Shown here: positions 1 to 64,000 of the stretch, in pieces
How the letters are laid out: each line of letters begins with the position of its first letter
Position numbering within the stretch: position 1 is the stretch's first letter
Assembly (NCBI GenBank): GCA_004293445.1
Contig: RDYP01000021.1
Location: 1-64,000 of the forward strand
DNA: 64,000 bases
Direction of reading: 5' to 3'
From: Verrucomicrobiota bacterium
GTDB lineage: Bacteria > Verrucomicrobiota > Verrucomicrobiia > Verrucomicrobiales > Akkermansiaceae
The notes under the pieces: model-generated
Database searches by the model: none
The model's input: only the letters and a program-made list of their open reading frames with translations
Told to the model about the DNA's origin: nothing
Position numbers and translations under genes: made by a program

Positions 1-491
1 CGTTCCGCGGTTTTCGCCCTTCCGGTGGGTTCCAGGGCATGGCCGAGGATCTCGCGGGTGCAGCAGTCGATGACGGGCACGAAGACGCACCAGCCGTCCC
101 TACCGCAGTGGATGAGGGCAAGGTCGGTGGCCCATCTCTGATCGGGACGATCGGCGATGGAGCGGGAGATCCGGACCCGCGGGCGGGATCCCGCCTTTCG
201 CTTCGGAAGGGTCCAGCCCTTGAGCTTCATGATGCGGTGGACCTTCTTGCGGTTGACCTGGATGCCCTCGATGAAGCGCAGACGGCTCCATGTGCCGCGC
301 ACGCCGCAGGCCGGCTCTTGGTTGTGGAGCCGCTTGATGCGGGTGGCGAGGTCCTCGTCGATGGGTCGGGGCTTGGCCTCGCGGGGCTGGTAGTAGGCGC
401 TGGATCTCGGGAGGCAGAACCAGTCGCATACTTTGGAAACGGAGGCCTGACGACCCGACGCGCGCAGGGCTTGGATTACGTGAGTCACGAG
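1..491 (-). CDS. IS3-family transposase orfB, DDE integrase core, partial
   Basis: The frame, read leftwards from about 510, encodes the HTH_21-like segment (YYQPREAKPRPIDEDLATRI), the linker IMKLKGWTLPKRKA and the start of the RNase-H-like catalytic core, RWATDLALIHCGRDGWCVFV. The Asp of ATDL is the first residue of the DDE triad. The second Asp lies in VPVIDCCTREILG; the catalytic Glu is outside the window. The frame lies one base back (-1) from orfA and overlaps its end, so the protein is probably made as an OrfAB fusion by frameshifting near 507-520 (GGGAAAG). The start given is a GTG inside the overlap and is nominal. The gene is cut off at base 1. Confidence 0.85.
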
Positions 492-814
492 TCCGCGTCG
501 GGCTGAGGCTTTCCCAGGCCCAAGTAGTCCCTGGCGATTTTGTAGGCCTCCATCTGCATGGTGAGGTCGCCGATCTTGGCAAGGAGGTCCTTCTTTTCGG
601 CACGATGCTTGGCTTCCGCGTCGCGCGGATGGGAGCGGAGTGCCTCGGTGCCTTGGGAGACGAAGTCGTCCGTCCACTGCTCGATTTCCGCGACGGTGAG
701 GTCGTGGGATCTGGCGAGTTCCGCGGCGGTGGTTTTGCCTTTGATGATGTCCATGACTGCCGTGGCCTTTCGGCGAGCGGTCCATCGTTTGATGTCGTCG
801 TTTGGATCACTCAT
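485..814 (-). CDS. IS3-family transposase orfA, DNA-binding subunit
   Basis: A 109-residue protein with an N-terminal helix-turn-helix region (residues about 10-60, including KGKTTAAELARSHDLTVAEIE) and a C-terminal coiled-coil part (about 65-100), as in IS3 OrfA proteins that bind the terminal repeats and multimerise. The ATG at 814 lies about 86 bases inside the element end, a normal distance. Its 3' end overlaps orfB in the -1 frame. The gene looks intact, so the element could be active if its other half is complete. Confidence 0.85.
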   Translation of the reverse strand: MSDPNDDIKRWTARRKATAVMDIIKGKTTAAELARSHDLTVAEIEQWTDDFVSQGTEALRSHPRDAEAKHRAEKKDLLAKIGDLTMQMEAYKIARDYLGLGKPQPDADS

Positions 815-976
815 GGGGTGCCTCCTTTCCCGATGGAATGGCGGAAATGGGGCTCAGAATCGAGCTTATTACCTGTCCAGTTCTTTAGGGGGACGCTCCA
901 AGGCAAAACCAAAGACCCTACCTCAATTCCACCCAATCCCTCACTAACGATCACCGAGCACCTTTCGACGCGAAAA

Positions 977-2308
977 TCAAAAAGGCGACTTCCAGCATGT
1001 CTCATCCCAAATCCAAAATTCTAGATCCAATTGCCTCCGTTGCTGCTCGTTGCGCCTGAGGCGATCGACGAGCCCGCGCTCTTCTTCCAGCCTTCCTAGC
1101 AAAACTTTGGAATTTGAACCAGGCGGAGGATTACGGCGAATCCACCTGAGAGACCTTTCAAGCGCATCACGCTCTGCGACCAAAGCCTCATAATTTCTCT
1201 TTGCTCGTTCGAGCGAGTGAATTTCCTGCTCCATCCGCGCACGTAGGCTTTCTTGAACGAATCTCGCTCTTTCTTCCGCTCGCTCGGTGGACATTTTACC
1301 GCTACCAGTAAAATCAAACGACTCATTTAGCGATCCGAACAAACGAAGCTCTTGTCCACTTAAACCGTCTTGATCGGTAACGGAATCGTAGAGGGTGGGA
1401 ATTGACACTCCCGAAGAAAATGATGGAAGCTTTTCCATCTTGACCCTCCACAGATTGGCAAGAGCTGCTTCAACCTGACCTGCTGCTTGCTTCATCGCCA
1501 GCAATCCATAACCGCGGTCGGGGTCAAGAGCTCCTAATTTTGCCTCATAAGAGATATCGGGTAGCGTCGTCGCTTCAGGAATCCAATTTTCGCCGGGAGT
1601 ATTGAGCAACTGATTGAGCGAGACTCGTAACTGCCTTTGCCTATCGAGCTCGGCGAGCTTCGCCTTCGACTGCTGAAACTCTCCGTCCAAAAGACCCCGC
1701 CATGAAGCATCCTGTCGCGACGGAAACTCCCTTACGGGGATAGACTCCAGCGCATAGCGATGCATTAGGAACTGTCCGTACAAAGTGACCCGCAAGCGTC
1801 GCTCAAGCTCGTGGAGCGCTAGCGCGCTTTGATAATACTGCAATTCAAGACTATAACGCCTTGCGTATGCGGTCAGTGGATTCGGGACACTGAAAGTTCC
1901 ATACAAGCGTATTCCGTAACCATCGTCTCGAAGCTTCGCAAGATCCCCTAATGCGCTACTGAGATTGGCTACCGCTGCCAAGCGAGGGCTCAGTTGATCA
2001 ATTACGAAACGATTCCGCTCCCGCTCGATCTGGGAATGGGAAAGGCGAGCCTGCTTAAGCCTCTGATTGTGCTGCTCGAGCAATTTACAAGCAGCCTGCC
2101 ATTCCAATTTCCGACCATGCTTCCCCCAAGATTTAGTGAGTGTTACCTGCTCACCAAAAACGCTGCGGGTCGCGTCGAAAATTCGTTTTTCCAACCGCTT
2201 CTCTACACACCCAGTTGTCCCAATCAGAGACAACAATAAAAAGTAGTGGACCAACAGTATCCGGAAGGAGCGGTTTTCGCCAAATCTTGAATTTCCCCCA
2301 CGGATCAC
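977..2308 (-). CDS. TolC-like outer-membrane efflux lipoprotein
   Basis: A 443-residue protein with an N-terminal hydrophobic segment (about 16-33) ending in GTTGC, a plausible lipobox. The rest is long, charged, mostly helical sequence rich in Leu, Arg, Glu and Gln (for example LEQHNQRLKQARLSHSQIERERNRF), the pattern of outer-membrane efflux channels of the TolC/OEP type. Its start overlaps the stop of the upstream lipoprotein gene (ATGA at 2308-2305), so the two are probably translationally coupled. An HlyD-like adaptor and an ABC transporter are encoded divergently next door, so this may be their outer-membrane channel. Pairwise similarity within OEP proteins is low, so the family call is moderate. 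Confidence 0.6.
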   Translation of the reverse strand: MIRGGNSRFGENRSFRILLVHYFLLLSLIGTTGCVEKRLEKRIFDATRSVFGEQVTLTKSWGKHGRKLEWQAACKLLEQHNQRLKQARLSHSQIERERNRFVIDQLSPRLAAVANLSSALGDLAKLRDDGYGIRLYGTFSVPNPLTAYARRYSLELQYYQSALALHELERRLRVTLYGQFLMHRYALESIPVREFPSRQDASWRGLLDGEFQQSKAKLAELDRQRQLRVSLNQLLNTPGENWIPEATTLPDISYEAKLGALDPDRGYGLLAMKQAAGQVEAALANLWRVKMEKLPSFSSGVSIPTLYDSVTDQDGLSGQELRLFGSLNESFDFTGSGKMSTERAEERARFVQESLRARMEQEIHSLERAKRNYEALVAERDALERSLRWIRRNPPPGSNSKVLLGRLEEERGLVDRLRRNEQQRRQLDLEFWIWDETCWKSPF

Positions 2309-3369
2309 CGGGTTTTATTTACGTCGAGAATGAAGAGACCACTGGTTCCATCTTGGCGAACGTAGGCACCCGTACGAATCTCCTCCGTTACCGTACCAGT
2401 CGTAATGATACCACCACCAGTGAAGTTGAGCGTGAAGGTTTCATCCGTCGGAAGCGGAACGACAGTACCCGACTGGTAAGCAATCTGCAATTCAACAGTT
2501 TCTGTTCCGTAAGGCTGAATCTGCGTGTAGCCCGCCTGATAGGTCTCCACAATTTCTTGCCCAGGCAGGTTTAAGTTCTTTGTCACCGTCACTGCGACAA
2601 CGCCTCTCTCAGTTGAAGTCTTCGATTGATTAGAAACGCCTCCGGTAGCGATAAATGGACCGAACTGAATCTCCACATCGTGCCCCTGAGCATCAACACC
2701 AGCTTGGTTCAGAGTCAGAACCTTATTGTTGAACGAAGAGATCGTGATAAAGCCCGGGCCTTTGTTAATGCCATCCCATCCCGTGGGCACGGGCCGAGGA
2801 TTTTCAGAGAGCCCGCCAATGTTGCTCGATGGAGCAAACTGAGCGACGTAGCGCCCGCGCGGATTACTAGCGGTCAAAACTGCTTGGATGTCGCCAATCG
2901 ACCCACCGTTAGCGGTGAAAGAAAGAACAATTGTATCGAAACCAACCCCACCTGCCGCGCTGTTAAAAATCGTATTTGCCTCCGTGTTCTCTGCATACAC
3001 CAACAAACGACCAGTGGACCCGTCAATTGGCGTATACTCATAGCGCGTCGCGCCGCCAAGATCGACCGGCCAACGCAATTGAGTACCGTCCAGAGCCGTA
3101 GCGTCGGCCGGGGTAAACGAGATCAAAGAATCATTGAGACGCTCATAAAAAATACCACCGATCTCAGTACCCGTGCTGGAGGCATTGGGTGGTGACGCCG
3201 TGAAAGTGAGGCGCGCACCACCGAAATTCAAAGTGACGCCGTTGAGCGATTGAGGACGGATTCCAGCGTCGCCACCGCCATCACCACCACCGCAGCCTGA
3301 AAACAGGCTGCAGGCAACTGCGGATACCAAAACGGCGAAAAATGCTTTGAAAGGGTTTCTCACGGACAC
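2305..3369 (-). CDS. secreted beta-rich lipoprotein, function unknown
   Basis: I place the start at GTG 3369, giving 354 residues, because GGAG lies five bases upstream and the resulting N-terminus is a textbook lipoprotein signal: basic RNPFK, a hydrophobic stretch, then LFSGC. A flexible GGGDGGGD linker follows the cysteine. The rest is rich in Thr, Gly, Val and aromatic residues in short alternating strands, suggesting a beta-sandwich on the cell surface or in the periplasm. I do not recognise the family. An upstream in-frame ATG at 3477 would bury the signal peptide and is less likely. The gene is coupled to the TolC-like gene and diverges from the adaptor gene at 3469. Confidence 0.7.
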   Translation of the reverse strand: MSVRNPFKAFFAVLVSAVACSLFSGCGGGDGGGDAGIRPQSLNGVTLNFGGARLTFTASPPNASSTGTEIGGIFYERLNDSLISFTPADATALDGTQLRWPVDLGGATRYEYTPIDGSTGRLLVYAENTEANTIFNSAAGGVGFDTIVLSFTANGGSIGDIQAVLTASNPRGRYVAQFAPSSNIGGLSENPRPVPTGWDGINKGPGFITISSFNNKVLTLNQAGVDAQGHDVEIQFGPFIATGGVSNQSKTSTERGVVAVTVTKNLNLPGQEIVETYQAGYTQIQPYGTETVELQIAYQSGTVVPLPTDETFTLNFTGGGIITTGTVTEEIRTGAYVRQDGTSGLFILDVNKTR

Positions 3370-3468
3370 GACGACTCCGTAGTTAGCGACGTTCAACCCG
3401 TCAACACCAAATATTGGATCGGAGCATCTTCCTTGACCGGGCTCTACGCCATAGCCACCGTCCATGCC

Positions 3469-4665
3469 ATGGTTCATCGTCCGTTGCCTGCCTGCATCAT
3501 TTCACTGGTGGTGGCTTCTGTTCCGGTCCAAATTTCCTGTGGGACTTCAGCCGGCATGCCCCTAGAGGATTTCCCTAGCGTCAATCGTATCTGGTTATGC
3601 CATGTGAAGGGCAACTTGGCCGCAACCAAACAGACACCCGTCATGGCCAACGGTTCGGGGTGGTTCCGAATACTGACGCCGGAAGGCGCGAGCCTGAAAA
3701 AAGACGAAGTCTTCGCGGTATTCCGCCCCGAACGCTTGGAACTCGAGCGAGAGTCACTTACTTTGGAAAAATCTGCACTTCAATCTGCCATCGAAGAAGC
3801 TCGCCTAGAACAACAAGATAGGCATCTCGTGCTTGAAAGTCAAAAGAACGAAGCGGAGGCAGAGCTGCAGGAGCTAAATGCTGCCTTAACCCTTCCCAAA
3901 TTGGGTAAAAACCCCGAATTTAAAAAGAAAATTGATGATTCGATCACTGCCATGCGGCACAAGATCGAACGCTACGAAAAACGCATCGCCCTGCTCCAAG
4001 AAAGCATTGAAAACGACGCAGAGGTAAACCAACTCAAGTTGGATTTTCAACGCCAACAACAAAATTTTGAGGTAATGGAAAGGACAGCGGAACAACGCGC
4101 ACCTTTTGCCGGCAGCTTCGCATTGACGGCGGGTCTGCGGGAGGAGAACAAAGGAAAAACCCTCCCCTTTGAATTCTGGGTCAACAGCGCAGAGCTGATC
4201 GGACACGTCACAGATGACAGCAGTTACGATGTGACTTTGGTTGACTACCCATCCATCATCAACAGGTCCCCACTCGAAAATCTCCAAATGGAGGTTTATG
4301 TGGATTCGTCCAGTCCCCCTCTCGTCGCCGACTTTCTGGAATCGAGGAACGAAGGCCGGACGGGCGTCGGCGCCCGCGCGGAAAAGGTTTTGATCTTTCG
4401 AATCCAGAATAGCAGCCGGGACCGCGCACAGGTTCTGGCAGGTACCACAAGCTTCGGCCAAATATTCCAACAGTTGCCCGGAGACTGCCATATCGTCCCC
4501 AAGGCAAAGCTGATGGAGGCACTTGAGAGCCTGCCTCAATCATCCAAAGGTGGGTGGGAGGCCATGGCCCGCTCCGTTTGGCCTGAGGCTGAGTTGGTAG
4601 CAGTGGGGCACCGCGAACTTGCCATCAAAACTGCCGGTTCGACCAACAAATCCGATCGTCGCTAG
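3469..4665 (+). CDS. HlyD/MacA-like periplasmic adaptor of an efflux transporter
   Basis: The start chosen is ATG 3469 (398 residues), which places a signal-type hydrophobic segment at the N-terminus (ACIISLVVASVPVQISC). Residues about 60-80 (GSGWFRILTPEGASLKKDEVFAVF) resemble the first half of a biotinyl-lipoyl domain. A long coiled coil follows (about 85-200, rich in Glu, Gln and Lys), then RAPFAGSF, the return half-motif typical of membrane fusion proteins, and a C-terminal beta part. The gene precedes an ABC ATPase and permease on the same strand, the macA-macB order. The C-terminal domain does not match well-known adaptors, and substrate cannot be inferred. Confidence 0.65.
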   Translation: MVHRPLPACIISLVVASVPVQISCGTSAGMPLEDFPSVNRIWLCHVKGNLAATKQTPVMANGSGWFRILTPEGASLKKDEVFAVFRPERLELERESLTLEKSALQSAIEEARLEQQDRHLVLESQKNEAEAELQELNAALTLPKLGKNPEFKKKIDDSITAMRHKIERYEKRIALLQESIENDAEVNQLKLDFQRQQQNFEVMERTAEQRAPFAGSFALTAGLREENKGKTLPFEFWVNSAELIGHVTDDSSYDVTLVDYPSIINRSPLENLQMEVYVDSSSPPLVADFLESRNEGRTGVGARAEKVLIFRIQNSSRDRAQVLAGTTSFGQIFQQLPGDCHIVPKAKLMEALESLPQSSKGGWEAMARSVWPEAELVAVGHRELAIKTAGSTNKSDRR

Positions 4666-4752
4666 GCTTTATCTCTAATTGCACGAAATGAACCTCAACG
4701 CTCGAGTCGGGCACGCACCCCCGGCCGCGTTACCCCACCATCAAGCAATCTC

Positions 4753-5391
4753 GTGAAAGTAACTTTTGAGAGCGTGGCCTATCGCTATCCGGGGGGCAAG
4801 AATCTGGTCTTCGAATCCTTCTCCAAGGAATTCAAGAAAGGCATTTCCTTGCTAAAAGGATACTCTGGATGCGGGAAGAGCACCCTCCTGCGCTTAGCTG
4901 CAGGATTGCTGCCACCGGTCTCCGGTGCCATACAAGCAGATTTTTCCCGCCTCGCCGGACCAGTTGGATCATCCGCTTTCCTACGCAAAGAGGTGGGCTT
5001 TGTCTTCCAGCAACTCAACCTCCTACCGCTGGCTTCCGTTCGTCGCAACATAGCTCTCGCCGCACAACTTGCCGGTCAATCTCCATCCCAAGCCCTACCA
5101 TGGTTGGAGAAACTCGGTATCGCCGAACTTGCAGACTCCAAGCCTTCCCAGCTTTCCGGAGGCCAGCAGCAACGAGCGGCTTTAGCAAGGGCATTAGCGA
5201 AACATCCACGCCTACTCCTACTTGACGAACCCACCTCCGGATTGGACGACGCCAATACTGAAATCATCAAATCAGTGCTACAACAAGATCTCCCCTCCGA
5301 TCTGATCTGCATCATTGCGACTCACGACGCACGCCTTCTGGGACTCAGCCATGACATCATCGACTTCGATACCCGCCTACCTTTGGCATAA
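4753..5391 (+). CDS. ABC transporter ATP-binding protein (LolD/MacB type)
   Basis: A 212-residue nucleotide-binding subunit starting at GTG 4753. Visible motifs in order are Walker [11 protein letters not shown]-loop [10 protein letters not shown], signature LSGGQQQR, Walker [13 protein letters not shown] and H-loop ATHD. The size and the QLNLLP/SGLD wording fit the LolD/MacB/FtsE class that pairs with FtsX-like permeases. The 3' end overlaps the next gene by 41 bases in another frame, so the two are co-translated. Substrates in this class include lipoproteins, peptides and macrolides; nothing here tells which. Confidence 0.9.
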
Positions 5392-6514
5392 CTCACTGAG
5401 GCGCTGGATCGAAAACCCCGCGTCCCCCCTCACCAAGTTTCTCGTTCCCTTCCTTTTTGGGTTGCTGGCCTTTCTTGTATTCGGGCTCATGCGTGGGATA
5501 GAAGCCGAATTACGAGCCCAATTGTCTCGTTCCGACTTACGCGCCATCCACGTCAGTGAGTCCGTAAGGCCAAGTGAAGCGACTGATCGCTACTATCAGG
5601 CACTGGAATCTCCAGCACCATGGAGCGCATGGTGCCAATCCAACGACCTTTTCCTCCAAGCGCCGATCACGGGTAAAAGTCGATTTTTCGAAAACATGCC
5701 AATCATCGGCTATCTTGAGCCGCCGAGCTTCGTCCTCCTTCCACCCACTCGGTCAGGGGCACCGCGACCGGCAATCATTCTCACTAACAGATCCCTTCCA
5801 CAGAAAATTCTCGATCAAGACGACCACATCACAATCAACGAGTCCTATCGCCTACCCGCACGTCTGGCAGTAATACCATCGCAACTCGCCAACGTCTTTC
5901 AAACTGAAGCTGTGGCCCTGATCCCGGCAGAAATGCTCGAAGCGCCACTGACTCGTTTTCACACACGCCTCCAAGTCCTCGTTCCTAGAACCGAAACCAG
6001 CACATCAATGCTCGAAGCCAAAATCCGCAAATTCGCAGAGGCTGAAAATCTCGATGTTCGGGTTTATTCATCACAAGGAATCCTAGCGCAACTCGAAAAA
6101 TTTAACCACCAACAGGAACTGATACGACTAATCCTCGGGCTGGGCATCGCTGTAATCCTAAGCTTGGTTTTGGGCAGTCTCTCGCTCTTAGAATTCCGCC
6201 AAGAACTCTACCTGTGTGCTCTTCTCCGAAGCTTTGGCGTTAGGCCAGCATCTCTTTGGATTCACTATCTCATGGAAACCGCACTGATCACTTATCTGGG
6301 TGGACTAACAGCCTACTGGTTCGCACGTGGCCCGCTCGAAACCATCATCGGCAGCTACCATAGCGGAGACCGCTTGCAGATACCTTTCTCAATGAATCTC
6401 GTCGGGCCCTCGGACCTTTCGATTATCGGATCCGCTCTTACCGCGGGAATTTTACTTTCCGCTTTGCCGCTAGTGCGAGGCCTGCGCAAGCCGGCGGGAC
6501 TAGCACTGCCCTGA
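5351..6514 (+). CDS. ABC transporter permease, FtsX/MacB-like
   Basis: Starting at ATG 5351 the protein has 387 residues. One membrane segment lies near the N-terminus (FLVPFLFGLLAFLVFGLM), followed by a large extracytoplasmic domain of about 220 residues. Three C-terminal segments follow (LILGLGIAVILSLVLGSLSL; YLMETALITYLGGLTAYWF; IIGSALTAGILLSALPLV). This 1+3 topology is that of FtsX-like permeases. The in-frame ATG at 5315 would lengthen the overlap with the ATPase gene and adds no recognisable sequence. It probably forms a tripartite exporter with the ATPase and the HlyD-like adaptor. Confidence 0.8.
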   Translation: MTSSTSIPAYLWHNSLRRWIENPASPLTKFLVPFLFGLLAFLVFGLMRGIEAELRAQLSRSDLRAIHVSESVRPSEATDRYYQALESPAPWSAWCQSNDLFLQAPITGKSRFFENMPIIGYLEPPSFVLLPPTRSGAPRPAIILTNRSLPQKILDQDDHITINESYRLPARLAVIPSQLANVFQTEAVALIPAEMLEAPLTRFHTRLQVLVPRTETSTSMLEAKIRKFAEAENLDVRVYSSQGILAQLEKFNHQQELIRLILGLGIAVILSLVLGSLSLLEFRQELYLCALLRSFGVRPASLWIHYLMETALITYLGGLTAYWFARGPLETIIGSYHSGDRLQIPFSMNLVGPSDLSIIGSALTAGILLSALPLVRGLRKPAGLALP

Positions 6515-6949
6515 CCCAAACTAGCGGCACCTAGAAAAACGAGGCAGCCGTGGCGTTACCCCGCTCTTTGAACCAGTTTCGATCAGGGTCGGATTTGTAG
6601 TTGGTTGGCGCTGTCCTTCGGAGTAAGGGTGGTCCATAGCGCAATCCGATTGCCCTTGGCTGGTTGATCCTTAGGCGGCTTTCCGAAGCGACTTGCCGTG
6701 CCGCGCTCGCTGCCAGCTCACCGACCCGAATTCCGGGGTCCGCCTCAGTGCCCGGTGGAGCGCTTACGCAGAGAAAGACCGGGAAGCATTAGGGACCACG
6801 CTTACGCACCAGCGACAAATTCGAGGCCATTCTAGGATCATACGATTGCAGCAGGTCCAAGTACTGAACAGAGCGTCCCCGTCGGCGCACGAAAAGCGAC
6901 CCAGATCATTCTGAAACAGGGCTTCCATACCGAAGAAATCCGATGAGAC
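6515..6949. other. intergenic region without a convincing gene
   Basis: A 435-base stretch between the permease and the pilus-operon terminator. The only open frames are short (about 70-80 codons), Arg-rich and overlap on both strands, as expected by chance in G+C-rich DNA. I see no tRNA, insertion-sequence end or conserved peptide. Confidence 0.6.
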
Positions 6950-6950
6950 G

Positions 6951-6980
6951 AAAAAGGGCGGAGGATATTCCCCTCCGCCC
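6951..6980 (-). terminator. rho-independent terminator of the pilus operon
   Basis: Read on the minus strand, the sequence is GGGCGGAGG, a short loop (GGAATAT), CCTCCGCCC, then TTTTT. This is a nine-base-pair G+C-rich stem followed by a T run. It lies about 30 bases after the stop of the secretin gene at 7011, so it ends the five-gene operon that starts at 14329. Confidence 0.9.
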
Positions 6981-7010
6981 CTATGAAGATCTCTAACCAC
7001 GTTAGATCAA

Positions 7011-9671
7011 CTACTCGGCCGGCGGTTCTGGAAGAACCTCTGTATTGGCGTCAGCAGCTGCCACAGGCATGGACTCACCACCGCGGATCGGACGCCCGGT
7101 GGCATCGATGATTTGAGCGGTGACGAAGATGATCAGGTTGCTCTTGATCCGATTCTCAGCCTTGGTCTGGAACAAGCGACCCACGACCGGGATGTCGCCC
7201 AAGATCGGGACCTTGTCCTCAACCATCTGGACGTCTTCGCGCATCAAGCCACCCACGGCGACTGTATAACCGTCATAGATGGTGAGAGCGGTTGTGACAC
7301 GACGAGTCGCAAACACCGGCATCTCGATCCGATTCTCGGTGATCGTCACAGTGGTGGGATTACCCAAAATATCGGTCGCAGGCGACTGGATCGGACTCCC
7401 GTAATTGATAAAGCCCTCGAACTCGACGATGTCAGGAGCGAATCGAAGATCGATCACGAAATCGTTACCACCGATGGTCGGCTCGATCTCAAGAGTCACA
7501 CCCGTGTTCCGAGTCTCGAACGAGGTCGGCGTCGCTGGCGTCACCGGGAAGATACCGCCCGAAGAACTCAAGCCAGGGCCATCCACCGACGAGGAAACAC
7601 CGACGGAGTTGGGAAGTTCGGGGGGCTCGTATTCAGTAGGATAGATAAATTCACGAATGATTTCGATGAGAGCCTTCTCACCAGAGCGAGCGGTGATGCT
7701 GGGAGCGGTCATCAGATCTGTCCCCTTCTTCTGGGCCAATCCGCGCATGATCATTTGAACCTGACTATCGGAGAATAATCCGGTCAAAGCAGCAATTCCA
7801 GGAGCAGGACTGGTGCGCTGCTGAGAAGTCCGATTGGTGTTGTTCAAGATGGCATCAATACTATTCCGATTGATTGCGCCATCACCTGTACGGGTTCCTG
7901 CCGTCACGATATCGGTGACGTTAGTACCAGGAATTGCCGGAAGCCCTGGTAGCGTCTCGCCGTTCACCGGGCTGATAAAATCAGCATTGGTGCGGGGCTG
8001 GCCGCTACCAACGGTTCCGCCTCCCAGGAAAAATCGACTCGAATTGAGTCCGAATGGCGACACCATCCAATCGAAACCTAGTTCATCGCTATTTTCTTGG
8101 GAAATCTCAACGAACTTCGTCGAGATCTTCACCTGCTTCGGCGTATCACCCACCAACTCCGAGACGATCTGCTCGATCAGATCCAAGTTGGTCGGCGTAT
8201 TGCGAACCAAGAGAGTGGAGCTACCAGCAAAGAACTTTGCGGAAGCATTCTCGGGGAACTTCACACCATTGTCCTTCAGCAACTCAGTCTCACTCTTACG
8301 AGGAGCCAAAGCGCGAGCGGAACCTGAGGACGAATCCTCTGCGAAAGGATCAGAATCGTCGGCTTCCTCTGCAGAACCGCCGCCACCACCAAGCTTGGAG
8401 AGGAAGTCCGGTGGAACACGGAAGCTGCGGGTGAACAGATCTTCGTCGGTCTCCGTGGCTGGCACCAGCGTGACCGCATACTCATCGACCTTGTAGCGAA
8501 GCTTGGTGCCCTCACAGATATATTTGAGTGCTTCAGCGAGCGGCACATTGCGCAAGCGAAGCTCCTTGATTCGCAAGGAACCCGGATCTTGTGCGGCACC
8601 GAGACCGGTAGCTGCATCTGCATCCAAACCAGCGTCGCCACTCGCGGCCGCACGAGGCTTGCGAATCACAAAGTTGATGCCCTTCCGAGCCGGATCGAGC
8701 TCTTGGGTGTCGAGTTCAATGGAACGGAGGCGAATGAAGTCAATCGCCTCTTCGACGGAGGTATCTTCGAAATCGATCACTGGAATCGTGATCGTCTTCA
8801 ACTTGTTCAAAATGTAGGTAGCGCCACCCGTGATTCCCTCAACTGGGCTGCCTTGAACGAGGTCATCCGTAACAATTGGAGGAACGGCGAGTTCCCAAGC
8901 CTTGTCAACGTCTGCGAGCAACTGAGCGCGAGTCTGATCATATGCCGCGCGATAGTAATCGGCACGAGCTTGAGCCACCTGTTCCATGCCGCGGCGAGCC
9001 GCCTTATTGTACGGATCGATCCGAAGGATCTCCTCATAGACGCGGTGAGCGTCATCATACTTTGCGAGATTGAAGTGCCCTTCGGCAGTATAGAGCTTGC
9101 GACGAACTTCATCGACATTCTCGGTGTGCTCAGCTGTGAGACCTGGATTGGTGCGGATCGGGTCGTCAAGATACTCGTTGAGGCGCTTGGCAAAGGGATT
9201 GTTAGGGTCCTCTACCAAAACATCTTCGGCAAGCTGGCGAGCCTCCTCGTAGCGACCGGCCTTGCGATAGTCTTCACCAAGGGCAGCGGATGCATCAGCG
9301 AGCAACTTGGTCAAATGCTCACGACGATCTTGAACCATCGGGGCATCGGGCAATTTGCCAAGGGCCTCTTTGTATTTGTCAAAAGCCTGCTTGAAATCGC
9401 CTTTAGCGTAAGCATCGCGACCCTCGTCGCGCAGCGAATCGGACTGAGCAACGTCGTTCTGACGGCGAAGCATCTCTTTCTGGGCGAGGCTGCTGTAGCC
9501 TCCACCTTGGTTTTCATCGCCGGCGTTGGCAACAGTCAGGGTGACCGGCATCACGGCGGCCACGGCCAAAAGGCTCGCGACGGTGCTGCGGGTACGATGC
9601 GTAGGCGTTTTTTGCATGGTTGGGGCGGTGTTTTGCCGGGCGGACCGGCGATTGGAAAGTGATTTTTTCAA
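7011..9671 (-). CDS. secretin with N-terminal TPR region (Amuc_1098-like)
   Basis: An 886-residue outer-membrane secretin. The N-terminus has a long signal sequence (SLLAVAAVMPVTLTVANA). Residues about 60-260 form TPR-like helical repeats (DAYAKGDFKQAFDKYKEALG; AEGHFNLAKYDDAHRVYEEI). Short secretin N-domains follow (about 290-420), and the C-terminal ring-forming domain (about 640-870) contains the family signature VPILGDIPVVGRLFQ. In Akkermansia the corresponding protein, Amuc_1098, is encoded beside Amuc_1099 to 1102, and the same order is present here. It should form the outer-membrane pore of a type IV pilus-like machine. It is the last gene of the operon and is followed by a terminator. 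Confidence 0.9.
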   Translation of the reverse strand: MKKSLSNRRSARQNTAPTMQKTPTHRTRSTVASLLAVAAVMPVTLTVANAGDENQGGGYSSLAQKEMLRRQNDVAQSDSLRDEGRDAYAKGDFKQAFDKYKEALGKLPDAPMVQDRREHLTKLLADASAALGEDYRKAGRYEEARQLAEDVLVEDPNNPFAKRLNEYLDDPIRTNPGLTAEHTENVDEVRRKLYTAEGHFNLAKYDDAHRVYEEILRIDPYNKAARRGMEQVAQARADYYRAAYDQTRAQLLADVDKAWELAVPPIVTDDLVQGSPVEGITGGATYILNKLKTITIPVIDFEDTSVEEAIDFIRLRSIELDTQELDPARKGINFVIRKPRAAASGDAGLDADAATGLGAAQDPGSLRIKELRLRNVPLAEALKYICEGTKLRYKVDEYAVTLVPATETDEDLFTRSFRVPPDFLSKLGGGGGSAEEADDSDPFAEDSSSGSARALAPRKSETELLKDNGVKFPENASAKFFAGSSTLLVRNTPTNLDLIEQIVSELVGDTPKQVKISTKFVEISQENSDELGFDWMVSPFGLNSSRFFLGGGTVGSGQPRTNADFISPVNGETLPGLPAIPGTNVTDIVTAGTRTGDGAINRNSIDAILNNTNRTSQQRTSPAPGIAALTGLFSDSQVQMIMRGLAQKKGTDLMTAPSITARSGEKALIEIIREFIYPTEYEPPELPNSVGVSSSVDGPGLSSSGGIFPVTPATPTSFETRNTGVTLEIEPTIGGNDFVIDLRFAPDIVEFEGFINYGSPIQSPATDILGNPTTVTITENRIEMPVFATRRVTTALTIYDGYTVAVGGLMREDVQMVEDKVPILGDIPVVGRLFQTKAENRIKSNLIIFVTAQIIDATGRPIRGGESMPVAAADANTEVLPEPPAE

Positions 9672-9689
9672 GAACAGTTTGATTTTGGA

Positions 9690-10742
9690 TTAAGGCGTGT
9701 TGCCCTTGGAAATTTCAAGGGTCTGAGCCGCGCCAGAAGCATCGGTGTATTCCACTTCGATGGCCTCCGGCGTGACCTTTTTGAGCAGGTAAGCCTTTTC
9801 TTTCGCATCGGGCGGCAGAGCAAAGCGGGTGCGTTCCTCGACCTTGAACTCCTTGCCTTCGTAACCGATCGCACGGAGGTCGAGAACGGCGGTGCGGTCG
9901 TGGTATGCGGAAGCCACAAGCTGGGCATCCGGAAGCCCCGACTGCGACTCGTATGGCTCCCCCTTTTTGTTGGCCTTGAGATCCTCGTATTGGCCGAATT
10001 TCACCTTTTGCACCAGCTTCGTGCGCTCGCTGATTACTTCTTTCTCGATGATACCGATGAACTTGAAGCGGCCGGCCATTGCACCCTCGACGAAGAACGT
10101 ATCGCCTGGACTCAACATTTTGATCGCACTGATCTTATTCTGGATCCGCTTCTTGTCATGAGTCAGCGCGGTCAGCTTTGGCGCCCACTTGCCCTCGGAT
10201 TCCATACCGAACTGGATATACCACATGGTGGACTCGTCTTTCAGGTAGGCGAGTTTGTTGACGAGGGCAGGAATGCTCTTAGCATCGACGGGATGGGTCT
10301 TCGCCTTGAACTCCTCCCGATTGGAGAAGCCGTCGTTGTCGTCATCGCGGTCCGGAGAGTTCGCAAAAGTAATATCGGCGCCATTTTGAATCCACCAGCG
10401 ATTCGGAATCCCCGGATGAACTTCCTTGCCATCGATCAAATCGACGGGCTCGTTGGGATTGTTCTTATCGGCAAACAGTGGGATCCCGACGAAAAGATCA
10501 ACAGGACGACCTTCATCTTCGGCAGTTTCGATAACCCGGTCGGAAGCGAGAGAACTGACCGCTTTCGAGGTGGCTAGGGCCTCCGGGATACTTGGATCGT
10601 TTTTGCCATCGCCGGCAACGGCACGGCTGAAATCAGCGTCCACCGCATTGGATTTCACGTAGCCAAGAGCGATGCATCCGAGAGCGGCGACACCGGCGAC
10701 ACCCAAGAGGGTTTTTTCGAAGTTTTTGGGAAGTTTGGACAT
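9690..10742 (-). CDS. Amuc_1099-like membrane-anchored pilus operon protein
   Basis: A 350-residue protein with one N-terminal membrane segment (LLGVAGVAALGCIALGYV) and a soluble domain expected in the periplasm. It contains DRDDDNDGFSNREEFKAKTHP at about residues 131-151, which resembles a calcium-binding thrombospondin-type-3/EF-hand loop. Identification rests on position: it lies between the secretin and the Amuc_1100-like gene, separated by 18 and 27 bases, as in Akkermansia. No enzymatic motif is seen. It is probably a structural link between the inner-membrane complex and the secretin. Confidence 0.75.
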   Translation of the reverse strand: MSKLPKNFEKTLLGVAGVAALGCIALGYVKSNAVDADFSRAVAGDGKNDPSIPEALATSKAVSSLASDRVIETAEDEGRPVDLFVGIPLFADKNNPNEPVDLIDGKEVHPGIPNRWWIQNGADITFANSPDRDDDNDGFSNREEFKAKTHPVDAKSIPALVNKLAYLKDESTMWYIQFGMESEGKWAPKLTALTHDKKRIQNKISAIKMLSPGDTFFVEGAMAGRFKFIGIIEKEVISERTKLVQKVKFGQYEDLKANKKGEPYESQSGLPDAQLVASAYHDRTAVLDLRAIGYEGKEFKVEERTRFALPPDAKEKAYLLKKVTPEAIEVEYTDASGAAQTLEISKGNTP

Positions 10743-10769
10743 GGCGATGAGCGTTTGCGCCGTGGGGCA

Positions 10770-11750
10770 TCAGGCCTTGGAGGCATCGAGGAACTGCAGG
10801 ATATCGATGCGGAGGAAGACGTGGATTTTCTCGGAACCGAGCACCTGCTGAAGGATCACACCTTCGTCCTTAACGGGAGCCTTCTCACCATCGGACTTCT
10901 CGGCTGCATCTGGTGCTGGCGCTTCGGCCGAATCCTCATCACCTGGAAACACAAAGCCTCCGGTGTCCGAAGGAGAGGATTCCGCCTCTTCCGAGCCCGC
11001 GTCCTCTTCAGCTTGGAACTGACTGTCTGCAGCAGTTGGAGCCTTGCTCTTCTCGTTCATCACCCGGATGGAGCGAACGACGTAGTAGAACTTCTTCGAA
11101 TCATCGAGCGAAGAGAGGAACTTTCGCAAAGATGCCTCGGTGGAAGTGAAGGAGATCTCGACAGGCAGCGCGCGGAAGGTTTTCCCCTTCACATCGAAAA
11201 CCTGACCCTCTTCTTCCAGGAGGGCAGGACGATGAACATTGATCAGCTTGGCAGGGGCCGAGTCAGCCAAAGAACCCAGCAAGTTGCTGATTCCTTCCAT
11301 CTGATAAGCGAGAATCCCGGTCGCTTCCTTCTTCACCGGAGAATTGGTGTAGGCCTCGAAGCCCAGAAAGAATTCTGGAGGAAGTTCGCAACCTACATTG
11401 GAAAACGACTTCGCAGCGATGTCTTTGGCCTTGAGCAGCGATTCGGTGAATGCCGAAGGCTCGACCAGTGCAGGAGTCGGAGTGGTGTATCCCTTGAAAG
11501 ACTTTTGGAGTGCTTCCACCGAGTCCGCATATTCCTCGACAGCCTTTTTCTTGGCCTGACGATTGTCATCGTTGGGATACAACTTTTCCCCCTCCATTTG
11601 CGACACCGCATCTGCGGCGGAGGCGTAGGCATCCTTGGCTTCATCATACTTGGAGCCAGCCGACAGCCCCCAGAAGATGAGCCCGGCGGCAGCGGCGGTG
11701 GTGATTCCGCCGAGTCCGGCGGCGAAACGATTTTCCTGGATCCAGCTCAT
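10770..11750 (-). CDS. Amuc_1100-like pilus-associated protein (PilO-like position)
   Basis: A 326-residue protein starting MSWIQENRF, with an N-terminal membrane segment (GLGGITTAAAAGLIFWGLSA), then a helical coiled-coil region (about 33-85) and an alpha/beta domain (about 185-240) of the kind found in PilO/GspM-like proteins. The C-terminal third includes an acidic, Ala/Pro/Ser-rich linker. The Akkermansia homologue Amuc_1100 is an abundant outer-surface protein reported to signal to host cells. Here the operon context shows the family is not restricted to gut species, so its basic role is probably structural. Assignment is from order, length and topology. Confidence 0.8.
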   Translation of the reverse strand: MSWIQENRFAAGLGGITTAAAAGLIFWGLSAGSKYDEAKDAYASAADAVSQMEGEKLYPNDDNRQAKKKAVEEYADSVEALQKSFKGYTTPTPALVEPSAFTESLLKAKDIAAKSFSNVGCELPPEFFLGFEAYTNSPVKKEATGILAYQMEGISNLLGSLADSAPAKLINVHRPALLEEEGQVFDVKGKTFRALPVEISFTSTEASLRKFLSSLDDSKKFYYVVRSIRVMNEKSKAPTAADSQFQAEEDAGSEEAESSPSDTGGFVFPGDEDSAEAPAPDAAEKSDGEKAPVKDEGVILQQVLGSEKIHVFLRIDILQFLDASKA

Positions 11751-11781
11751 GGTCGAGGCGTGTTGAAAGATTTAGATGGAG

Positions 11782-13641
11782 TCACTTGATGAGAACCTCG
11801 CGGGAAAGCGGGATCATTAGCTCGAACGGCGCTGCGAAGTCCTCGTCCGCGGGTGCGCTTTCGAGCTGCTTTACGAGCTGCTCGTCCTTCAGCTCAACCG
11901 TGACTGGCTTACCCTTGGCAGGGGTATCGAGAACCGTGAAGCTGAAATTCTGAGGCTTTTCGCGGAGTCGCTTCAGTAAGTTGTAAACGATGGTCTGCTT
12001 GTCTGGATTATCACGCCAGAATCCACGAATGCGGACGGCATTGGCAGTGGGAACAGGATCGGCCACGGCTTGTCTGACGCGGGCACCGCGAGCTGAAACC
12101 GGGGGCTCTACCTTGATCGCTTCGAGCCCCGACGCCCCGTAGCTGTTGGTTGGAAAATCGCCACGCACGATCGACTTTCCGGCCTTCGACTTGTCCTCAC
12201 CGGCAAGCGGGCTGTAATTGAACACCGGCTCCAAATCCGTGATCCACAGAGCATCGCTGGCAAAGCCCGCTTTGAGCTCTTGCAATAGTTCGAGCCAGAA
12301 CACGCGATCGCTCTCAGCACCGGTGTATTGACTCGCCAATGCAACCAACCGCTCCTGCTCCCTGAACTGAGCCTTGATGGGATTCCAGACCTGCTCGAGC
12401 TCTTGCTGTTGCTCAAGCATGCCATCGGCGAGCTTCTCAGCCTTGGAGGCGGCAAGGGTGTTGAGAATCCCCCAAGCCGCAAGACCACCGAGGAACAGCG
12501 CGGCTGCCCCAATGAAGAAAGGCTTCTGTTTGTCCGCCGCCCGTGCAGCCTCGACCTTGGTGGGAACGAGATCGATATTGATGGACGACTTACCAACACC
12601 GCGGAGACCGAGGCCGATCAACTCGCCAAGGAGATGCGATTCGCGACCGATCCTGTCGGCATCGACCGCCTTACCGACCGCCACGACGGCCAAGGGATTG
12701 AAGAACTCCACGGGGAGGTGAAGCTTCTCTTCGAAGAACTCCTTGGTATAAGGAAGACTGGCTCCACCTCCAGCAAGAATGATGCGCTTGGGCGCATTGC
12801 CGCCGTGCTGGCTGCGATAGTAATTTGTGGTTCGGGCAATTTCCGCAGGCAACTGGCCAAGAGCGTTGCGAATCGTGGTCGCAAGAGCCGCGGTCGTCTC
12901 GTCAAGCTGCTCCGTATGACCGCCGCCGAGGGCGACCAAGCCACTTTGGGCCTTGTGCGCCTCCGCTTCGGCGAAAGGCACCCCATACTCTTTGGCGATC
13001 GCCGAGGTAATGGAGGCACCACCGCGATTCACGCTGCGGGTGAAGAAGCGCTTGCCTTCGATGTAGAGGAGATCGGTCGCCTTGGCTCCGATATCGATCA
13101 AGAGCACCGGCTCGTCGACACCAGGGTAAGCAGCGCGGAAAGCATTGTAGAGCGCCATCGGCGCGACGTCGACTTCGGCCGTGCTGAGGCCGGTAGAGGT
13201 CACTGATTCATTGAGCTCATCGAGGGCCTCGCCCTTGATTGCGACGATCACGACCTCTTTTTCACCTGAGCTTTCGAGCACCTCGTAGTCCCACACCACC
13301 TCATCGAGGGGGAATGGCACATGCTGTTGGGCCTCAAAGGTGACTAGCTGCTCGATATTGTCGTCGTCGAGCGGCGGCAATTTGACGAAGCGAGTGAAGA
13401 CCGACTGGCCGGAAATCGCGTAGCGCACCTTGGCACGACCGGGCTTGAGCCGTTGAACCAGTTGGCTGATGGCGAGACCGATCTGCGCGGGGCGGGAAGC
13501 CTCCGTAGCCGGATCGGCAAGGATGGTCTCGGTGTCGTAGGCCTTGAGGATCAGGCCGCCGGACTTCGATGGCTCGAATACGGCCATGGCGACTCGTTGT
13601 GAGCCGATGTTGAGGGCGATTGAGGACTGGGTATCAGCCAT
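11782..13641 (-). CDS. pilM: PilM-like actin-fold ATPase fused to PilN-like membrane domain
   Basis: A 619-residue protein. Residues 1-345 are a PilM/FtsA-like actin fold: phosphate-1 region SSIALNIGSQRVAMAVF, the PilM signature LPPLDDDNIEQLVTFEAQQHVPFP (split here by position 92-115), phosphate-2 LLIDIGAKATDLLYI and the adenosine motif ILAGGGASLP. A membrane segment follows (FFIGAAALFLGGLAAWGIL, about 378-396), then a coiled coil and a PilN-like domain. PilM and PilN are separate proteins in classical type IV pili, so this is a natural fusion of the cytoplasmic ring and its inner-membrane partner, as in Amuc_1101. It is the second gene transcribed in the operon. Confidence 0.85.
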   Translation of the reverse strand: MADTQSSIALNIGSQRVAMAVFEPSKSGGLILKAYDTETILADPATEASRPAQIGLAISQLVQRLKPGRAKVRYAISGQSVFTRFVKLPPLDDDNIEQLVTFEAQQHVPFPLDEVVWDYEVLESSGEKEVVIVAIKGEALDELNESVTSTGLSTAEVDVAPMALYNAFRAAYPGVDEPVLLIDIGAKATDLLYIEGKRFFTRSVNRGGASITSAIAKEYGVPFAEAEAHKAQSGLVALGGGHTEQLDETTAALATTIRNALGQLPAEIARTTNYYRSQHGGNAPKRIILAGGGASLPYTKEFFEEKLHLPVEFFNPLAVVAVGKAVDADRIGRESHLLGELIGLGLRGVGKSSINIDLVPTKVEAARAADKQKPFFIGAAALFLGGLAAWGILNTLAASKAEKLADGMLEQQQELEQVWNPIKAQFREQERLVALASQYTGAESDRVFWLELLQELKAGFASDALWITDLEPVFNYSPLAGEDKSKAGKSIVRGDFPTNSYGASGLEAIKVEPPVSARGARVRQAVADPVPTANAVRIRGFWRDNPDKQTIVYNLLKRLREKPQNFSFTVLDTPAKGKPVTVELKDEQLVKQLESAPADEDFAAPFELMIPLSREVLIK

Positions 13642-13693
13642 GACGGGCTAGGGAAAAAGATCGAAAAACGGTGCCAAGAATCCGAAGGAGGAA

Positions 13694-14329
13694 TCAGCGA
13701 TCCTTCTGGATCTCTGCATAACGATCCCACCAGAGCATCTGGAAAGGAGTCTCGTCCTTGTTTAGGAGGGGAAATTTATCGCTCTGATCCGAAAGGCTGC
13801 CAGCGTTCCACCACAGCGCTTTCTGCTTTTCGGACGCTTGCCCGACCTTCTCCCCGTCCACAAGGACCTCGACACCTACCGCCTCCACCACACCCTTGCC
13901 CGCTCGATCGCTCCCGGTGAGGCGCTTCAGGGTGCTCGGCGACATGTAAACAGAACTGAAGACCTCTTCGTCGACCGGAACATTGATGTGATTGATGGTC
14001 TTGCTCAGTTTGATCACTCCCTTGCCCTCGGGATTCTTGATCGCCACATACCATTTGACGGTGACCTGATTGATAAACCCGGCCTTCTTCTGATCGGCGT
14101 TGGTGGCGGGGATGGTGATGCCCGCTTCGACCTCGAGCCAGTCCTTCGGCTTGAAACTCTTTCCTTTACCCACCTGCAGGTCGGGTGATGGAACGTTGTC
14201 GAAGGCCAGATTGCCCACCTCGGCCTTACCCTGGCCGTGAACCGGCGCAGCAATAACAGAAAGCGCGGCGGAGGTGACGACGATTGCGGCGAGCGCCGTG
14301 CTACGAATGGAGCAAAGACAATGTTTCAT
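13694..14329 (-). CDS. Amuc_1102-like secreted protein, first gene of the pilus operon
   Basis: A 211-residue protein with a cleavable signal peptide (STALAAIVVTSAALSVIAAPVHG). The mature part is a predicted beta-sandwich (for example FINQVTVKWYVAIKNPEGKG). It matches the position and size of Amuc_1102 in the Akkermansia pilus operon. It opens the operon: 52 bases separate it from the pilM-like gene, and a 163-base divergent spacer lies upstream towards aroD, where the operon promoter should be. No catalytic motif is visible. Confidence 0.75.
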   Translation of the reverse strand: MKHCLCSIRSTALAAIVVTSAALSVIAAPVHGQGKAEVGNLAFDNVPSPDLQVGKGKSFKPKDWLEVEAGITIPATNADQKKAGFINQVTVKWYVAIKNPEGKGVIKLSKTINHINVPVDEEVFSSVYMSPSTLKRLTGSDRAGKGVVEAVGVEVLVDGEKVGQASEKQKALWWNAGSLSDQSDKFPLLNKDETPFQMLWWDRYAEIQKDR

Positions 14330-14492
14330 GGTGGGCTTTCGGTTTTTGAGAAGTAGGGAAAGCGTCCCCCGATTGACCAGAGAAATCCACGGCCGGACGG
14401 AGAAAAATCCGCGTCGTATTTACATCGGGGGCACAAGCCGAATGCCACCGCGATTGACAATTTCATGGCGGGACGCTTCTGCTGCGCGGGTG

Positions 14493-15200
14493 ATGCCGCC
14501 GCAAGTCATTCTGGAATCCGCACATCCGCGGGTCGTGGGTAGTTTTGGGAATGCTGCCAGCCTCGCAACCGCCTCGCCCGAGTTCCTTGAAAAGGCGTGC
14601 GACATCGCGGAGATCCGCCTCGATCTTTTGGCCGTAGAAGGCGTGGAAATTACGTCGCGGCCATGGTCACGACTCGGCAACATCCCCTTGCTCTTTACCG
14701 CGCGGCGCGGCGATGAGGGCGGTGCGGGGACCTTCGGCACCACCGAGCGGAGCACCCTGCTCATGGGCATCCTCGACGAGGCCTCGCTGGTTGATATCGA
14801 GCTAGCCTCGGCCGCCGAGATGGCTTCCACCTTGACCGAACTCAAAGCCCGCAAGATTCCTTGGGTAGCCTCATGGCATGACTTCGCAGGACACCCCGAG
14901 TCCTTCGACAAGCTTCCCGGGATGGCACACGAAGCAGCATTGGCCGGAGCTGCCTGCTTCAAGGCTGCGATACGATTGCATCAGCACGATGATATCGAGC
15001 GCTTGCTGGAAGTCTTCGCGAGCGTGAGCGACATCCCTCTGTCCCTCATGGGCATGGGGCCTTTGGCAAGCGAATCGCGACTGCGCTGCGCTGCAGCGGG
15101 CTCGGTCCTCAACTACGGATATGTTGGAGACGCCGCAACGGCCCCGGGTCAATGTTCCGCAGAGGAGTTGAAACAAGGTATCGAGGCGCGCGGCCGTTAG
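14493..15200 (+). CDS. aroD: 3-dehydroquinate dehydratase, type I
   Basis: Starting at ATG 14493 the protein has 235 residues, about the usual length of type I enzymes. It removes water from 3-dehydroquinate in the shikimate pathway through a Schiff base. The key elements are visible: substrate-binding EIRLD (Glu40, Arg42), the general base in SWHDF (His129), the Schiff-base lysine in CFKAAI (Lys157), and Arg/Ser/Gln residues near the end. Upstream in-frame ATGs (14442 and earlier) would add unconserved sequence. The stop is eight bases from the convergent dinG stop. Another aromatic-pathway gene, DAHP synthase, lies at 30837. Confidence 0.85.
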   Translation: MPPQVILESAHPRVVGSFGNAASLATASPEFLEKACDIAEIRLDLLAVEGVEITSRPWSRLGNIPLLFTARRGDEGGAGTFGTTERSTLLMGILDEASLVDIELASAAEMASTLTELKARKIPWVASWHDFAGHPESFDKLPGMAHEAALAGAACFKAAIRLHQHDDIERLLEVFASVSDIPLSLMGMGPLASESRLRCAAAGSVLNYGYVGDAATAPGQCSAEELKQGIEARGR

Positions 15201-15207
15201 AATCCGC

Positions 15208-17187
15208 TCAGGTCACAATTTCCACCGGAGCATCGGGCAAGGCATCGAGAAACATGCGGCCGTAGCGCTTCGTCAGAATTCGATTGTCGAGAATGCACAC
15301 AGACCCGCTGTCTTTAGCCGTGCGAATCAAGCGACCAACGCCTTGACGAAGCTTCAAAATGGCCTCGGGAACGGAATAATCCATGAATGGATTGCCGCCC
15401 TCCGCCTCCAGCGCCTCCAAACGTGACTGGGTCAACGGGTGATCGGGCACGGCGAAAGGAAGACGCGTCACCACCACGTTTGAAAGAGCCTCGCCGGGAA
15501 CATCGACGCCCGTCCAAAAACTGTCGGTTCCAAAAAGCACGCTATGCAGATCGCGCCGAAATTCCTCCACCATTTGGTGCCGCGACATTCCATCGCCCTG
15601 CATCAGGAGACGCCAGCCACGCTCAGCAAAAAAACCACGCAACTGCTCGGCCACATCGCGCATCGTGCGATAACTCGTGAATAAAACGAAAGCCTTGCCT
15701 TCACTCGACGCTACCGCGGCACGAACCGCTTCGACCAGTGCCTTGCCATAAACAGGGGCATTCGGCTCCGGCATGTTTTTCCAAATCCGGATTTTCATCT
15801 GTCGCTGGAAATCGAAAGGACTTCCGATGCTGAGCGCGGGAACATCCTCCGCACCGACGCGACCCCGGAACCAGCCGAGTTGCGGATCGCCCACCCCAAG
15901 GGTCGCACTGGTCATGATGCAAGTTTTGCCCTCACCGAAAAGCAAAGGACGCAGTTTGTCGGCCACGTGAATCGGTGCGGCGTGCAGTGAAAACACAGCC
16001 TCGTCGCGACCGGATCGCTCGATCCAGTGAACGCTGTCATCGCCACTTTGGTCGAGGAAGCAAGCGATCGCACCATGCGCCTCGCGCAATTTTCGGGAAG
16101 CATCCAGCAGCTCGACCTTGCTCAAACTGGCAGCATCGCCATCGAGATCGGCAGCGAGCGTATCGATCTCCTGCCACAACCTTCTCAAGGGCTCGGCGGC
16201 ACGATTGGGCACGAGGTCGGGCTGGCGGACCCGCCACTCTTTCGAGTACTCACCGAACTTTGCCGCATACCCGAGATCACCGAAAAATTCGTCGGATGCC
16301 TTGATCGCCTCTTCAACGGCGAACAGAGCAGAGGATTTCCGAAAGGGTCGCAGCAACCCCTTCTTGGTGCGTGGGTTGTAAAGCCGAAGGAGATCGAATC
16401 GCATACCCGCCTGACTTACCCTCAGCCCGAGTTGGGTGGCGGCAACCTGCTCGACGGTATGAGCCTCGTCCAACACCACAAAATCATTCGGATACAGAAA
16501 GCCCGAAGGTTTTTCCTCAGGGTTCTCACCGGTGTCCATCAGCGCAAAGAACAGCGTGTGATTGACCACGATCAGCTTCGCATCGGCCGCAGCCTTACGG
16601 GCCTCTTGGAAAAAGCAATTCCCACGCGGGCCGCAATGACGGGCGGTGCATGCATGAGACTCGGAACAAACTTGTAGCCAAACTTTTGTCGATGGCTGGA
16701 ACTCCAGGTCGCTCAGAGTGCCGTCGCGAGTTCCCTCCGCCCATCGACGAATTTCCAAAAGTTCCTCGTTTTCCGTCGATGTGAAGAGATCGCCCGACTG
16801 CTCTAAAGCACGACTCAGGCGGGCCGGGCAGAGGTAGTTCTGCCGCCCCTTCAGCAGCACCGCCGGCAATTCTTCACCAAGGAGCTTGCGAACAATCGGG
16901 ATGTCCTTTCTTACCAACTGCTCCTGCAGATTGATGGTGTGGGTGGAAATGATCGCCTTACGCCCCGAGTCCAGCGCATGACGCGCGGCCGGAATCAGGT
17001 AAGCCAGGGATTTTCCCACACCTGTACCCGCCTCGGCAACCAGACAGCCCTTCTCTACGAGAGCCTTCGCAACGGCCACGGCAAGTTGCTGCTGCTGCGG
17101 ACGAAACTCAAAATCGCGCGACTTTGCCAAGCCACCCGCATTCGAAAACGCGCGTGCGATCTCCTCGACAAAGGCATCAGGCATCGA
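15208..17187 (-). CDS. dinG: DinG/XPD-family ATP-dependent DNA helicase
   Basis: A 659-residue superfamily-2 helicase from ATG 17187. Motifs in order: Q-like FEFRPQQQQLAVAVAKAL, Walker A AEAGTGVGKSLAYL, motif Ia STHTINLQEQLV, four cysteines suited to an iron-sulphur cluster (NYLCPARL and CSESHACTARHCGPRGNC), DEAH box VVLDEAHTVEQ, and C-terminal helicase motifs FVLFTSYRTM, LFGTDSFWTGVDVPGE and RQGVGRLIR. DinG proteins unwind R-loops, D-loops and forked DNA in repair. ORF extension to 17286 is possible, but the conserved sequence starts near 17187 and this leaves room for a divergent promoter. Confidence 0.9.
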   Translation of the reverse strand, partial: SMPDAFVEEIARAFSNAGGLAKSRDFEFRPQQQQLAVAVAKALVEKGCLVAEAGTGVGKSLAYLIPAARHALDSGRKAIISTHTINLQEQLVRKDIPIVRKLLGEELPAVLLKGRQNYLCPARLSRALEQSGDLFTSTENEELLEIRRWAEGTRDGTLSDLEFQPSTKVWLQVCSESHACTARHCGPRGNCFFQEARKAAADAKLIVVNHTLFFALMDTGENPEEKPSGFLYPNDFVVLDEAHTVEQVAATQLGLRVSQAGMRFDLLRLYNPRTKKGLLRPFRKSSALFAVEEAIKASDEFFGDLGYAAKFGEYSKEWRVRQPDLVPNRAAEPLRRLWQEIDTLAADLDGDAASLSKVELLDASRKLREAHGAIACFLDQSGDDSVHWIERSGRDEAVFSLHAAPIHVADKLRPLLFGEGKTCIMTSATLGVGDPQLGWFRGRVGAEDVPALSIGSPFDFQRQMKIRIWKNMPEPNAPVYGKALVEAVRAAVASSEGKAFVLFTSYRTMRDVAEQLRGFFAERGWRLLMQGDGMSRHQMVEEFRRDLHSVLFGTDSFWTGVDVPGEALSNVVVTRLPFAVPDHPLTQSRLEALEAEGGNPFMDYSVPEAILKLRQGVGRLIRTAKDSGSVCILDNRILTKRYGRMFLDALPDAPVEIVT

Positions 17188-17309
17188 TTGTCCCTCGAGG
17201 TCGGAAATCATACGCCCCCATCCGCACCACGGAGTCACGTCCCTGCCAAGCACCAAACAGGCGATCTTTACAAACCCGGAGGCCACCGCATGCTTCGCCC
17301 CACTCCGAC

Positions 17310-18656
17310 ATGCCGCGCGCCATCATTCCACTGATCCTCGCCATCGCCGGCGGACTCGCGGCCGTGCGCCTGGGCCCGGCAGAGCACGCACTCGTTCGCC
17401 GACACCTGGAAAATTTCCCCGAAATCGAGGCATCCGCTCATCTATTGAGACCTTGGTTGGTCGCCGCCCTCTGCTTGCTGCCAGCTCTGGGAAGCTTCTG
17501 TTACACTTGCGGCGGCACCCTCGCCCGCTACGTCTCCCGCCAGTTCCTCAGCATCTTCGCCATCTCATTAAGCACGCTTTTCATCATCTGGCTGATTGGC
17601 GACCTGGGCGACAACCTCGACGACCTCAAACAAAGCGGCAAGGTGGTGAACTTCGCGGTCAAACTTTACACCGCACGACTCCCCGAGATCCTCGTGATGC
17701 TTCTCCCCTACGCCCTGCTGCTTTCCATCCTTTACTGCCTCGGCCGCTTGTCACGCTCCCGCGAAATCGTCGCCATGATCCAAACCGGCCGCGGGCTTGC
17801 GCGGCTGACCACCCCCTTTCTCGTGGCAGGCCTTCTCGCAGCGCTCCTTTGCACCGGCCTGAACTACCAATGGGCCCCAGGGGCGGTTGCTGCCGAAAGC
17901 GCCATCATCAACGAAGCAAAGGGCCTCGACCGCATGGCCGCCGAATATGTCCGCTATCGCAACGCTTCCGATCGACGCCTGTGGATGGTCGGCGCATTTC
18001 CACCCGACTACCAGCAAGGTGTTCCCCTGCGCGGGGTCACCGTGATCCAAGAACGCCACGACGGATCACTTGAAAGCATCCTCAGCGCCGAAACCGCAAC
18101 GTGGTCGCCCGAAACCCGCAAATGGAGCTTCCACGGAACCCGCCGCCGATTTTGCAAAGCCGGAGCTCCGCCCCACTTCCAGCAGGACCTGCCCGATCCC
18201 CTGACGATCGAGGGCTGGAGCGAGACTCCCGCTCAAATCATCCGCCCCGGATTACCCGCAACCCAACTGGGAATTCCCGACCTCGACGACTGGCTCGATG
18301 CCAACCCACCCGGAACTTGGGCGAGTCGCGGCGGCCACCTCACCCAATGGCACTATCGCTGGGCCCAGCCCTTCAACTGCCTCATCGTCGTCCTGCTCGC
18401 CACGCCGCTCGGCATCGTCTTTTCCCGCCGTGCCACCAGCGGCGGAGTCGCCATGGCCATCTTCCTCTCCGCAGGAATGCTGTTCTTCTCCAATGTCTGC
18501 CTGAGTTTCGGGGATTCCGGCCACCTTCATCCGGCCCTCGCCGCCTGGCTGCCAAACATCGTATTCGGAATTCTCGCGCTCTTCCTTTTCCAACGCCGCC
18601 TCGCCGGACGCCCCATTCACCAGACGCTCCGCAAGTTCATTCCCAGCCAAGCCTAG
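17310..18656 (+). CDS. LptF/LptG-family permease (lipopolysaccharide export)
   Basis: A 448-residue membrane protein starting at ATG 17310. After one extra N-terminal hydrophobic segment comes the LptF/LptG core: LARYVSRQFLSIFAISLSTLFIIWLIGDLGDNLDDL, a helix pair around LVMLLPYALLLSILYCLGRL, a periplasmic beta-jellyroll domain (about 215-340), and C-terminal helices (CLIVVLLATPLGIVF; VAMAIFLSAGMLFFSNVCL; WLPNIVFGILALFLF). LptF and LptG form the inner-membrane part of the LptBFGC exporter that moves LPS to the outer membrane. Only one such gene is present here, so which of the two it is remains open. Confidence 0.8.
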   Translation: MPRAIIPLILAIAGGLAAVRLGPAEHALVRRHLENFPEIEASAHLLRPWLVAALCLLPALGSFCYTCGGTLARYVSRQFLSIFAISLSTLFIIWLIGDLGDNLDDLKQSGKVVNFAVKLYTARLPEILVMLLPYALLLSILYCLGRLSRSREIVAMIQTGRGLARLTTPFLVAGLLAALLCTGLNYQWAPGAVAAESAIINEAKGLDRMAAEYVRYRNASDRRLWMVGAFPPDYQQGVPLRGVTVIQERHDGSLESILSAETATWSPETRKWSFHGTRRRFCKAGAPPHFQQDLPDPLTIEGWSETPAQIIRPGLPATQLGIPDLDDWLDANPPGTWASRGGHLTQWHYRWAQPFNCLIVVLLATPLGIVFSRRATSGGVAMAIFLSAGMLFFSNVCLSFGDSGHLHPALAAWLPNIVFGILALFLFQRRLAGRPIHQTLRKFIPSQA

Positions 18657-18705
18657 TATTTGTGCCACCGCGTACAGCTTGGCAACCCAAAGCCCTTCCA
18701 GTCCC

Positions 18706-19365
18706 ATGGCCCTTCCCGAATCCTGGCACATCCGCTCCCGCGCTCGCACCTGTGCCGCCACCGAAAAAGCCTTCGAAGATGGCGAGTCGATCGTCACCGC
18801 CCTTTTCCCCGATCCCGAATCCTCCGGCTACCTCCGCAAGGACTTCGCCCTCGATGCCTGGCAAGCCAGAGACCAGGATGCCGCAGATCAGCCGTTCTCC
18901 TTCTGGAAAGCGGTCTATCAGGCACCCGTCAGCGGCGAAAAACCCGACGCATTCAAAAAAGAAAACCCCGAGGACCTACTGCGCCGCCTCGTTGAAGAGG
19001 AGGAAGAACACACCGAAAATGTCCGCTACATCCTCGCGGTGATGCTGGAGCGGAAAAAAGTTCTTCGCGAAACCGACGCCCAACACACCCCGTCCGGCAT
19101 CCTTCGCGTTTACGAACACCGCAAACTCGGGGACGTTTTCATCGTTCGCGATCCCAATCTCCCGCTCGATCGGATCGACGAAGTACAACAGGAAATCTTC
19201 GAACTCCTCGAATCCGGCGGGCGACCGGCGGAACCAGCGATGGATTGCGGCCCCACATCCGACAGCACAGCCCCGACATCGGACGACGAGGCTTCTACCG
19301 AGCAGGATGTGAAACCACACGACGAGATTCAGGAACTCGGCAACGAGGCATCCAAGGAAGCCTGA
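18706..19365 (+). CDS. conserved hypothetical protein, possibly zinc-free FeS-adjacent factor; function unknown
   Basis: A 219-residue soluble protein from ATG 18706. The N-terminus reads LPESWHIRSRARTCAATEKAFEDGE, followed by a region with KENPEDLLRRLVEEEEEHTENVRYILAVMLERKKVL and a C-terminal acidic tail. I have the impression of a small family shared by Planctomycetes and Verrucomicrobia but cannot name a function; the label should be read as unknown. An upstream ATG at 18679 would overlap little and is possible. It follows the LptF/G-like gene by 49 bases on the same strand and converges on pepP. No membrane segment or catalytic motif is seen. Confidence 0.6.
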   Translation: MALPESWHIRSRARTCAATEKAFEDGESIVTALFPDPESSGYLRKDFALDAWQARDQDAADQPFSFWKAVYQAPVSGEKPDAFKKENPEDLLRRLVEEEEEHTENVRYILAVMLERKKVLRETDAQHTPSGILRVYEHRKLGDVFIVRDPNLPLDRIDEVQQEIFELLESGGRPAEPAMDCGPTSDSTAPTSDDEASTEQDVKPHDEIQELGNEASKEA

Positions 19366-19383
19366 TCGCCGAACATCCCCGGC

Positions 19384-20673
19384 TCAGCGATTCATCAATT
19401 CCTCAATCTCGTCGGCTTCGATGGGAATGTTGGCCATCAGATCGATGTTGCGATCCTTGCCCAGCAGGACGTCATTCTCGATCCGGACGCCCAAACCTTC
19501 TTCGCGAATGTAAATGCCGGGCTCGATCGTGAAAACATTGCCCTCCGCAAAAGGCTCATGCGGGGGGCAGACATCATGCACATCCAGCCCAAGATGATGG
19601 GACACACCGTGCATGAAATATTTTCGCACCAAGGGCTTATCGGGGCCCTGTTCCTTCGCATCCTTCGCACTGATGAGGCCCAAGCGAACTAGCTCGACCT
19701 CCGTCAGTTCGACCACCGCTTTCTGGTAATCGAGCTGGCAATTGCCCGGCCGCAGAATCTCATTCGCCCCGCGGAATACCCGGAGCACAGCATTGTAAAC
19801 ATCGCGCTGACGAGCGGTGAAACGACCATTCACCGGGATGGTCCGCGTCAAATCAGAGGCCCACCCGGCGTATTCCGCCGCAATGTCTAGCAACAACATC
19901 TCCCCATCCTGACAGACGCTGTGATTTTCTAGATAATGGAGAACACAGGCGTTCTTCCCGCTTCCGATGATCGGATTGTAGGCGAATCCCCTCGAACCGC
20001 GGCGGATGAACTCATGGGCCAACTCCGCCTCAACCTCCCACTCACCCACACCGGGCTTCACGAAGCCTAGAAGGCGACGGAAACCTGCCTCGGTAATGTC
20101 ACAGGCTCGCTGGATCATCCGCAGCTCTACCGGATCCTTGATCATCCGCAGACGATGCATCGCCGGCGCCAATCTCTCGTATCGATGCAATGGATATCGG
20201 GCTTGGCACTTCCGAATGAAACGATCATTCGCCGTTTCCACCACCGTCGCCGCACGCAAGTGCTCGTTGGTCGTCAGATAGATGTGGTCGGCCTGAGGGA
20301 TCAAGCGATGAATCCACGCTTCAAAACCATGACTCCACTCGATGCGATCAATCCCGGTCGCAGCACGCGCCTGCTCCTTGCTGAGCTTCTCACCATCCCA
20401 GATGGCGATGAGCTCGCTGGTCTCTTTCACAAACAGAATCTCCCGTTCTTTGGGATCCTTTGCATCCGGCATCAGCATCAGCACGGTGTCCTCCTGATCG
20501 ACACCCGTGAGGTAAAAGAGGTCGGAGTTCTGCTTGAAGGCCATCGTGCCATCCGCGTTTGTCGGAAGCACGTCGTTGGACAGCACAATCACGATGCTGT
20601 TAGGCTTGAGCTGAGCACGGAGCTTTTCACGGTTCCGAACGAAGAATTGGGGATCGATGGCCTCGTAACGCAT
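19384..20673 (-). CDS. pepP: Xaa-Pro aminopeptidase (aminopeptidase P)
   Basis: A 429-residue metallopeptidase, close to the length of E. coli PepP. The N-terminal domain (about 1-165) has the aminopeptidase P fold, and the C-terminal pita-bread domain contains the dinuclear metal ligands: Asp in LLDIAAEYAG, Asp in ASDLTRTIPV, His in HGVSHHLGLDVHD, Glu in FTIEPGIYI and Glu in GVRIENDVLL. It releases the first residue from peptides with proline in second position, in the cytoplasm. It lies 111 bases downstream of nadK on the same strand. Confidence 0.9.
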   Translation of the reverse strand: MRYEAIDPQFFVRNREKLRAQLKPNSIVIVLSNDVLPTNADGTMAFKQNSDLFYLTGVDQEDTVLMLMPDAKDPKEREILFVKETSELIAIWDGEKLSKEQARAATGIDRIEWSHGFEAWIHRLIPQADHIYLTTNEHLRAATVVETANDRFIRKCQARYPLHRYERLAPAMHRLRMIKDPVELRMIQRACDITEAGFRRLLGFVKPGVGEWEVEAELAHEFIRRGSRGFAYNPIIGSGKNACVLHYLENHSVCQDGEMLLLDIAAEYAGWASDLTRTIPVNGRFTARQRDVYNAVLRVFRGANEILRPGNCQLDYQKAVVELTEVELVRLGLISAKDAKEQGPDKPLVRKYFMHGVSHHLGLDVHDVCPPHEPFAEGNVFTIEPGIYIREEGLGVRIENDVLLGKDRNIDLMANIPIEADEIEELMNR

Positions 20674-20784
20674 AAGCCCAGTCCATCCGATGCCCCGCCC
20701 TCACGCAACGGCATTTGAGCACGAGAGCGAAAACCTGCCGAAAACCCAACAAACGCCACTGAAGCGGCAAGCCTTGCCCTCTCG

Positions 20785-21639
20785 TCAGCCACCCCGCCAA
20801 TTCAACTTCTGCCGTACGGCCTCATAAAACGAGTGCCCGCGAAGCCGGAGGAGATTCAAAAACTGCCCAGCTTTCCTTACTTCAATGCGGTCACCGTGAT
20901 GGATGGTCACACAATCCCGGCCATCCACTGTAAAGAGCATCGGCGCCTCGTCCGCATTCTCCGGCGCAAGCTCGACCAGCGTATCATCGCCCACCACCAA
21001 AGAACGCTGGCTCAAAGTATGGGGACAAATCGGCGTGATCACAAAGGCCGCCGCCGAGGGACTGATCAACGGGCCGCCGGCCGACAGCGAATAAGCCGTG
21101 GAACCCGTCGGCGTGGCGACGATCAAGCCGTCCGCACGATAGTGATTGAGCAACTCTCCATCCACATAGGCAGATAGAGAAACCAGCCGACCCGTCTGAC
21201 CGCGAGCAAGGACCACCTCGTTCAGGGCGAGAAAATGCATCCGTGATCCATCGGCCCGCAGCACGGTTGCCGACAACAAGGCATGTCGGCTGGTCCCGAA
21301 ATCTCCGGATAACAAGGCATCGGCGAAAAGCTCGACTTCATCGTCCGTGCAACTCGTTAAAAACCCCAAGGTTCCTATGTTGATCCCGGCAACTGGCTTC
21401 TCCGTCGCACCCAACCGAGCCGCCGCGTTGAGCATGGTGCCATCTCCTCCAAGCACCGCGATCACATCACACGTCACTGCCAACTCAGGGCCCTCCAACC
21501 CATCCACAGCCCCCAGCAAGGCCGCCGCACCCTTTTCAAAAACAGCCGCAATTCCCCGCGCTTCGAGCGCCCCACGAAGCCGCTCAAGTGCGCCCGATGC
21601 ACCTTCTTTCCCGGTATTGGCGACGATCCCGACCTTCAT
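20785..21639 (-). CDS. nadK: NAD kinase
   Basis: A 284-residue protein with the diagnostic NAD kinase motifs: GGDGTMLNAAARLG, with the catalytic Asp, then GINIGTLGFLT, LNEVVLARG and the ATP/NAD-binding GSTAYSLSAGGPLI. It phosphorylates NAD to NADP in the cytosol. The ATG at 21639 gives the expected N-terminus (MKVGIVANTGKEGA). It lies between the O-antigen-ligase-like gene and pepP on the same strand, with gaps of 84 and 111 bases. Confidence 0.95.
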   Translation of the reverse strand: MKVGIVANTGKEGASGALERLRGALEARGIAAVFEKGAAALLGAVDGLEGPELAVTCDVIAVLGGDGTMLNAAARLGATEKPVAGINIGTLGFLTSCTDDEVELFADALLSGDFGTSRHALLSATVLRADGSRMHFLALNEVVLARGQTGRLVSLSAYVDGELLNHYRADGLIVATPTGSTAYSLSAGGPLISPSAAAFVITPICPHTLSQRSLVVGDDTLVELAPENADEAPMLFTVDGRDCVTIHHGDRIEVRKAGQFLNLLRLRGHSFYEAVRQKLNWRGG

Positions 21640-21723
21640 GGAGCCCTTCTAACGGCGAATCCACCGGGGATCAAGGAGTCCGGGGAAATTCATCACTTTC
21701 CTGCGCTTACCCCCAACACGCCA

Positions 21724-23976
21724 TCACGGGGTAAGCTCAGGCCAAGCTTCCTCACACACCTGTACCAGTTCCTGACGTCGCTGGTGATGGACCCCACCAT
21801 ACGTCGCCAGATTCACGCTCGCTTGGAACTCTTTTAGGGCCAGCTCTGCATATTCCCGCGACCGCGCTTCATTTTCCTCCGCGGCAAACGAAAGCATCAG
21901 ATCGTGGAAGTATTCGCCCTTGAAAAAATGAGCCATGAAGACCCGCTCATGCACGGCCTGAAGCGCGATCGCCCGGTCGTAGAGCGCAACGGCCTGCCAC
22001 TCATCACCTGCCCAACCCGCTACGGTCGCGACTTGGAGCGCGAGCACCGGATCATGATCGACCGATACCGCCAAATCCTGAATGGCTTGAAAATGGCTAT
22101 CCGCCCAATACTCCTTGGCCTCTAAGGATTCCAAATCGTAAAGCCGATCGATGAAGGTCTCCAGGGTCTTCCGCTCCAAGCCCAGATAGGGCGATGATTG
22201 CTGAACACCAAGCAAGGCTTGGAACCGGTGCGCCGAACTCATTCCCGCCGGTTGATAGAGCGGCTTCCAGAGCGCCACCGATATCTCGGTCAACCGCACA
22301 CCTCCGACCACCAATGCCAGAGCAAAGCAGGCAACGACAAAATTGCGCAGCAATCCAATCCACGACCGACCTGCCCGAAGAGCCTGCTCTTTTGATAGAT
22401 GACGCTCCAAAAGCACTCGACGCCCCTCCCGCCCCTTCTCGCAATCCTCAACGGTCTGACGCATCAGGTCCATCATCCCCTTTCCGTCCTTCATCTTCTC
22501 ACGCAGGGTCAGCTCGTTCGCACGCCGCTGCCAGGCTTCGTCCTTCGACGACAACAACAAGACAATCAGGCGAAACTCAGCCCTTTTACGTCCAGCAAGA
22601 AAGGCGCACGCGTAATTTCTAACCGCAAGAATGAAGGACTCATCGCCACCACCAGCGGCCTCCGCCTTACGGGCAGCCTGATAGTATTCCTCCGCCCTCA
22701 GCGACGAGACTCCGTGACGCTCGTCCCACCCCGAACCAGAAACACGAAGCCAGCGCCCCCGACTGATACGACCCAAAATCCAAGCCGCCATGAAGGCGCA
22801 GGGAGCCACGTGAAAAACAAAGTCGAAGTTCGACTGAATCAACATCCCGACCAGCCCAAGCGATTCCCACATGCCCACTCCCGAACTGCGTCCTAGGAGA
22901 TAGCGTTGCATCTGACGAACGATCGGAGCAATCACCAAGACCAGAAGCCCCAAGGCACATGGGGCGCCGTAATCCGTAAGCAACTGCAACAATTCGTTGT
23001 GCGCCATCTCCGGCTCCGCTCCCAAATCGTATTCCGGGCTTAGAACCCGGTACACATCACGACCAAAATGCCCGGGGCCACCGCCCGTGAGCGGCTTCTC
23101 CAAAAACAACTTCCATGCCGACTCGTAGAAAGATAGACGGCCACCGTCGGCAAAGCCCCCGTCCTGAGAGACCTTCCCACGAAAGGAAGCGACCCGTTCG
23201 ACCGCAATCTTGCCTAGCGGCACAATCACAAGACCACCTGCCGCAACAACCACCCACAGAAGGGTGACACCACTTCCTTTGCGCTTCAGATTCGCGGAAA
23301 ATAAAACTACTCCGAGTAAAGCAGCACAGACAAGCGAAAAATTTCCACCTCGAGACAGACTAAGAAAAATCGTCAACAAGGAGGTAGCCAGACCCAAGGC
23401 CGGCACGATCTTAAACTTGCCGCTACCCCGTAAAAACGCGGACAAAAACAAGCCGCTCGCACCGAGACCGAAATTGGCTGCGTGATTGTAATGAGCAAAG
23501 AATCCCGAGGCAAAAGATCCCGCCCTCGACGGGTAGACGGGATTCCAATCGGGCCGGTCCATTTGCATCACCGCAGCGACAGCATTAGCGGTAACCGCGA
23601 CCAATAAACCCAGCAATAGAGCCCGCGACTGAGCCGCATCCTGAACACGACCCATGAGGTAACCCGCCAGAACAAATAGCATCAGCACAATGTCATGAGC
23701 ACCTGTCGCAATGACGGGCGAAAACACAGCCCTGAGCGCCAGCAAGACGATGATGATCCAGATTGCATGAAAGTGCCAATTGACTCCCCACGCGACCCGA
23801 GAAGAGGAGCTCAAGACCAAAAAGAAGATCCCCAGTCCAACTACCAACAAGCCCGGACCCCAGTTCCAAAGCGTTGTCGATCCTCCCAAACCCACAAGAA
23901 GGGGAAAAATGAGGAAACAGGCGAGCAAGCTCAAGGAAGCTCCCAACTTTTGGATCAGGCTCTTGGGCATCGGCAC
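21724..23976 (-). CDS. O-antigen ligase/Wzy-like membrane protein with C-terminal repeat domain
   Basis: A 750-residue protein. Residues about 10-440 contain around ten to twelve hydrophobic segments. A periplasmic segment (about 250-330) has GGRLSFYESAWKLFLEKPLTGGGPGHFG and HNELLQLLTDYG, the signature area of the Wzy_C/O-antigen ligase family (substrate-binding Arg/His). Another membrane segment lies near 535-555, followed by a helical TPR-like tail (AVALYDRAIALQAVHERVFM and AELALKEFQASVNLATYGG). Members join or polymerise glycans on lipid carriers. It may act on O-antigen or glycosylated surface proteins; the PEP-CTERM gene beside it fits an exopolysaccharide/EPS link. Confidence 0.75.
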   Translation of the reverse strand: MPMPKSLIQKLGASLSLLACFLIFPLLVGLGGSTTLWNWGPGLLVVGLGIFFLVLSSSSRVAWGVNWHFHAIWIIIVLLALRAVFSPVIATGAHDIVLMLFVLAGYLMGRVQDAAQSRALLLGLLVAVTANAVAAVMQMDRPDWNPVYPSRAGSFASGFFAHYNHAANFGLGASGLFLSAFLRGSGKFKIVPALGLATSLLTIFLSLSRGGNFSLVCAALLGVVLFSANLKRKGSGVTLLWVVVAAGGLVIVPLGKIAVERVASFRGKVSQDGGFADGGRLSFYESAWKLFLEKPLTGGGPGHFGRDVYRVLSPEYDLGAEPEMAHNELLQLLTDYGAPCALGLLVLVIAPIVRQMQRYLLGRSSGVGMWESLGLVGMLIQSNFDFVFHVAPCAFMAAWILGRISRGRWLRVSGSGWDERHGVSSLRAEEYYQAARKAEAAGGGDESFILAVRNYACAFLAGRKRAEFRLIVLLLSSKDEAWQRRANELTLREKMKDGKGMMDLMRQTVEDCEKGREGRRVLLERHLSKEQALRAGRSWIGLLRNFVVACFALALVVGGVRLTEISVALWKPLYQPAGMSSAHRFQALLGVQQSSPYLGLERKTLETFIDRLYDLESLEAKEYWADSHFQAIQDLAVSVDHDPVLALQVATVAGWAGDEWQAVALYDRAIALQAVHERVFMAHFFKGEYFHDLMLSFAAEENEARSREYAELALKEFQASVNLATYGGVHHQRRQELVQVCEEAWPELTP

Positions 23977-24074
23977 CTCGGATTTTCAAATAAAACGGGA
24001 CCAGTATTCGGTTGACGAACACTAGTCCCGGCAAACTTCCTCAGAATCCATCCAGGAAGCATTCAGACAATTAC

Positions 24075-24935
24075 TCAGCGGCGACGACGTAAGAAAGCCG
24101 TCATCGCGAAAGCCGACACCAAAAGCGGCACGCTTGGCTCTGGCACTGGAGTTTGACTCTGGAGCAGGAAATTGTCAGCGATCAGATAATTGGTTCCCCA
24201 ATCTGGCTGGCCTGTACCTTTGAGCCAATCCAAACCGAAAGCTCCGACGTTCGCCTCAGGAACCGGTGGACCTTGATTCTGGGTCAAATCAACGTTGGCG
24301 AAAAGCGTGAAATCCAAGCCGTCCTGCGACAAGCTACCACTCCACTTGTTTAGGAGCGGGCTGAGCACCAGATTTAAAGTGAAGACCGTATTGAGAGGGA
24401 TCAAAGCCTGAGTGTCGAAAACCCCAGCCTCCGTCATGTTGCTTCTGATGATGGTCGCAAAACCATCAACAACATTCCCGTTCCCGTCGAGATCGTTGGT
24501 GAAGAGGAGAGTCGCGAGCGGATTGTTGGAAAGGTCGAAGAAGCTAAAACGGAAATCATCGGTCAACGACTGGCCTCCACCGCTGTTCAGGATGAGATCC
24601 ACCGAGAAACTCATTTCAGTCTCAAGACCATAATTGGCAGGGTCAAACCCCGAACCCGTCGGCGCGAGGGCGTAGGCAACTCCCAATTCAGCCTCAGACC
24701 CGTCTGTCGGCAAACCACCAACCACAAGAGACTTCGATCCGAAGGTCACTGGTGAGCCACTGGCATTACCTAAAACTGCAATGGATGGTGTTTCGATGGG
24801 GTCCGTGATCCAATTACCGGTCGTCTGGGCCTCAAGATTATCGACAGCCAGATCGTAAGATTCGAAATCCTCCGACATCAAAACGGCTGAATGAGCCGGA
24901 AGAATCCCCAGGACCGTGAAAAATAATTTTTTCAT
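24075..24935 (-). CDS. PEP-CTERM sorting-domain surface protein
   Basis: A 286-residue secreted protein. The N-terminal signal is KKLFFTVLGILPAHSAVL. The C-terminus has the PEP-CTERM tripartite signal: VPEPS, a hydrophobic helix (VPLLVSAFAMTAFL) and a terminal RRRR. The middle is beta-rich, with Asn, Asp, Thr and Gly repeats (for example GGGQSLTDDFRFSFFDLSNNP), of the jelly-roll kind common in these proteins. PEP-CTERM proteins are processed by an exosortase (EpsH type), which is not in this window. The gene lies 98 bases upstream of the O-antigen-ligase-like gene on the same strand. Confidence 0.9.
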   Translation of the reverse strand: MKKLFFTVLGILPAHSAVLMSEDFESYDLAVDNLEAQTTGNWITDPIETPSIAVLGNASGSPVTFGSKSLVVGGLPTDGSEAELGVAYALAPTGSGFDPANYGLETEMSFSVDLILNSGGGQSLTDDFRFSFFDLSNNPLATLLFTNDLDGNGNVVDGFATIIRSNMTEAGVFDTQALIPLNTVFTLNLVLSPLLNKWSGSLSQDGLDFTLFANVDLTQNQGPPVPEANVGAFGLDWLKGTGQPDWGTNYLIADNFLLQSQTPVPEPSVPLLVSAFAMTAFLRRRR

Positions 24936-24955
24936 AAATTCAAGCGGTGAAAAAC

Positions 24956-25384
24956 TCAGCGAGCGCGTCGAGCAACAACTTTCTTAGCAGCAGCAGCAAC
25001 GGGGGCCTGCTGGACTACCTTTTCGTGAACCGAAGCCGCCTTCGGCGCCTCGCTCATTTGAACTTTCTTGGCATCTCCGACGAAATCTTCGGGAGCTTGG
25101 GCCTTCTTCAGTGCCTCAGCTTGACGCTCCGCTTCGCGCGCAGCCTCGATCTGCTCGCGTTCGATGCGCTTGGCTTCGCGCTCGGCTTCGTTATCCTCAA
25201 GGCGTTCTTCAAGTTCTTCGAGACGATTCTCACGCTCCGCCTCGCGTTCCTCTTTCTCCTTGTAGTCGGAGCGGGTGCATTTGATCGCTTGTCCAGGCGG
25301 CACAATGGGAGCGCCCTGGCGACTAGCGAGAGCCGTATCGGCCGCGAGCATGCCCAGCACGGCAAAGAAAATTTGTGGTTTCAT
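24956..25384 (-). CDS. secreted Glu/Arg-rich coiled-coil protein
   Basis: From ATG 25384 the protein has 142 residues. It starts with a signal peptide (MKPQIFFAVLGMLAADTALA), then a short conserved-looking segment with one Cys (PPGQAIKCTRSDYKEK), a highly charged Glu/Arg/Ala coiled coil (about 45-90) and a basic Ala/Val/Lys tail. The upstream in-frame extension to 25492 is not supported, since it would place the signal peptide internally. Function unknown. It lies 20 bases upstream of the PEP-CTERM gene on the same strand and may share a transcript. Confidence 0.6.
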   Translation of the reverse strand: MKPQIFFAVLGMLAADTALASRQGAPIVPPGQAIKCTRSDYKEKEEREAERENRLEELEERLEDNEAEREAKRIEREQIEAAREAERQAEALKKAQAPEDFVGDAKKVQMSEAPKAASVHEKVVQQAPVAAAAKKVVARRAR

Positions 25385-25598
25385 CTTCACGCCTCCAAAG
25401 CAGCAGACCTGACCCCTCTCAGCAAGGCAAGATTCGTCAAAATTTAGGATCGATTCGTGCATTTTTTGCACTCTCGGAGACCAGAGCGTCACAATCTCGG
25501 AGGGGAAACCACTCCCTTAATCTGCAATTTTTGCAGATCATTCGGCATTCTTTAACTCAGCCTAATTGCCAAGAATTTTAAAAAGTTCATGTTGAGGC

Positions 25599-26381
25599 AT
25601 GATCAATCCACACGCTGCTAGCGAACCGGTATTCCGACTTGGATCGAGCCATCAAATTTCACTTCCAGATGCGCCGGAAATTCGGCGCGATGGATCCGCG
25701 ACCAAGGACGATTTGAATTTCGATGAGGTCTTGGATGAAATGAGCCACGATCTGGCGGAGCGTCCCCATCATGAAAGAGGGGCCGTCTCCGCAAACCCCA
25801 GTTCGACCCCGGCCAACCACTTGGACGCACCGGCCCATTTCATTCGCCGTGCGATTCAGGAGCTAGATAGCGGCTCACTTGACGAACTTCTGATCAATCG
25901 GCTTCTACAATTCGATCGGGATTCTGCAGAATTCCGGCAAGAATACGTGAGGCTTCGGGTGGAATCCCTGATGCGTCCACGGGCAAGCTTCATCCCGACC
26001 CAGCGCTCCCATGCTGCAGCCCCTCCCGATGCAACGGCTCCGCATCCGAAACGCGAGGAACTTCACAATCCTTGGCAAATTCACCGGCTTCGCGATCTCT
26101 GGTCATTCTTCGGCCCTTGGCTCACCGTCGTGACCGCCATCCAATTTTACGCGAGCCTGAATCTCAGCAAACTCATCGATTATCGCGGGATGTTGCCGGA
26201 GGCGACATCTCCCCACATCGCATCGCTGCTGATCGTCTGCTTGTCTCTCTCGATTAGTGCCGTGTGTTTGCGCGGGCTTCGGGGCCGAGACTTCCACGAC
26301 TTCGCCCCCCGTCTGCTAGGGATCACCGGAGCAAGCGCAATCGCTGCCATCTCCTTCCACATGATCCTTTACCATTTGTAA
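25599..26381 (+). CDS. hypothetical protein with C-terminal membrane helices
   Basis: A 260-residue protein not recognised by me. The N-terminal half is polar and Asp/Glu/Ala/Pro-rich, with a helical segment (FIRRAIQELDSGSLDELLINRLLQFDR). The C-terminal 100 residues hold three hydrophobic helices (FFGPWLTVVTAIQFYASL; IASLLIVCLSLSISAVCL; LLGITGASAIAAISFHMIL), separated by short loops. It stands alone between a divergent small secreted protein and a convergent zinc-ribbon protein. Codon usage is like the neighbourhood. Confidence 0.6.
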   Translation: MINPHAASEPVFRLGSSHQISLPDAPEIRRDGSATKDDLNFDEVLDEMSHDLAERPHHERGAVSANPSSTPANHLDAPAHFIRRAIQELDSGSLDELLINRLLQFDRDSAEFRQEYVRLRVESLMRPRASFIPTQRSHAAAPPDATAPHPKREELHNPWQIHRLRDLWSFFGPWLTVVTAIQFYASLNLSKLIDYRGMLPEATSPHIASLLIVCLSLSISAVCLRGLRGRDFHDFAPRLLGITGASAIAAISFHMILYHL

Positions 26382-26587
26382 GCGGAAAATTCTTCGCAGT
26401 AACCTGTCCGAACTTCGGTGGACAGCGCGATCGTCTGATCGGATACGAGGAATCGCGACCGCGTTCTAAGCACGACAGTCATCGATCGACGCGACAAGCC
26501 CAACAATCAAAGGCCGAAGACCCGAGGTTGCTGGCGTGACCCCAGATCCGCACCGTTCCTGGGGGATTCTTGCGCCAAAGGAACCGA

Positions 26588-27061
26588 TCAGTGGCGCTTC
26601 CGAGGTGGATCACCCCGCTCCCTTGCGCGAACCTCGGTGGATTCACCGCAGTAAGGGCAACGAAAGTGGTTCAAGCAAAGGACTCCGAACACCACCCGAA
26701 GCCGATGACTGCCAAGCGCTCGCTTGGCCTTGTGATTGATGGAGCAGCGATTTCTCGCGATCACGTGCACGTGACAAAGTGGGCAGCGCACACCACTCGC
26801 AAACAACCCATAAATGATGTAGGAGACAATCGCAGCACCCGCGACCTGCAATGCGCGAATCGCCCACTCCCGATCGCTCTCAACAAAGGAGATTACCAGC
26901 AGAGCCGGCACGGCCGCAGCAATCGGCGCAAAAATCAAAAAACTGATCGCGGCAAGCCTGAGATTTCGTACGGAACGATTGGAAGAAAGTCGATGCATTG
27001 TCAGGCCGCACTTATCTTTGAAATTTCTCATGGAGCTAGCAAGTCCCGATCCATGATTCAT
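26588..27061 (-). CDS. small membrane protein with C-terminal zinc ribbon
   Basis: A 157-residue protein with two adjacent hydrophobic segments (LAAISFLIFAPIAAAVPALLVISF and ALQVAGAAIVSYIIYGLFA), followed by a cysteine/histidine-rich tail: CPLCHVHV, NRCSINH and NHFRCPYCGES. Two CxxC pairs about 50 residues apart suggest a zinc ribbon facing the cytoplasm. The start at ATG 27061 has CAGGG upstream, but ATG 27031 or 26998 are possible. Function unknown. It is convergent with the 260-residue protein gene and divergent from the regulator gene. Confidence 0.55.
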   Translation of the reverse strand: MNHGSGLASSMRNFKDKCGLTMHRLSSNRSVRNLRLAAISFLIFAPIAAAVPALLVISFVESDREWAIRALQVAGAAIVSYIIYGLFASGVRCPLCHVHVIARNRCSINHKAKRALGSHRLRVVFGVLCLNHFRCPYCGESTEVRARERGDPPRKRH

Positions 27062-27146
27062 CCGTACCCTGTCGTAAAAAGAGACCCATCACGGCTCAGG
27101 GCAAGACGAGGGATACTGAGAAGCATCGCTCAGGTGCGATGCTCGC

Positions 27147-27350
27147 TCAGCGCGGCCATTTCCAAACCTTCCGACCTGCCGATGAAAAACCATGGATGGC
27201 GAAGGTCTGCGACCTCATTTCTCTTAGCACGCGATCCAGCGCTTCACTCGGGATCAAGCGGGCACAACCGATCGCAGGAAATTTCAATGGCGCAAATGCC
27301 ACCCCTTTGAAGTTGCCCTCCACCTGCATTTCATGCAATTCCTGCAGCAC
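27147..27350 (-). CDS. possible small gene, 67 codons
   Basis: A GTG-started minus-strand frame whose translation has a balanced, protein-like composition (for example FKGVAFAPLKFPAIGCARLI and REMRSQTFAIHGFSSAGRK). No family is recognised and no clear ribosome binding site is seen. It lies in a 536-base gap between the zinc-ribbon gene and the regulator gene; the remainder of that gap shows no feature. It could equally be a chance frame or a gene remnant. Confidence 0.25.
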   Translation of the reverse strand: MLQELHEMQVEGNFKGVAFAPLKFPAIGCARLIPSEALDRVLREMRSQTFAIHGFSSAGRKVWKWPR

Positions 27351-27597
27351 ATCGGTGCGTGTTTGTCGTCAACCCTCCTCTCGGTTTTACGACATGTCGC
27401 GGCAAAACGCATTCGCAGGTAACGCATACCCAACCCGAATCCTAAGCTCGGCCTGATGACCCCATGAACTACGAAATCGGTGAGGCCACCCAGTGGTCCG
27501 CGCATCATCCGCCGCTGAAATCCTGACGCTCTCCCGCCTGCGAACCCAACCGCAAAAGATCGGCTTCTGCTTCCAGCACGACCAACCCCAGAGCAAC

Positions 27598-28950
27598 ATG
27601 AAGCACGGCAACCACAAGCCACGGATTCTCATCGTAGAACCAGATCCAACGACCGCGGATCAAATCTCACAGGCAGCCCTGAAATTCGGCTTCCTGCCAT
27701 CGAACTGCCCGAGTCTCCGCAGCGCAGAGACCGCCGACTGGCATGATTTATCCGCCCTTCTGCTCGATCTCCAACAACCGGACGGCGATGGCTTCGATCT
27801 GCTTTCCTGGGCCCGCAGTCGTTATCCTCACCTGCCCTGCTTCGTACTGACCGCCATGGACAGCGCAGAATGGGCGATCAGTTCAATCAAAGCCGGTGCG
27901 GCGGATTATCTCATCAAGCCCTTCGATGCCCCCAAGGTGTTCTCATCGATCCGCGGGGCCTTGACTGGCACGCCACCCGCCCATGCCCCGCGCAAAACGG
28001 TGCCCGGGAATTGGAAAAGCGAGGCGATGCAGTCCCTCCACGAAAGCGCCCTGAAAACCGCGCTCCTACGCGTGCCCGTCCTGCTCCTCGGGGAAGCCGG
28101 AACTGGCAGGCGCTCGCTCGCGTCCTTCATCCACGCTCACAGCCAACGATCGGCCCAGCCGTTTGCCTCGATCGATGCCCGCGCCTTCGGAGAAGAGGAA
28201 CTCGAACTCGAACTCTTCGGCGGCGAAAGCCGACAAGCAGGGGGCAAGCTAGTCCGTAAGCGGGGTAAAATCGAAATGGCCGATGGCGGAACCCTTTTTA
28301 TCGAGGAGATCGATCGCCTGCCTCCCAAAATTCAAAGCCAGCTTCTCGACACCCTAGAAACACGCTCTGAGGCGGGTCAGACCGGGCGATTCGACTTTCG
28401 TTTGATCAGCTCCGCCGGGAATCCGATTCGGAATAAGGTGGTGGATGGCAGCTTTCGCGAGGATCTCTTTTATCGAATCAGCACCAGCACCTTGCAAGTG
28501 CCCGCTCTCCGTGATCTGGCGGCCGACATCGAAACTTGGTGCGATCTCCTTCTCACCGAAATCTGCATCGCAAACGGTTGCCGCCATCCTCAAATCACCC
28601 GCGGTGCCCGCGAATCCCTGGCCGATCACTCCTGGCCTGGGAACCTCGATGAGCTTCGCCACGTTCTGGAAAACGCGCTCGCCTTGTCGAATGGCGCGAT
28701 CATCGGTTCCGAACAGCTTCGCGGCACTCTCCGCCCTCAGGCCAAGCGACCCGACGTCGTCCCTGGCCAATTACTCGGTCTGTCGACGATCGATGACATG
28801 GAGCGAGCTTCTTTGGTAGCGGCACTGGAAGCCTGCAACGGGAATCGCCGCCGTGCTGCGCAGAGACTGGGCGTGAGCCAACGTACCATTTACAATATGA
28901 TCGATCGTTACGAGTTGAGGGCTCAGAACGGCGAGCACAAGCTCCCCTGA
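27598..28950 (+). CDS. NtrC-family response regulator with degenerate AAA+ motifs
   Basis: A 450-residue protein from ATG 27598. Residues 8-122 are a receiver domain with phosphoacceptor Asp57 (ALLLDLQQ) and the conserved Lys in YLIKPF. Residues about 140-375 match the sigma-54 activator AAA+ domain (FREDLFYRIS, SWPGNLDELRHVLENA). The C-terminus is a Fis-type helix-turn-helix (NRRRAAQRLGVSQRTIYNMI). Three ATPase features are altered: Walker A reads GEAGTGRRS (Arg171 for Lys), Walker B reads FIEEI (Glu for the usual Asp), and the GAFTGA loop is replaced by a segment around SRQAGGKLV. It may therefore regulate without remodelling sigma-54. The NOS gene starts 35 bases downstream and is probably co-transcribed. 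Confidence 0.85.
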   Translation: MKHGNHKPRILIVEPDPTTADQISQAALKFGFLPSNCPSLRSAETADWHDLSALLLDLQQPDGDGFDLLSWARSRYPHLPCFVLTAMDSAEWAISSIKAGAADYLIKPFDAPKVFSSIRGALTGTPPAHAPRKTVPGNWKSEAMQSLHESALKTALLRVPVLLLGEAGTGRRSLASFIHAHSQRSAQPFASIDARAFGEEELELELFGGESRQAGGKLVRKRGKIEMADGGTLFIEEIDRLPPKIQSQLLDTLETRSEAGQTGRFDFRLISSAGNPIRNKVVDGSFREDLFYRISTSTLQVPALRDLAADIETWCDLLLTEICIANGCRHPQITRGARESLADHSWPGNLDELRHVLENALALSNGAIIGSEQLRGTLRPQAKRPDVVPGQLLGLSTIDDMERASLVAALEACNGNRRRAAQRLGVSQRTIYNMIDRYELRAQNGEHKLP

Positions 28951-28985
28951 TTCCAGATTACCCTCGATCCGGATCCCGCTGCGAC

Positions 28986-29972
28986 ATGAGCCCTCAACCA
29001 ACCAGCTCCACGCCTCCATCACGCGACCAGCTCGCCGAAATGGCTCGCATCGCTTGGCGCAACAACAACCGCTGCATCGGACGACTTTTCTGGAACAGCT
29101 TGGAAATGCTCGACGCCCGCTCCGCCAACAGTGCCGATGAGGTCTTCGAAGGCTGCATCCGACACCTTCGTGAAGCGACCAATGGCGGTCGCATCCGCTC
29201 AGTCGTCACCCTTTTTGCTGCGACCCCCACCGACGAACGCGGCATTCGCATCTGGAACCGTCAGCTGATTCGCTACGCTGGCTACACCGCAGCCGATGGA
29301 TCCATTCTCGGAGATCCCGGCCAGCAGGCATTCACCGCCAAAATCATCGAAATGGGCTGGCAACCACCTGCTTCGCCCGGTCGCTTCGATCTCCTCCCTC
29401 TCGTCATCGAATACCCCGGCAAAGCCCCTCGCATCTACCCTCTTCCCGCCGAAGAAGTGCTTGAAGTGACCATTTCCCACCCCGAGCTGCCCTGGTTCGA
29501 CGACCTCGATCTCAAATGGCATGCTCTACCCGTGGTCTCAGACATGGCCCTGATCGGCGATGGCCTTCGTTTCACCGCTGCCCCTTTCAGCGGCTACTAC
29601 ATGGGCACCGAGATCGCCTCGCGCAACTTCGCCGACGAACACCGCTACAATCTTCTGCCCCTCATCGCCGACCGCATGGGCCTCGATCGCAGCTCGCGGC
29701 GAATGCTTTGGAAAGACCGCGCCCTCGTAGAGCTCAACACCGCCGTACTCCATTCTTTCCGCGAGGCGGGCGTGGCCATCGTCGACCACCACACCGCCTC
29801 CGCTCAGTTCATGCAGCATGTCCGGAACGAGGAAAAATGCGGTCGCAGCGTCCCGGGAGACTGGTCCTGGTTAGTACCCCCACTCTCCGGTTCCGCCTGC
29901 CCGGTCTTCCACCGCTACTACGACGCCCCCCTGCCCGGCCCTGCTTTTGTGGAACAAGAGCGCGCGTGGTGA
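28986..29972 (+). CDS. nos: bacterial nitric oxide synthase, oxygenase domain only
   Basis: A 328-residue protein that makes nitric oxide and citrulline from arginine. Family motifs are clear: IAWRNNNRCIGRLFW, with heme-thiolate Cys30; PFSGYYMGTEIASRNFADEH, with substrate-binding Glu209; DHHTASAQFMQH; and the pterin-site region DWSWLVPPLSGSACPVFHRYY. No reductase domain is fused, as in Bacillus and Deinococcus NOS, so electrons must come from general flavodoxins or ferredoxins. One departure: the usual SGWYM/NGWYM Trp is Tyr (position 204) here. NOS is sparsely distributed in bacteria. The NtrC-like regulator lies just upstream; tlyA converges 22 bases away. Confidence 0.9.
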   Translation: MSPQPTSSTPPSRDQLAEMARIAWRNNNRCIGRLFWNSLEMLDARSANSADEVFEGCIRHLREATNGGRIRSVVTLFAATPTDERGIRIWNRQLIRYAGYTAADGSILGDPGQQAFTAKIIEMGWQPPASPGRFDLLPLVIEYPGKAPRIYPLPAEEVLEVTISHPELPWFDDLDLKWHALPVVSDMALIGDGLRFTAAPFSGYYMGTEIASRNFADEHRYNLLPLIADRMGLDRSSRRMLWKDRALVELNTAVLHSFREAGVAIVDHHTASAQFMQHVRNEEKCGRSVPGDWSWLVPPLSGSACPVFHRYYDAPLPGPAFVEQERAW

Positions 29973-29994
29973 AAACCCCGCCACCAGCAAACCA

Positions 29995-30723
29995 TCATCC
30001 GAGCCAGGCCAAAAACTCGCGATTCCCATCGGTTCCAGTGATCGGAGAATCGATGACCCCCTTCCACTCCCGACCCAGTTCGCCAGTCACAAAGGCGCGG
30101 ATTTTCTCCACCGCCCGATCGTGCAGGGCGGGGTCGCGGACAATCCCGCCTTTGCCGATATCTTCCCGCTCGAGCTCAAACTGGGGCTTGATCAGACAAA
30201 CGATCGCCCCCCCTTCCTCGAGAACTCCAAATGCTGCGGGCAGGATCTTCGTGAGTGAAATGAAAGACAGATCCATCACGATCAGCCGAACCTTCTCTCC
30301 AAGGGTCGAAACCTCCAAACCACGGGCGTTGAACTGCTCCTTGGCGACGACTCGTGGATCACTGCGCAGCTTGTAGGCGAGCTGGTTGGTCCCGACATCG
30401 ATCGCGTGGACTTTCGCTGCCCCGTGCTGGAGCAGGCAATCGGTGAAGCCACCCGTCGACGCCCCGATATCAAGGCAAGTCCACCCCTCTGGAACGATTG
30501 CAAAGGCCGCCAAGGCTCCCTCCATTTTCAATCCTCCTCGCCCAACATAGCGTGGCCGCTCTTTGACCTCCAGAGGCGCGTCCACGGGAAACTGGCTGCT
30601 CGGCTTGTCGACCGTTCGATCCCCGCTACGAACTTCACCCGCTAGGATCAGTCGCTTGGCCTGTTCACGCGACTCACAGAGTCCGCGAGCGACCAGCAGG
30701 GCATCGGCACGTTCTTTTTTCAC
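29995..30723 (-). CDS. tlyA: TlyA-family rRNA ribose methyltransferase
   Basis: Starting at GTG 30723 the protein has 242 residues. The N-terminal S4 RNA-binding domain (KKERADALLVARGLCESREQ ... AGEVRSG) is followed by RYVGRGGLKMEGAL and a Rossmann methyltransferase domain with SAM motif CLDIGASTGGFTDCLL, then VMDLSFISL and IKPQFE. TlyA proteins 2'-O-methylate cytidines in 16S and 23S rRNA. The ORF could extend to 30885 but the extra sequence is Arg/Gly-rich and overlaps the divergent aro gene. The GTG start begins exactly at the family N-terminus. Confidence 0.85.
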   Translation of the reverse strand: MKKERADALLVARGLCESREQAKRLILAGEVRSGDRTVDKPSSQFPVDAPLEVKERPRYVGRGGLKMEGALAAFAIVPEGWTCLDIGASTGGFTDCLLQHGAAKVHAIDVGTNQLAYKLRSDPRVVAKEQFNARGLEVSTLGEKVRLIVMDLSFISLTKILPAAFGVLEEGGAIVCLIKPQFELEREDIGKGGIVRDPALHDRAVEKIRAFVTGELGREWKGVIDSPITGTDGNREFLAWLG

Positions 30724-30836
30724 GGCCCGAAGATCCAAAAACGCCCCCTGCGAGACAAGAGAAAGGCCGCGGATACCAGAACTCTCTGGTTTCTTGAATC
30801 TTGCCTCATGTCCCGGATTCGCATTTCCTCCCGCCC

Positions 30837-31901
30837 GTGACCCGCCACCGCACCGACGACCTCCGCATCTCAGGCCTGAACCCACTCATCTCGCCGGCGA
30901 TTCTGAATTATTTCCTGCCGGTCACCGAACAGGCCTCAGAACTCGTCGCTGACGCCCGCGCCCAGTGCGATGCCATTCTCAAGGGCCAGGATGACCGATT
31001 GCTCGTCATTGTCGGCCCCTGCTCCATTCACGACCCGGAGGCGGCTCTCGAATACGGCCGCAAGCTCAAAGCCGAAGCCGAGCGGCTCAAAAAGGACATC
31101 TTTGTGGTGATGCGCGTGTATTTCGAAAAACCTCGCACCACCGTCGGTTGGAAAGGACTGATCAACGATCCCAAGCTCGACGACTCCTTCGACATCAACC
31201 ACGGCCTGCGCGTCGCCCGCGGCCTTCTGCTGGAGCTTGCCAATATGGGTATTCCAGCTGCCACAGAGTTCCTCGATACCATCTCACCGCAGTACATCGC
31301 CGACCTCATCGTGTGGGGCGCGATCGGTGCGCGCACCACGGAAAGCCAAGTCCACCGAGAACTCGCATCCGGCCTGTCGATGCCCGTCGGTTTCAAAAAC
31401 GGTACCGGTGGATCGATCCAAATCGCACTCGACGCGATCCAATCCGCGTCCCGCCCCCACCACTTCCTGTCCGTCACCAAACAGGGCGTCTCCGCCATCG
31501 TCTCCACGACGGGCAATGACTCCTGTCACATCATCCTGCGGGGGGGGAAAACCGGCCCGAACTACGAAAAGGAAGCGATCGACGAAGTCGAAACCATGCT
31601 CCGCGAACAAGGCCTGCCGCCTCACGTGATGGTCGACTGCTCCCACGGAAACTCGATGAAGGACTACCGCAACCAACCCTTGGTGGCAAATTCCCTCTGC
31701 AAACAGGTCGCGGACGGTTCGCGCACCGTGGTGGCAGCGATGATCGAATCCAACCTCGTCGAAGGAAACCAAAAGCTGGTTCCCGACCTCTCCAAACTGG
31801 TCCATGGGCAGTCCGTCACGGACGCCTGTATTGGCTGGGAGGAAACGGTCGAAGTCCTAGAGCACTTCGCCGCCGCAGCCCGCGCCCGCAGGGAGGCCTA
31901 A
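30837..31901 (+). CDS. aroG: 3-deoxy-7-phosphoheptulonate (DAHP) synthase, class I
   Basis: From GTG 30837 the protein has 354 residues and begins TRHRTDDLRISGLNPL, aligning with the start of E. coli AroG (NDDLRIKEI...LLPP). Core motifs: VIVGPCSIHDPEAALEYG, MRVYFEKPRTTVGWKG, LINDPKLDDSF, AIGARTTESQVHRELASG, GFKNGTGG, and VDCSHGNSMKDYRNQP. It joins phosphoenolpyruvate and erythrose-4-phosphate, the first step of aromatic amino-acid synthesis. Which amino acid inhibits it cannot be read from sequence, so the aroG symbol marks only the AroFGH family. Its end overlaps the convergent folP end by 45 bases. Confidence 0.9.
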   Translation: MTRHRTDDLRISGLNPLISPAILNYFLPVTEQASELVADARAQCDAILKGQDDRLLVIVGPCSIHDPEAALEYGRKLKAEAERLKKDIFVVMRVYFEKPRTTVGWKGLINDPKLDDSFDINHGLRVARGLLLELANMGIPAATEFLDTISPQYIADLIVWGAIGARTTESQVHRELASGLSMPVGFKNGTGGSIQIALDAIQSASRPHHFLSVTKQGVSAIVSTTGNDSCHIILRGGKTGPNYEKEAIDEVETMLREQGLPPHVMVDCSHGNSMKDYRNQPLVANSLCKQVADGSRTVVAAMIESNLVEGNQKLVPDLSKLVHGQSVTDACIGWEETVEVLEHFAAAARARREA

Positions 31902-32771
31902 TCCGCCTCCTTTTTCGAACCCGGACAGCGTCCGAATCGTCTGCCACGCAGCGTCCACGTTGTGCACTCGTAGCATGGATGCCCCGCGGGCGATCGCGGC
32001 AACCATGCAGGCCACCGTACCAGCATCGCGCTCCTTGGGCTCGCGAATTCCAAGAACTTCGCCAATCACTGTCTTACGACTGACCGGAACCAAGAGCGGC
32101 AAGCCGAATTTTCCGATCCGCGACAAATCTCTCAGCACCCGCAGATTATCGTCCCGCTGCTTTGCGAAGTCCAAACCAGGATCTAGCACCAATGCCGCCC
32201 GCTGCATCCCTGCCGCTTCAGCCAACGCGATCTTCTCTTCGAAAAAGACTTCCATCGAGCCCATCACATCGCTCCACCGCTGATGAAAATGCGGCACCTT
32301 GGGCTCCCCCACGGAATGCATGATCAGCAGCGAGGCGCCCGCCTCGGCACATAGCCTCGCGTTCCGATCGTCCGGTAGCCCACCCATGTCGTTGACCAAC
32401 TCGACTCCCGACGGAAGCACCGCAGCCACCACCTCCGGGCGCCAGGTATTCGCGGAAAGCACCGGCGGCCAAACTTGAATCTCATCCCTCGGACGCGCCA
32501 ATTCCACCTGCTCCGGCCACCGAACGAGAAATTCCCGGAAACGCCGGACCTCTTCCTCTACAGGCACCGGACCCCGATTCGTCCGCGCGCTTTCCGCACC
32601 GACATCGATCACGTCCGCACCTTCCTCGGCCTGTTCCCGCGCCTGCGCCAGAGCGGCATCGATCTCCAGCGTGCCGTCTCCCGAGAACGAATCATCGTTC
32701 ACGTTCACGATCCCCATCACCAAGGGACGACGGGGAAATAGCAACTCCCTCCGCGGCAGCTTCCAGATCAC
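31857..32771 (-). CDS. folP: dihydropteroate synthase
   Basis: A 304-residue TIM-barrel enzyme of folate synthesis joining p-aminobenzoate to hydroxymethyl-dihydropterin pyrophosphate. Recognisable motifs: VMGIVNVNDDSFSGDG (usually MGILNVTPDSFSDGG), DVIDVGAESARTNRGPVPVEEE, LVNDMGGL, LLIMHSV, LDPGLDFAK, LLVPVSRKTVIGEVLG and the C-terminal RVHNV. The first motif carries Asn-Asp in place of Thr-Pro, which affects the flexible loop 1 but is seen in some lineages. The gene converges with and overlaps the DAHP synthase gene. The divergent VWA gene begins 93 bases from its start. Confidence 0.9.
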   Translation of the reverse strand: MIWKLPRRELLFPRRPLVMGIVNVNDDSFSGDGTLEIDAALAQAREQAEEGADVIDVGAESARTNRGPVPVEEEVRRFREFLVRWPEQVELARPRDEIQVWPPVLSANTWRPEVVAAVLPSGVELVNDMGGLPDDRNARLCAEAGASLLIMHSVGEPKVPHFHQRWSDVMGSMEVFFEEKIALAEAAGMQRAALVLDPGLDFAKQRDDNLRVLRDLSRIGKFGLPLLVPVSRKTVIGEVLGIREPKERDAGTVACMVAAIARGASMLRVHNVDAAWQTIRTLSGFEKGGGLGLPAGAGCGGEVL

Positions 32772-32863
32772 CTTGTGATTTCAAACGGACTGCCGAATTC
32801 AGCCAACGAAATTCAACCATCACCCCGTAACTGTCCCACCCCGTGCGTGAGGTTTGCCGTCTT

Positions 32864-33535
32864 ATGAACGAGCAACTCACCGAAATCGCCTTTCTTCTCG
32901 ACCGCTCCGGCTCGATGTCGCGGATGACCGAAATCGCCATCCGTGGCTTCAACGATTTCATCCGAGAGCAGCAGGAAAGCCCCGGTGAGGCCCGCCTTAC
33001 CCTCGCGCTGTTCAACAACGCTTACGAAGAAACACGATCTTCCGTGCCTGTCGGAGAAGTCGAGGGACTGGATAGCCGCAACTTTCGACCCCACGGAAAC
33101 ACCGCGCTGCTCGATGCTATCGGACGCGGTATCGACGAACTAGGTGCCCGGCTCGCTGCGATGCCAGAAGCCGAACGACCCGGCCAAGTGATCGTCGCCA
33201 TCCTGACCGACGGCCTCGAAAATGCTTCACGGCGCTTCAGCTGGAGCGATATCGAGCAAAAAATCCGCCACCAAGAGGAATGCTACTCTTGGCGCTTCCT
33301 CTTTCTCGGAGCCAATCAGGATGCCATCGCCATCGGCGCGAGAATGGGCGTCTCAAGCACGAACTCCGCGACTTTCACCGATGACGCTACAGGCCACGGC
33401 AGCAGCTGGAAAACCATGTCCCGCAAGGTGAGAGCCATCCGCAGCTCCAAGCTCGATGCCAACCCACATCCGGACCTCGACCGCCCCATGCGCGATATCT
33501 TGCGGGAAGAAGACGATTCATCGCGCGGCGAATGA
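32864..33535 (+). CDS. von Willebrand factor A domain protein
   Basis: A 223-residue cytoplasmic VWA protein from ATG 32864. The metal-ion-dependent adhesion site is intact: DRSGSM at residues 13-18, the Thr in HGNTALLDAIGRGI, and Asp in AILTDGLENAS. No signal peptide or membrane helix is present. Such stand-alone bacterial VWA proteins often act in metal insertion, toxin-resistance or signalling complexes, but there is no neighbour to specify the partner. A perfect inverted repeat follows its stop. Confidence 0.85.
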   Translation: MNEQLTEIAFLLDRSGSMSRMTEIAIRGFNDFIREQQESPGEARLTLALFNNAYEETRSSVPVGEVEGLDSRNFRPHGNTALLDAIGRGIDELGARLAAMPEAERPGQVIVAILTDGLENASRRFSWSDIEQKIRHQEECYSWRFLFLGANQDAIAIGARMGVSSTNSATFTDDATGHGSSWKTMSRKVRAIRSSKLDANPHPDLDRPMRDILREEDDSSRGE

Positions 33536-33544
33536 TTTCCCCCT

Positions 33545-33608
33545 TTCCCCGTGCCGCGTGCAGGAGGCCGAGTGGCGCTCCCGCTCATGATCACCGCGGC
33601 ACGGGGAA
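33545..33608. terminator. inverted repeat between convergent genes, probable bidirectional terminator
   Basis: TTCCCCGTGCCGCG at 33545-33558 is the exact reverse complement of 33595-33608, a 14-base-pair stem with a 36-base loop. It lies between the convergent stops of the VWA gene (33535) and the Dabb gene (33624). No long T run follows on either strand, so the terminator role is inferred from position. Confidence 0.5.
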
Positions 33609-33623
33609 CCCTGCCCACCGACC

Positions 33624-33935
33624 TCAATCGCCGGCCTTTTCCAAATCACGGACTTCCACCCGCGCCCACCAAGGTTTGAACGAGTCGATGAACACGTGGT
33701 GGTCGGGATCTTCCTGATAGGCATCCTGGGCGGCGGCGGACTCGAAAGTCATCGTCAGCGCATAGTCCCAGGACTGATCCACCACCGGCCGCTCCATAAC
33801 TTTCGCGGGAATCGCCCAGAAACCGCCTTGCAAGCCCTTGAGCTTGAACAGAGACGAGAGCCCGGCCTCAAAGGCCTTCCGATCATCTGCGTTCTTGTGC
33901 TCGTCCTTCAGCCAAAAATACACGTGGTGTTCCAT
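33624..33935 (-). CDS. Dabb (stress-responsive alpha/beta-barrel) domain protein
   Basis: A 103-residue protein matching the dimeric ferredoxin-like Dabb fold: MEHHVYFWLKDEHKNADDRKAF at the N-terminus, then FWAIPAKVMERPVVDQSWDYALTMTFES and a tail with YQEDPDHHVFIDSFKPW. Members are small and mostly of unknown function, some associated with stress or polyketide cyclisation. The conserved His in DHHVF is present. It lies 51 bases upstream of the ftsZ stop, and may share the dcw cluster's transcript on the minus strand only as a separate unit. Confidence 0.85.
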   Translation of the reverse strand: MEHHVYFWLKDEHKNADDRKAFEAGLSSLFKLKGLQGGFWAIPAKVMERPVVDQSWDYALTMTFESAAAQDAYQEDPDHHVFIDSFKPWWARVEVRDLEKAGD

Positions 33936-33986
33936 ACCCCGTCGATTTAGCGAGGCAGGAAGTGACGAGCAAGCACGGCTGCCCGG

Positions 33987-35675
33987 TCAGCGCTTTTTAC
34001 GCAAGAAGGCAGGTACATCGAGATCCTCACCCTCGAACAAACTCGGCGATACGCCCTCGAATTTCCCCCGCGGCCCGCCTTCGAGCCCAAGCTCCGGCTG
34101 CCCCTTGCCACCGGCTTTCGGCTTCACTGGGATCGCTGGCTTGCCGATCGGCTCCTCGATTTCACCAAGGTCATCGTCCAAGTCATCGAAGACACCCGGC
34201 AAGACTACGGCCGGATGATCGACAGCAGTTTTGACCGGCAAGATGACTTTTTCTTCCAAAACCTCTTCCTCCTCGGCGATTTCGAAAATTGCCGACAGCT
34301 TCGATTCTTCAATGACCTCCGCTTCGACCTCATCGGCAAATCCAGCAGCCGGCTCAGAAGTCCCCGCATCGATGACCTCGATCACGCCATCGTGCTCGGA
34401 TGCCAAAATCGCATTCTCACCGGCCAAACCCGCAAAGTCATCGCCATCCGGAAGCTCAGCTTTTGCTGCAGGCTTGACCACCGGCGGCAATGTTTCGGCC
34501 TCGGCGTAAGGCATCTCCATTTCCAATTTGTCCGCGACGGGCAGCGGCACAGCACTGTCCGCAGCACTTGGCGCAACCACCTTTTTCGAGCGACTCGGGG
34601 TAACGACGGGCTTTTCAGCGATCTCAGGCTCGTCTATCGCGAACCCCACGCTGGGTTCCAGCAAGGCAGGTTTCTCGACGGGCTCACCCGTCTCCACGTA
34701 GAGGCGATCCTCCGGAAGCGAGCTCACCATGGTAATGCTCAACTGGTCACCCATGCTCGGATCCACTGCCGCGCCGAAGAGAACCTGAGCCTTATCCGGC
34801 ACAAATTTCGACAGGCTCTGCATCAGCAACTCGATCTCATACAAAGTCAGGTCCTCACCCCCGCAGAGATGCACCAGCACCGTCTCCGCATCCTTGAGCA
34901 GCGCACCTTGGTCGAGGAGCGGGCTGTTCAGCGCGTTCCGCAAAGCCTTCGATGCACGATCCTTGCCACTGGCAATGCCGGATCCAAAGAGGCAGCGCGA
35001 ACGAGTCGTCCGCAGCGCGGTCATCAAATCGTCCAAACCGACATTGATCAAACCAGGGCGAATCACGAGACGGATCACAGCCTTGATGCTCTCCGAGATC
35101 ATCCGATCGGCAGCAGCGAAGGCCTCGTGAATGCCTTGCTTGGCGAGAACCAGTTCCCCCATCCGATTGTTGTCAAAGGTGACCAGCGCATTGGCCAAGA
35201 CGGCCAACTCGTTGAGCGAAGTGTCCGCCTGTTCACGGCGGCGACGCCCCTCGAAGCCGAAAGGCATGGTGGCAAAGACCACAACGAAAGCGCCCTCTTC
35301 TCGGGCGATGCGACAGATGACCGGAGCCGCACCCGACCCCGTGCCACCGCCCAAGCCCGCACAGAGGAAGACAATCTTCCGGCCCTTTAACGCAGCTCGC
35401 ACTTCCTGCTCGGCCTCGAGCATCGCCTGTTGGCCGAGTTCCGGATCTCCCCCTGAGCCCAAGCCCTTCGTGAGATTCCGCCCAAGTTGAATGCGGTCGC
35501 GGGCCACCGATCCGGAGAGGGTGCGGATATCGGTATTGATCGCCAGCATTTCCGCGCCGTCCATCCCATCGAGGACTACGCGGTCGAGCATGTTGGTACC
35601 GGCACCGCCGAGACCGACGATTTTGACGGAGGAAGACGGGATAGTATTCTGAAGGTCGCGTGGGAATTCGATCAT
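33987..35675 (-). CDS. ftsZ: cell division protein FtsZ
   Basis: A 562-residue tubulin homologue that forms the division ring. Visible: VGLGGAGTNMLDRV near the N-terminus, the tubulin signature GLGGGTGSGAAPVI (second Thr of the usual GGGTGTG is Ser), and the synergy-loop region of the T7 helix (NVGLDDLMTALR). A long acidic Pro/Val/Glu linker (about 325-545) precedes the C-terminal conserved peptide DLDVPAFLRKKR, which binds FtsA and other partners. The linker makes the protein longer than the usual 350-400 residues. It is the last gene of the dcw cluster, 39 bases after ftsA. Confidence 0.95.
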   Translation of the reverse strand: MIEFPRDLQNTIPSSSVKIVGLGGAGTNMLDRVVLDGMDGAEMLAINTDIRTLSGSVARDRIQLGRNLTKGLGSGGDPELGQQAMLEAEQEVRAALKGRKIVFLCAGLGGGTGSGAAPVICRIAREEGAFVVVFATMPFGFEGRRRREQADTSLNELAVLANALVTFDNNRMGELVLAKQGIHEAFAAADRMISESIKAVIRLVIRPGLINVGLDDLMTALRTTRSRCLFGSGIASGKDRASKALRNALNSPLLDQGALLKDAETVLVHLCGGEDLTLYEIELLMQSLSKFVPDKAQVLFGAAVDPSMGDQLSITMVSSLPEDRLYVETGEPVEKPALLEPSVGFAIDEPEIAEKPVVTPSRSKKVVAPSAADSAVPLPVADKLEMEMPYAEAETLPPVVKPAAKAELPDGDDFAGLAGENAILASEHDGVIEVIDAGTSEPAAGFADEVEAEVIEESKLSAIFEIAEEEEVLEEKVILPVKTAVDHPAVVLPGVFDDLDDDLGEIEEPIGKPAIPVKPKAGGKGQPELGLEGGPRGKFEGVSPSLFEGEDLDVPAFLRKKR

Positions 35676-35714
35676 GGCAGTTGGGGATGGCGGAGCTGCC
35701 GCCGGTTAAACGAG

Positions 35715-36914
35715 TTATTTCGAAAAAGGCCAGAGACGACGAAGGAAGCCGCGTTTGGGCTCGCGTTCGCTTTCGGTGAGTTGGGCGTAACGGATCAGCC
35801 CGATCGCGGTGGTGAATTGAGGATCTTTGAAATTCGCCTGCACACCGCTGAGCTCAGGTGGCTCGGGACGGTAGATATCACGCTTGAAAACATCATGCGC
35901 CAACTCACCGAAGCCACGCATCAGACTGCTACCACCGGACAGGAATACTCCGGTGCCGACGCGTTCCATGGCACCCTCTGGCAGCCGATTGAGCAAAAGT
36001 TTGAGAATCTCCTCCATCCGATGACGGATGATTTCGTTCAAAAGCTGCCGTTTGACCTCAGCCTCGGCGAAGCCTTTTTCATCGGCCACTTTGATCAAGC
36101 CGACCGAGCGCGCTGGATCCGCCGAAGCGTCGCCCTCGCGGATTTTGAGCGTTTCCGCCTTCGAAAAGGCCAGCCCGGTGATGAGGTGAATGTCGTTGGT
36201 GATATGATCTCCACCGACCGGGATGCAACCGGAAGCCTCGATCGCCCCATCACGATAAAGGACATAATCGGTGGTCCCACCACCGATGTCGATGACCAGA
36301 GCTCCGCGCTCCTTCGCCTCACGATCGAGCGCGACCTGAGCCGATGCAATCGGAGAAAAGACCAGATCATCGATATCCAAGGGCATTTCGCGAACACACT
36401 TGATCTGGTTCTCAATCCGCGTGCGGAGTCCGTGGACGACGTGAAAATCGGCGTCGATCGTCTTTCCCGAGAGCCCCACCGGGGAAGTCGCGTGCTCAAA
36501 CCCATCGACACCGAAGCGGCGAATGATGTGATGGAGATAGACATGATCGCTCGGAATCGAAATGGCCCGCGCGATCTCCTTGGCTTCCTTCACGTGGGAG
36601 GACGCGATGATCGATTCGTCATCGGGTAACCGGAAGCTGCCCCGGTTGTTCACCCCTTGGATATGCGAGCCGGTGATTGCCAGATAGACACTGCCAATCT
36701 CCACGTCGCTGGAATCCTCGGCTTTCACCAAGGCATCTTTCACGCATGCACGGACTTGAGGGAAATCGTAGATCTCCCCTTTACGAACGCCGACAGACTT
36801 TGACTGCCCGACGCCTAAGATTTTCACGGAGCCATCGGACTTCACCTCGCCTGCCACCATGCAGATCTTGCTGGTGCCGATTTCGAGTCCGACGTGGATC
36901 TTGGAACTTGCCAT
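35715..36914 (-). CDS. ftsA: cell division protein FtsA
   Basis: A 399-residue actin-family protein that tethers FtsZ to the membrane. Sequence features: HVGLEIGTSKICMVAGEV (phosphate 1), the 1C subdomain (VGLSGKTIDADFHVVHGL), ALVIDIGGGTTDYVLYRDG (phosphate 2) and FLSGGSSLMRGFGELA (adenosine motif). The last residues (EREPKRGFLRRLWPFSK) form an amphipathic membrane-targeting helix. It lies between ftsQ (9-base gap) and ftsZ. Confidence 0.95.
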   Translation of the reverse strand: MASSKIHVGLEIGTSKICMVAGEVKSDGSVKILGVGQSKSVGVRKGEIYDFPQVRACVKDALVKAEDSSDVEIGSVYLAITGSHIQGVNNRGSFRLPDDESIIASSHVKEAKEIARAISIPSDHVYLHHIIRRFGVDGFEHATSPVGLSGKTIDADFHVVHGLRTRIENQIKCVREMPLDIDDLVFSPIASAQVALDREAKERGALVIDIGGGTTDYVLYRDGAIEASGCIPVGGDHITNDIHLITGLAFSKAETLKIREGDASADPARSVGLIKVADEKGFAEAEVKRQLLNEIIRHRMEEILKLLLNRLPEGAMERVGTGVFLSGGSSLMRGFGELAHDVFKRDIYRPEPPELSGVQANFKDPQFTTAIGLIRYAQLTESEREPKRGFLRRLWPFSK

Positions 36915-36923
36915 GGGGGTATT

Positions 36924-37898
36924 TCAGCGGTGGATGAGCTTATCGGAATGGTTGACGCGGCGGCCTCGTTCGGTGCCAACGGCACCCGTTTCTTCGATCA
37001 AAATCGCACGCGGTACCGAGTCTCCGCGAACGACAACTGGAAGATTGCGCTCTGGGATCAATTCGATCGATACGATCTGCTCCCCCCGCGAACGCGCATG
37101 ATCGAGCGACGCTTTCAAGTCACCGACCTGCCTCGGGTGATCTCCCAGCCCGAAGAAGGCGGTGGTTCCATCTCGAGAGCGCATTTCCAGCGCCCAAGAG
37201 CGACTCTGCCGCAGCGAGTCGATCCATTCTGGCGCGCCGGGAATCTCCCGACAGGCAATATCGTAAAGGCCTTTCAAGCGATCGAACTCCGGGTCCACAA
37301 CCGTCTCTCCAAGGCTCGGCTGCACTCCGTCCTTGCCGAGATGAAAGACCGGCAATTGGGCCGCTTGCTCAAAAAGGCGCTCCGGGCACCGAAAGGCAAT
37401 GCCATCGGAATCGACCAGCATTCCACGCTGACGATCCCGCGGAAGGATGCCATGGACCTCACTGGCGATCCACGCCTTCGGCTCGCGGGCGCGGACTTTC
37501 ACCACCAAAGTCCCGGGGAATTCACGATGCACGCTTGCGAAGGCCAACTCGGGCAGAGCTTTTAGTCGCTGAGTAATCTCCATGGCATCGCAATCGAAAA
37601 GACTGCCGGAGAGATCGATGCCCGCGAGATCGACGAGGCCTCGCTCGTCAATCGCCGGGTTGGGATTCAGCTCGATTGCTTGGATACGGAATTCGTCATT
37701 TTCCACCAATCCCCTCCGGAAACCTAGCCGGGCACCCCAGACCACCGCCGCGACCAACGCGAGCACGAGGACAACACGAAAGAGCTTTCGGAGGCATTGC
37801 ACCACACCAAGCCACGCTATTCGAGGCGACATGACATGCGCCTTCAACTCGATCACCTGACGGCGCTGCGAGACCCGGGATGTACGTCGTTTGAACAT
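36924..37898 (-). CDS. ftsQ: cell division protein FtsQ/DivIB
   Basis: From ATG 37898 the protein has 324 residues: a basic cytoplasmic tail, one membrane helix (LFRVVLVLALVAAVVWGARL) and a POTRA domain (FRIQAIELNPNPAIDERGLV ... LPELAFASVHREFPGTLVVKV), the FtsQ order. Sequence conservation in FtsQ is low, so the call relies on topology and position between ddl (16-base gap) and ftsA. The ORF could extend into ddl, which I reject. FtsQ organises FtsB/FtsL and septal wall synthesis. Confidence 0.85.
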   Translation of the reverse strand: MFKRRTSRVSQRRQVIELKAHVMSPRIAWLGVVQCLRKLFRVVLVLALVAAVVWGARLGFRRGLVENDEFRIQAIELNPNPAIDERGLVDLAGIDLSGSLFDCDAMEITQRLKALPELAFASVHREFPGTLVVKVRAREPKAWIASEVHGILPRDRQRGMLVDSDGIAFRCPERLFEQAAQLPVFHLGKDGVQPSLGETVVDPEFDRLKGLYDIACREIPGAPEWIDSLRQSRSWALEMRSRDGTTAFFGLGDHPRQVGDLKASLDHARSRGEQIVSIELIPERNLPVVVRGDSVPRAILIEETGAVGTERGRRVNHSDKLIHR

Positions 37899-37914
37899 GG
37901 CAGTAGCAGATGGC

Positions 37915-38826
37915 TTAGGAACGAAGCTGAAGCGAAAGTTCGGCGATCTTGAGGCAAAGCTCGGCGAATCCGATACCATGAGCCGCAGCGGACTTCGGTA
38001 ACAGACTGGTCTCAGTCATGCCGGGAATCGTGTTGGCCTCGAGCACGAAAGGATTTCCCGCAGCATCAAGCAAGACATCGACCCTCGAGTAAATTTCCAC
38101 TCCGAGCGAACGATGACCCGCGAGCGCCGCTTCCTGAACGCGCCGTGTCGTCTCCGCATCCAGATCGGCGGGACAAATGTACTGGCTCCCCTTGGCCCCG
38201 GACAGCCAGGGATACTTGCTGGCCATGTCATAAACTCCCTCGGGGGGAATGATATGCACGACCGGCATCGCCACACCGTCAAGCACGGCAACGGTCAATT
38301 CCAGGCCCTCGACAAAGGCCTCGACCAGGATATCGCTGCCATACTGCGCAGCGTTCTCCATCGCAGCGAGAGCCCGGGTAGCATCTTTCACGATCGTCAC
38401 TCCGACGCTCGATCCCTCACGCGGCGGCTTCACCACAAAAGGAACGGGAATCGAAGGAGTTCGCACGCCTTGCACGATCTCCGCAGCCGGCGTTGGAACT
38501 CCAGCCGCGAGAAATTTCTCCTTCGCCAAATTCTTATCGAAGGCAACCCGACTCGCCTCAACACCCGCTCCGGTGTAAGGGATGCCCCTCTCTTCAAGGA
38601 TGCGTTGGAGTTGCCCATCCTCACCGAAGGTCCCGTGAATCACGTTGAATGCCAGGCCAGTACCCGCAGGCAGCTCGAAATCCGGGCCACGAACATCAAC
38701 ACCGACCGCTTGGCAACCGGCACCTTGCAGTGCCTTAAGCACGGCCTCCCCCGAAGCGAGCGAAACCTGCCGCTCGGAGCCAGGGCCGCCCATCAGAACG
38801 GCGATCAGGAGATTTTCAGGAATCAT
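37915..38826 (-). CDS. ddl: D-alanine--D-alanine ligase
   Basis: A 303-residue ATP-grasp enzyme producing the D-Ala-D-Ala dipeptide for wall precursors. Motifs: IAVLMGGPGSERQVSLASG, FNVIHGTFGEDGQLQRILE, PYTGAGVEASRVAFDKNLAK, FVVKPPREGSSVGVTIVKD, and the catalytic C-terminal ARVDVL-type segment YSRVDVLLDAAGNPFVLEANTIPGM, with ligands for magnesium (EANTIPGMTETSLLPK). The start ATG at 38826 fits family N-termini. It lies between the murC-murB fusion and ftsQ, as in many dcw clusters. Confidence 0.95.
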   Translation of the reverse strand: MIPENLLIAVLMGGPGSERQVSLASGEAVLKALQGAGCQAVGVDVRGPDFELPAGTGLAFNVIHGTFGEDGQLQRILEERGIPYTGAGVEASRVAFDKNLAKEKFLAAGVPTPAAEIVQGVRTPSIPVPFVVKPPREGSSVGVTIVKDATRALAAMENAAQYGSDILVEAFVEGLELTVAVLDGVAMPVVHIIPPEGVYDMASKYPWLSGAKGSQYICPADLDAETTRRVQEAALAGHRSLGVEIYSRVDVLLDAAGNPFVLEANTIPGMTETSLLPKSAAAHGIGFAELCLKIAELSLQLRS

Positions 38827-38865
38827 GGGAAAGTGATGGGTGATGAGGATGCGGTGTGGACTCCA

Positions 38866-41163
38866 TCAGAATGTGAATTCATCCGAACCTAGAACTTTGA
38901 CTTCTGTTTCCAACTCGATGCCGCGCGCCTCGCGGACTTGAGCCTTGATTCGATCGATGACCGCGAGCACCTCGCTCGCCGTCGCTCCGCCGCCATTGAC
39001 GATGAAGTTCCCGTGGACTTCGGAAACACGGGCCCTGCCCTCGGCGCAACCTTTGAGGCCGAGTTCGTCGACCAATTTGCCCGCGGGCAGTTCAACGGGA
39101 TTCTTGAACACACAGCCGGCGCTGGCCGCGATCGGCTGCGAAAGTTTCCTCTTCGCGCGGGACGCATCCCAGCGCGCTTGAATCGACTCCGCGCTGTCGG
39201 GCTCACCGATGAAGACCGCTTGCAAGGCAAAGTTGCGGCGCAACTCGGGAACGTCGCGGTAGTTGGAGACAATCTCTTCCCGCGTGCGTTCGCGAATCTC
39301 GCCATCTTCATCGAGAAAAACCACCGAGACCACCTGATCGAAAGTCTCAACGCCCATCGCCCCCGCATTCATCCGCAACGCGCCACCGACATTACCGGGG
39401 ATACCTTCCATCCACTCGAAGCCGCCAATACCGGCCGCCTGAGCAACGCTTGCCAATTTCTTCAGGCGAACACCTGCTCCCGCTACGATCCGCCCATCCT
39501 TCACAACGCACTCGGAAAAAACTCCGCCACTCGGGTGAATGACAGCACCACGAATCCCTCCATCCCGGACCAATAAATTGGAGCCACGCCCCACCACACG
39601 CATCGCCACACCACGCTCGCGGCAATAGTTCGCCACCGAGGCAAAAGCAGCGAAACTGTGGGGCTCGATCCAGAACTGCGCGGGCCCGCCGACAAGCATC
39701 GTAGTATGACGACGCATCGGCTCATAGAGCCGGACATCCAGCTCGCCGCGAGGCGCGAGGTGGAGCATCTCCTCAAGCACTTTCAAATCATTCGCGATCC
39801 GCGTTCCCGCCTCATGGACATTCCCGGCACCCAGCGTGATCAGCAGATCACCGGGCTCCAAGGCATTGCCCACAACGTGATGTGCCGTCGCAAGATTCGG
39901 CAGCGAAATCACGTGATCCGCACCCAGCCGCTTCGCCGCCTGCACGATCGTATCCCCACTGACGCCTGGAATGGGCAATTCGCTGGCTGGATAAACATCC
40001 GTGACGAAAACCTTATCCGCCGCCTGCAAGACCGAGCCAAAGTCATCCGCCAATGCTTGGGTCCGGCTAAAGCGATGAGGCTGGAACAGGACCACCACAC
40101 GACCTGGCTTCAAAGACCGGGCCGTTTGCAGGGTCGCTGCCAGCTCGGTGGGGTGATGGCCGTAGTCGTCGACGATCCGGACACGCGATGACAGGTACTT
40201 CGTCTCGAAGCGGCGTTTCGCCCCGGCAAAGGTATTCAGCGCCCTTGATACCAAAGTAAAATCAGCTCCCAAGAGATCCGCGGTAGCGATCGCGGCCAAG
40301 GCATTCAGCACATTGTGCCGACCAGGGATACCAAGCTCGACGTCTCCGAGAACGACGCCACGGCGCACCACCGTGAAGGCCGTCGCTCCACGCAGTTCGC
40401 GGATTTCTGCAGCAGTGTAGTCCGCATCCGACCACCCATACGCCACTGCTTGATCCGACTTCGTAGCGACTTCCGTGGCAACCGCGCACTCCCGACAATA
40501 AACCACCGGTCCGGATGTCTGGGCCACCAATGTCGAGAAAACCCCCTTGATTTCCTCGATGTCCTTGTAGTGGTCGAGGTGCTCCGCCTCGATGTTCAGG
40601 ATAATGGAGCAGCTCGGTCGATAAAGCGCCAGCGTGCCATCGCTTTCATCGCCTTCAGCGACCATCCACTCGCCATCCTCCGACCAGCGGGCATTCGCGC
40701 CCAACACCGGAATCTCCGCACCAACGTAGTGGCTCGGCTGCAAACCCGCCTCGCGCAAGGCGTGGGCGATCATCGATGATGTGGTCGTCTTTCCGTGAGT
40801 GCCGGAGACAACGATGCCCTTCCGTGTGTGAAGAATAGCGGCAAGGCACTCGGCGCGCCGGATCAGTCGGATGCCTGCCGCAGCAGCCGCGGCGTAGGCA
40901 GGATTTTCCGGGCGGATCGCCGACGAATACACCACCACATCCGCACCCTTTACCGCCTCCGCGGTATGGGGCGAAGAGAAGATCAAACCGAGCTTCTGCA
41001 TCCGCTCCGTTTCTCCAGAAGTCACACGGTCGGACCCACTGACGGAATGCCCCATGCCCAACAAAAGCAGGGCCAACCCGCTCATTCCCGAGCCCGCCAC
41101 ACCGATCAGGTGGATGCGCAGCGGATGATCGCGGTCGGTCAACTGGTTGCTCAGATCGTTCAT
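38866..41163 (-). CDS. murC-murB: fused UDP-MurNAc--L-alanine ligase and UDP-enolpyruvoyl-GlcNAc reductase
   Basis: A 765-residue bifunctional enzyme. Residues 1 to about 455 are MurC: IGVAGSGMSGLALLLLGMGH, ATP loop GTHGKTTTSS (121-130), and DDYGHHPTELAATL. Residues about 465-765 are MurB: RHTTMLVGGPAQFW, FAD-binding VVGRGSNLLVRDGG, GIPGNVGGALRMNAGAMG and AASAGCVFKNPV, where the proton donor position is Cys rather than the Ser of E. coli MurB. The two steps are adjacent in peptidoglycan precursor synthesis: MurB makes UDP-MurNAc and MurC adds L-Ala. There is no stop between the domains. Its start overlaps murG's end by four bases (ATGA). Confidence 0.95.
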   Translation of the reverse strand: MNDLSNQLTDRDHPLRIHLIGVAGSGMSGLALLLLGMGHSVSGSDRVTSGETERMQKLGLIFSSPHTAEAVKGADVVVYSSAIRPENPAYAAAAAAGIRLIRRAECLAAILHTRKGIVVSGTHGKTTTSSMIAHALREAGLQPSHYVGAEIPVLGANARWSEDGEWMVAEGDESDGTLALYRPSCSIILNIEAEHLDHYKDIEEIKGVFSTLVAQTSGPVVYCRECAVATEVATKSDQAVAYGWSDADYTAAEIRELRGATAFTVVRRGVVLGDVELGIPGRHNVLNALAAIATADLLGADFTLVSRALNTFAGAKRRFETKYLSSRVRIVDDYGHHPTELAATLQTARSLKPGRVVVLFQPHRFSRTQALADDFGSVLQAADKVFVTDVYPASELPIPGVSGDTIVQAAKRLGADHVISLPNLATAHHVVGNALEPGDLLITLGAGNVHEAGTRIANDLKVLEEMLHLAPRGELDVRLYEPMRRHTTMLVGGPAQFWIEPHSFAAFASVANYCRERGVAMRVVGRGSNLLVRDGGIRGAVIHPSGGVFSECVVKDGRIVAGAGVRLKKLASVAQAAGIGGFEWMEGIPGNVGGALRMNAGAMGVETFDQVVSVVFLDEDGEIRERTREEIVSNYRDVPELRRNFALQAVFIGEPDSAESIQARWDASRAKRKLSQPIAASAGCVFKNPVELPAGKLVDELGLKGCAEGRARVSEVHGNFIVNGGGATASEVLAVIDRIKAQVREARGIELETEVKVLGSDEFTF

Positions 41164-42266
41164 TTGCAGGAAAGAGTCGCTTGGATCGCGTCGCAGACAC
41201 GCGCCGCCGCATCAGGCACGGCAAGCGATAGAGCTGCTTGTGCCATCCGCTCGCGCGTTTGCAAGTCGCTCATCAGCGAGGTGACACGGGAGGCCAATTT
41301 CGCGGCATCGAGCCCACGCTCCGCCTCTAGAAAAGCCGCTCCGGCCCGGGCGAACACTTCGGCATTCCGTGTTTGGTGGTCATCCGCAGCGTAGGGAAAC
41401 GGCACAAGAACGGAGGGCAATCCCAGAAAAGCCAACTCGGTCATGCTGGAGGCCCCGGAGCGGGAAAGAACCGCATCCGCCACCGAATAGGCGGCCGGCA
41501 TGTCGTCGCAAAATCCAAGCACCCGATATCCCTCGCGCCCGGCGACCTCCTCCCGCACCCGTTCCTCATCTTGAGGACCTGCGACGTGGAGAACCTGACA
41601 CCCAGCCGGGAAATCCGCAAATGCCGCTGCTACCAAGGAATTCAATTTCCGCGCCCCCTGGCTGCCGCCTGTAACGAGCAAGGTCGGCCGAGCTGGATCG
41701 AGCCCGAATTTCGCAGCCGCAACTGCCCGCCCCGGTAAGACGCGCATTTCCCCGCGCACAGGAGTTCCCGTAAAAGCCACGGGCTTCTCCGGAAAGAAGG
41801 AACGCGCTGCTTCCATCCCGATGAGAATCTCACGGCAGAACCTCGCCGTCAGCCGGTTCGCTTTACCAGGCAGCGCGTTGGAATCGTGCACAAAAGCTGT
41901 CAAACCTACCCGCTTGGCCGCCCAGCAGGGAGGCAGTGAAGTGAAGCCTCCCATGCCGAGCACCGCATCCGCCCGAACCTCTTTCAGCAGACGACGACAA
42001 CGAGCCATGGTTCGCCACAGCTTGAAAAGAAACGGCACCATCTTCGGTGAAAAGAACGGCGGCTTGGCAATCGCAGGAATGGTCTCAAAACGATAATTCC
42101 CATACTTCCGCCGCGCCTCCTGATCGATCTTCTTCTCCGAGACCAGCAAGAGCACCTCACCACCACGCGCTGTCCACTCTTCCGCGACGGCAAGGCCGGG
42201 AAAGAGATGCCCGCCAGTTCCTCCACAGGCGATAACTAAAGATGATCTGACACTTTTGCGCTCCAT
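41160..42266 (-). CDS. murG: UDP-GlcNAc:lipid I transferase MurG
   Basis: A 368-residue GT-B glycosyltransferase that converts lipid I to lipid II at the inner membrane. Diagnostic motifs: ACGGTGGHLFPGLAVAEEW, VLGMGGFTSLPPCWAAK, FVHDSNALPGKANR, TGGSQGARKLNSLV, and the C-terminal LSRSGASSMTELAFLGLPSVLVPFPYAADDHQ. It is the first gene of the cluster in this window and its upstream region (42267-42834) has no other dcw gene, so mraY, murD, murF and ftsW must be elsewhere. Confidence 0.95.
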   Translation of the reverse strand: MERKSVRSSLVIACGGTGGHLFPGLAVAEEWTARGGEVLLLVSEKKIDQEARRKYGNYRFETIPAIAKPPFFSPKMVPFLFKLWRTMARCRRLLKEVRADAVLGMGGFTSLPPCWAAKRVGLTAFVHDSNALPGKANRLTARFCREILIGMEAARSFFPEKPVAFTGTPVRGEMRVLPGRAVAAAKFGLDPARPTLLVTGGSQGARKLNSLVAAAFADFPAGCQVLHVAGPQDEERVREEVAGREGYRVLGFCDDMPAAYSVADAVLSRSGASSMTELAFLGLPSVLVPFPYAADDHQTRNAEVFARAGAAFLEAERGLDAAKLASRVTSLMSDLQTRERMAQAALSLAVPDAAARVCDAIQATLSCK

Positions 42267-42569
42267 AAAACGCGATCCTCGAAGTTCCCGACATGATCCT
42301 TCGTGGTCGTGCCCAATGAATGCAACATTACTTGATTATCAGGCAATCCCCAAAACCGTTCTTGGGATGATTCCTCATGTGCTCGGACGATGCGGCACCG
42401 CACCCTAAAAAACCGGGACGAGTCACACCCCAAGTGGGCTCATCCTACGCGATTGCGTCATGCGAAGCAGCTTGTCGAACCCTGCTCCCGGGTGTTGGAT
42501 CACTCCGTCCTCAACGGACACCCCGAGCTGGTGGAAGCCCCCCGACCAACAGCAAGGGTTGATGGAAAC

Positions 42570-42630
42570 GGACCGAGGCCCCCGCCTCGAATTCGCTCCA
42601 TCGGGTCACGGTTCGGACTCCCCTCGGTCC
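42570..42630. repeat. inverted repeat with long loop
   Basis: GGACCGAGG (42570-42578) is the exact reverse complement of CCTCGGTCC (42622-42630). The 43-base interior contains GGTTCGGACTCC, which looks superficially like a tRNA T-arm, but the total length is too short for a tRNA. Role unknown. Confidence 0.55.
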
Positions 42631-42684
42631 ACCCCGCTGATTCCCCCCGATTCATCGTTAGTGTGTGTTAGTGTGTCAGGTCAG

Positions 42685-42719
42685 CCGCCCGGCGGGTCTC
42701 TCCCCGATCCGCCGGGCGG
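42685..42719. repeat. G+C-rich perfect hairpin upstream of lysA
   Basis: CCGCCCGGCGG (42685-42695) and CCGCCGGGCGG (42709-42719) are perfect reverse complements with a 13-base loop. There is no T run on either side. It lies 115 bases before the lysA start, so it may lie in the 5' leader of the lysA transcript, or be a mobile palindromic repeat. Confidence 0.7.
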
Positions 42720-42834
42720 ACTGCCCCAAACCGCCAAACCATCTGAACGACGACCTCCCCGGCGGGATCTCGCAACCCATTTCAAACGCAGCCCGCCCTT
42801 GCCCGGCGCGCGACCAGCGTTTACACGCCTCCCC

Positions 42835-44121
42835 ATGCACGGATTTTCCTACCGCCACGGCTCTCTTCATTGCGAGGACGTCAACCTTCAGGACATTGCC
42901 AACGAACACGGCACCCCGCTCTACGTTTATTCCGCCAATACGATCCGCGACCACTACCGTCGCCTGGACCAAGCTTTGGGCTCCATCGACCACGAAGTCG
43001 CCTATGCAGTGAAGGCAAATTCCAACCTCTCGGTGCTGCGGCTCCTTGCGTCCGAGCACGCAGGATTCGATATCGTCTCTGGCGGCGAACTGTTCCGAGT
43101 CATTCAAGCCGGTGGCGATCCTGCAAAATGCACCTTCGCCGGCGTTGGCAAAACACGGGCGGAAATCGAATACGCACTCCAACAGGGCATCTACTCCTTC
43201 AACGTCGAGAGCGAGGAAGAACTTCGATACCTCAACCAAGTCGCCGGCGAACTTGGCCTGATCGCTCCAGCTGCCGTGCGGGTGAACCCGAACGTCGACG
43301 CCAAGACCCACAAATACATTTCCACGGGCAAGTCGGAGAACAAGTTCGGCGTCGACTTCGATGCCATCCCCGACCTCTACGCGCGCGCCGCCCAAGAACT
43401 GCCTCACGTGAAACTTCGCGGGCTGCAAATGCACATCGGCTCGCAACTCACTTCCATCCAGCCTTTCATCGAAGCCGTCGAAAAAGTCGCCCCGCTCGCG
43501 CGCCAATTGAAATCCGATCACGGCATCGAGTTCTGGTCCATCGGCGGCGGGATCGGCATCGTGTATCACGATTCCCTCGATTCAGGCTCGCCCGCTTGGT
43601 GGGCAGCCAAGCCCGACGAGGAGCGCCCGCTGACCATTGCGGAATACGGCCAAGCCCTCGTCCCACGGCTGGAAAATCTCGGCCTCAAGATCCTGCTCGA
43701 ACCCGGCCGCTACATTGTCGGCAACGCAGGCGTGCTGCTTACGAAATGTCTCTACGAAAAGCGCGGCAAAGCAAAGACTTTCAAGGTGGTGGATGCGGGC
43801 ATGAACGACCTGATCCGCCCCGCGCTCTACGAAGGTCATCACGAGATCGCCCCGCTTCAGCAACCCAGCGGAGAATGGCGCAAGGTCGATGTCGTTGGCC
43901 CCATCTGCGAAAGTGGCGATTTCTTCTGCCAGGACCGGGAGCTGCCCGATTTTCAACCCGGTGAAACCGTCGCCCTGCTCAGCGCTGGAGCTTATGGATT
44001 CGTAATGGCATCGAACTACAATTCGCGCCCACTCCCCGCCGAGATCCTCGTCGATGGAGCAAACGCAAGTGTCGTCCGCAAACGCCAAACGCTCGACGAC
44101 TTGATCGCAGGGGAGCTGTAA
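42835..44121 (+). CDS. lysA: diaminopimelate decarboxylase
   Basis: A 428-residue PLP enzyme that converts meso-diaminopimelate to L-lysine. From ATG 42835 it begins MHGFSYRHGSLHCEDVNLQD. The PLP lysine lies in AYAVKANSNLSVL; further motifs are QMHIGSQLTSIQPF, IGGGIGIVY, LLEPGRYIVGNAG, the catalytic Cys in GPICESGDFFCQD, and GAYGFVMASNYNSRP. Length is typical. It is a single gene facing right with a hairpin terminator just after its stop, and marks the chromosomal edge of the defence island. Confidence 0.95.
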   Translation: MHGFSYRHGSLHCEDVNLQDIANEHGTPLYVYSANTIRDHYRRLDQALGSIDHEVAYAVKANSNLSVLRLLASEHAGFDIVSGGELFRVIQAGGDPAKCTFAGVGKTRAEIEYALQQGIYSFNVESEEELRYLNQVAGELGLIAPAAVRVNPNVDAKTHKYISTGKSENKFGVDFDAIPDLYARAAQELPHVKLRGLQMHIGSQLTSIQPFIEAVEKVAPLARQLKSDHGIEFWSIGGGIGIVYHDSLDSGSPAWWAAKPDEERPLTIAEYGQALVPRLENLGLKILLEPGRYIVGNAGVLLTKCLYEKRGKAKTFKVVDAGMNDLIRPALYEGHHEIAPLQQPSGEWRKVDVVGPICESGDFFCQDRELPDFQPGETVALLSAGAYGFVMASNYNSRPLPAEILVDGANASVVRKRQTLDDLIAGEL

Positions 44122-44141
44122 CTTCTTCCAAACAAGCTGAT

Positions 44142-44172
44142 AAAACGGCCCGCAGGTGACTGTGGGCCGTTT
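44142..44172 (+). terminator. lysA terminator hairpin with GTGA tetraloop
   Basis: AAACGGCCCGCAG pairs with CTGTGGGCCGTTT (13 pairs including one G-U) around the tetraloop GTGA, a GNRA type. It lies 21 bases after the lysA stop with A and T flanks on each side, so it could work on either strand. Confidence 0.8.
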
Positions 44173-44259
44173 GCTTTGAAGTCCGCCGAAGGCATAGCAC
44201 TCGCTTTTGACCATGCCATCTGATGCGGACATCCCGCAGGAGATCCCAAACAGGCCAAC

Positions 44260-44290
44260 AAAACAGCCCGCAGGTGACTGCGGGCCGTTT
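44260..44290. terminator. second copy of the terminator hairpin
   Basis: AAACAGCCCGCAG and CTGCGGGCCGTTT form the same stem as the first copy with one A-C mismatch and the same GTGA loop. It is 218 bases beyond the Pycsar cyclase stop on the minus strand, and may terminate the defence operon from that side. Confidence 0.6.
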
Positions 44291-44308
44291 CGGTGAAAGT
44301 GGCGGAAA

Positions 44309-44508
44309 CGACAAGTGACGACATGGATCTTTGTCAGAAATCCGTCGGAAAACCCGTCATTCTGTCCCGGATGAATGGACGGATTTGAAACCCGACCGAC
44401 ATGAACCGACTTTCCGGAAATCCGGTGGCTGGCTTTGGCGGTAAATTTCTCTTCCATCCTTCACACATCTGCCAGATCAGCGAGTGGGATCAAGGTCATT
44501 TTCTAAAG
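44309..44508. other. spacer at the edge of the defence island
   Basis: It holds one more inverted repeat, AAATCCGTC at 44338-44346 and GACGGATTT at 44378-44386 (9 pairs, 31-base loop). Base composition turns A+T-richer from here to the right. No direct repeat or tRNA that would define an integration site was found. Confidence 0.4.
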
Positions 44509-45207
44509 CTATGGCACTTTCCATATCCAATTCGACTTGTAGATGGTGATGCCTACATCACTCCAGTAACTTTTTTGCCACATGCAACGTTTAGGGGTGC
44601 CTCCATTTTTGGTTGGGTCACTCAACGTGTTAAAAACTTGTTCCGAAATAAACAGCGAATATCCACCATCATCAATCGCTGCAAGCTTGGCTGCATAATT
44701 GGCGGCTCGGCCCACCCATACCAGGTCGTTCGAATTGCGAATTCCGGTTCGAGCAACAAACAAGTCGCTGGTATCAATTCCCACTGTGTGCTTCAGGACA
44801 AAGCTCGTGGTTGAATACTCCTTCTTGATCAATTCATTGATCTGTCCCACGACCCAATTGATCTGCAATGCCGTCTTGGCTGCATTCGTGTTTTTAGAAT
44901 CGCCAACATAAACAGCCATTACCCTGTCACCATCAAACGCAGTAATAACCCCATCGTTGTTCCTGATAATCCTACAAGCTGCCACAAGGTAACTCTTGTA
45001 AACTTCCGCAGCAAACCAATCCTTGTAGCCTTTCACTAGGCCGGTCGAATCTTCCAAGTCTGCATAGAGAACCGTTCCATTCAGCTTTACGGCGTCGTTA
45101 CCCAATCGAACATGCTCAGGTTCGGGGACTTTAATTCCATCCCTAGTCTGCCATTTCGTGGCCAAGATTTCTTTGATCTCGCCTAAAATTTCATCTGCTT
45201 TTTTCAT
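44509..45207 (-). CDS. pycC: Pycsar cyclase (class III nucleotidyl cyclase)
   Basis: A 232-residue single-domain cyclase. The class III catalytic core is visible: TVLYADLEDSTGLVK with metal ligand Asp50, AFDGDRVMAVYVG with second metal ligand Asp94, and WVGRAANYAAKLA, which matches the VGxxVNxAxRL region. Tyr49 precedes the first Asp, as at the uracil-contacting position reported for E. coli PycC. No membrane or sensor domain is fused, as in Pycsar cyclases. Its gene overlaps the 3' end of a cyclic-nucleotide-binding TIR effector gene. Pycsar cyclases make cCMP or cUMP on phage infection; which one cannot be decided here. Confidence 0.85.
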   Translation of the reverse strand: MKKADEILGEIKEILATKWQTRDGIKVPEPEHVRLGNDAVKLNGTVLYADLEDSTGLVKGYKDWFAAEVYKSYLVAACRIIRNNDGVITAFDGDRVMAVYVGDSKNTNAAKTALQINWVVGQINELIKKEYSTTSFVLKHTVGIDTSDLFVARTGIRNSNDLVWVGRAANYAAKLAAIDDGGYSLFISEQVFNTLSDPTKNGGTPKRCMWQKSYWSDVGITIYKSNWIWKVP

Positions 45208-46139
45208 TTTGGTCCTCGTTTTGAAATTTGTTTGTAAACCTCTTTTGCGACGCTTGCCATTCTTCGCCCAACGGTTTTGGGTCCGTCCGCTTCGTATGAA
45301 AGATGTGTAACACCGAGCAAATCTGTAGGTAATTTGAGATCGATCTTCCTTGGAGATACAATAAACGTCCTATCCCTGCCTATTGCTCCCATAAAGAGTC
45401 CAAGCTCAAATACGACATTATCTCGCGGGGTCTTTTTGCGGCGTCCGCGACTCACAGTCATGTCGTCAGCGGTCATCAAAAGAATCGCAAAGTCGGACGA
45501 ATCAGCAAAACTTAGCAGATCCTCAATCGTTGTCTGAGATGGTTGAAAGACATCCTGCGTCCAGAGAGAGCATGTGACTCCTTTTCGGTTCAATGAGTCA
45601 TTTAGGCTGGTTGCTTCGTTCAGTGCTTCGCTTGATGATCCAATGAAAACCTGAGAAACTGCATTAGGCTCGCGTATGAACTTGCCGCGCTCTCGAAGAC
45701 GCACCGCCAATTCAAGCGCAAGCTTGCGCCAAAAATCCGGATGATCGGATGCAATTCTTGTGGCTGCGGGTTCTGAAAGTTTCAGAAACAATGAATTTTC
45801 TCGCGTGACCACGGTTGCGCTCCTTCGGGCTGTAGTATCTAGGAGAGCCATTTCTCCTACATGGGTGCCAGCCCCACGAACCGCGACCTCGCGCTTATTT
45901 ACAATGATGCCGGCAGAACCACTAATGATAAAAAATACGTCATTGTCCGCACCACCCTGCTCAATAATTGTTTTGTTAGCTTTTACCTCGATGAGCGTGC
46001 CTGATTTTGCTATTCGTTCGGCCAACTTCATGTTTCCTGATATTGCAGTTTGTGAACAAAGTGCCGACAGAAGTTTAGCCCTTCCGCTTTTTGAGCTGGT
46101 GAAGCGTGGCTTTAGACTCGGATTTACCTTGGCAGACAT
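45204..46139 (-). CDS. pycTIR: Pycsar effector: cyclic-nucleotide-binding domain plus TIR (PycTIR type)
   Basis: A 311-residue soluble protein. Residues about 38-150 are a CRP-type cyclic-nucleotide domain with phosphate-binding cassette GEMALLDTTARRSATV (95-110). Residues about 162-300 are the TIR-like CAP12/Pycsar effector domain: QVFIGSSSEAL, DFAILLMTADD, RDNVVFELGLFMGAIGRDRTF (Glu245 the likely catalytic Glu) and LPTDLLGVTHLSYE. On binding cCMP or cUMP such effectors cleave NAD and halt the infected cell. There is no membrane helix. The gene lies 25 bases after brxL and overlaps pycC by four bases, so it may share the BREX transcript. Confidence 0.9.
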   Translation of the reverse strand: MSAKVNPSLKPRFTSSKSGRAKLLSALCSQTAISGNMKLAERIAKSGTLIEVKANKTIIEQGGADNDVFFIISGSAGIIVNKREVAVRGAGTHVGEMALLDTTARRSATVVTRENSLFLKLSEPAATRIASDHPDFWRKLALELAVRLRERGKFIREPNAVSQVFIGSSSEALNEATSLNDSLNRKGVTCSLWTQDVFQPSQTTIEDLLSFADSSDFAILLMTADDMTVSRGRRKKTPRDNVVFELGLFMGAIGRDRTFIVSPRKIDLKLPTDLLGVTHLSYEADGPKTVGRRMASVAKEVYKQISKRGPK

Positions 46140-46164
46140 GAAGTTTCCGATGATGGGTTTTTAA

Positions 46165-48270
46165 TCAATTGGACCTCACTACATCCACACTCGTCTCAAG
46201 ACACTGGCGTAGGTCGAGGTCGTTTGATCCGATGTGGAGCCAGTCGTCGGGGCGCTGGTAGATGTCGAAGCCGCGGCCGATCTTGATGGTCCATCCGTTG
46301 CTGAGTCGGACTTCGCGGTCGTGCATGTTGGGGTTCTTACGGATGATCAGTTCGACGTTGAAGAGCTTGAGGCTGTCCGCGATTGTCCAAAGCTTGGCCA
46401 TCGCCTCATCCTCCTCCGTCTGATTGTCGAATTTAGTGATGAGGGTGATCTTCTTCGGTGTCCCCATGCGAACTGCGGTCTCACAAAAGCGCAGGAAGTT
46501 GACGATCTGGTGATGCTGGCGAATGTAGGCATCCTCGACCTCAATCTCCTCAGCCCCTGGCAGGTAGTCACCAAAGATGGTGTCGTAGGAATAGCCGGTC
46601 GCCCCGTAATGGATGCGGTAGTGGCGCTCTTTGGGTTCCGGCGCATCATCCACCTCGGCAGATATTTCTGCGACACCAAGAGTTTGGACAACTTCTGCTG
46701 CTGCTTCGACGGGTGCTGCTACAGGCGGCGCTGGTCGAGCTGGCTGCGGCGGAAGCTCTGGCGTTTCGCCGTCCTGGTTCAGAGACCATCTTATCGGTGA
46801 CTGCGTCGCTGCGGCATCCTTCGACTCAGGGCACCAGATCGTGATCAACTCGCCGCTGGGAGCGTAGTAACCAAGGTTAATGCTGGCGAACTCGTCGTCT
46901 GGCTTCTTCTTGTTGAGTTGCTCCTTAACGCGGCGGCGACCCTCGATGGCGTATTCGAGGTATTCGTTGATCTCTTCTTGGGATGGGTCATCGCCAGGGT
47001 GAAGCATTTTGACGAATGCGCACACCGTCTTGAGAACGGCAGTTTGATCTCGCTGATCGTATCCTGGGCCGAGCTTGCAGGCCGCCTTCACATGGGCGAA
47101 GCGGTTCGTCTTGCGCGCCAAGTGGTGGAATGCCTCGGCGAGATATTCGATGATCAGGCCGTAGCTCCGCGTGAGATTCTCGTCCTTGTTCTTGGGGATT
47201 TCCCAGCCGGGGACGAAGGTGTGGAAGCGATCCAGTATGGCGAGGTCGAACACCGGGTGAAGCGGCTTGAAAAGGGTGTGATCCGGTGAATTGACCACGC
47301 CCTCCACCGAGTCGTCGATGTTTCCAACAAAGGCGAGGCTGGCATTGGCCGTGACTGTGGTCGAGCGCGTGAAGTTTCCGTTCGCCATGTATTGTTTCAT
47401 GATCTGGAACGTCTCTTTGTCGCGGACGACAACACCCTCCCCGACTTCGTCAAATGCAACGACATCCCAAAAGCCGATCACGCCCACAGCTTTGCGCTGG
47501 TTGTTCCACCAGAGAGTCGCGGCCGATGTTGGCGCACCGAGAAGTGTGGCGTAGGGGGAAAATTCGCTGAACGTGTATGACTTGCCGTTTCCACGGGGGC
47601 CAAGCTCGATAAAGTTAAAATTTGATTCCACTAACGGGGCGAGACGAGCGAGGTAGTGGAACTTCAGACGCTTGCCCATCCAGCCTGGCTCCAAACCAAA
47701 GGAGCGGATGATCACGTTTAACCACTCATCCCGTGTGAACTGCCTGCGCCCTTCCACAAATCCTTCGAAGTCAAATTTTGAGAGCTGAACAGGCTTCAGA
47801 TCCTCAACATAGAAAGCATAGTCATCGTCTTCGACCTCGTTGTGGGCGACTGTGACTTCGGCCCAAATACCGCCCTCAAAAATCCGGTCGTTCTCACCCT
47901 TGTAGAAACGCTGGTTGATGGCGATACGGGAGGAATTAAAGTTCTCCATCCGTGCCCATGGCCGCTTCTCCTTCTCGTCGTATCGGACGTGGATTTTATC
48001 GATGAAGGTGTGCTTGCCCTTTCCAGCAACAAGCATTTTGGCCTTTTCGCTCTCATCTGGGCGAACATAGTTCTTCTGAATTGTTTCCAGGACTGCTGCC
48101 ATACCCTCTTGGATTTCCCGTGGGTCATCACTGGCGCAATAGCGGGCGAGCAGGAACTCCAGCACGAATGATGGAACATTGGTGCCCTTCTTGACCTGGA
48201 GTAGAAGGTCTTTGCGGACTACCTTCCCGAGGAATATGTCATTCAGTTTGAGGTCGAGGTCGTCTTTCAT
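46165..48270 (-). CDS. brxL: BREX protein BrxL, Lon-like AAA+ protein
   Basis: A 701-residue protein. The N-terminal region (1-215) includes LNDIFLGKVVRKDL and VLEFLLARYC, typical of BrxL. The AAA+ core has Walker A ELGPRGNGKSYTFSE (about 222-236) and Walker B WDVVAFDEVGEGVV, with PTSAATLWWNNQRK between. The C-terminal Lon-related domain ends at HIGSNDLDLRQCLETSVDVV. A Pro/Ala-rich linker (about 510-545) separates them. BrxL forms DNA-binding ring complexes and is needed for phage exclusion in type 1 BREX. It overlaps pglZ by four bases and is the last BREX gene. Confidence 0.9.
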   Translation of the reverse strand: MKDDLDLKLNDIFLGKVVRKDLLLQVKKGTNVPSFVLEFLLARYCASDDPREIQEGMAAVLETIQKNYVRPDESEKAKMLVAGKGKHTFIDKIHVRYDEKEKRPWARMENFNSSRIAINQRFYKGENDRIFEGGIWAEVTVAHNEVEDDDYAFYVEDLKPVQLSKFDFEGFVEGRRQFTRDEWLNVIIRSFGLEPGWMGKRLKFHYLARLAPLVESNFNFIELGPRGNGKSYTFSEFSPYATLLGAPTSAATLWWNNQRKAVGVIGFWDVVAFDEVGEGVVVRDKETFQIMKQYMANGNFTRSTTVTANASLAFVGNIDDSVEGVVNSPDHTLFKPLHPVFDLAILDRFHTFVPGWEIPKNKDENLTRSYGLIIEYLAEAFHHLARKTNRFAHVKAACKLGPGYDQRDQTAVLKTVCAFVKMLHPGDDPSQEEINEYLEYAIEGRRRVKEQLNKKKPDDEFASINLGYYAPSGELITIWCPESKDAAATQSPIRWSLNQDGETPELPPQPARPAPPVAAPVEAAAEVVQTLGVAEISAEVDDAPEPKERHYRIHYGATGYSYDTIFGDYLPGAEEIEVEDAYIRQHHQIVNFLRFCETAVRMGTPKKITLITKFDNQTEEDEAMAKLWTIADSLKLFNVELIIRKNPNMHDREVRLSNGWTIKIGRGFDIYQRPDDWLHIGSNDLDLRQCLETSVDVVRSN

Positions 48271-50786
48271 TCGAGATATGCAGTTTTGAGTGATAGGTCA
48301 GCAAGTGTCGCGTTGCTTGATGGATCGAGCACACGGACTTTGAAATTACCGCTGAAGCTATCCTCCATTTTTAGGCCGACTGGAAGGGCGTTTCCAGGTT
48401 TGATTCGCACGCATCCGGTGGCAGGGTTCACGGTCTGGCCAGTGCCGGCCACGCCGACAATGTTGCCGCTGCTGTCCACTGCCTCGATGGCGACCTCCCG
48501 TTCGTTCTCGTCTGCGAAGAGTTGAGCTTCCGGCCACGCGAGGTCTAGCACCGGGCGACGCGATGTGATTTTGTCAGTTTTGCCCTGGCGATAGGCCAAA
48601 ACAAGGTTTGGAGCCGCCGACTTCTTTTTGGTCTGTGCAGCCGTCTCCAGTTGAATGGTCAAGCAAGGCAAGACGCATTCCTGAAGGGAGAGCCCTTCAT
48701 GGTAGTAGATTTGACCACGGGAATAGGGAACCAGCGCTCTGGGGGCTGCGTAGTTTTGAACCTGACCAGGAATCCCGACCTCCTTGGCGGACATCACGAC
48801 GTTGTGAGCATCTGCCGTACCTTCTCCCAAAAGGCAGCGTGACTTCTGAATGGACCATGTGCCCGGTGGCTTCGGTGCGAGGTTTCCTGCCTCCTGATCG
48901 TGAAACAGAATGAAGCCATGATCTGTTGCAACTACGGCACGCTCGAAGCCGAGTTCACCAGCACGTACAAGACCTCGAATAATCAAGCGCACCAGTGAGG
49001 GAATGATGTCGAGCACTTGATGTGGACTATCGTGTGCGATGGTGTCGATGTCTCGCGTCCGGACCACCAGCAGCTTCGCTTTCTCCGGAATCTTGATCTT
49101 CTTCTTGCGCACCAGATCCTCAAGGTCGATGTCCTCACATTGGTCGCCCTTGCACTTCTGCATGTGGGCAAAGCGGGTGGCCGGCGCGGTGGCGATGCTT
49201 CCACCAAGATGGGTCACGAGTTTGTCGCCCTGTTGCACCAGCGAGAGAGCGGATTCGGCATTGGGCATGAGACTTGCCATGCCCACTTCGGTGTAAGTCG
49301 GAAGCTGAGCACATACCGGGACCAGCTCCACCTTGAGTTTGTCCGATAGCTGTTTTTCCAACTCAACTCCAAGCTCGTAGCGCAAGGAATCGACCAGGAA
49401 GTAAGCAACCTTTTCTCCGGATTCCAAGATCGGATTGACGACCTTATCAAAGACCTGCCGATTCCAGAGAATCTGTCCGTTGGCGACCGGCCAGCCTTCA
49501 GCTTGCACAAGTCGGACGAACTCTGCCTGAAGAGCCTCGACCGATTTGAAATAAGCTTTCCGGGCAACGTGCAAGAGCTTCTCCAGACCGTCATGATCGT
49601 TTCCGGCCTGATTAGCTGCTTGCTCCATCTCTCGGTGGTGACGGTCCAGCTCCCGCCAGGTCGTGGCGTATCCGAGAATGATCGATTCGAGGGTTGGAAA
49701 TTTCGGAGTTGAAAGCCGATCTGCGGCATCCAGCAATTCAATCGCACGCGCTGCCAGCGTCCACTCGGTCAAACGCTCCTCGCTGGTCAGCCAGATCGAG
49801 CGCTGGCGGCTATGCCAAATCCCGCGTGCGTTCTCTACCTCCCCCGCAACCGCGAGCTCAACCAATCGGTTCAGGAATATCCGCTCCTCGCAAGCGAATG
49901 TATCCCGGATGCCCAGGCTCTTCATCCCCCTGATCTTCTCTGCCAAATTAAGCTCGTCTTCGACCTCCTGCGCTTTGGTTTTGTAGAGATCCTTGTGATC
50001 GTCGTGGCGACGAAGAGTCTCACAAACTTCGAAGATGAGACTGCGGGCATTCTCGCCAGCGCATGGCACCGTTTCGAGACCGCTTGGAACTTCACCTGCA
50101 GAGTCCATCACGAACTCACTGAAAAGAAGCACTTGCCAGAGTTCATCAGCAATCGATTGCCGGGTCTGCCCGCGTGTCCTGAGCGTATGACCGAGCGACC
50201 GCTGCACAAAATCACGAGCCTCGTTGCTCCATGTGGCATCCGACTTGAGGGCTTCCACCTGTGAAGTTCTGGGGGAGAGTATGCTGGCCAGGATTTCCTT
50301 GGATGACCCCACTTCCAGCAAGGTCTTGAGTTTGGGCCAGGAACCGCCTTCCTCCAGAGCATCGATCATCTCGAAAGTCGGCTCACCCTCTTCAAACATC
50401 CGGTTGATCTCGGACACATGATCCGACTTGGCGCGCCGGCATATGTCAGCGAACTCGTCACCATCTCCTTTTGGAAATGACTCGCCAATCTCCGCGAAGA
50501 CGGCAAACGGGTCCTTCTGCTTTTCTTCCGGATCCACGGGACGCGGTGCAGGTATCCACAAGATCAACTGATGAATTGTCCCGGCAGCCAATCGCTCCAG
50601 AGCCTCAGCGGCGGCTTCACGATTTTGGATGATGGATTCGCCCACGTCGATGACCTCCCGCTTCTCTGAGCCGAGAGAGAGTGCCACATCCCGGTAGCGC
50701 CGGGATGGATCATAGATCACCAGGCAGCCTCGGTCTTGGGCTCGGCGGGCGAAAACTTGGTCACGGATGTATTCTCGAATCGTCAT
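48267..50786 (-). CDS. pglZ: BREX protein PglZ, alkaline-phosphatase-superfamily
   Basis: An 839-residue protein. The N-terminus (MTIREYIRDQVF ... RGCLVIYDPSRRYRDVAL) is typical of PglZ. The middle is helical. The C-terminal phosphatase-superfamily domain has VAYFLVDSLRYELGVEL, LPTYTEVGMASLMP and VVATDHGFILF, which carry metal-ligand Asp and His residues. PglZ is the marker gene of BREX systems and interacts with PglX and BrxC; its enzymatic target is still debated. It lies 15 bases after pglX and overlaps brxL. Confidence 0.95.
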   Translation of the reverse strand: MTIREYIRDQVFARRAQDRGCLVIYDPSRRYRDVALSLGSEKREVIDVGESIIQNREAAAEALERLAAGTIHQLILWIPAPRPVDPEEKQKDPFAVFAEIGESFPKGDGDEFADICRRAKSDHVSEINRMFEEGEPTFEMIDALEEGGSWPKLKTLLEVGSSKEILASILSPRTSQVEALKSDATWSNEARDFVQRSLGHTLRTRGQTRQSIADELWQVLLFSEFVMDSAGEVPSGLETVPCAGENARSLIFEVCETLRRHDDHKDLYKTKAQEVEDELNLAEKIRGMKSLGIRDTFACEERIFLNRLVELAVAGEVENARGIWHSRQRSIWLTSEERLTEWTLAARAIELLDAADRLSTPKFPTLESIILGYATTWRELDRHHREMEQAANQAGNDHDGLEKLLHVARKAYFKSVEALQAEFVRLVQAEGWPVANGQILWNRQVFDKVVNPILESGEKVAYFLVDSLRYELGVELEKQLSDKLKVELVPVCAQLPTYTEVGMASLMPNAESALSLVQQGDKLVTHLGGSIATAPATRFAHMQKCKGDQCEDIDLEDLVRKKKIKIPEKAKLLVVRTRDIDTIAHDSPHQVLDIIPSLVRLIIRGLVRAGELGFERAVVATDHGFILFHDQEAGNLAPKPPGTWSIQKSRCLLGEGTADAHNVVMSAKEVGIPGQVQNYAAPRALVPYSRGQIYYHEGLSLQECVLPCLTIQLETAAQTKKKSAAPNLVLAYRQGKTDKITSRRPVLDLAWPEAQLFADENEREVAIEAVDSSGNIVGVAGTGQTVNPATGCVRIKPGNALPVGLKMEDSFSGNFKVRVLDPSSNATLADLSLKTAYLE

Positions 50787-50801
50787 GAATTTTTTAGGTA
50801 A

Positions 50802-53800
50802 TTAACCCTCCTCAATTAGTTGGGGTTCGTCTTCATCGGGTTCTTCTTCTTCGGCCTTCTTCGCACGCTTCTTCTTCGGCTTGGGGGGGGCGATTTTGCA
50901 GAGGTGTTCCAGGCCGTGGGCGATGGCGATGGAGCGGTCTTTTTCGCAGGCCTTCTCCACGCGCTGGGGCCAGATGGTGTAGGCGAGGTGGGCCCAGTCG
51001 TAGTCGCCTTTGGCGAGCTTGTCCCAGCAGGCTTTGAGGTCTTTCTGCCACTTGGGGAGGCGGAAGAGCTTGTGTAGCGGGCTGGCGGTGATGAGGACGC
51101 CGTCGTTGAGGTTGGGCTTCCAGGGGAGCTTGATGGCACGCTCGATCTCGTCGCGCAGATCCTTGAGTTCGTCGAGGAATTCGCGGAGTTCGCCGGCGCG
51201 GGTGCCGCCGCCACCGGAGGCAGTGAGGGCGTCGAGTTCGGACTGGACCTTGCGGAGCTTGGGATCGAGGAAGTCGGCGAGGCAGGTGTGGAGGGTCTGG
51301 TCGGTGAGGCGGTGGTAGTAGAGCCAGAGGGTGTAGCTGCCGGATTTGGTGGAGAGCGGCCAGTAGATGGGGGCCTGGCGGCGGCTCTTGCTGTAGCGCT
51401 TGAGGTGGTCGGCGAAGAAGGCGGCGGGGCGGCGGAAGTAGTCGCGCAGGGTCTTCGCGCCGAGGATGCCGCAGGCTTCCTGCTCGATGGCTTCGGCGCG
51501 GTCCTTCCAAATCACCTCGATAGCCTCGCGGACGCGGGCGACGATGTCCTCGGGGTGGTTCTCGTCGTCCACCAGGATGCCGTGCCATGATATGCGCAGC
51601 GGGTAACCGGCGGGCACGTCCTTCGGCTCGGCGGGCAGGCCCTCGGCGTTCTGGAGCATGCCGGGCGGGCAGACGGGCAGCGGGTCGAAGGGATCAGGCA
51701 ATTCGGGCGGCTGGCGCTCGCCGGTGGCAAAGCGGATGTCCCAGCGGCCGAAGGCGGTTCCTGCACAGTAGGACAAAAGTGACTCCTGATTAGCATAGGG
51801 AGAGAAATCAAGAACGTCTTCGCTGCTCGTTTCGTCATCCTCAGTTTCATCCGACTCTGCCTGATCGTTGCCGCGTCCGATGTAAGCAAGGGCCTCGCGG
51901 AGATCACGCTCAACTGTTCTCACCTCCGCTTCGTCCAATCCAAATGCGCTCGCCACTAAGCTTTCACCCAACGTATCGAGAAACTGCTCCATGTTGTATT
52001 CAAGTGCTTTGCCTGCATCCGTAAAATCGCGGACGCTGGAGGGAATCAGGAACTCCAAATATGGTTCTTGGTTCCGATAACAGCGGCGCCTTCTTTCAAC
52101 CTCGCGTTTGATGATTTCTGAAAAATAGTCATCGGCATTATCGGGCAGACGTGGCCATGGGAATACCTTGAGATCCCCAACCAAATAATTCGGACGCTCA
52201 AATACCTCTCCAAAAAATCTTAGGAATGATGAGGCGATTCGAGATGCGCATACTCCAACAGCTTTGTTGAGCATTCCGCTTGTGGGGATTGCCATATAAC
52301 GACTTGCCGAAGGAATGCATCCTTGTGGAATCACATATGGAATGAATCGTGGCGCTCGTCGCGTCCAGCTGAATCCTGGTTTGAAAAAGTGAAGTCTAAT
52401 GCTGTCTCGAAGCATCCAGATGTTGGAGCGAACTGTTCCCTTAGGCGTAAGGTTGTTCCAGAGCTCAGCTGCATCACTCGCCCAGTTTACGACTAACGTG
52501 ACCGGGGAGAACCAAGGTTGCGAGGCACCGGCTAGTACATAAGGAGCCCATCGACCGCCGCCGCAACCGAGTCTTTCTAGAGGCGGGGATTCCCACAGCG
52601 TCCTTACGAACCGCGGGTTGTCGGCCGTTGCGAGTCCTTGTCTCACATCACCAACGGTGTCCTTGAAGCGAGGAAGGCCAGAGAACTTCAGTAGTGCACG
52701 CCGAGGAATCCAATAGACGAATTGTGCGTTTGGAAGCAGTTCAAAGTCGCGCTGATCTGCTATGAACATCCTTTCGTCTCGGTTGCCGAGGTGATACCCA
52801 AGCATGATCTGGTTGAGGGCTGTTTCTTTGTCTGGTTCCGATAAGACTCTGAGAAATGGTGACCTTCGTCGTGGCGTCGCTTTCTCGATGACGTAAGCTG
52901 CCGCATCAACCATCGCAGCATCCATGACCCCGTGGCCAAGATCGCAAACGACCGATATCGCAGCGTTTTGCTGGAGAATCTCGCGTCTCCATTTAGAGAA
53001 GCTACTCAGGAAGAAACAAGTGCGAGCTGTGATCGCTCCAATGACTCCTGCTGGGTGAAGTCGTCCCAATCCCCTCTCAACAAAAGCCCCAAGAATGTCG
53101 TTGTAGCAAGACGGATATGCCTTTTTCGCCTCACTAATCCAAAGCTTGGAGAACGCCCCGAACGGCGGATTCATCACGACGGCGTCGTAGCGTTTGCGGC
53201 AGAGGTCGATGAGGGCGAAGCCGCGGGCGGCATCGTCGGCGAAGAGGCGGCGCTGGTAGGACTCGGCGTCGGCCTGCTCGGCGTAGGCGCGCAAGGCGTC
53301 GATGACTTGTTGTTCGGCAGTGGCGAAGAACTCCTCCTGGGAGCCGTCCTTGCGGGTGAGCAAGTCGTCCTGTTGTTTGAGCCACTCCTTGCGAGCGGTG
53401 TCGATGGCGGTGCGGATTTCCTCCTCGATCTTGAGGAGAGAGCCGGCCTCTCCGGCGAGCTGCATTTTGTCGAAGACGGTCTTCACCAGCTCGCCGAGCA
53501 GATCGGGTTTCAGGGTGGCGACGAATTCCTCCAGCATCTCCGGGCTGCCGGGCATGGGCTCGGCGCAGACGATGTTCGAGCGGCGGACGCGGGGGCGGTC
53601 GGCCGCAGGCACCTTCTGTTGCTGCCAGGCCTTTTGGGCGCGGAGCCAGAGGGAGAGTCCGGCGATCTGAACCGCGCGCGAGTCGATGTCGATGCCGTGG
53701 ATGTTGTGCTCGATGATGAGGCGAGGGACGTCCTTGAGGAACTCTTCCTTGGAGGCATAGGCATACTGGAGGGCCGGGCAGGAGCCGTTGTCCCAGGCTT

Positions 53801-54842
53801 CCTCGTAGATGGTCTCGAAGAGGTCGAAAGCGTAGAGGCCGAAGTGCATGGACCCGCAGGCAGGGTCGAGTAGACGGATCTCGCGAGGATCCTTGAGCGG
53901 GCGGTGCGGGATGTGGACGGGCTGCTTGAGGAGTTCCTCCTGGCTGAGGCTTTCCTGGTCGGGTGTCTCGGGGGCGGTTTCGCCCTCGGCGAGGAAGATC
54001 TCGGTGGGGCGGCGGACGAGGTAGCGGCACTGCTCGGTGAGGCGGGTCTGGCCGCGGGTCATTTCATACCAGATGCGGCCGATGGTGTTGTCGGTGAGGA
54101 ACTCGACGACATAGCGGGGGGTGAAGAACTGGTTGCGGACGGCGAGTTCGCGAGAGTTGCGCGGTGCGGCGGACTCGGCGCGCATTTTTTTCCGTTCCTC
54201 TGGGTCGTTGTAATACTGGTAGATCCAGCCGATGGTTTCGTCTTCGGCCCAGAGGCGTTCCAAGTCGGCGGCGTGGAGGAGGTCGAGCAGGGTCAGGAGG
54301 GCGGGCTCGCGGGGGAAGAGCAGGGCCTGGGGCGAGCGGCGGTCGAAGAGAATGCCGAGGTCGATGGCCAGCTCGTCGAAGAGGCAGAAGAGGTAGCGGC
54401 GGTAGCGGTGGTAGGTGTCGCCGAGGGCGGAACCGGCAACGGTCTCGAAGACCTTGAAACCCTTCGACTGGTAGCCCTGCCCGACGGATTCGACGATGAG
54501 GCCGCGCTTTTCCGCCATGCGAATGGCTGCGAGGCGGTTGAGGATGGTGAAGGCCTGCTCACGGGCGAGACGGGCGACGGCGGCTTTTTTTCCGTCCTTG
54601 TCGTCAGGGTGGGTCTTTTCCAGGTATTCGATGCGCTCCCGCAGTAGGGCGGCGGTGGCCAGTCCGGACTCGTCGAGGTGGCCAAGTTTGTCGAGCGGGG
54701 CGATGTCGCCCTTGGCGGAGATGCCGTAGAGGCTCTGGAACTGCTCGGTGAATTCGTCTGCGATCACGCGTCGGGCGTCAGAGACGAACTTGGCGAGGCG
54801 GTTGCGGGTTGGTTTGTCGAAGGACATAGGAGATAGAATCAA
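50802..54842 (-). CDS. pglX: BREX adenine-specific DNA methyltransferase PglX
   Basis: A 1346-residue methyltransferase, at the long end of the family. SAM motif I is RLLDPACGSMHFGLYAFDLFE (about 325-345, split here at 20) and catalytic motif IV is VVMNPPFGAFSK (about 556-567), an NPPF type for N6-adenine. PglX modifies the BREX recognition site on host DNA and is also needed for restriction. The central part (about 570-1020), expected to hold target recognition, is markedly poorer in G+C than both ends. The C-terminus ends in a Lys/Glu-rich tail. It lies four bases after brxC and 15 bases before pglZ. Confidence 0.95.
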   Translation of the reverse strand: MILSPMSFDKPTRNRLAKFVSDARRVIADEFTEQFQSLYGISAKGDIAPLDKLGHLDESGLATAALLRERIEYLEKTHPDDKDGKKAAVARLAREQAFTILNRLAAIRMAEKRGLIVESVGQGYQSKGFKVFETVAGSALGDTYHRYRRYLFCLFDELAIDLGILFDRRSPQALLFPREPALLTLLDLLHAADLERLWAEDETIGWIYQYYNDPEERKKMRAESAAPRNSRELAVRNQFFTPRYVVEFLTDNTIGRIWYEMTRGQTRLTEQCRYLVRRPTEIFLAEGETAPETPDQESLSQEELLKQPVHIPHRPLKDPREIRLLDPACGSMHFGLYAFDLFETIYEEAWDNGSCPALQYAYASKEEFLKDVPRLIIEHNIHGIDIDSRAVQIAGLSLWLRAQKAWQQQKVPAADRPRVRRSNIVCAEPMPGSPEMLEEFVATLKPDLLGELVKTVFDKMQLAGEAGSLLKIEEEIRTAIDTARKEWLKQQDDLLTRKDGSQEEFFATAEQQVIDALRAYAEQADAESYQRRLFADDAARGFALIDLCRKRYDAVVMNPPFGAFSKLWISEAKKAYPSCYNDILGAFVERGLGRLHPAGVIGAITARTCFFLSSFSKWRREILQQNAAISVVCDLGHGVMDAAMVDAAAYVIEKATPRRRSPFLRVLSEPDKETALNQIMLGYHLGNRDERMFIADQRDFELLPNAQFVYWIPRRALLKFSGLPRFKDTVGDVRQGLATADNPRFVRTLWESPPLERLGCGGGRWAPYVLAGASQPWFSPVTLVVNWASDAAELWNNLTPKGTVRSNIWMLRDSIRLHFFKPGFSWTRRAPRFIPYVIPQGCIPSASRYMAIPTSGMLNKAVGVCASRIASSFLRFFGEVFERPNYLVGDLKVFPWPRLPDNADDYFSEIIKREVERRRRCYRNQEPYLEFLIPSSVRDFTDAGKALEYNMEQFLDTLGESLVASAFGLDEAEVRTVERDLREALAYIGRGNDQAESDETEDDETSSEDVLDFSPYANQESLLSYCAGTAFGRWDIRFATGERQPPELPDPFDPLPVCPPGMLQNAEGLPAEPKDVPAGYPLRISWHGILVDDENHPEDIVARVREAIEVIWKDRAEAIEQEACGILGAKTLRDYFRRPAAFFADHLKRYSKSRRQAPIYWPLSTKSGSYTLWLYYHRLTDQTLHTCLADFLDPKLRKVQSELDALTASGGGGTRAGELREFLDELKDLRDEIERAIKLPWKPNLNDGVLITASPLHKLFRLPKWQKDLKACWDKLAKGDYDWAHLAYTIWPQRVEKACEKDRSIAIAHGLEHLCKIAPPKPKKKRAKKAEEEEPDEDEPQLIEEG

Positions 54843-54846
54843 AGGG

Positions 54847-57800
54847 TCATTTCGTTTCCTGGATGATCTGGCAGGTCAGCCTCAGCTTTGTTCCCGCTTC
54901 AAGAGCTGCCAGGTGCGTATTCAGTTGATCGATCAGATCCTTGATCTGTTTAGTAGAATCGAGCGAGACGGGTAGGAGCAGAGTTTCCTCCTTGATCTTG
55001 CCTCCATTTTCTCCGGACTTTTTCTGCTCCTCTTGCTTAACCTTACGATTGGCGCGAGCAGCCGCTGCCTTTTCTGCAATCGTGGATTCCAACTCACGCA
55101 AGCGGTGGTTGAGCGTGTAGTCGTGATTGAGGAGGTCTCGGAGGCCATCGGCATCCTGGGTGACGGTTTTGGCGAGTCTCTCTACCTCTTGGCTGATCCA
55201 GTCGCGGGAATCGCCGTCCAGGTCTTGCCAATCCGTTGAGTCGCTCCAGCGTGCGAGGCTTTCGAGGCGAAGCTTTTCCTGTTGAGAAGCAATCTCTGTG
55301 ACGGTGGAACCGATGAGTTTATCCAGGGTGTCCGCGTGTTTTGCCAAGGCTGCCGTCTCCTCGAAAAAAGAGCTGCGGGCGAGAAGCTCATCCACTTCTG
55401 CGATGGCCTCGGCCGCATCGGCCTTGAGCTTTGCCGGAACACCAGAATCGGGGAGACCGTTAATGTCATGGCGCAGACGCTGGAGGTGTCCCAGTTTCGT
55501 GCGCAGTCCGTTGTCCAGGGCCTTCTTGAGGCTGCGCGCCCAAACCAGGTCATCGTAAAGGGCGCTGTCCGCACCACCGAAGCGTTTGACTGCGTCCGAC
55601 CCATCACCACTGACTACGGCGGTAAGGTCATCCTTCAGTGCATCAGCGCGGTCGGAACACTCGGCTGGGAGTCCGTGATTGCGGAGATCGACTGCTAGCG
55701 GGCCAAAGGCAGCTTGATAGGCTGGGAAGTGCTTCTTGGCTGCGGCCGCAATATCGACCTCCAAGGGCATGATGTTTTCGCCGGAGAAATCGCGGAGTCG
55801 TTCGCTGGCCCGTAACAGGGCGGCGGGATCGGGTTTCTCTTCGCGGAGGGAAACTCCAACTGCACCGAACGATTTGTTCGATTTGAAGGCATCGAGCGAT
55901 TCGTCGCTGGTTACCTGATGGTCGTGACCTGCAATACGGAGCTTGATCACCCCACCGAGGAACGCGGCTGCCAAGAGGTAGCGAGTGGTATCCTTTGACC
56001 AACCGAATGGGGTGGCGGAAAAGTGGTCGAGCAAGCGACGACCCTCCACCTGGCCGCTCTGGCCAAGGTAATCGCTGATGGAAACGATGGCCTTGTGGTC
56101 TGACTTTACCTGCGGCTTGCCGCCAGCACGGGACACTAGCGAAAGCGGATCTTCCCTGGAAGTAACGCGATCCAGCGGAGTCGTAAGGAATTTCTCTGCC
56201 AAGGTAGCATCGGCCTGGTGGGGTGCTTCGTCATAGCGGTCGAACACCTTTGCGGCAGCATCACCGAGGAAGGACTTTGCGGCATCCAGGACATCCGTGC
56301 CTCGACCTGCCACAGCCTCGTGGGCACCGTGGGCAACAAAAGATCCTTGGATCAAGGTTTCTGCCAGTTTGCGTTCCAGCTCGGCTGACGTCCTCTGCAT
56401 TTCAGATTCCTTCATTCGGGAAAAATCCTGTGTGTCAGAATCTGAGGCAGTCCGATGTGTATCCAAAAACTTCCGGCACTTTACCAACGTGATCGCCAAT
56501 TGGTCAGCATCTTGTTCCACGCGCCCGAGTAGATAAATATTGGATCGTTCGCGAGAGGAACGGGAGTCGTTCTCGCGCTCCGTGCGCGTTGCATCATATG
56601 AAGATGCCGGCGCAAACTCGATATGGAGTTGGATCGGTTCCTTTTCACCCTCCAGAGAAACCGACTGACCACCGCCGATCACGACCCGCAGGCCAGCGGT
56701 GACAGGGCGCACCTGGGCAATGCGTGCCGAGGGCAACGGGTTGAAGATCGAACGCAGAACGCCGTTCAACTCGGCCCGGATATCGGCCTGGCGATAATCA
56801 ATCTGATCGAACTGTTTCTGCAGGGTGACAGCCGCTTGGGTGAGGAAGCGCAAGCTGCCGTTCTTTTCACCCAGGGGAATCATGGCATCCTTGAGCATGG
56901 CATCGACTGCCTTCTCAACATCATCCTTGATCGAAGGCGATTTGACGGCTGGCTGCATGAGGGCAGCGATGTTCGCCACGGTGACCGGGAGGTTTTCGAG
57001 AATTTGCAGGACTGCGATGGATTTGGCCACATCCTGGGCCAGTGCGTCATGCGGTAGGCGCTGCGCGACACGCTGCACTCCCTCAACGACGTGCGGGAAG
57101 CTGGAGAAGATGTCCCGGCGCAAAGAATCGTAGAATGTAACGGTGTTGGCCAGGCGGCCGACTTCCGTATCTGCAAGTGGACCCTGGTCATGGCCGCGCT
57201 CAATCAGCACTTCCTGGACGACTTTGATGGCCGAGCGAAGACCGAGGCCACCTGTCTTCTTGGCAAGGCGACCAAGGAGCTGGAGGAGAATTTCAAAGTG
57301 GGCAGGTAGGAACGGATAGAGATCTACGAAAAGTTTCTTCGTGAGTTCGGTGTCATAGACGCCCGCGTCAGAAAGCTGTGTCGCGGTGCGGAGTGATGAG
57401 CCAAACTGGTCGAACATCTGATTCAGCGACTGTTCACCACCAGAGGATTTCGTAAGCAGACGTTTATGGCAGATTTCCTTGATGTCGCTGGCTTCCAGGT
57501 GGACTTGAATCGGGAAACGATCCTTGAGCTTGTAGAGCCCGGGAGAGTTGAGCGCAGCAGTTGGATTATCGTCGGTGAGCGTCTGTTGAGCAGTGGCGAA
57601 AATCCACACGGAGCCGCCGCCGATCTGTTTCAGGTTTTTGGCGAGACCATCGAGGTTGAGAATGAGGCTCGGCTTGGCAGATACGTATTGGCCGACCTCG
57701 TCGATGATGAATAGAATGTTCTTTTTTCCGGACTTGAGTCGGATGAGGTCGATCATTTCCTCGGCCCGCTTGTTTTCAGCCTTGCTGACGTGGAGTGTCA

Positions 57801-58509
57801 GGTCGCCAAAGTCGGATGCATTCTTGAAGAGATTCGGGTAAAATTCAGTTGCGAGCTGAGACGCAATTTGGTTTGCGACCAGAGGCTGGTTGTGAACCTC
57901 GATCCAGTCGATGCCGCCGAGTTCTTCCTTGGCGCGAGCCTTGAACGCATCGAGCTTCCCATCTCCTTCAAGCATGCGCTCCAACTCGGCAACTTTCAGG
58001 TCTTCCGAGTAGCCGGCCCATTGCAGAACCTTGAGGTAGAGAACGGTGGAGATGTCCTCCATCGAGGCACCGGCGAGCATTTCACTAGCGAGGTCGAGGA
58101 ACAGAACTGCCGAGTCATAGACCGTCGAGACCTGGTTGAACATCGCCCGCGCACCTGCGGAGGGAATCTGGTTCTGCAGTAGCTTGAGGAACGGGTCACC
58201 CCCGAGCTTCATACTGCGGTCGAGCGAAAAGCCCAGGTATTTGGTGAATGAGCTCTTACCCGAACCATAGAATCCCGAGACCCAGACGCCGATTTCGTTC
58301 CCGCCGCCACCCTGCTGTGCCATCTGCATTTTGCCGAGCAACTCCTCAAAGCTTTGCTCGATATGATCGGTGACGACGTATTCTGAAATTTCCGCACGGA
58401 GCTGCTCCTCGGATCGGTTTTGATAGGTGATGACTTTCTCAATTGGCCTGGCGAGGCTGCGGGAAGAGTCAAATAGATCGCGGATGGTGGACATGGTAGT
58501 AGATGGCAA
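54847..58509 (-). CDS. brxC: BREX P-loop ATPase BrxC
   Basis: A 1220-residue ATPase. Walker A is VSGFYGSGKSSFTKYLG (about 78-94) and Walker B is ILFIIDEVGQYVSAKP (about 260-275). A further region LIERGHDQGPLADTEVG and a C-terminal coiled-coil section with many Glu/Lys (about 1060-1200) complete the family layout. BrxC is the largest core BREX component and the ORC/Cdc6-like motor. Start ATG 58509 follows brxB with a three-base gap; ATG 58494 is an alternative. Upstream and downstream genes fit the brxB-brxC-pglX order. Confidence 0.95.
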   Translation of the reverse strand: MPSTTMSTIRDLFDSSRSLARPIEKVITYQNRSEEQLRAEISEYVVTDHIEQSFEELLGKMQMAQQGGGGNEIGVWVSGFYGSGKSSFTKYLGFSLDRSMKLGGDPFLKLLQNQIPSAGARAMFNQVSTVYDSAVLFLDLASEMLAGASMEDISTVLYLKVLQWAGYSEDLKVAELERMLEGDGKLDAFKARAKEELGGIDWIEVHNQPLVANQIASQLATEFYPNLFKNASDFGDLTLHVSKAENKRAEEMIDLIRLKSGKKNILFIIDEVGQYVSAKPSLILNLDGLAKNLKQIGGGSVWIFATAQQTLTDDNPTAALNSPGLYKLKDRFPIQVHLEASDIKEICHKRLLTKSSGGEQSLNQMFDQFGSSLRTATQLSDAGVYDTELTKKLFVDLYPFLPAHFEILLQLLGRLAKKTGGLGLRSAIKVVQEVLIERGHDQGPLADTEVGRLANTVTFYDSLRRDIFSSFPHVVEGVQRVAQRLPHDALAQDVAKSIAVLQILENLPVTVANIAALMQPAVKSPSIKDDVEKAVDAMLKDAMIPLGEKNGSLRFLTQAAVTLQKQFDQIDYRQADIRAELNGVLRSIFNPLPSARIAQVRPVTAGLRVVIGGGQSVSLEGEKEPIQLHIEFAPASSYDATRTERENDSRSSRERSNIYLLGRVEQDADQLAITLVKCRKFLDTHRTASDSDTQDFSRMKESEMQRTSAELERKLAETLIQGSFVAHGAHEAVAGRGTDVLDAAKSFLGDAAAKVFDRYDEAPHQADATLAEKFLTTPLDRVTSREDPLSLVSRAGGKPQVKSDHKAIVSISDYLGQSGQVEGRRLLDHFSATPFGWSKDTTRYLLAAAFLGGVIKLRIAGHDHQVTSDESLDAFKSNKSFGAVGVSLREEKPDPAALLRASERLRDFSGENIMPLEVDIAAAAKKHFPAYQAAFGPLAVDLRNHGLPAECSDRADALKDDLTAVVSGDGSDAVKRFGGADSALYDDLVWARSLKKALDNGLRTKLGHLQRLRHDINGLPDSGVPAKLKADAAEAIAEVDELLARSSFFEETAALAKHADTLDKLIGSTVTEIASQQEKLRLESLARWSDSTDWQDLDGDSRDWISQEVERLAKTVTQDADGLRDLLNHDYTLNHRLRELESTIAEKAAAARANRKVKQEEQKKSGENGGKIKEETLLLPVSLDSTKQIKDLIDQLNTHLAALEAGTKLRLTCQIIQETK

Positions 58510-58512
58510 AAA

Positions 58513-59112
58513 TTATCCGATATGCTCGGAGCGGTAGTTGGGGTCGGCAGGGTAGAATTCGAGAAAACGGAGGCTGGTCTTGCCCTCACGTTTTCCCGGA
58601 TAAAGGACGATGACGGGACAGCGCACTTCGTCTTGGATTTTCGCTTCGATGCTGTTGATGCGCAGGTAGGGGTGAAGTGCTTCAAGGTCAGTTAGGAGAA
58701 GAAGGCCACCGGGCTGACCGGAAGCTTCGTCCATCTTTTCCCTTACCATAGCGAGCAGTTCAGGACCTTCCGTGAGCGCCTTTCCGAGTGTCTTGTTGAC
58801 CTCGGCGATGGTGCTGGCTGGAATGGCTCCGCTGGCCTTGGACAAGGCCAGCTTCTCGCCAATGAGCCAGGTATTCCGGAGCTTGTGGTTTTTGAGAATG
58901 GATCCAACGGCATCCGCAAACGAGAGAGTGACCACATTCCAGCCCTGATTTTGGAGCTTTGCGACCCAGGCTTTTGTCTGACGCTTCACTTCCAGGATTT
59001 CCCGGGTGGAATACACCAAATAGTAAATGGGAGCTGATCCGGTGCTTTCCAAGCGCCGGCCATCGCGAACCCGAAGACATACTTCGTCGAATTTATCTTT
59101 GAGTGAGTGCAT
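58513..59112 (-). CDS. brxB: BREX protein BrxB (DUF1788)
   Basis: A 199-residue protein. It includes the family's ending FYPADPNYRSEHIG, and LLLLTDLEALHPYLRIN with PVIVLYPGKREGKTSLRF. These match the DUF1788/BrxB family, which is found only in BREX loci and is essential in type 1 systems, although its molecular role is unknown. It overlaps brxA by 20 bases and is three bases from brxC. Confidence 0.95.
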   Translation of the reverse strand: MHSLKDKFDEVCLRVRDGRRLESTGSAPIYYLVYSTREILEVKRQTKAWVAKLQNQGWNVVTLSFADAVGSILKNHKLRNTWLIGEKLALSKASGAIPASTIAEVNKTLGKALTEGPELLAMVREKMDEASGQPGGLLLLTDLEALHPYLRINSIEAKIQDEVRCPVIVLYPGKREGKTSLRFLEFYPADPNYRSEHIG

Positions 59113-59887
59113 TTAGACAATCGTGTATTGACCGGTATTTCCAAGAGATTTGAACCAATTCACCACTGGATTGAACCAGGAAGTGTCCGTCATGTGAAAG
59201 TGTTTTGAGGCAGTTGAGAACTTCCCCTGGCTCGAAACCGAAAAGCAACCAGTCACGGTGCTGCATGATCGCGCTGTCGCTTACACCTGCGAAATGGAGG
59301 TCGTGCGCCAGGTAGAGGGCCACTTCCGGCCGAATCGAGAATCGCTGGATAGTCCTCTCGGATCGTCCGCTGTCGGCAACAAGTCCGAAGTCGGCACAGC
59401 ATCCCAGAAGGTAGCCGGAAACCCTGCGGACTGTGGATTCTGACCAACGGATCACCATTCGACCAGAGTCCAGTGCTCGATGCACAAAGCTTTCCGCATC
59501 CTTGCGAGTCACAACTGCGGCACCACCGCTGTATTTGGACCAATACACTTCGACCACGAAATCCGCGAATATCCGTTGCGCCCTGGCTGTGTAGAGAAAG
59601 CAAAGCTGAATCATTCCCTCATGAGTGAAACGATTTGCCTGGAGGAATTTGAGGCGGGAGGCTACCTCACCCTGATCCGCCAAGTATCTTGGAGCGAACA
59701 TTTCTACGGTGAGGTTCCTCGCCCGCCTCGCCGTCGTTCGGGAGAATAGTCCATCCTGAATGACTTTCTCGGCAAGTCGTGCCGGAATCATCCCTGGCTC
59801 CCATAGTCGCAGCAGATCGAGGGTCTCCGGAATCATTCCGAGACCCGCCTGTAGTTGGGTGGTGTATGGAGCCTCTGCTTTAATCAT
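59093..59887 (-). CDS. brxA: BREX protein BrxA (DUF1819)
   Basis: A 264-residue helical protein, longer than the roughly 200 residues common in type 1 systems. It has TTQLQAGLGMIPETLDLLRLW, LFSRTTARRARNLTVEMFAPRY and WSESTVRRVSGYLLGCCADF, in line with the DUF1819 family, whose structure has winged-helix DNA-binding parts. It overlaps brxE by four bases and brxB by 20, so the three are translated as one unit. Confidence 0.85.
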   Translation of the reverse strand: MIKAEAPYTTQLQAGLGMIPETLDLLRLWEPGMIPARLAEKVIQDGLFSRTTARRARNLTVEMFAPRYLADQGEVASRLKFLQANRFTHEGMIQLCFLYTARAQRIFADFVVEVYWSKYSGGAAVVTRKDAESFVHRALDSGRMVIRWSESTVRRVSGYLLGCCADFGLVADSGRSERTIQRFSIRPEVALYLAHDLHFAGVSDSAIMQHRDWLLFGFEPGEVLNCLKTLSHDGHFLVQSSGELVQISWKYRSIHDCLNALTQR

Positions 59888-60393
59888 GCTTCAGCGGAAA
59901 AGTAGGGATAACAGCGAGTGCCCTTCGAGAAGGCGGAATAGTAGTGGGCGGCCAGTTCGCGTAGAGCGGTCTCAGTCAGGATCTTTTTTTCGATTCCGAT
60001 TTGCACGGGGCCATCCGGTGCGTTGACCGCGGAATCAGCTATGCTGGCAAGTTCGGCCAGGGCTTCATTTTTGGTGGGCAAATCGCCATTGAGTTCACGC
60101 ACTTCGAGAAGTCGGTCTTCGATCGTCAGCGGCAACCGGAAGAGATGGTAAGAGCCAATTCTGCCAAGCGCTGCATCGTGAACTCGCTGCGCTGCCTCAG
60201 TGGTGGCTTGAAACGCTGCACCCGCGGCAGATCGCGGAAAGGAGTTAGCCAAGAACTTGATGCCCGTTTCGTCCATAAAGGAGCATTCCCACCATGCTGC
60301 GTTCATTTTGCTGCCGAGAATTGCGACAAGCCAGCGGAGGCGGTCGTATTTGGTCAGTATTGTTAGCGATGAAGCTTTGGACAGAGTGGCCAT
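59884..60393 (-). CDS. brxE: BREX protein BrxE
   Basis: A 169-residue protein. The segments KYDRLRWLVAILG, AWWECSFMDETGIKFL, FPRSAAGAAFQ, EAAQRVHDAALGRIGSYHLF and RLPLTIEDRL match, as I remember the family, BrxE, which is found with type 6 BREX. It overlaps brxA by four bases. It is the first gene of the BREX core here, directly after an A+T-rich 113-base gap likely to contain the promoter. Function of BrxE is unknown. The family call is from memory rather than alignment. Confidence 0.75.
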   Translation of the reverse strand: MATLSKASSLTILTKYDRLRWLVAILGSKMNAAWWECSFMDETGIKFLANSFPRSAAGAAFQATTEAAQRVHDAALGRIGSYHLFRLPLTIEDRLLEVRELNGDLPTKNEALAELASIADSAVNAPDGPVQIGIEKKILTETALRELAAHYYSAFSKGTRCYPYFSAEA

Positions 60394-60506
60394 TTGGTTA
60401 GTTATAGTGATGAGTGGGGCAAGTGCGGGGTAATGCTCTAAAATTTAAGTATGTTCGTTAAGATAATAGAATTCGATGTTTGTAAATAATAGCTGATTTT
60501 GAAAGT
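60394..60506 (-). promoter_or_regulatory. A+T-rich spacer, likely BREX core promoter region
   Basis: This 113-base gap is the only sizeable one between the head module and the Pycsar end of the island. It is far richer in A+T than the flanking genes (for example AATAATAGCTGATTTTG on the plus strand), and stands just upstream of brxE. I could not identify a clean -35/-10 pair. Confidence 0.45.
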
Positions 60507-62702
60507 TTATGTTCGACGGACAGAAAATCCCGATAATTCTGCCAGATTGATATCATCCTGGTGGGTAAATGGCGAGTCATTATTAGGAGTATTAGTAAAT
60601 TCATCATCTTCGATGTCTTTTACCTGGCGGCGGCCAATCTGATCATTGACGATAAACTTGATGCCCCATCCGTCTTCGAACTCGTGGAACGGGTCGTCCG
60701 ATAGGGGCATCACGTAGGACTTCAGGAATTTCCGAACATCGGAAATCGCCTTGCGGTCGTTCACGTCACCACGTCGTTGGGTCAGACGGTTGCCTCTTCC
60801 AAGTTCGCCGAGGATCTGGAGCAGCCGGGTTGGATGCCTACCATGCCGCAGTCTGATGTTCATATCCAGCCATGGTCGGATGCGCTCTTGACCGTGAATC
60901 CTACAGCGCAGGCCGTCGAGCTCGATGGACAGCATGAGGTCTTTCCAGTTCCAGTCTGCCTTCGGCGTGAACATCGGTGGCACGGCTTTCGTTTCCTTCC
61001 CCCGGATCTTGTTGCGTGCGGGTGCGATGGAAAGCTTTTCGAGTCCTTTGGCTGAATTGAGAACGATGATCCGAACGTCGTGTTTCGCGGCGAGCGTGCT
61101 CACCTCCTGGGTGAATCCGCCGCGAGTGGGCAGAAGCAGAATCGAGGACTCCAAATCACAGATCGCCGATTTGATCGTTGCCTCACGGGGATTGAGGTTG
61201 GGAACAAACAAATGGACGGCAAGTGGTTCGCCTGGCCGGATGTCGAATGATCCGATCTCATGGACGGCCCCCTGGCTCCACTTCGGCTGGTCCGCAGGCG
61301 TGAATCCCAATTTCCTGCCAAGGAACTCGGCGATCCCCTTCAGATTGGGAACGAGCTGGACGCAGTCTTCGCGTTTGAAGACAAGTGGGGGACGATGGGA
61401 GGGGATCTCCTGACTGAATCCAAGGAAACTGCCGTCCTTTTGTGGCTCCAATTCGAGAATCTGCCCGGGCCATTCCGGGTCTTCGATGAAATAAGCCACG
61501 TCCGAGGCACGCAACAGCGACTGGCACTCGGCAAACTCATCGCCAAGTTCCTTTTGCCATGATGCCCGGACCGCCCCGAGCCGGCCGAGTTGGTCAAGAC
61601 ATTGCAAGAAGCGCATCATGCTCGTGGTATCGGATGAATTTGCAGGCGTCCATCCACATGCGGACGTTAGGGTCGTGGATGTCACCTTGGATTTTGTCGT
61701 CTTCGCGAAGGAGGCATTCACGAGATCGAAATCCTTCATGTATTCGTGGCCCCGCAATTCGAGCTCTTGATACACGTCGTGAGAGTGATGCGTCGTGATG
61801 CTGGTCGTGCCCTTCCGTCGCAAGGTCAGCTTGCGCAGTCGTGACGCAGCCACTGTTTCCAGTTCGGGACGAATCAAGCAATCCCTGCCGCTGCGCAGTG
61901 GGTTCAATGTAAAGCGCCGTGATGGCTGGAGGATGTTGATGTCTCCAAAGAGGTGCTTCGAAAAGACCTGTCGATAGGTGTTTTTCACTTCATCGCTGCG
62001 GCCAGAAACCAGCAGTTCGCCGGTCTGAGTATCGAAAAATCCGACATCATGCTTCACGGGTCGGAGCGCTTTCACATCACGACGGTAGTCGTCATCGAAG
62101 ACCTCGACCCTCTTGACCCGTTCGCCATGGCGAATGAGCAACGCGTAACCTGCCGCCTCGGGGAAGGCCATCACTTCACAGATCGGAATGTCGAAGAGGT
62201 CTGAGCAATCGAATTCCAGTTCCTTGGCAATAGAGTTGCAGACGTGCCAGTTTAGCTCGCTAGACTGTTGCATGATCTCGGGACGAAACGACTTCATCGT
62301 CCGGTTCCGTTTGAGGCTGAACTTGGTGTAGATTCGCTGGATCGCATTCGAGTCGAGGATCCAGACTTTCAGCACGATGTCACCAACCGTGTCGCCCTTT
62401 TCTTGAACCTTTTTGACGAGGTCAGGCACCACCACTCGGAGTTCGTCGATGCCAGGGCCCGAGGTGAGCATTTCAAGCAAGTCCACCGCAGCGAGGAAGT
62501 CTCCCGGACAATGGGTGGGCGGTGAGACGATGATCGCCGACAACTGCTCAAGCTCGGCACTGCTGAGCTCGCCACCGCTGACGTTGATTCCCCTCGATTC
62601 AAAGAATACGGCGAACTTGCGCAAGAGACACATGAGGTTCTTGGGCTTGATTTTCCGGAGGAAACCGGGATTGCCGAATCGTCTGAACGCGGGATTGCTC
62701 AT
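60507..62702 (-). CDS. unrecognised 731-residue protein in the head of the BREX island
   Basis: A large protein for which I recognise no family. It starts MSNPAFRRFGNPGFLRKI and has no membrane helix. Segments such as VVVPDLVKKVQEKGDTVGDIVLKVWILDSN, split over about residues 88-117, and LLRASDVAYFIEDPEWPG suggest an alpha/beta protein. Residues about 332-369 read as Ser/Thr-rich nonsense, while the -1-related frame there gives protein-like sequence (EDDKIQGDIHDPNVRMW), implying two compensating indels near 61701-61706 and 61593-61599. It lies 19 bases after the ImmA-like gene and 113 before brxE, so it belongs with the regulatory head rather than the BREX core. A functional assignment is not possible. 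Confidence 0.75.
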   Translation of the reverse strand: MSNPAFRRFGNPGFLRKIKPKNLMCLLRKFAVFFESRGINVSGGELSSAELEQLSAIIVSPPTHCPGDFLAAVDLLEMLTSGPGIDELRVVVPDLVKKVQEKGDTVGDIVLKVWILDSNAIQRIYTKFSLKRNRTMKSFRPEIMQQSSELNWHVCNSIAKELEFDCSDLFDIPICEVMAFPEAAGYALLIRHGERVKRVEVFDDDYRRDVKALRPVKHDVGFFDTQTGELLVSGRSDEVKNTYRQVFSKHLFGDINILQPSRRFTLNPLRSGRDCLIRPELETVAASRLRKLTLRRKGTTSITTHHSHDVYQELELRGHEYMKDFDLVNASFAKTTKSKVTSTTLTSACGWTPANSSDTTSMMRFLQCLDQLGRLGAVRASWQKELGDEFAECQSLLRASDVAYFIEDPEWPGQILELEPQKDGSFLGFSQEIPSHRPPLVFKREDCVQLVPNLKGIAEFLGRKLGFTPADQPKWSQGAVHEIGSFDIRPGEPLAVHLFVPNLNPREATIKSAICDLESSILLLPTRGGFTQEVSTLAAKHDVRIIVLNSAKGLEKLSIAPARNKIRGKETKAVPPMFTPKADWNWKDLMLSIELDGLRCRIHGQERIRPWLDMNIRLRHGRHPTRLLQILGELGRGNRLTQRRGDVNDRKAISDVRKFLKSYVMPLSDDPFHEFEDGWGIKFIVNDQIGRRQVKDIEDDEFTNTPNNDSPFTHQDDINLAELSGFSVRRT

Positions 62703-62721
62703 TGCTGCATCGTGAGAGTAG

Positions 62722-63435
62722 TTAGAAAAGTGAGGGTTGGTCTGATTGTTCGATCCACCATGAACCGAGTCGGATGGAAACCATCCTTCGGCTGACGGTG
62801 AAAAGCGTGGAAAGTTCTCGTTCTGCTTCGGCTACCCGATCCTCGAATGATCCGGGGCCGGATAGGACACGCGGCAACTCGGCGCGGGCGGCTTCGATCA
62901 GCAGATGCTTGGGGAGCAGGAGTGCCGCCATGGCGAGATTCGCCTGGTATTCCCACCATTCAAACTTGGGCACGCTCTGCATTCCTCCCTCGGCGCGGCA
63001 CAGGAAACCGTCCTTGGTGACACTATCGAAAATGCCTGCTTCCTCGCCGAACAACTGCCCGGCGGATTCTACGTTGAGTTTCTCAACAAAAAGATCGGTG
63101 TGAAAAAGCCCGTGGCCGGCCTCGTGTGCCAAGGTCGAGCGCACCCGGAACTTGCTCACCATGTCATCCTGCTCCGCGAGCTGGCGGTTGATGATGATGC
63201 GCTTGAGGCCTTGCCGTGTGAACTTGGCGCAACCCATGATGTGCTCAGGCAATGACTCGAATTCCTCCTCGATGCCGAAATGCAGGAAGATGAAGCGTTC
63301 GATCCGAATGGGGCCCGGCGATGAGGGCATGAGATCCACCGCGGAGAGCGCAGTGCGACACGCGTCCTCGATGCGGTTTTCGTGTAGGTAAAGTCGCCGA
63401 CAAAATGGGCCGGCCGTATTTCTTACGGAGCTCAT
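62722..63435 (-). CDS. ImmA/IrrE-type zinc metallopeptidase
   Basis: A 237-residue protein with the zinc-peptidase motif TLAHEAGHGLFHTD (His104, Glu105, His108), the hallmark of ImmA/IrrE (DUF955) proteins. The following helical part (ANLAMAALLLPKHLLIEAARAEL) is also typical. Its start overlaps the XRE gene's stop (ATGA at 63435-63432). In phages and integrative elements such pairs work as a repressor and a protease that cleaves it on a damage signal. Here the pair heads a BREX island, so it probably controls expression of the downstream genes. Confidence 0.9.
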   Translation of the reverse strand: MSSVRNTAGPFCRRLYLHENRIEDACRTALSAVDLMPSSPGPIRIERFIFLHFGIEEEFESLPEHIMGCAKFTRQGLKRIIINRQLAEQDDMVSKFRVRSTLAHEAGHGLFHTDLFVEKLNVESAGQLFGEEAGIFDSVTKDGFLCRAEGGMQSVPKFEWWEYQANLAMAALLLPKHLLIEAARAELPRVLSGPGSFEDRVAEAERELSTLFTVSRRMVSIRLGSWWIEQSDQPSLF

Positions 63436-63848
63436 TGGTCTTCTTTTTTGTTCGGCAGGTTCTCCGTGAGATCGAGAATCTCGGACGGCGGGATGTTCTT
63501 CTCTCGCACCGCATCGACGAATTTGCGGAAGGCGAGGCTGTATTGGGTGTCTTGCTCGATGAGTTCCTCCATCTGCCTCGATGGCGGACGGGTGGAATAC
63601 TTGAGCAGGTCGTCTAGATCGGTCCCCAGGGCGGCGGCCATTTTCTCGACCAGAGCTTCAGACGGCTGGCGGTTTCCGATCTCCACATCGCGGACGTGCG
63701 GGGCAGATGCGCCAACCTTTTCACCCAGTTCACGCAACGACAGACCCGCTTCGTGACGAAGCTCTGCCAGACGTTCTCCAAGTGACTTGTGAAGCATGTA
63801 AGCAGACTTGCTAACTACACCCAAATCGTCAACCGGAAATGTCGCCAT
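63432..63848 (-). CDS. XRE-family transcriptional regulator
   Basis: A 138-residue protein with a Cro/C1-type helix-turn-helix at about residues 22-80 (LGERLAELRHEAGLSLRELG, ASAPHVRDVEIGNRQPSEAL) and a C-terminal helical tail. The start at ATG 63848 gives a short N-terminal arm; ATG 63797 (MLHKSLGERL) is an alternative. It is coupled to the ImmA-like gene. Two perfect palindromes lie 55 and 101 bases upstream of its start and are candidate operators, suggesting autoregulation. Confidence 0.9.
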   Translation of the reverse strand: MATFPVDDLGVVSKSAYMLHKSLGERLAELRHEAGLSLRELGEKVGASAPHVRDVEIGNRQPSEALVEKMAAALGTDLDDLLKYSTRPPSRQMEELIEQDTQYSLAFRKFVDAVREKNIPPSEILDLTENLPNKKEDQ

Positions 63849-63878
63849 AAATCACAAAAATTTTCACGGAGAAATCCG

Positions 63879-63919
63879 GTTTTCACACCCCGAGGCTGGC
63901 ATGTGTGAAAATTTCACAC
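63879..63919. promoter_or_regulatory. candidate operator: GTGTGAAA half-sites
   Basis: GTGTGAAA and TTTCACAC at 63903-63919 form a perfect dyad around one A. A further half-site, GGTTTTCACACC, is at 63879-63890, and another copy, GTGTGAAAAA, is at 63991-64000. Both full GTGTGAAA sites on the plus strand are preceded by the similar GGC(C)AT. These repeats sit just upstream of the XRE gene and are the best candidates for its binding sites. Confidence 0.6.
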
Positions 63920-63948
63920 CACCCCGCGCCGCCAGTGGCGAGACTCCA

Positions 63949-63969
63949 AACCATTGACCGTCAATGGTT
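63949..63969. promoter_or_regulatory. 21-base perfect palindrome upstream of the XRE gene
   Basis: AACCATTGAC and GTCAATGGTT flank a single C, giving perfect 10-base arms. The minus-strand reading contains TTGACGG, which could also serve as a -35 element for the XRE operon. It differs in sequence from the GTGTGAAA repeats, so it may bind a different protein. Confidence 0.6.
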
Positions 63970-64000
63970 CTAGGGGCTGGCGGTGGCCATGTGTGAAAAA

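What the first reader, a model, noticed from the sequence alone, without database searches (positions are those of the whole stretch)
60507..62702. Unrecognised 731-residue protein between the regulator pair and BREX
It is a large soluble protein with no motif I can name, encoded between an XRE/ImmA pair and brxE. Its tight spacing with the metallopeptidase (19 bases) suggests they function together. It could be a new BREX regulator, a phage sensor, or an independent three-gene defence system (XRE, ImmA, unknown).
Basis: inference. Interest (0 to 1): 0.75.

Follow-up and report, generated by a model that had tools for sequence, protein, structure and literature searches.

The report
Prophage switch-region gene pair, fused
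The "unknown 731-residue protein" is two neighbouring phage genes run together by a small deletion; in related phages these two probably DNA-binding proteins sit at the switch between dormancy and replication and head operons that carry interchangeable anti-phage defence systems such as BREX.

Summary
The ORF is real, but not one native protein. In 27 distinct relatives the same stretch is two overlapping genes: orfA (~385 aa) and orfB (~355-370 aa). In the window a clean 49-nt deletion fuses them. The locus is the probable immunity region of a prophage (terminase, portal, capsid, integrase; divergent Sak4 recombination/replication operon). orfA-orfB head operons whose cargo varies: BREX of several types, type I/III/IIG R-M, DISARM-like, DUF499 systems. 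In three more distant loci the pair lies directly before the Sak4 operon with no cargo seen. So it is a phage module, not a BREX subunit. OrfA's model has the RdgC / CENP-N-L fold, the scaffold also reported for lambda RexA, likewise an immunity-region protein. OrfB may end in a winged helix (weak evidence). In divergent-type phages without XRE-ImmA, the region before orfA carries paired GGACATGTCC palindromes, 87-88 or 97-98 bp apart (one helical turn); this genome holds exactly two copies, both before orfA of its second, related prophage locus. Best reading: OrfA-OrfB are switch-region DNA-binding proteins, in XRE-less phages perhaps the repressor. Fusion, prophage setting and cargo swapping are shown; DNA binding and regulation are inferred.

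The parts
61704..62702 (-). orfA remnant: first 333 codons (native length ~385 aa in relatives); RdgC/CENP-N-L fold predicted for the intact relative L029
61594..61703 (-). displaced C-terminal codons of orfA and its native stop, now out of frame with the first 333 codons; the 49-nt deletion junction is at about 61703/61704
60507..61619 (-). orfB from its own ATG (370 aa), intact; overlaps the native end of orfA; possible C-terminal winged helix (weak)
62722..63435 (-). ImmA/IrrE-type metallopeptidase (HEAGH), weakly CapP-like
63432..63848 (-). XRE (HTH_31/HTH_3) regulator, CapH-like
63903..63919 (.). palindrome GTGTGAAAATTTCACAC, putative XRE operator 1; its partner TGTGAACGTTCACA lies just past the window (contig C6 64013-64026), 108.5 bp centre to centre
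63951..63967 (.). CCATTG-N5-CAATGG inverted repeat between the two operators, also seen in some XRE-less relatives; role unknown
59884..60393 (-). brxE, first cargo gene
46165..59887 (-). BREX cargo: brxA, brxB, brxC, pglX, pglZ, brxL
44509..46139 (-). cNMP-binding + CAP12/Pycsar TIR protein (45204-46139) and a 232-aa gene (44509-45207) that by eye looks like a class III cyclase (no family hit)

Best explanation
The window ORF is a deletion fusion of two phage genes, orfA and orfB. Intact relatives encode two overlapping genes in the switch (immunity) region of a family of temperate phages seen in Verrucomicrobiota genomes and in IMG/VR contigs. OrfA is a DNA-binding-type protein of the RdgC / CENP-N-L / RexA scaffold; OrfB is a soluble partner, possibly ending in a winged helix. 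Together they probably bind the divergent control region between the lysogeny operon (XRE-ImmA-orfA-orfB-defence cargo, or orfA-orfB-cargo) and the Sak4-exonuclease-helicase-primase operon and help set the switch. In divergent-type phages without XRE-ImmA they are the best candidates to bind the paired, helically phased GGACATGTCC operators themselves. The downstream defence operon (here BREX plus a Pycsar-like pair) is exchangeable cargo expressed with the lysogeny operon. Shown: fusion, prophage genes on the same contig, gene order, cargo swapping, palindromes, OrfA model fold. Inferred: DNA binding, who binds the operators, effect on the switch, expression of the cargo.
For: Two genes in relatives and a 49-nt deletion in the window. 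Same contig: terminase, portal, head protease, capsid, tape measure, integrase, excisionase, Sak4-like protein, exonuclease, primase by PHROGs and a tRNA-Ser beside the integrase. Cargo varies behind orfB. Pair before the Sak4 operon without visible cargo in L080, L116, L117. OrfA model pLDDT 84, pTM 0.78; the 12 Foldseek hits at E 0.001 or better (5.7e-5 to 8.6e-4) are RdgC, CENP-N, or chains lettered N of kinetochore complexes; VIA Z 10.3 RdgC, 10.1 and 9.7 CENP-N (tied), then CENP-L chain 9.2 and Iml3 9.1. Operators: 28 exact GGACATGTCC in 209,793 bases of 13 XRE-less loci, 27 of them between orfA and the Sak4-like gene; 0 in 217,799 bases of 14 XRE-type loci. In the own genome only 2 sites in all, both before orfA on C9. 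In 288 phylum genomes the paired site occurs in 2, the same 2 in which the single-sequence orfB search hit. In IMG/VR 15 of 27 paired-site stretches belong to this family, all spaced 87, 88, 97 or 98; 12 of the 15 have orfA next to them and 3 end before it. No HTH_3 or M78 over cut-off in 11 of 11 XRE-less contigs, both present in 6 of 6 XRE-type contigs.
Against: No binding data. The XRE-type and XRE-less groups are two single clades, so the operator/regulator match may reflect one event. The distant pairs in G085 and G140 (L117, L116), found later with the profile, have no GGACATGTCC pair. The XRE-less contigs may be fragments, and a regulator of another class could sit elsewhere. XRE-type phages keep orfA-orfB but lack GGACATGTCC, so the pair would need another site there. 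orfB is broken or partial in L007, L008 and L009 beside cargo, and orfA in the window, so the pair is not always kept. RexA and RdgC are reported to bind DNA non-specifically (PMC11077077, passages and Introduction), so OrfA may too. The OrfB model is weak (pTM 0.52; VIA best Z 6.2, winged-helix rows Z 5.0 and below), and no Pfam winged-helix match appeared in 23 members. The XRE clade 2 operators are spaced 122-123 or 110, not in phase with the rest. The left prophage end is unproven.
Confidence: 0.55

Rival explanations
1. OrfA-OrfB are a Rex-like exclusion/accessory pair: an immunity-region operon passenger that binds DNA non-specifically and excludes other phages or tips the switch, while another factor is the repressor.
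For: Same scaffold as reported for lambda RexA and a similar place in the immunity operon; soluble OrfA.
Against: No sequence link to RexA (hhalign probability 0.4); RexA itself was not among the 50 rows listed by either structural search, which does not exclude it; OrfB has no membrane segment, unlike RexB; a dedicated palindrome goes with orfA in the divergent XRE-less phages.
Confidence: 0.22
2. OrfA-OrfB are recombination/replication factors of the Sak4 module (RdgC-like) that merely lie at the cargo junction.
For: RdgC fold; adjacency to Sak4, exonuclease, helicase and primase in both arrangements.
Against: In 28 of the 32 Sak4 loci with the pair it is divergent from that operon, the other four being co-directional, and it runs with XRE-ImmA and cargo.
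Confidence: 0.15
3. A dedicated controller or subunit of methylation-based defence systems, extending CapH-CapP.
For: Most cargo that could be named is modification-based: BREX, R-M, DUF499 systems, C5 methylase.
Against: Pair occurs with no cargo seen (L080, L116, L117) and with cargo in which no methylase was recognised (L032, L052, L068); CapH-CapP-like genes were not found in 11 of 17 contigs tested; orfB is broken in some cargo-bearing loci.
Confidence: 0.06

Closest known systems
Lambda RexA (and RexB), cI-rexA-rexB immunity operon (PMC11077077)
   Same: Position in the lysogeny operon behind a repressor and divergent from replication functions (XRE-type phages); OrfA model shares the RdgC/Iml3/Chl4 scaffold that the paper reports for RexA.
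   Different: No sequence similarity found; OrfA has an extra helical N-terminal part; OrfB is soluble and not RexB-like; large defence cargo behind the pair.
RdgC / CENP-N, CENP-L (Chl4, Iml3) fold group
   Same: Two TBP-like repeats; CENP-N also matches the helical part before them (model 65-379 on chain 2-213, 187 residues, 4.1 A, Z 9.7).
   Different: No Pfam match of this kind in 24 of 24 members; context is a phage switch region, not recombination housekeeping or kinetochore.
CapH-CapP controllers of defence operons (PMC13373217, passages)
   Same: XRE + ImmA-type peptidase at the head of an operon with defence genes.
   Different: Here they sit on a phage, divergent to the replication operon, like a phage repressor and its protease; CapP match is weak (2.9e-5); orfA-orfB are extra.
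Defence hotspots of P2/P4-type phages (PMC9122126, title and start of abstract in a search listing only)
   Same: Fixed spot in a temperate phage with exchangeable defence systems.
   Different: Different phage family; cargo headed by a conserved two-gene module; cargo as large as a BREX operon.

Membership tests
BREX core component or known BREX regulator | constant presence with BREX cores | tested here: not met
   Found with type I/III/IIG R-M, DISARM-like and DUF499 cargo and with no cargo seen; no PADLOC or NCBIfam match
Lambda RexA/RexB | sequence similarity to RexA | tested here: not met
   hhalign of A2 with lambda RexA: probability 0.4, 24 columns
Lambda RexA/RexB | RdgC-like two-domain scaffold | tested here: inconclusive
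   OrfA matches RdgC and CENP-N/L; RexA itself not among the rows listed
Lambda RexA/RexB | partner is a four-helix membrane protein (RexB) | tested here: not met
   OrfB hydropathy maximum 0.97 versus 2.39 for RexB; hhalign probability 0.1
Lambda RexA/RexB | gene lies in the lysogeny operon next to the repressor | tested here: met
   XRE-ImmA-orfA-orfB in XRE-type phages; in XRE-less phages orfA itself is first. That XRE is the repressor is inferred
RdgC (Pfam) / CENP-N / CENP-L | profile match at sequence level | tested here: not met
   0 of 24 members match any such family
RdgC / CENP-N-L fold group | shared fold | tested here: met
   Foldseek E 5.7e-5 to 8.6e-4; VIA Z 8.0-10.3 for RdgC, CENP-N/Chl4, CENP-L and Iml3 chains in the first 17 rows; predicted model only
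CapH-CapP | HTH protein plus HExxH peptidase next to a defence operon | tested here: met
   PADLOC 3.1e-14 and 2.9e-5; HEAGH in sequence; BREX downstream
CapH-CapP | peptidase cleaves the HTH protein upon ssDNA binding | not testable with these tools
   needs biochemistry
Temperate tailed phage | terminase, portal, capsid, tail, integrase on the same element | tested here: met
   PHROGs, contig C6 82-103 kb; left end of the element not proven

The most novel reading that the evidence does not exclude
OrfA-OrfB are a new kind of two-part phage repressor: a CENP-N/RdgC-fold protein and a partner bind two palindromic operators whose spacing changes by whole helical turns, loop the DNA between them, hold the Sak4 replication operon shut, and keep the lysogen's exchangeable defence operon on; XRE-ImmA with operators of their own took over in one clade.
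Probability: 0.33. Interest if true: 0.85.

Novelty: new variant of a known kind. Interest (0 to 1): 0.62.

Why it matters
If true, BREX and other methylation-based systems travel as cargo of temperate phages behind a fixed, nameless regulator pair, which would explain how such systems are swapped and controlled in Verrucomicrobiota. It also adds a phage-switch member to the RdgC / RexA / CENP-N-L fold group and gives a ready test: paired operators whose spacing differs by a helical turn, with only two copies in this genome.

Tried and rejected
Considered and dropped. (1) A single large enzyme: ruled out by relatives. (2) BREX subunit: ruled out by contexts. (3) Host LexA or another global regulator at GGACATGTCC: the own genome has only the two prophage sites, about 3.8 expected from the window's base composition. 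(4) An active PD-(D/E)XK nuclease in OrfB: VIA rows Can2 Z 6.2, AF1548 6.0, EndoMS 5.9 are within the range of unrelated models, and no acidic residue is among the columns conserved in 90% or more; Foldseek gave nothing at E 0.001 or better in PDB or BFVD. (5) Proving the left prophage end: lysA and the gene beside the tRNA-Ser are far apart or on different contigs in the relatives, bamA, next to lysA in a relative, lies on another contig of G000, and a 16-bp 15/16 repeat (C6 44344-44359 and 103181-103196) is only a candidate. (6) Helical phase for all: fits 87-88, 97-98 and 108.5-109.5, not XRE clade 2 (122-123; one at 110); L060 has two further copies at other spacings and L045 only one exact copy. 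(7) Plasmids (orfB) and GenBank phages (orfA), each with one L005 sequence: no match. (8) PDB sequence search with A2 and A3: nothing significant. (9) Other modules at the same hotspot (AAA ATPase with kinase-like genes, nucleotidyltransferase set, SIR2-like, MORC + Dcm) were named by eye only. The methylase flags are a motif search, not profiles. Literature: nine full-text searches; by title and abstract listing, searches showed no paper on this pair. Papers: PMC11077077 abstract, passages and Introduction; PMC12839542 outline, abstract and passages; PMC4080450 one passage; PMC13373217 passages; the rest only in search listings.

Full report
WHAT IS THERE. The ORF 60507-62702 (-) codes for 731 residues, 19 bases after an ImmA/IrrE-type peptidase gene that overlaps an XRE gene, with brxE downstream. 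No profile library or PDB sequence names it. The one full-length relative of the genome-contig scan, L005 (Akkermansiaceae MAG), has two overlapping genes instead: orfA 385 aa and orfB. Aligned with L005, L028, L029 and L030 the window lacks 49 nt at the point where the frames change. Residues 1-333 are OrfA, 362-731 are OrfB from its own ATG, and about 52 C-terminal residues of OrfA are out of frame. One search lists 47 orfA-orfB pairs (27 distinct contigs, my count; window copies and short loci dropped beforehand), all with overlapping ORFs. So the window is a fused, probably damaged copy, or an assembly error; orfB is intact. Other copies are broken too: orfB lacks its middle in L007 and L008 and only its 3' end is left in L009, next to cargo; L008 starts at a contig end.

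WHERE IT LIES. Contig C6 of the window's genome continues past the window with a Sak4-like protein, exonuclease, primase, terminase, portal, head protease, capsid, tape measure, excisionase and integrase (gene order) next to a tRNA-Ser. The Sak4 operon is divergent from XRE-ImmA-orfA-orfB-BREX. This is a prophage; its left end is not proven, because the two flanks are not neighbours in relatives. The genome holds a second such locus on C9: orfA-orfB at about 26-32% identity, followed by PglW (PADLOC E 0), a PglX-like methylase and further genes that by eye are a type 2 BREX set.

CARGO. Behind orfB, by database match: BREX (window; L008; L010), DUF499-DUF3780-DUF1156 (L005; L009 by similarity to L005), PLD-SNF2 helicase (L004, L007; with a IIG-like methylase in L004), type IIG (L006), DISARM-like DrmD (L030), type I R-M (L036; HsdM in L044; HsdS in L070), type III R-M (L040; methylase in L060) and a C5 methylase (L029). 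L015 has a 1234-aa weak BrxC match and a methylase by motif; L034, L041, L063 and L069 have methylases by motif only. No methylase recognised: L032 (MkoA-like, YqaJ), L052 (DUF4268, Piwi) and L068 (no PADLOC hit); L028, L042, L048, L064 and L065 could not be classified. In L080, L116 and L117 the pair stands co-directional with the Sak4 operon and directly before it; an integrase (by eye) lies upstream in L116 and L117, and I saw no defence genes there, by eye and without a profile search; L118 has a weak orfA (E 4e-4) in the same order. Of 98 Sak4 loci read, 32 have the pair (window and weak L118 included; 28 divergent, 4 co-directional), and 40 have at least 3 kb upstream and no pair; many of these 40 are distant Sak4 relatives. 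Thus the pair is a phage module.

WHAT THE PROTEINS LOOK LIKE. OrfA (model of L029, 24 sequences): pLDDT 84, pTM 0.78; helices to residue 130, then two TBP-like repeats. The 12 Foldseek hits at E 0.001 or better are RdgC, CENP-N, or chains lettered N of kinetochore complexes. VIA Z: RdgC 10.3 (217 residues, 5.8 A), CENP-N 10.1 (185, 4.6 A) and 9.7 (187, 4.1 A), tied; CENP-L chain 9.2 and Iml3 9.1 follow; adaptin ears reach 8.8 over 89 residues. That CENP-N/L orthologues and RdgC share a fold is known (PMC4080450, passage), and RexA of lambda was added to it in 2024 (PMC11077077). The window copy lacks the last strands and helix of repeat 2. OrfB (window, 23 sequences) is modelled less well (pLDDT 77, pTM 0.52); residues 225-322 resemble OmpR-type winged helices at Z 5.0 or less, the middle resembles PD-(D/E)XK folds at Z about 6 without conserved acidic residues. 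Both are soluble by hydropathy.

THE CONTROL REGION. Phages with XRE carry two palindromes between XRE and the Sak4-like gene (GTGTGAAAATTTCACAC and TGTGAACGTTCACA, 108.5-109.5 bp apart in 9 of 9; a second XRE clade has TGTGAG-type sites 122-123 bp apart in 4 of 5 and 110 in one). Divergent-type phages with orfA but no XRE carry GGACATGTCC instead: 28 exact copies in 13 loci (209,793 bases), 27 of them in this region (the other inside orfB of L060), and none in 14 XRE-type loci (217,799 bases). Of the 13, 12 have at least two exact copies (L045 has one; L060 has four, two of them extra). The main pair is spaced 87-88 or 97-98. On the OrfA tree L032 (87) is nested among 97-98 phages, and L042/L044/L070 (87-88) lie apart from it, near L066 (98), so a one-turn change happened at least twice. 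In IMG/VR 27 stretches have such a pair within the allowed gap: 15 in this family, all with these spacings (12 with orfA adjoining, 3 cut off before it), and 12 others, spaced 78-102, in which no orfA, orfB or Sak4 match was found, two of them short. Of 288 phylum genomes 2 have the pair of sites, the same 2 that the single-sequence orfB search found; the distant, co-directional pairs of G085 and G140 in the same sample do not have it and show another palindrome instead. In the own genome (3.35 Mb) the 10-mer occurs twice, both on C9 before orfA. HTH_3 exceeds its cut-off in 6 of 6 XRE-type contigs and 0 of 11 XRE-less ones (five of the 11 have sub-threshold matches); Peptidase_M78 likewise 6 of 6 and 0 of 11; these records may be fragments. 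A CCATTG-N-CAATGG element shared by 8 of 27 regions of both groups is unexplained.

READING. The simplest account is that the first gene of the lysogeny operon matches the operators: XRE where XRE is present, OrfA/OrfB where it is not. Against this, the two groups are single clades, RexA and RdgC bind without sequence preference in the cited work, the pair is sometimes broken, and XRE-type phages retain the pair without its supposed sites. I therefore put the switch-region regulator reading at 0.55, with a Rex-like accessory pair (0.22) and an RdgC-like recombination factor (0.15) as rivals. The defence genes, BREX here, are best seen as lysogen-expressed cargo; their expression was not tested.

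COMPARISON. It works most like lambda cI-rexA-rexB, but is not a member: no sequence link to RexA, and OrfB is not RexB. XRE-ImmA resemble CapH-CapP, yet here they occupy the place of a phage repressor and its protease.

Noticed in passing
44509-46139: A cNMP-binding + CAP12/Pycsar TIR protein next to a 232-aa gene that looks by eye like a class III cyclase: a possible Pycsar pair at the far end of the BREX cargo.
   Followed up: partly
28986-29972: A bacterial nitric oxide synthase oxygenase domain protein (Pfam NO_synthase 1.6e-135) next to a sigma-54-type response regulator in the chromosomal part.
   Followed up: no
L010 (G000 contig C9 8001-28000) and L129: A second, apparently cryptic prophage locus in the same genome carries its own orfA-orfB and PglW with further type 2 BREX-like genes (partly by eye), so the genome seems to have two BREX systems each headed by this pair.
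   Followed up: partly
L010:3251-5695: The phage helicase gene on C9 appears to hold an in-frame insert of about 300 codons, perhaps an intein, relative to its relatives (by eye).
   Followed up: no
L046, L050, L054, L055, L058, L071: At the same phage hotspot another conserved head module (RHH-like, nucleotidyltransferase-like and 355-aa genes, by eye) replaces orfA-orfB; in L054 a large gene with a methylase motif follows.
   Followed up: no
L007:15153-20014: A methylase-like gene in the cargo seems interrupted by an IS-like transposase gene (by eye), and orfB there is internally deleted.
   Followed up: no
63951-63967 and relatives: CCATTG-N-CAATGG inverted repeat between the operators in 8 of 27 control regions of both phage groups; role unknown.
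   Followed up: partly
L116, L117, L118 upstream of orfA: A CGGTCACACGTGACCG-type palindrome (exact in L116 and L118, a near copy in L117) before orfA in the co-directional phages, perhaps their operator.
   Followed up: no
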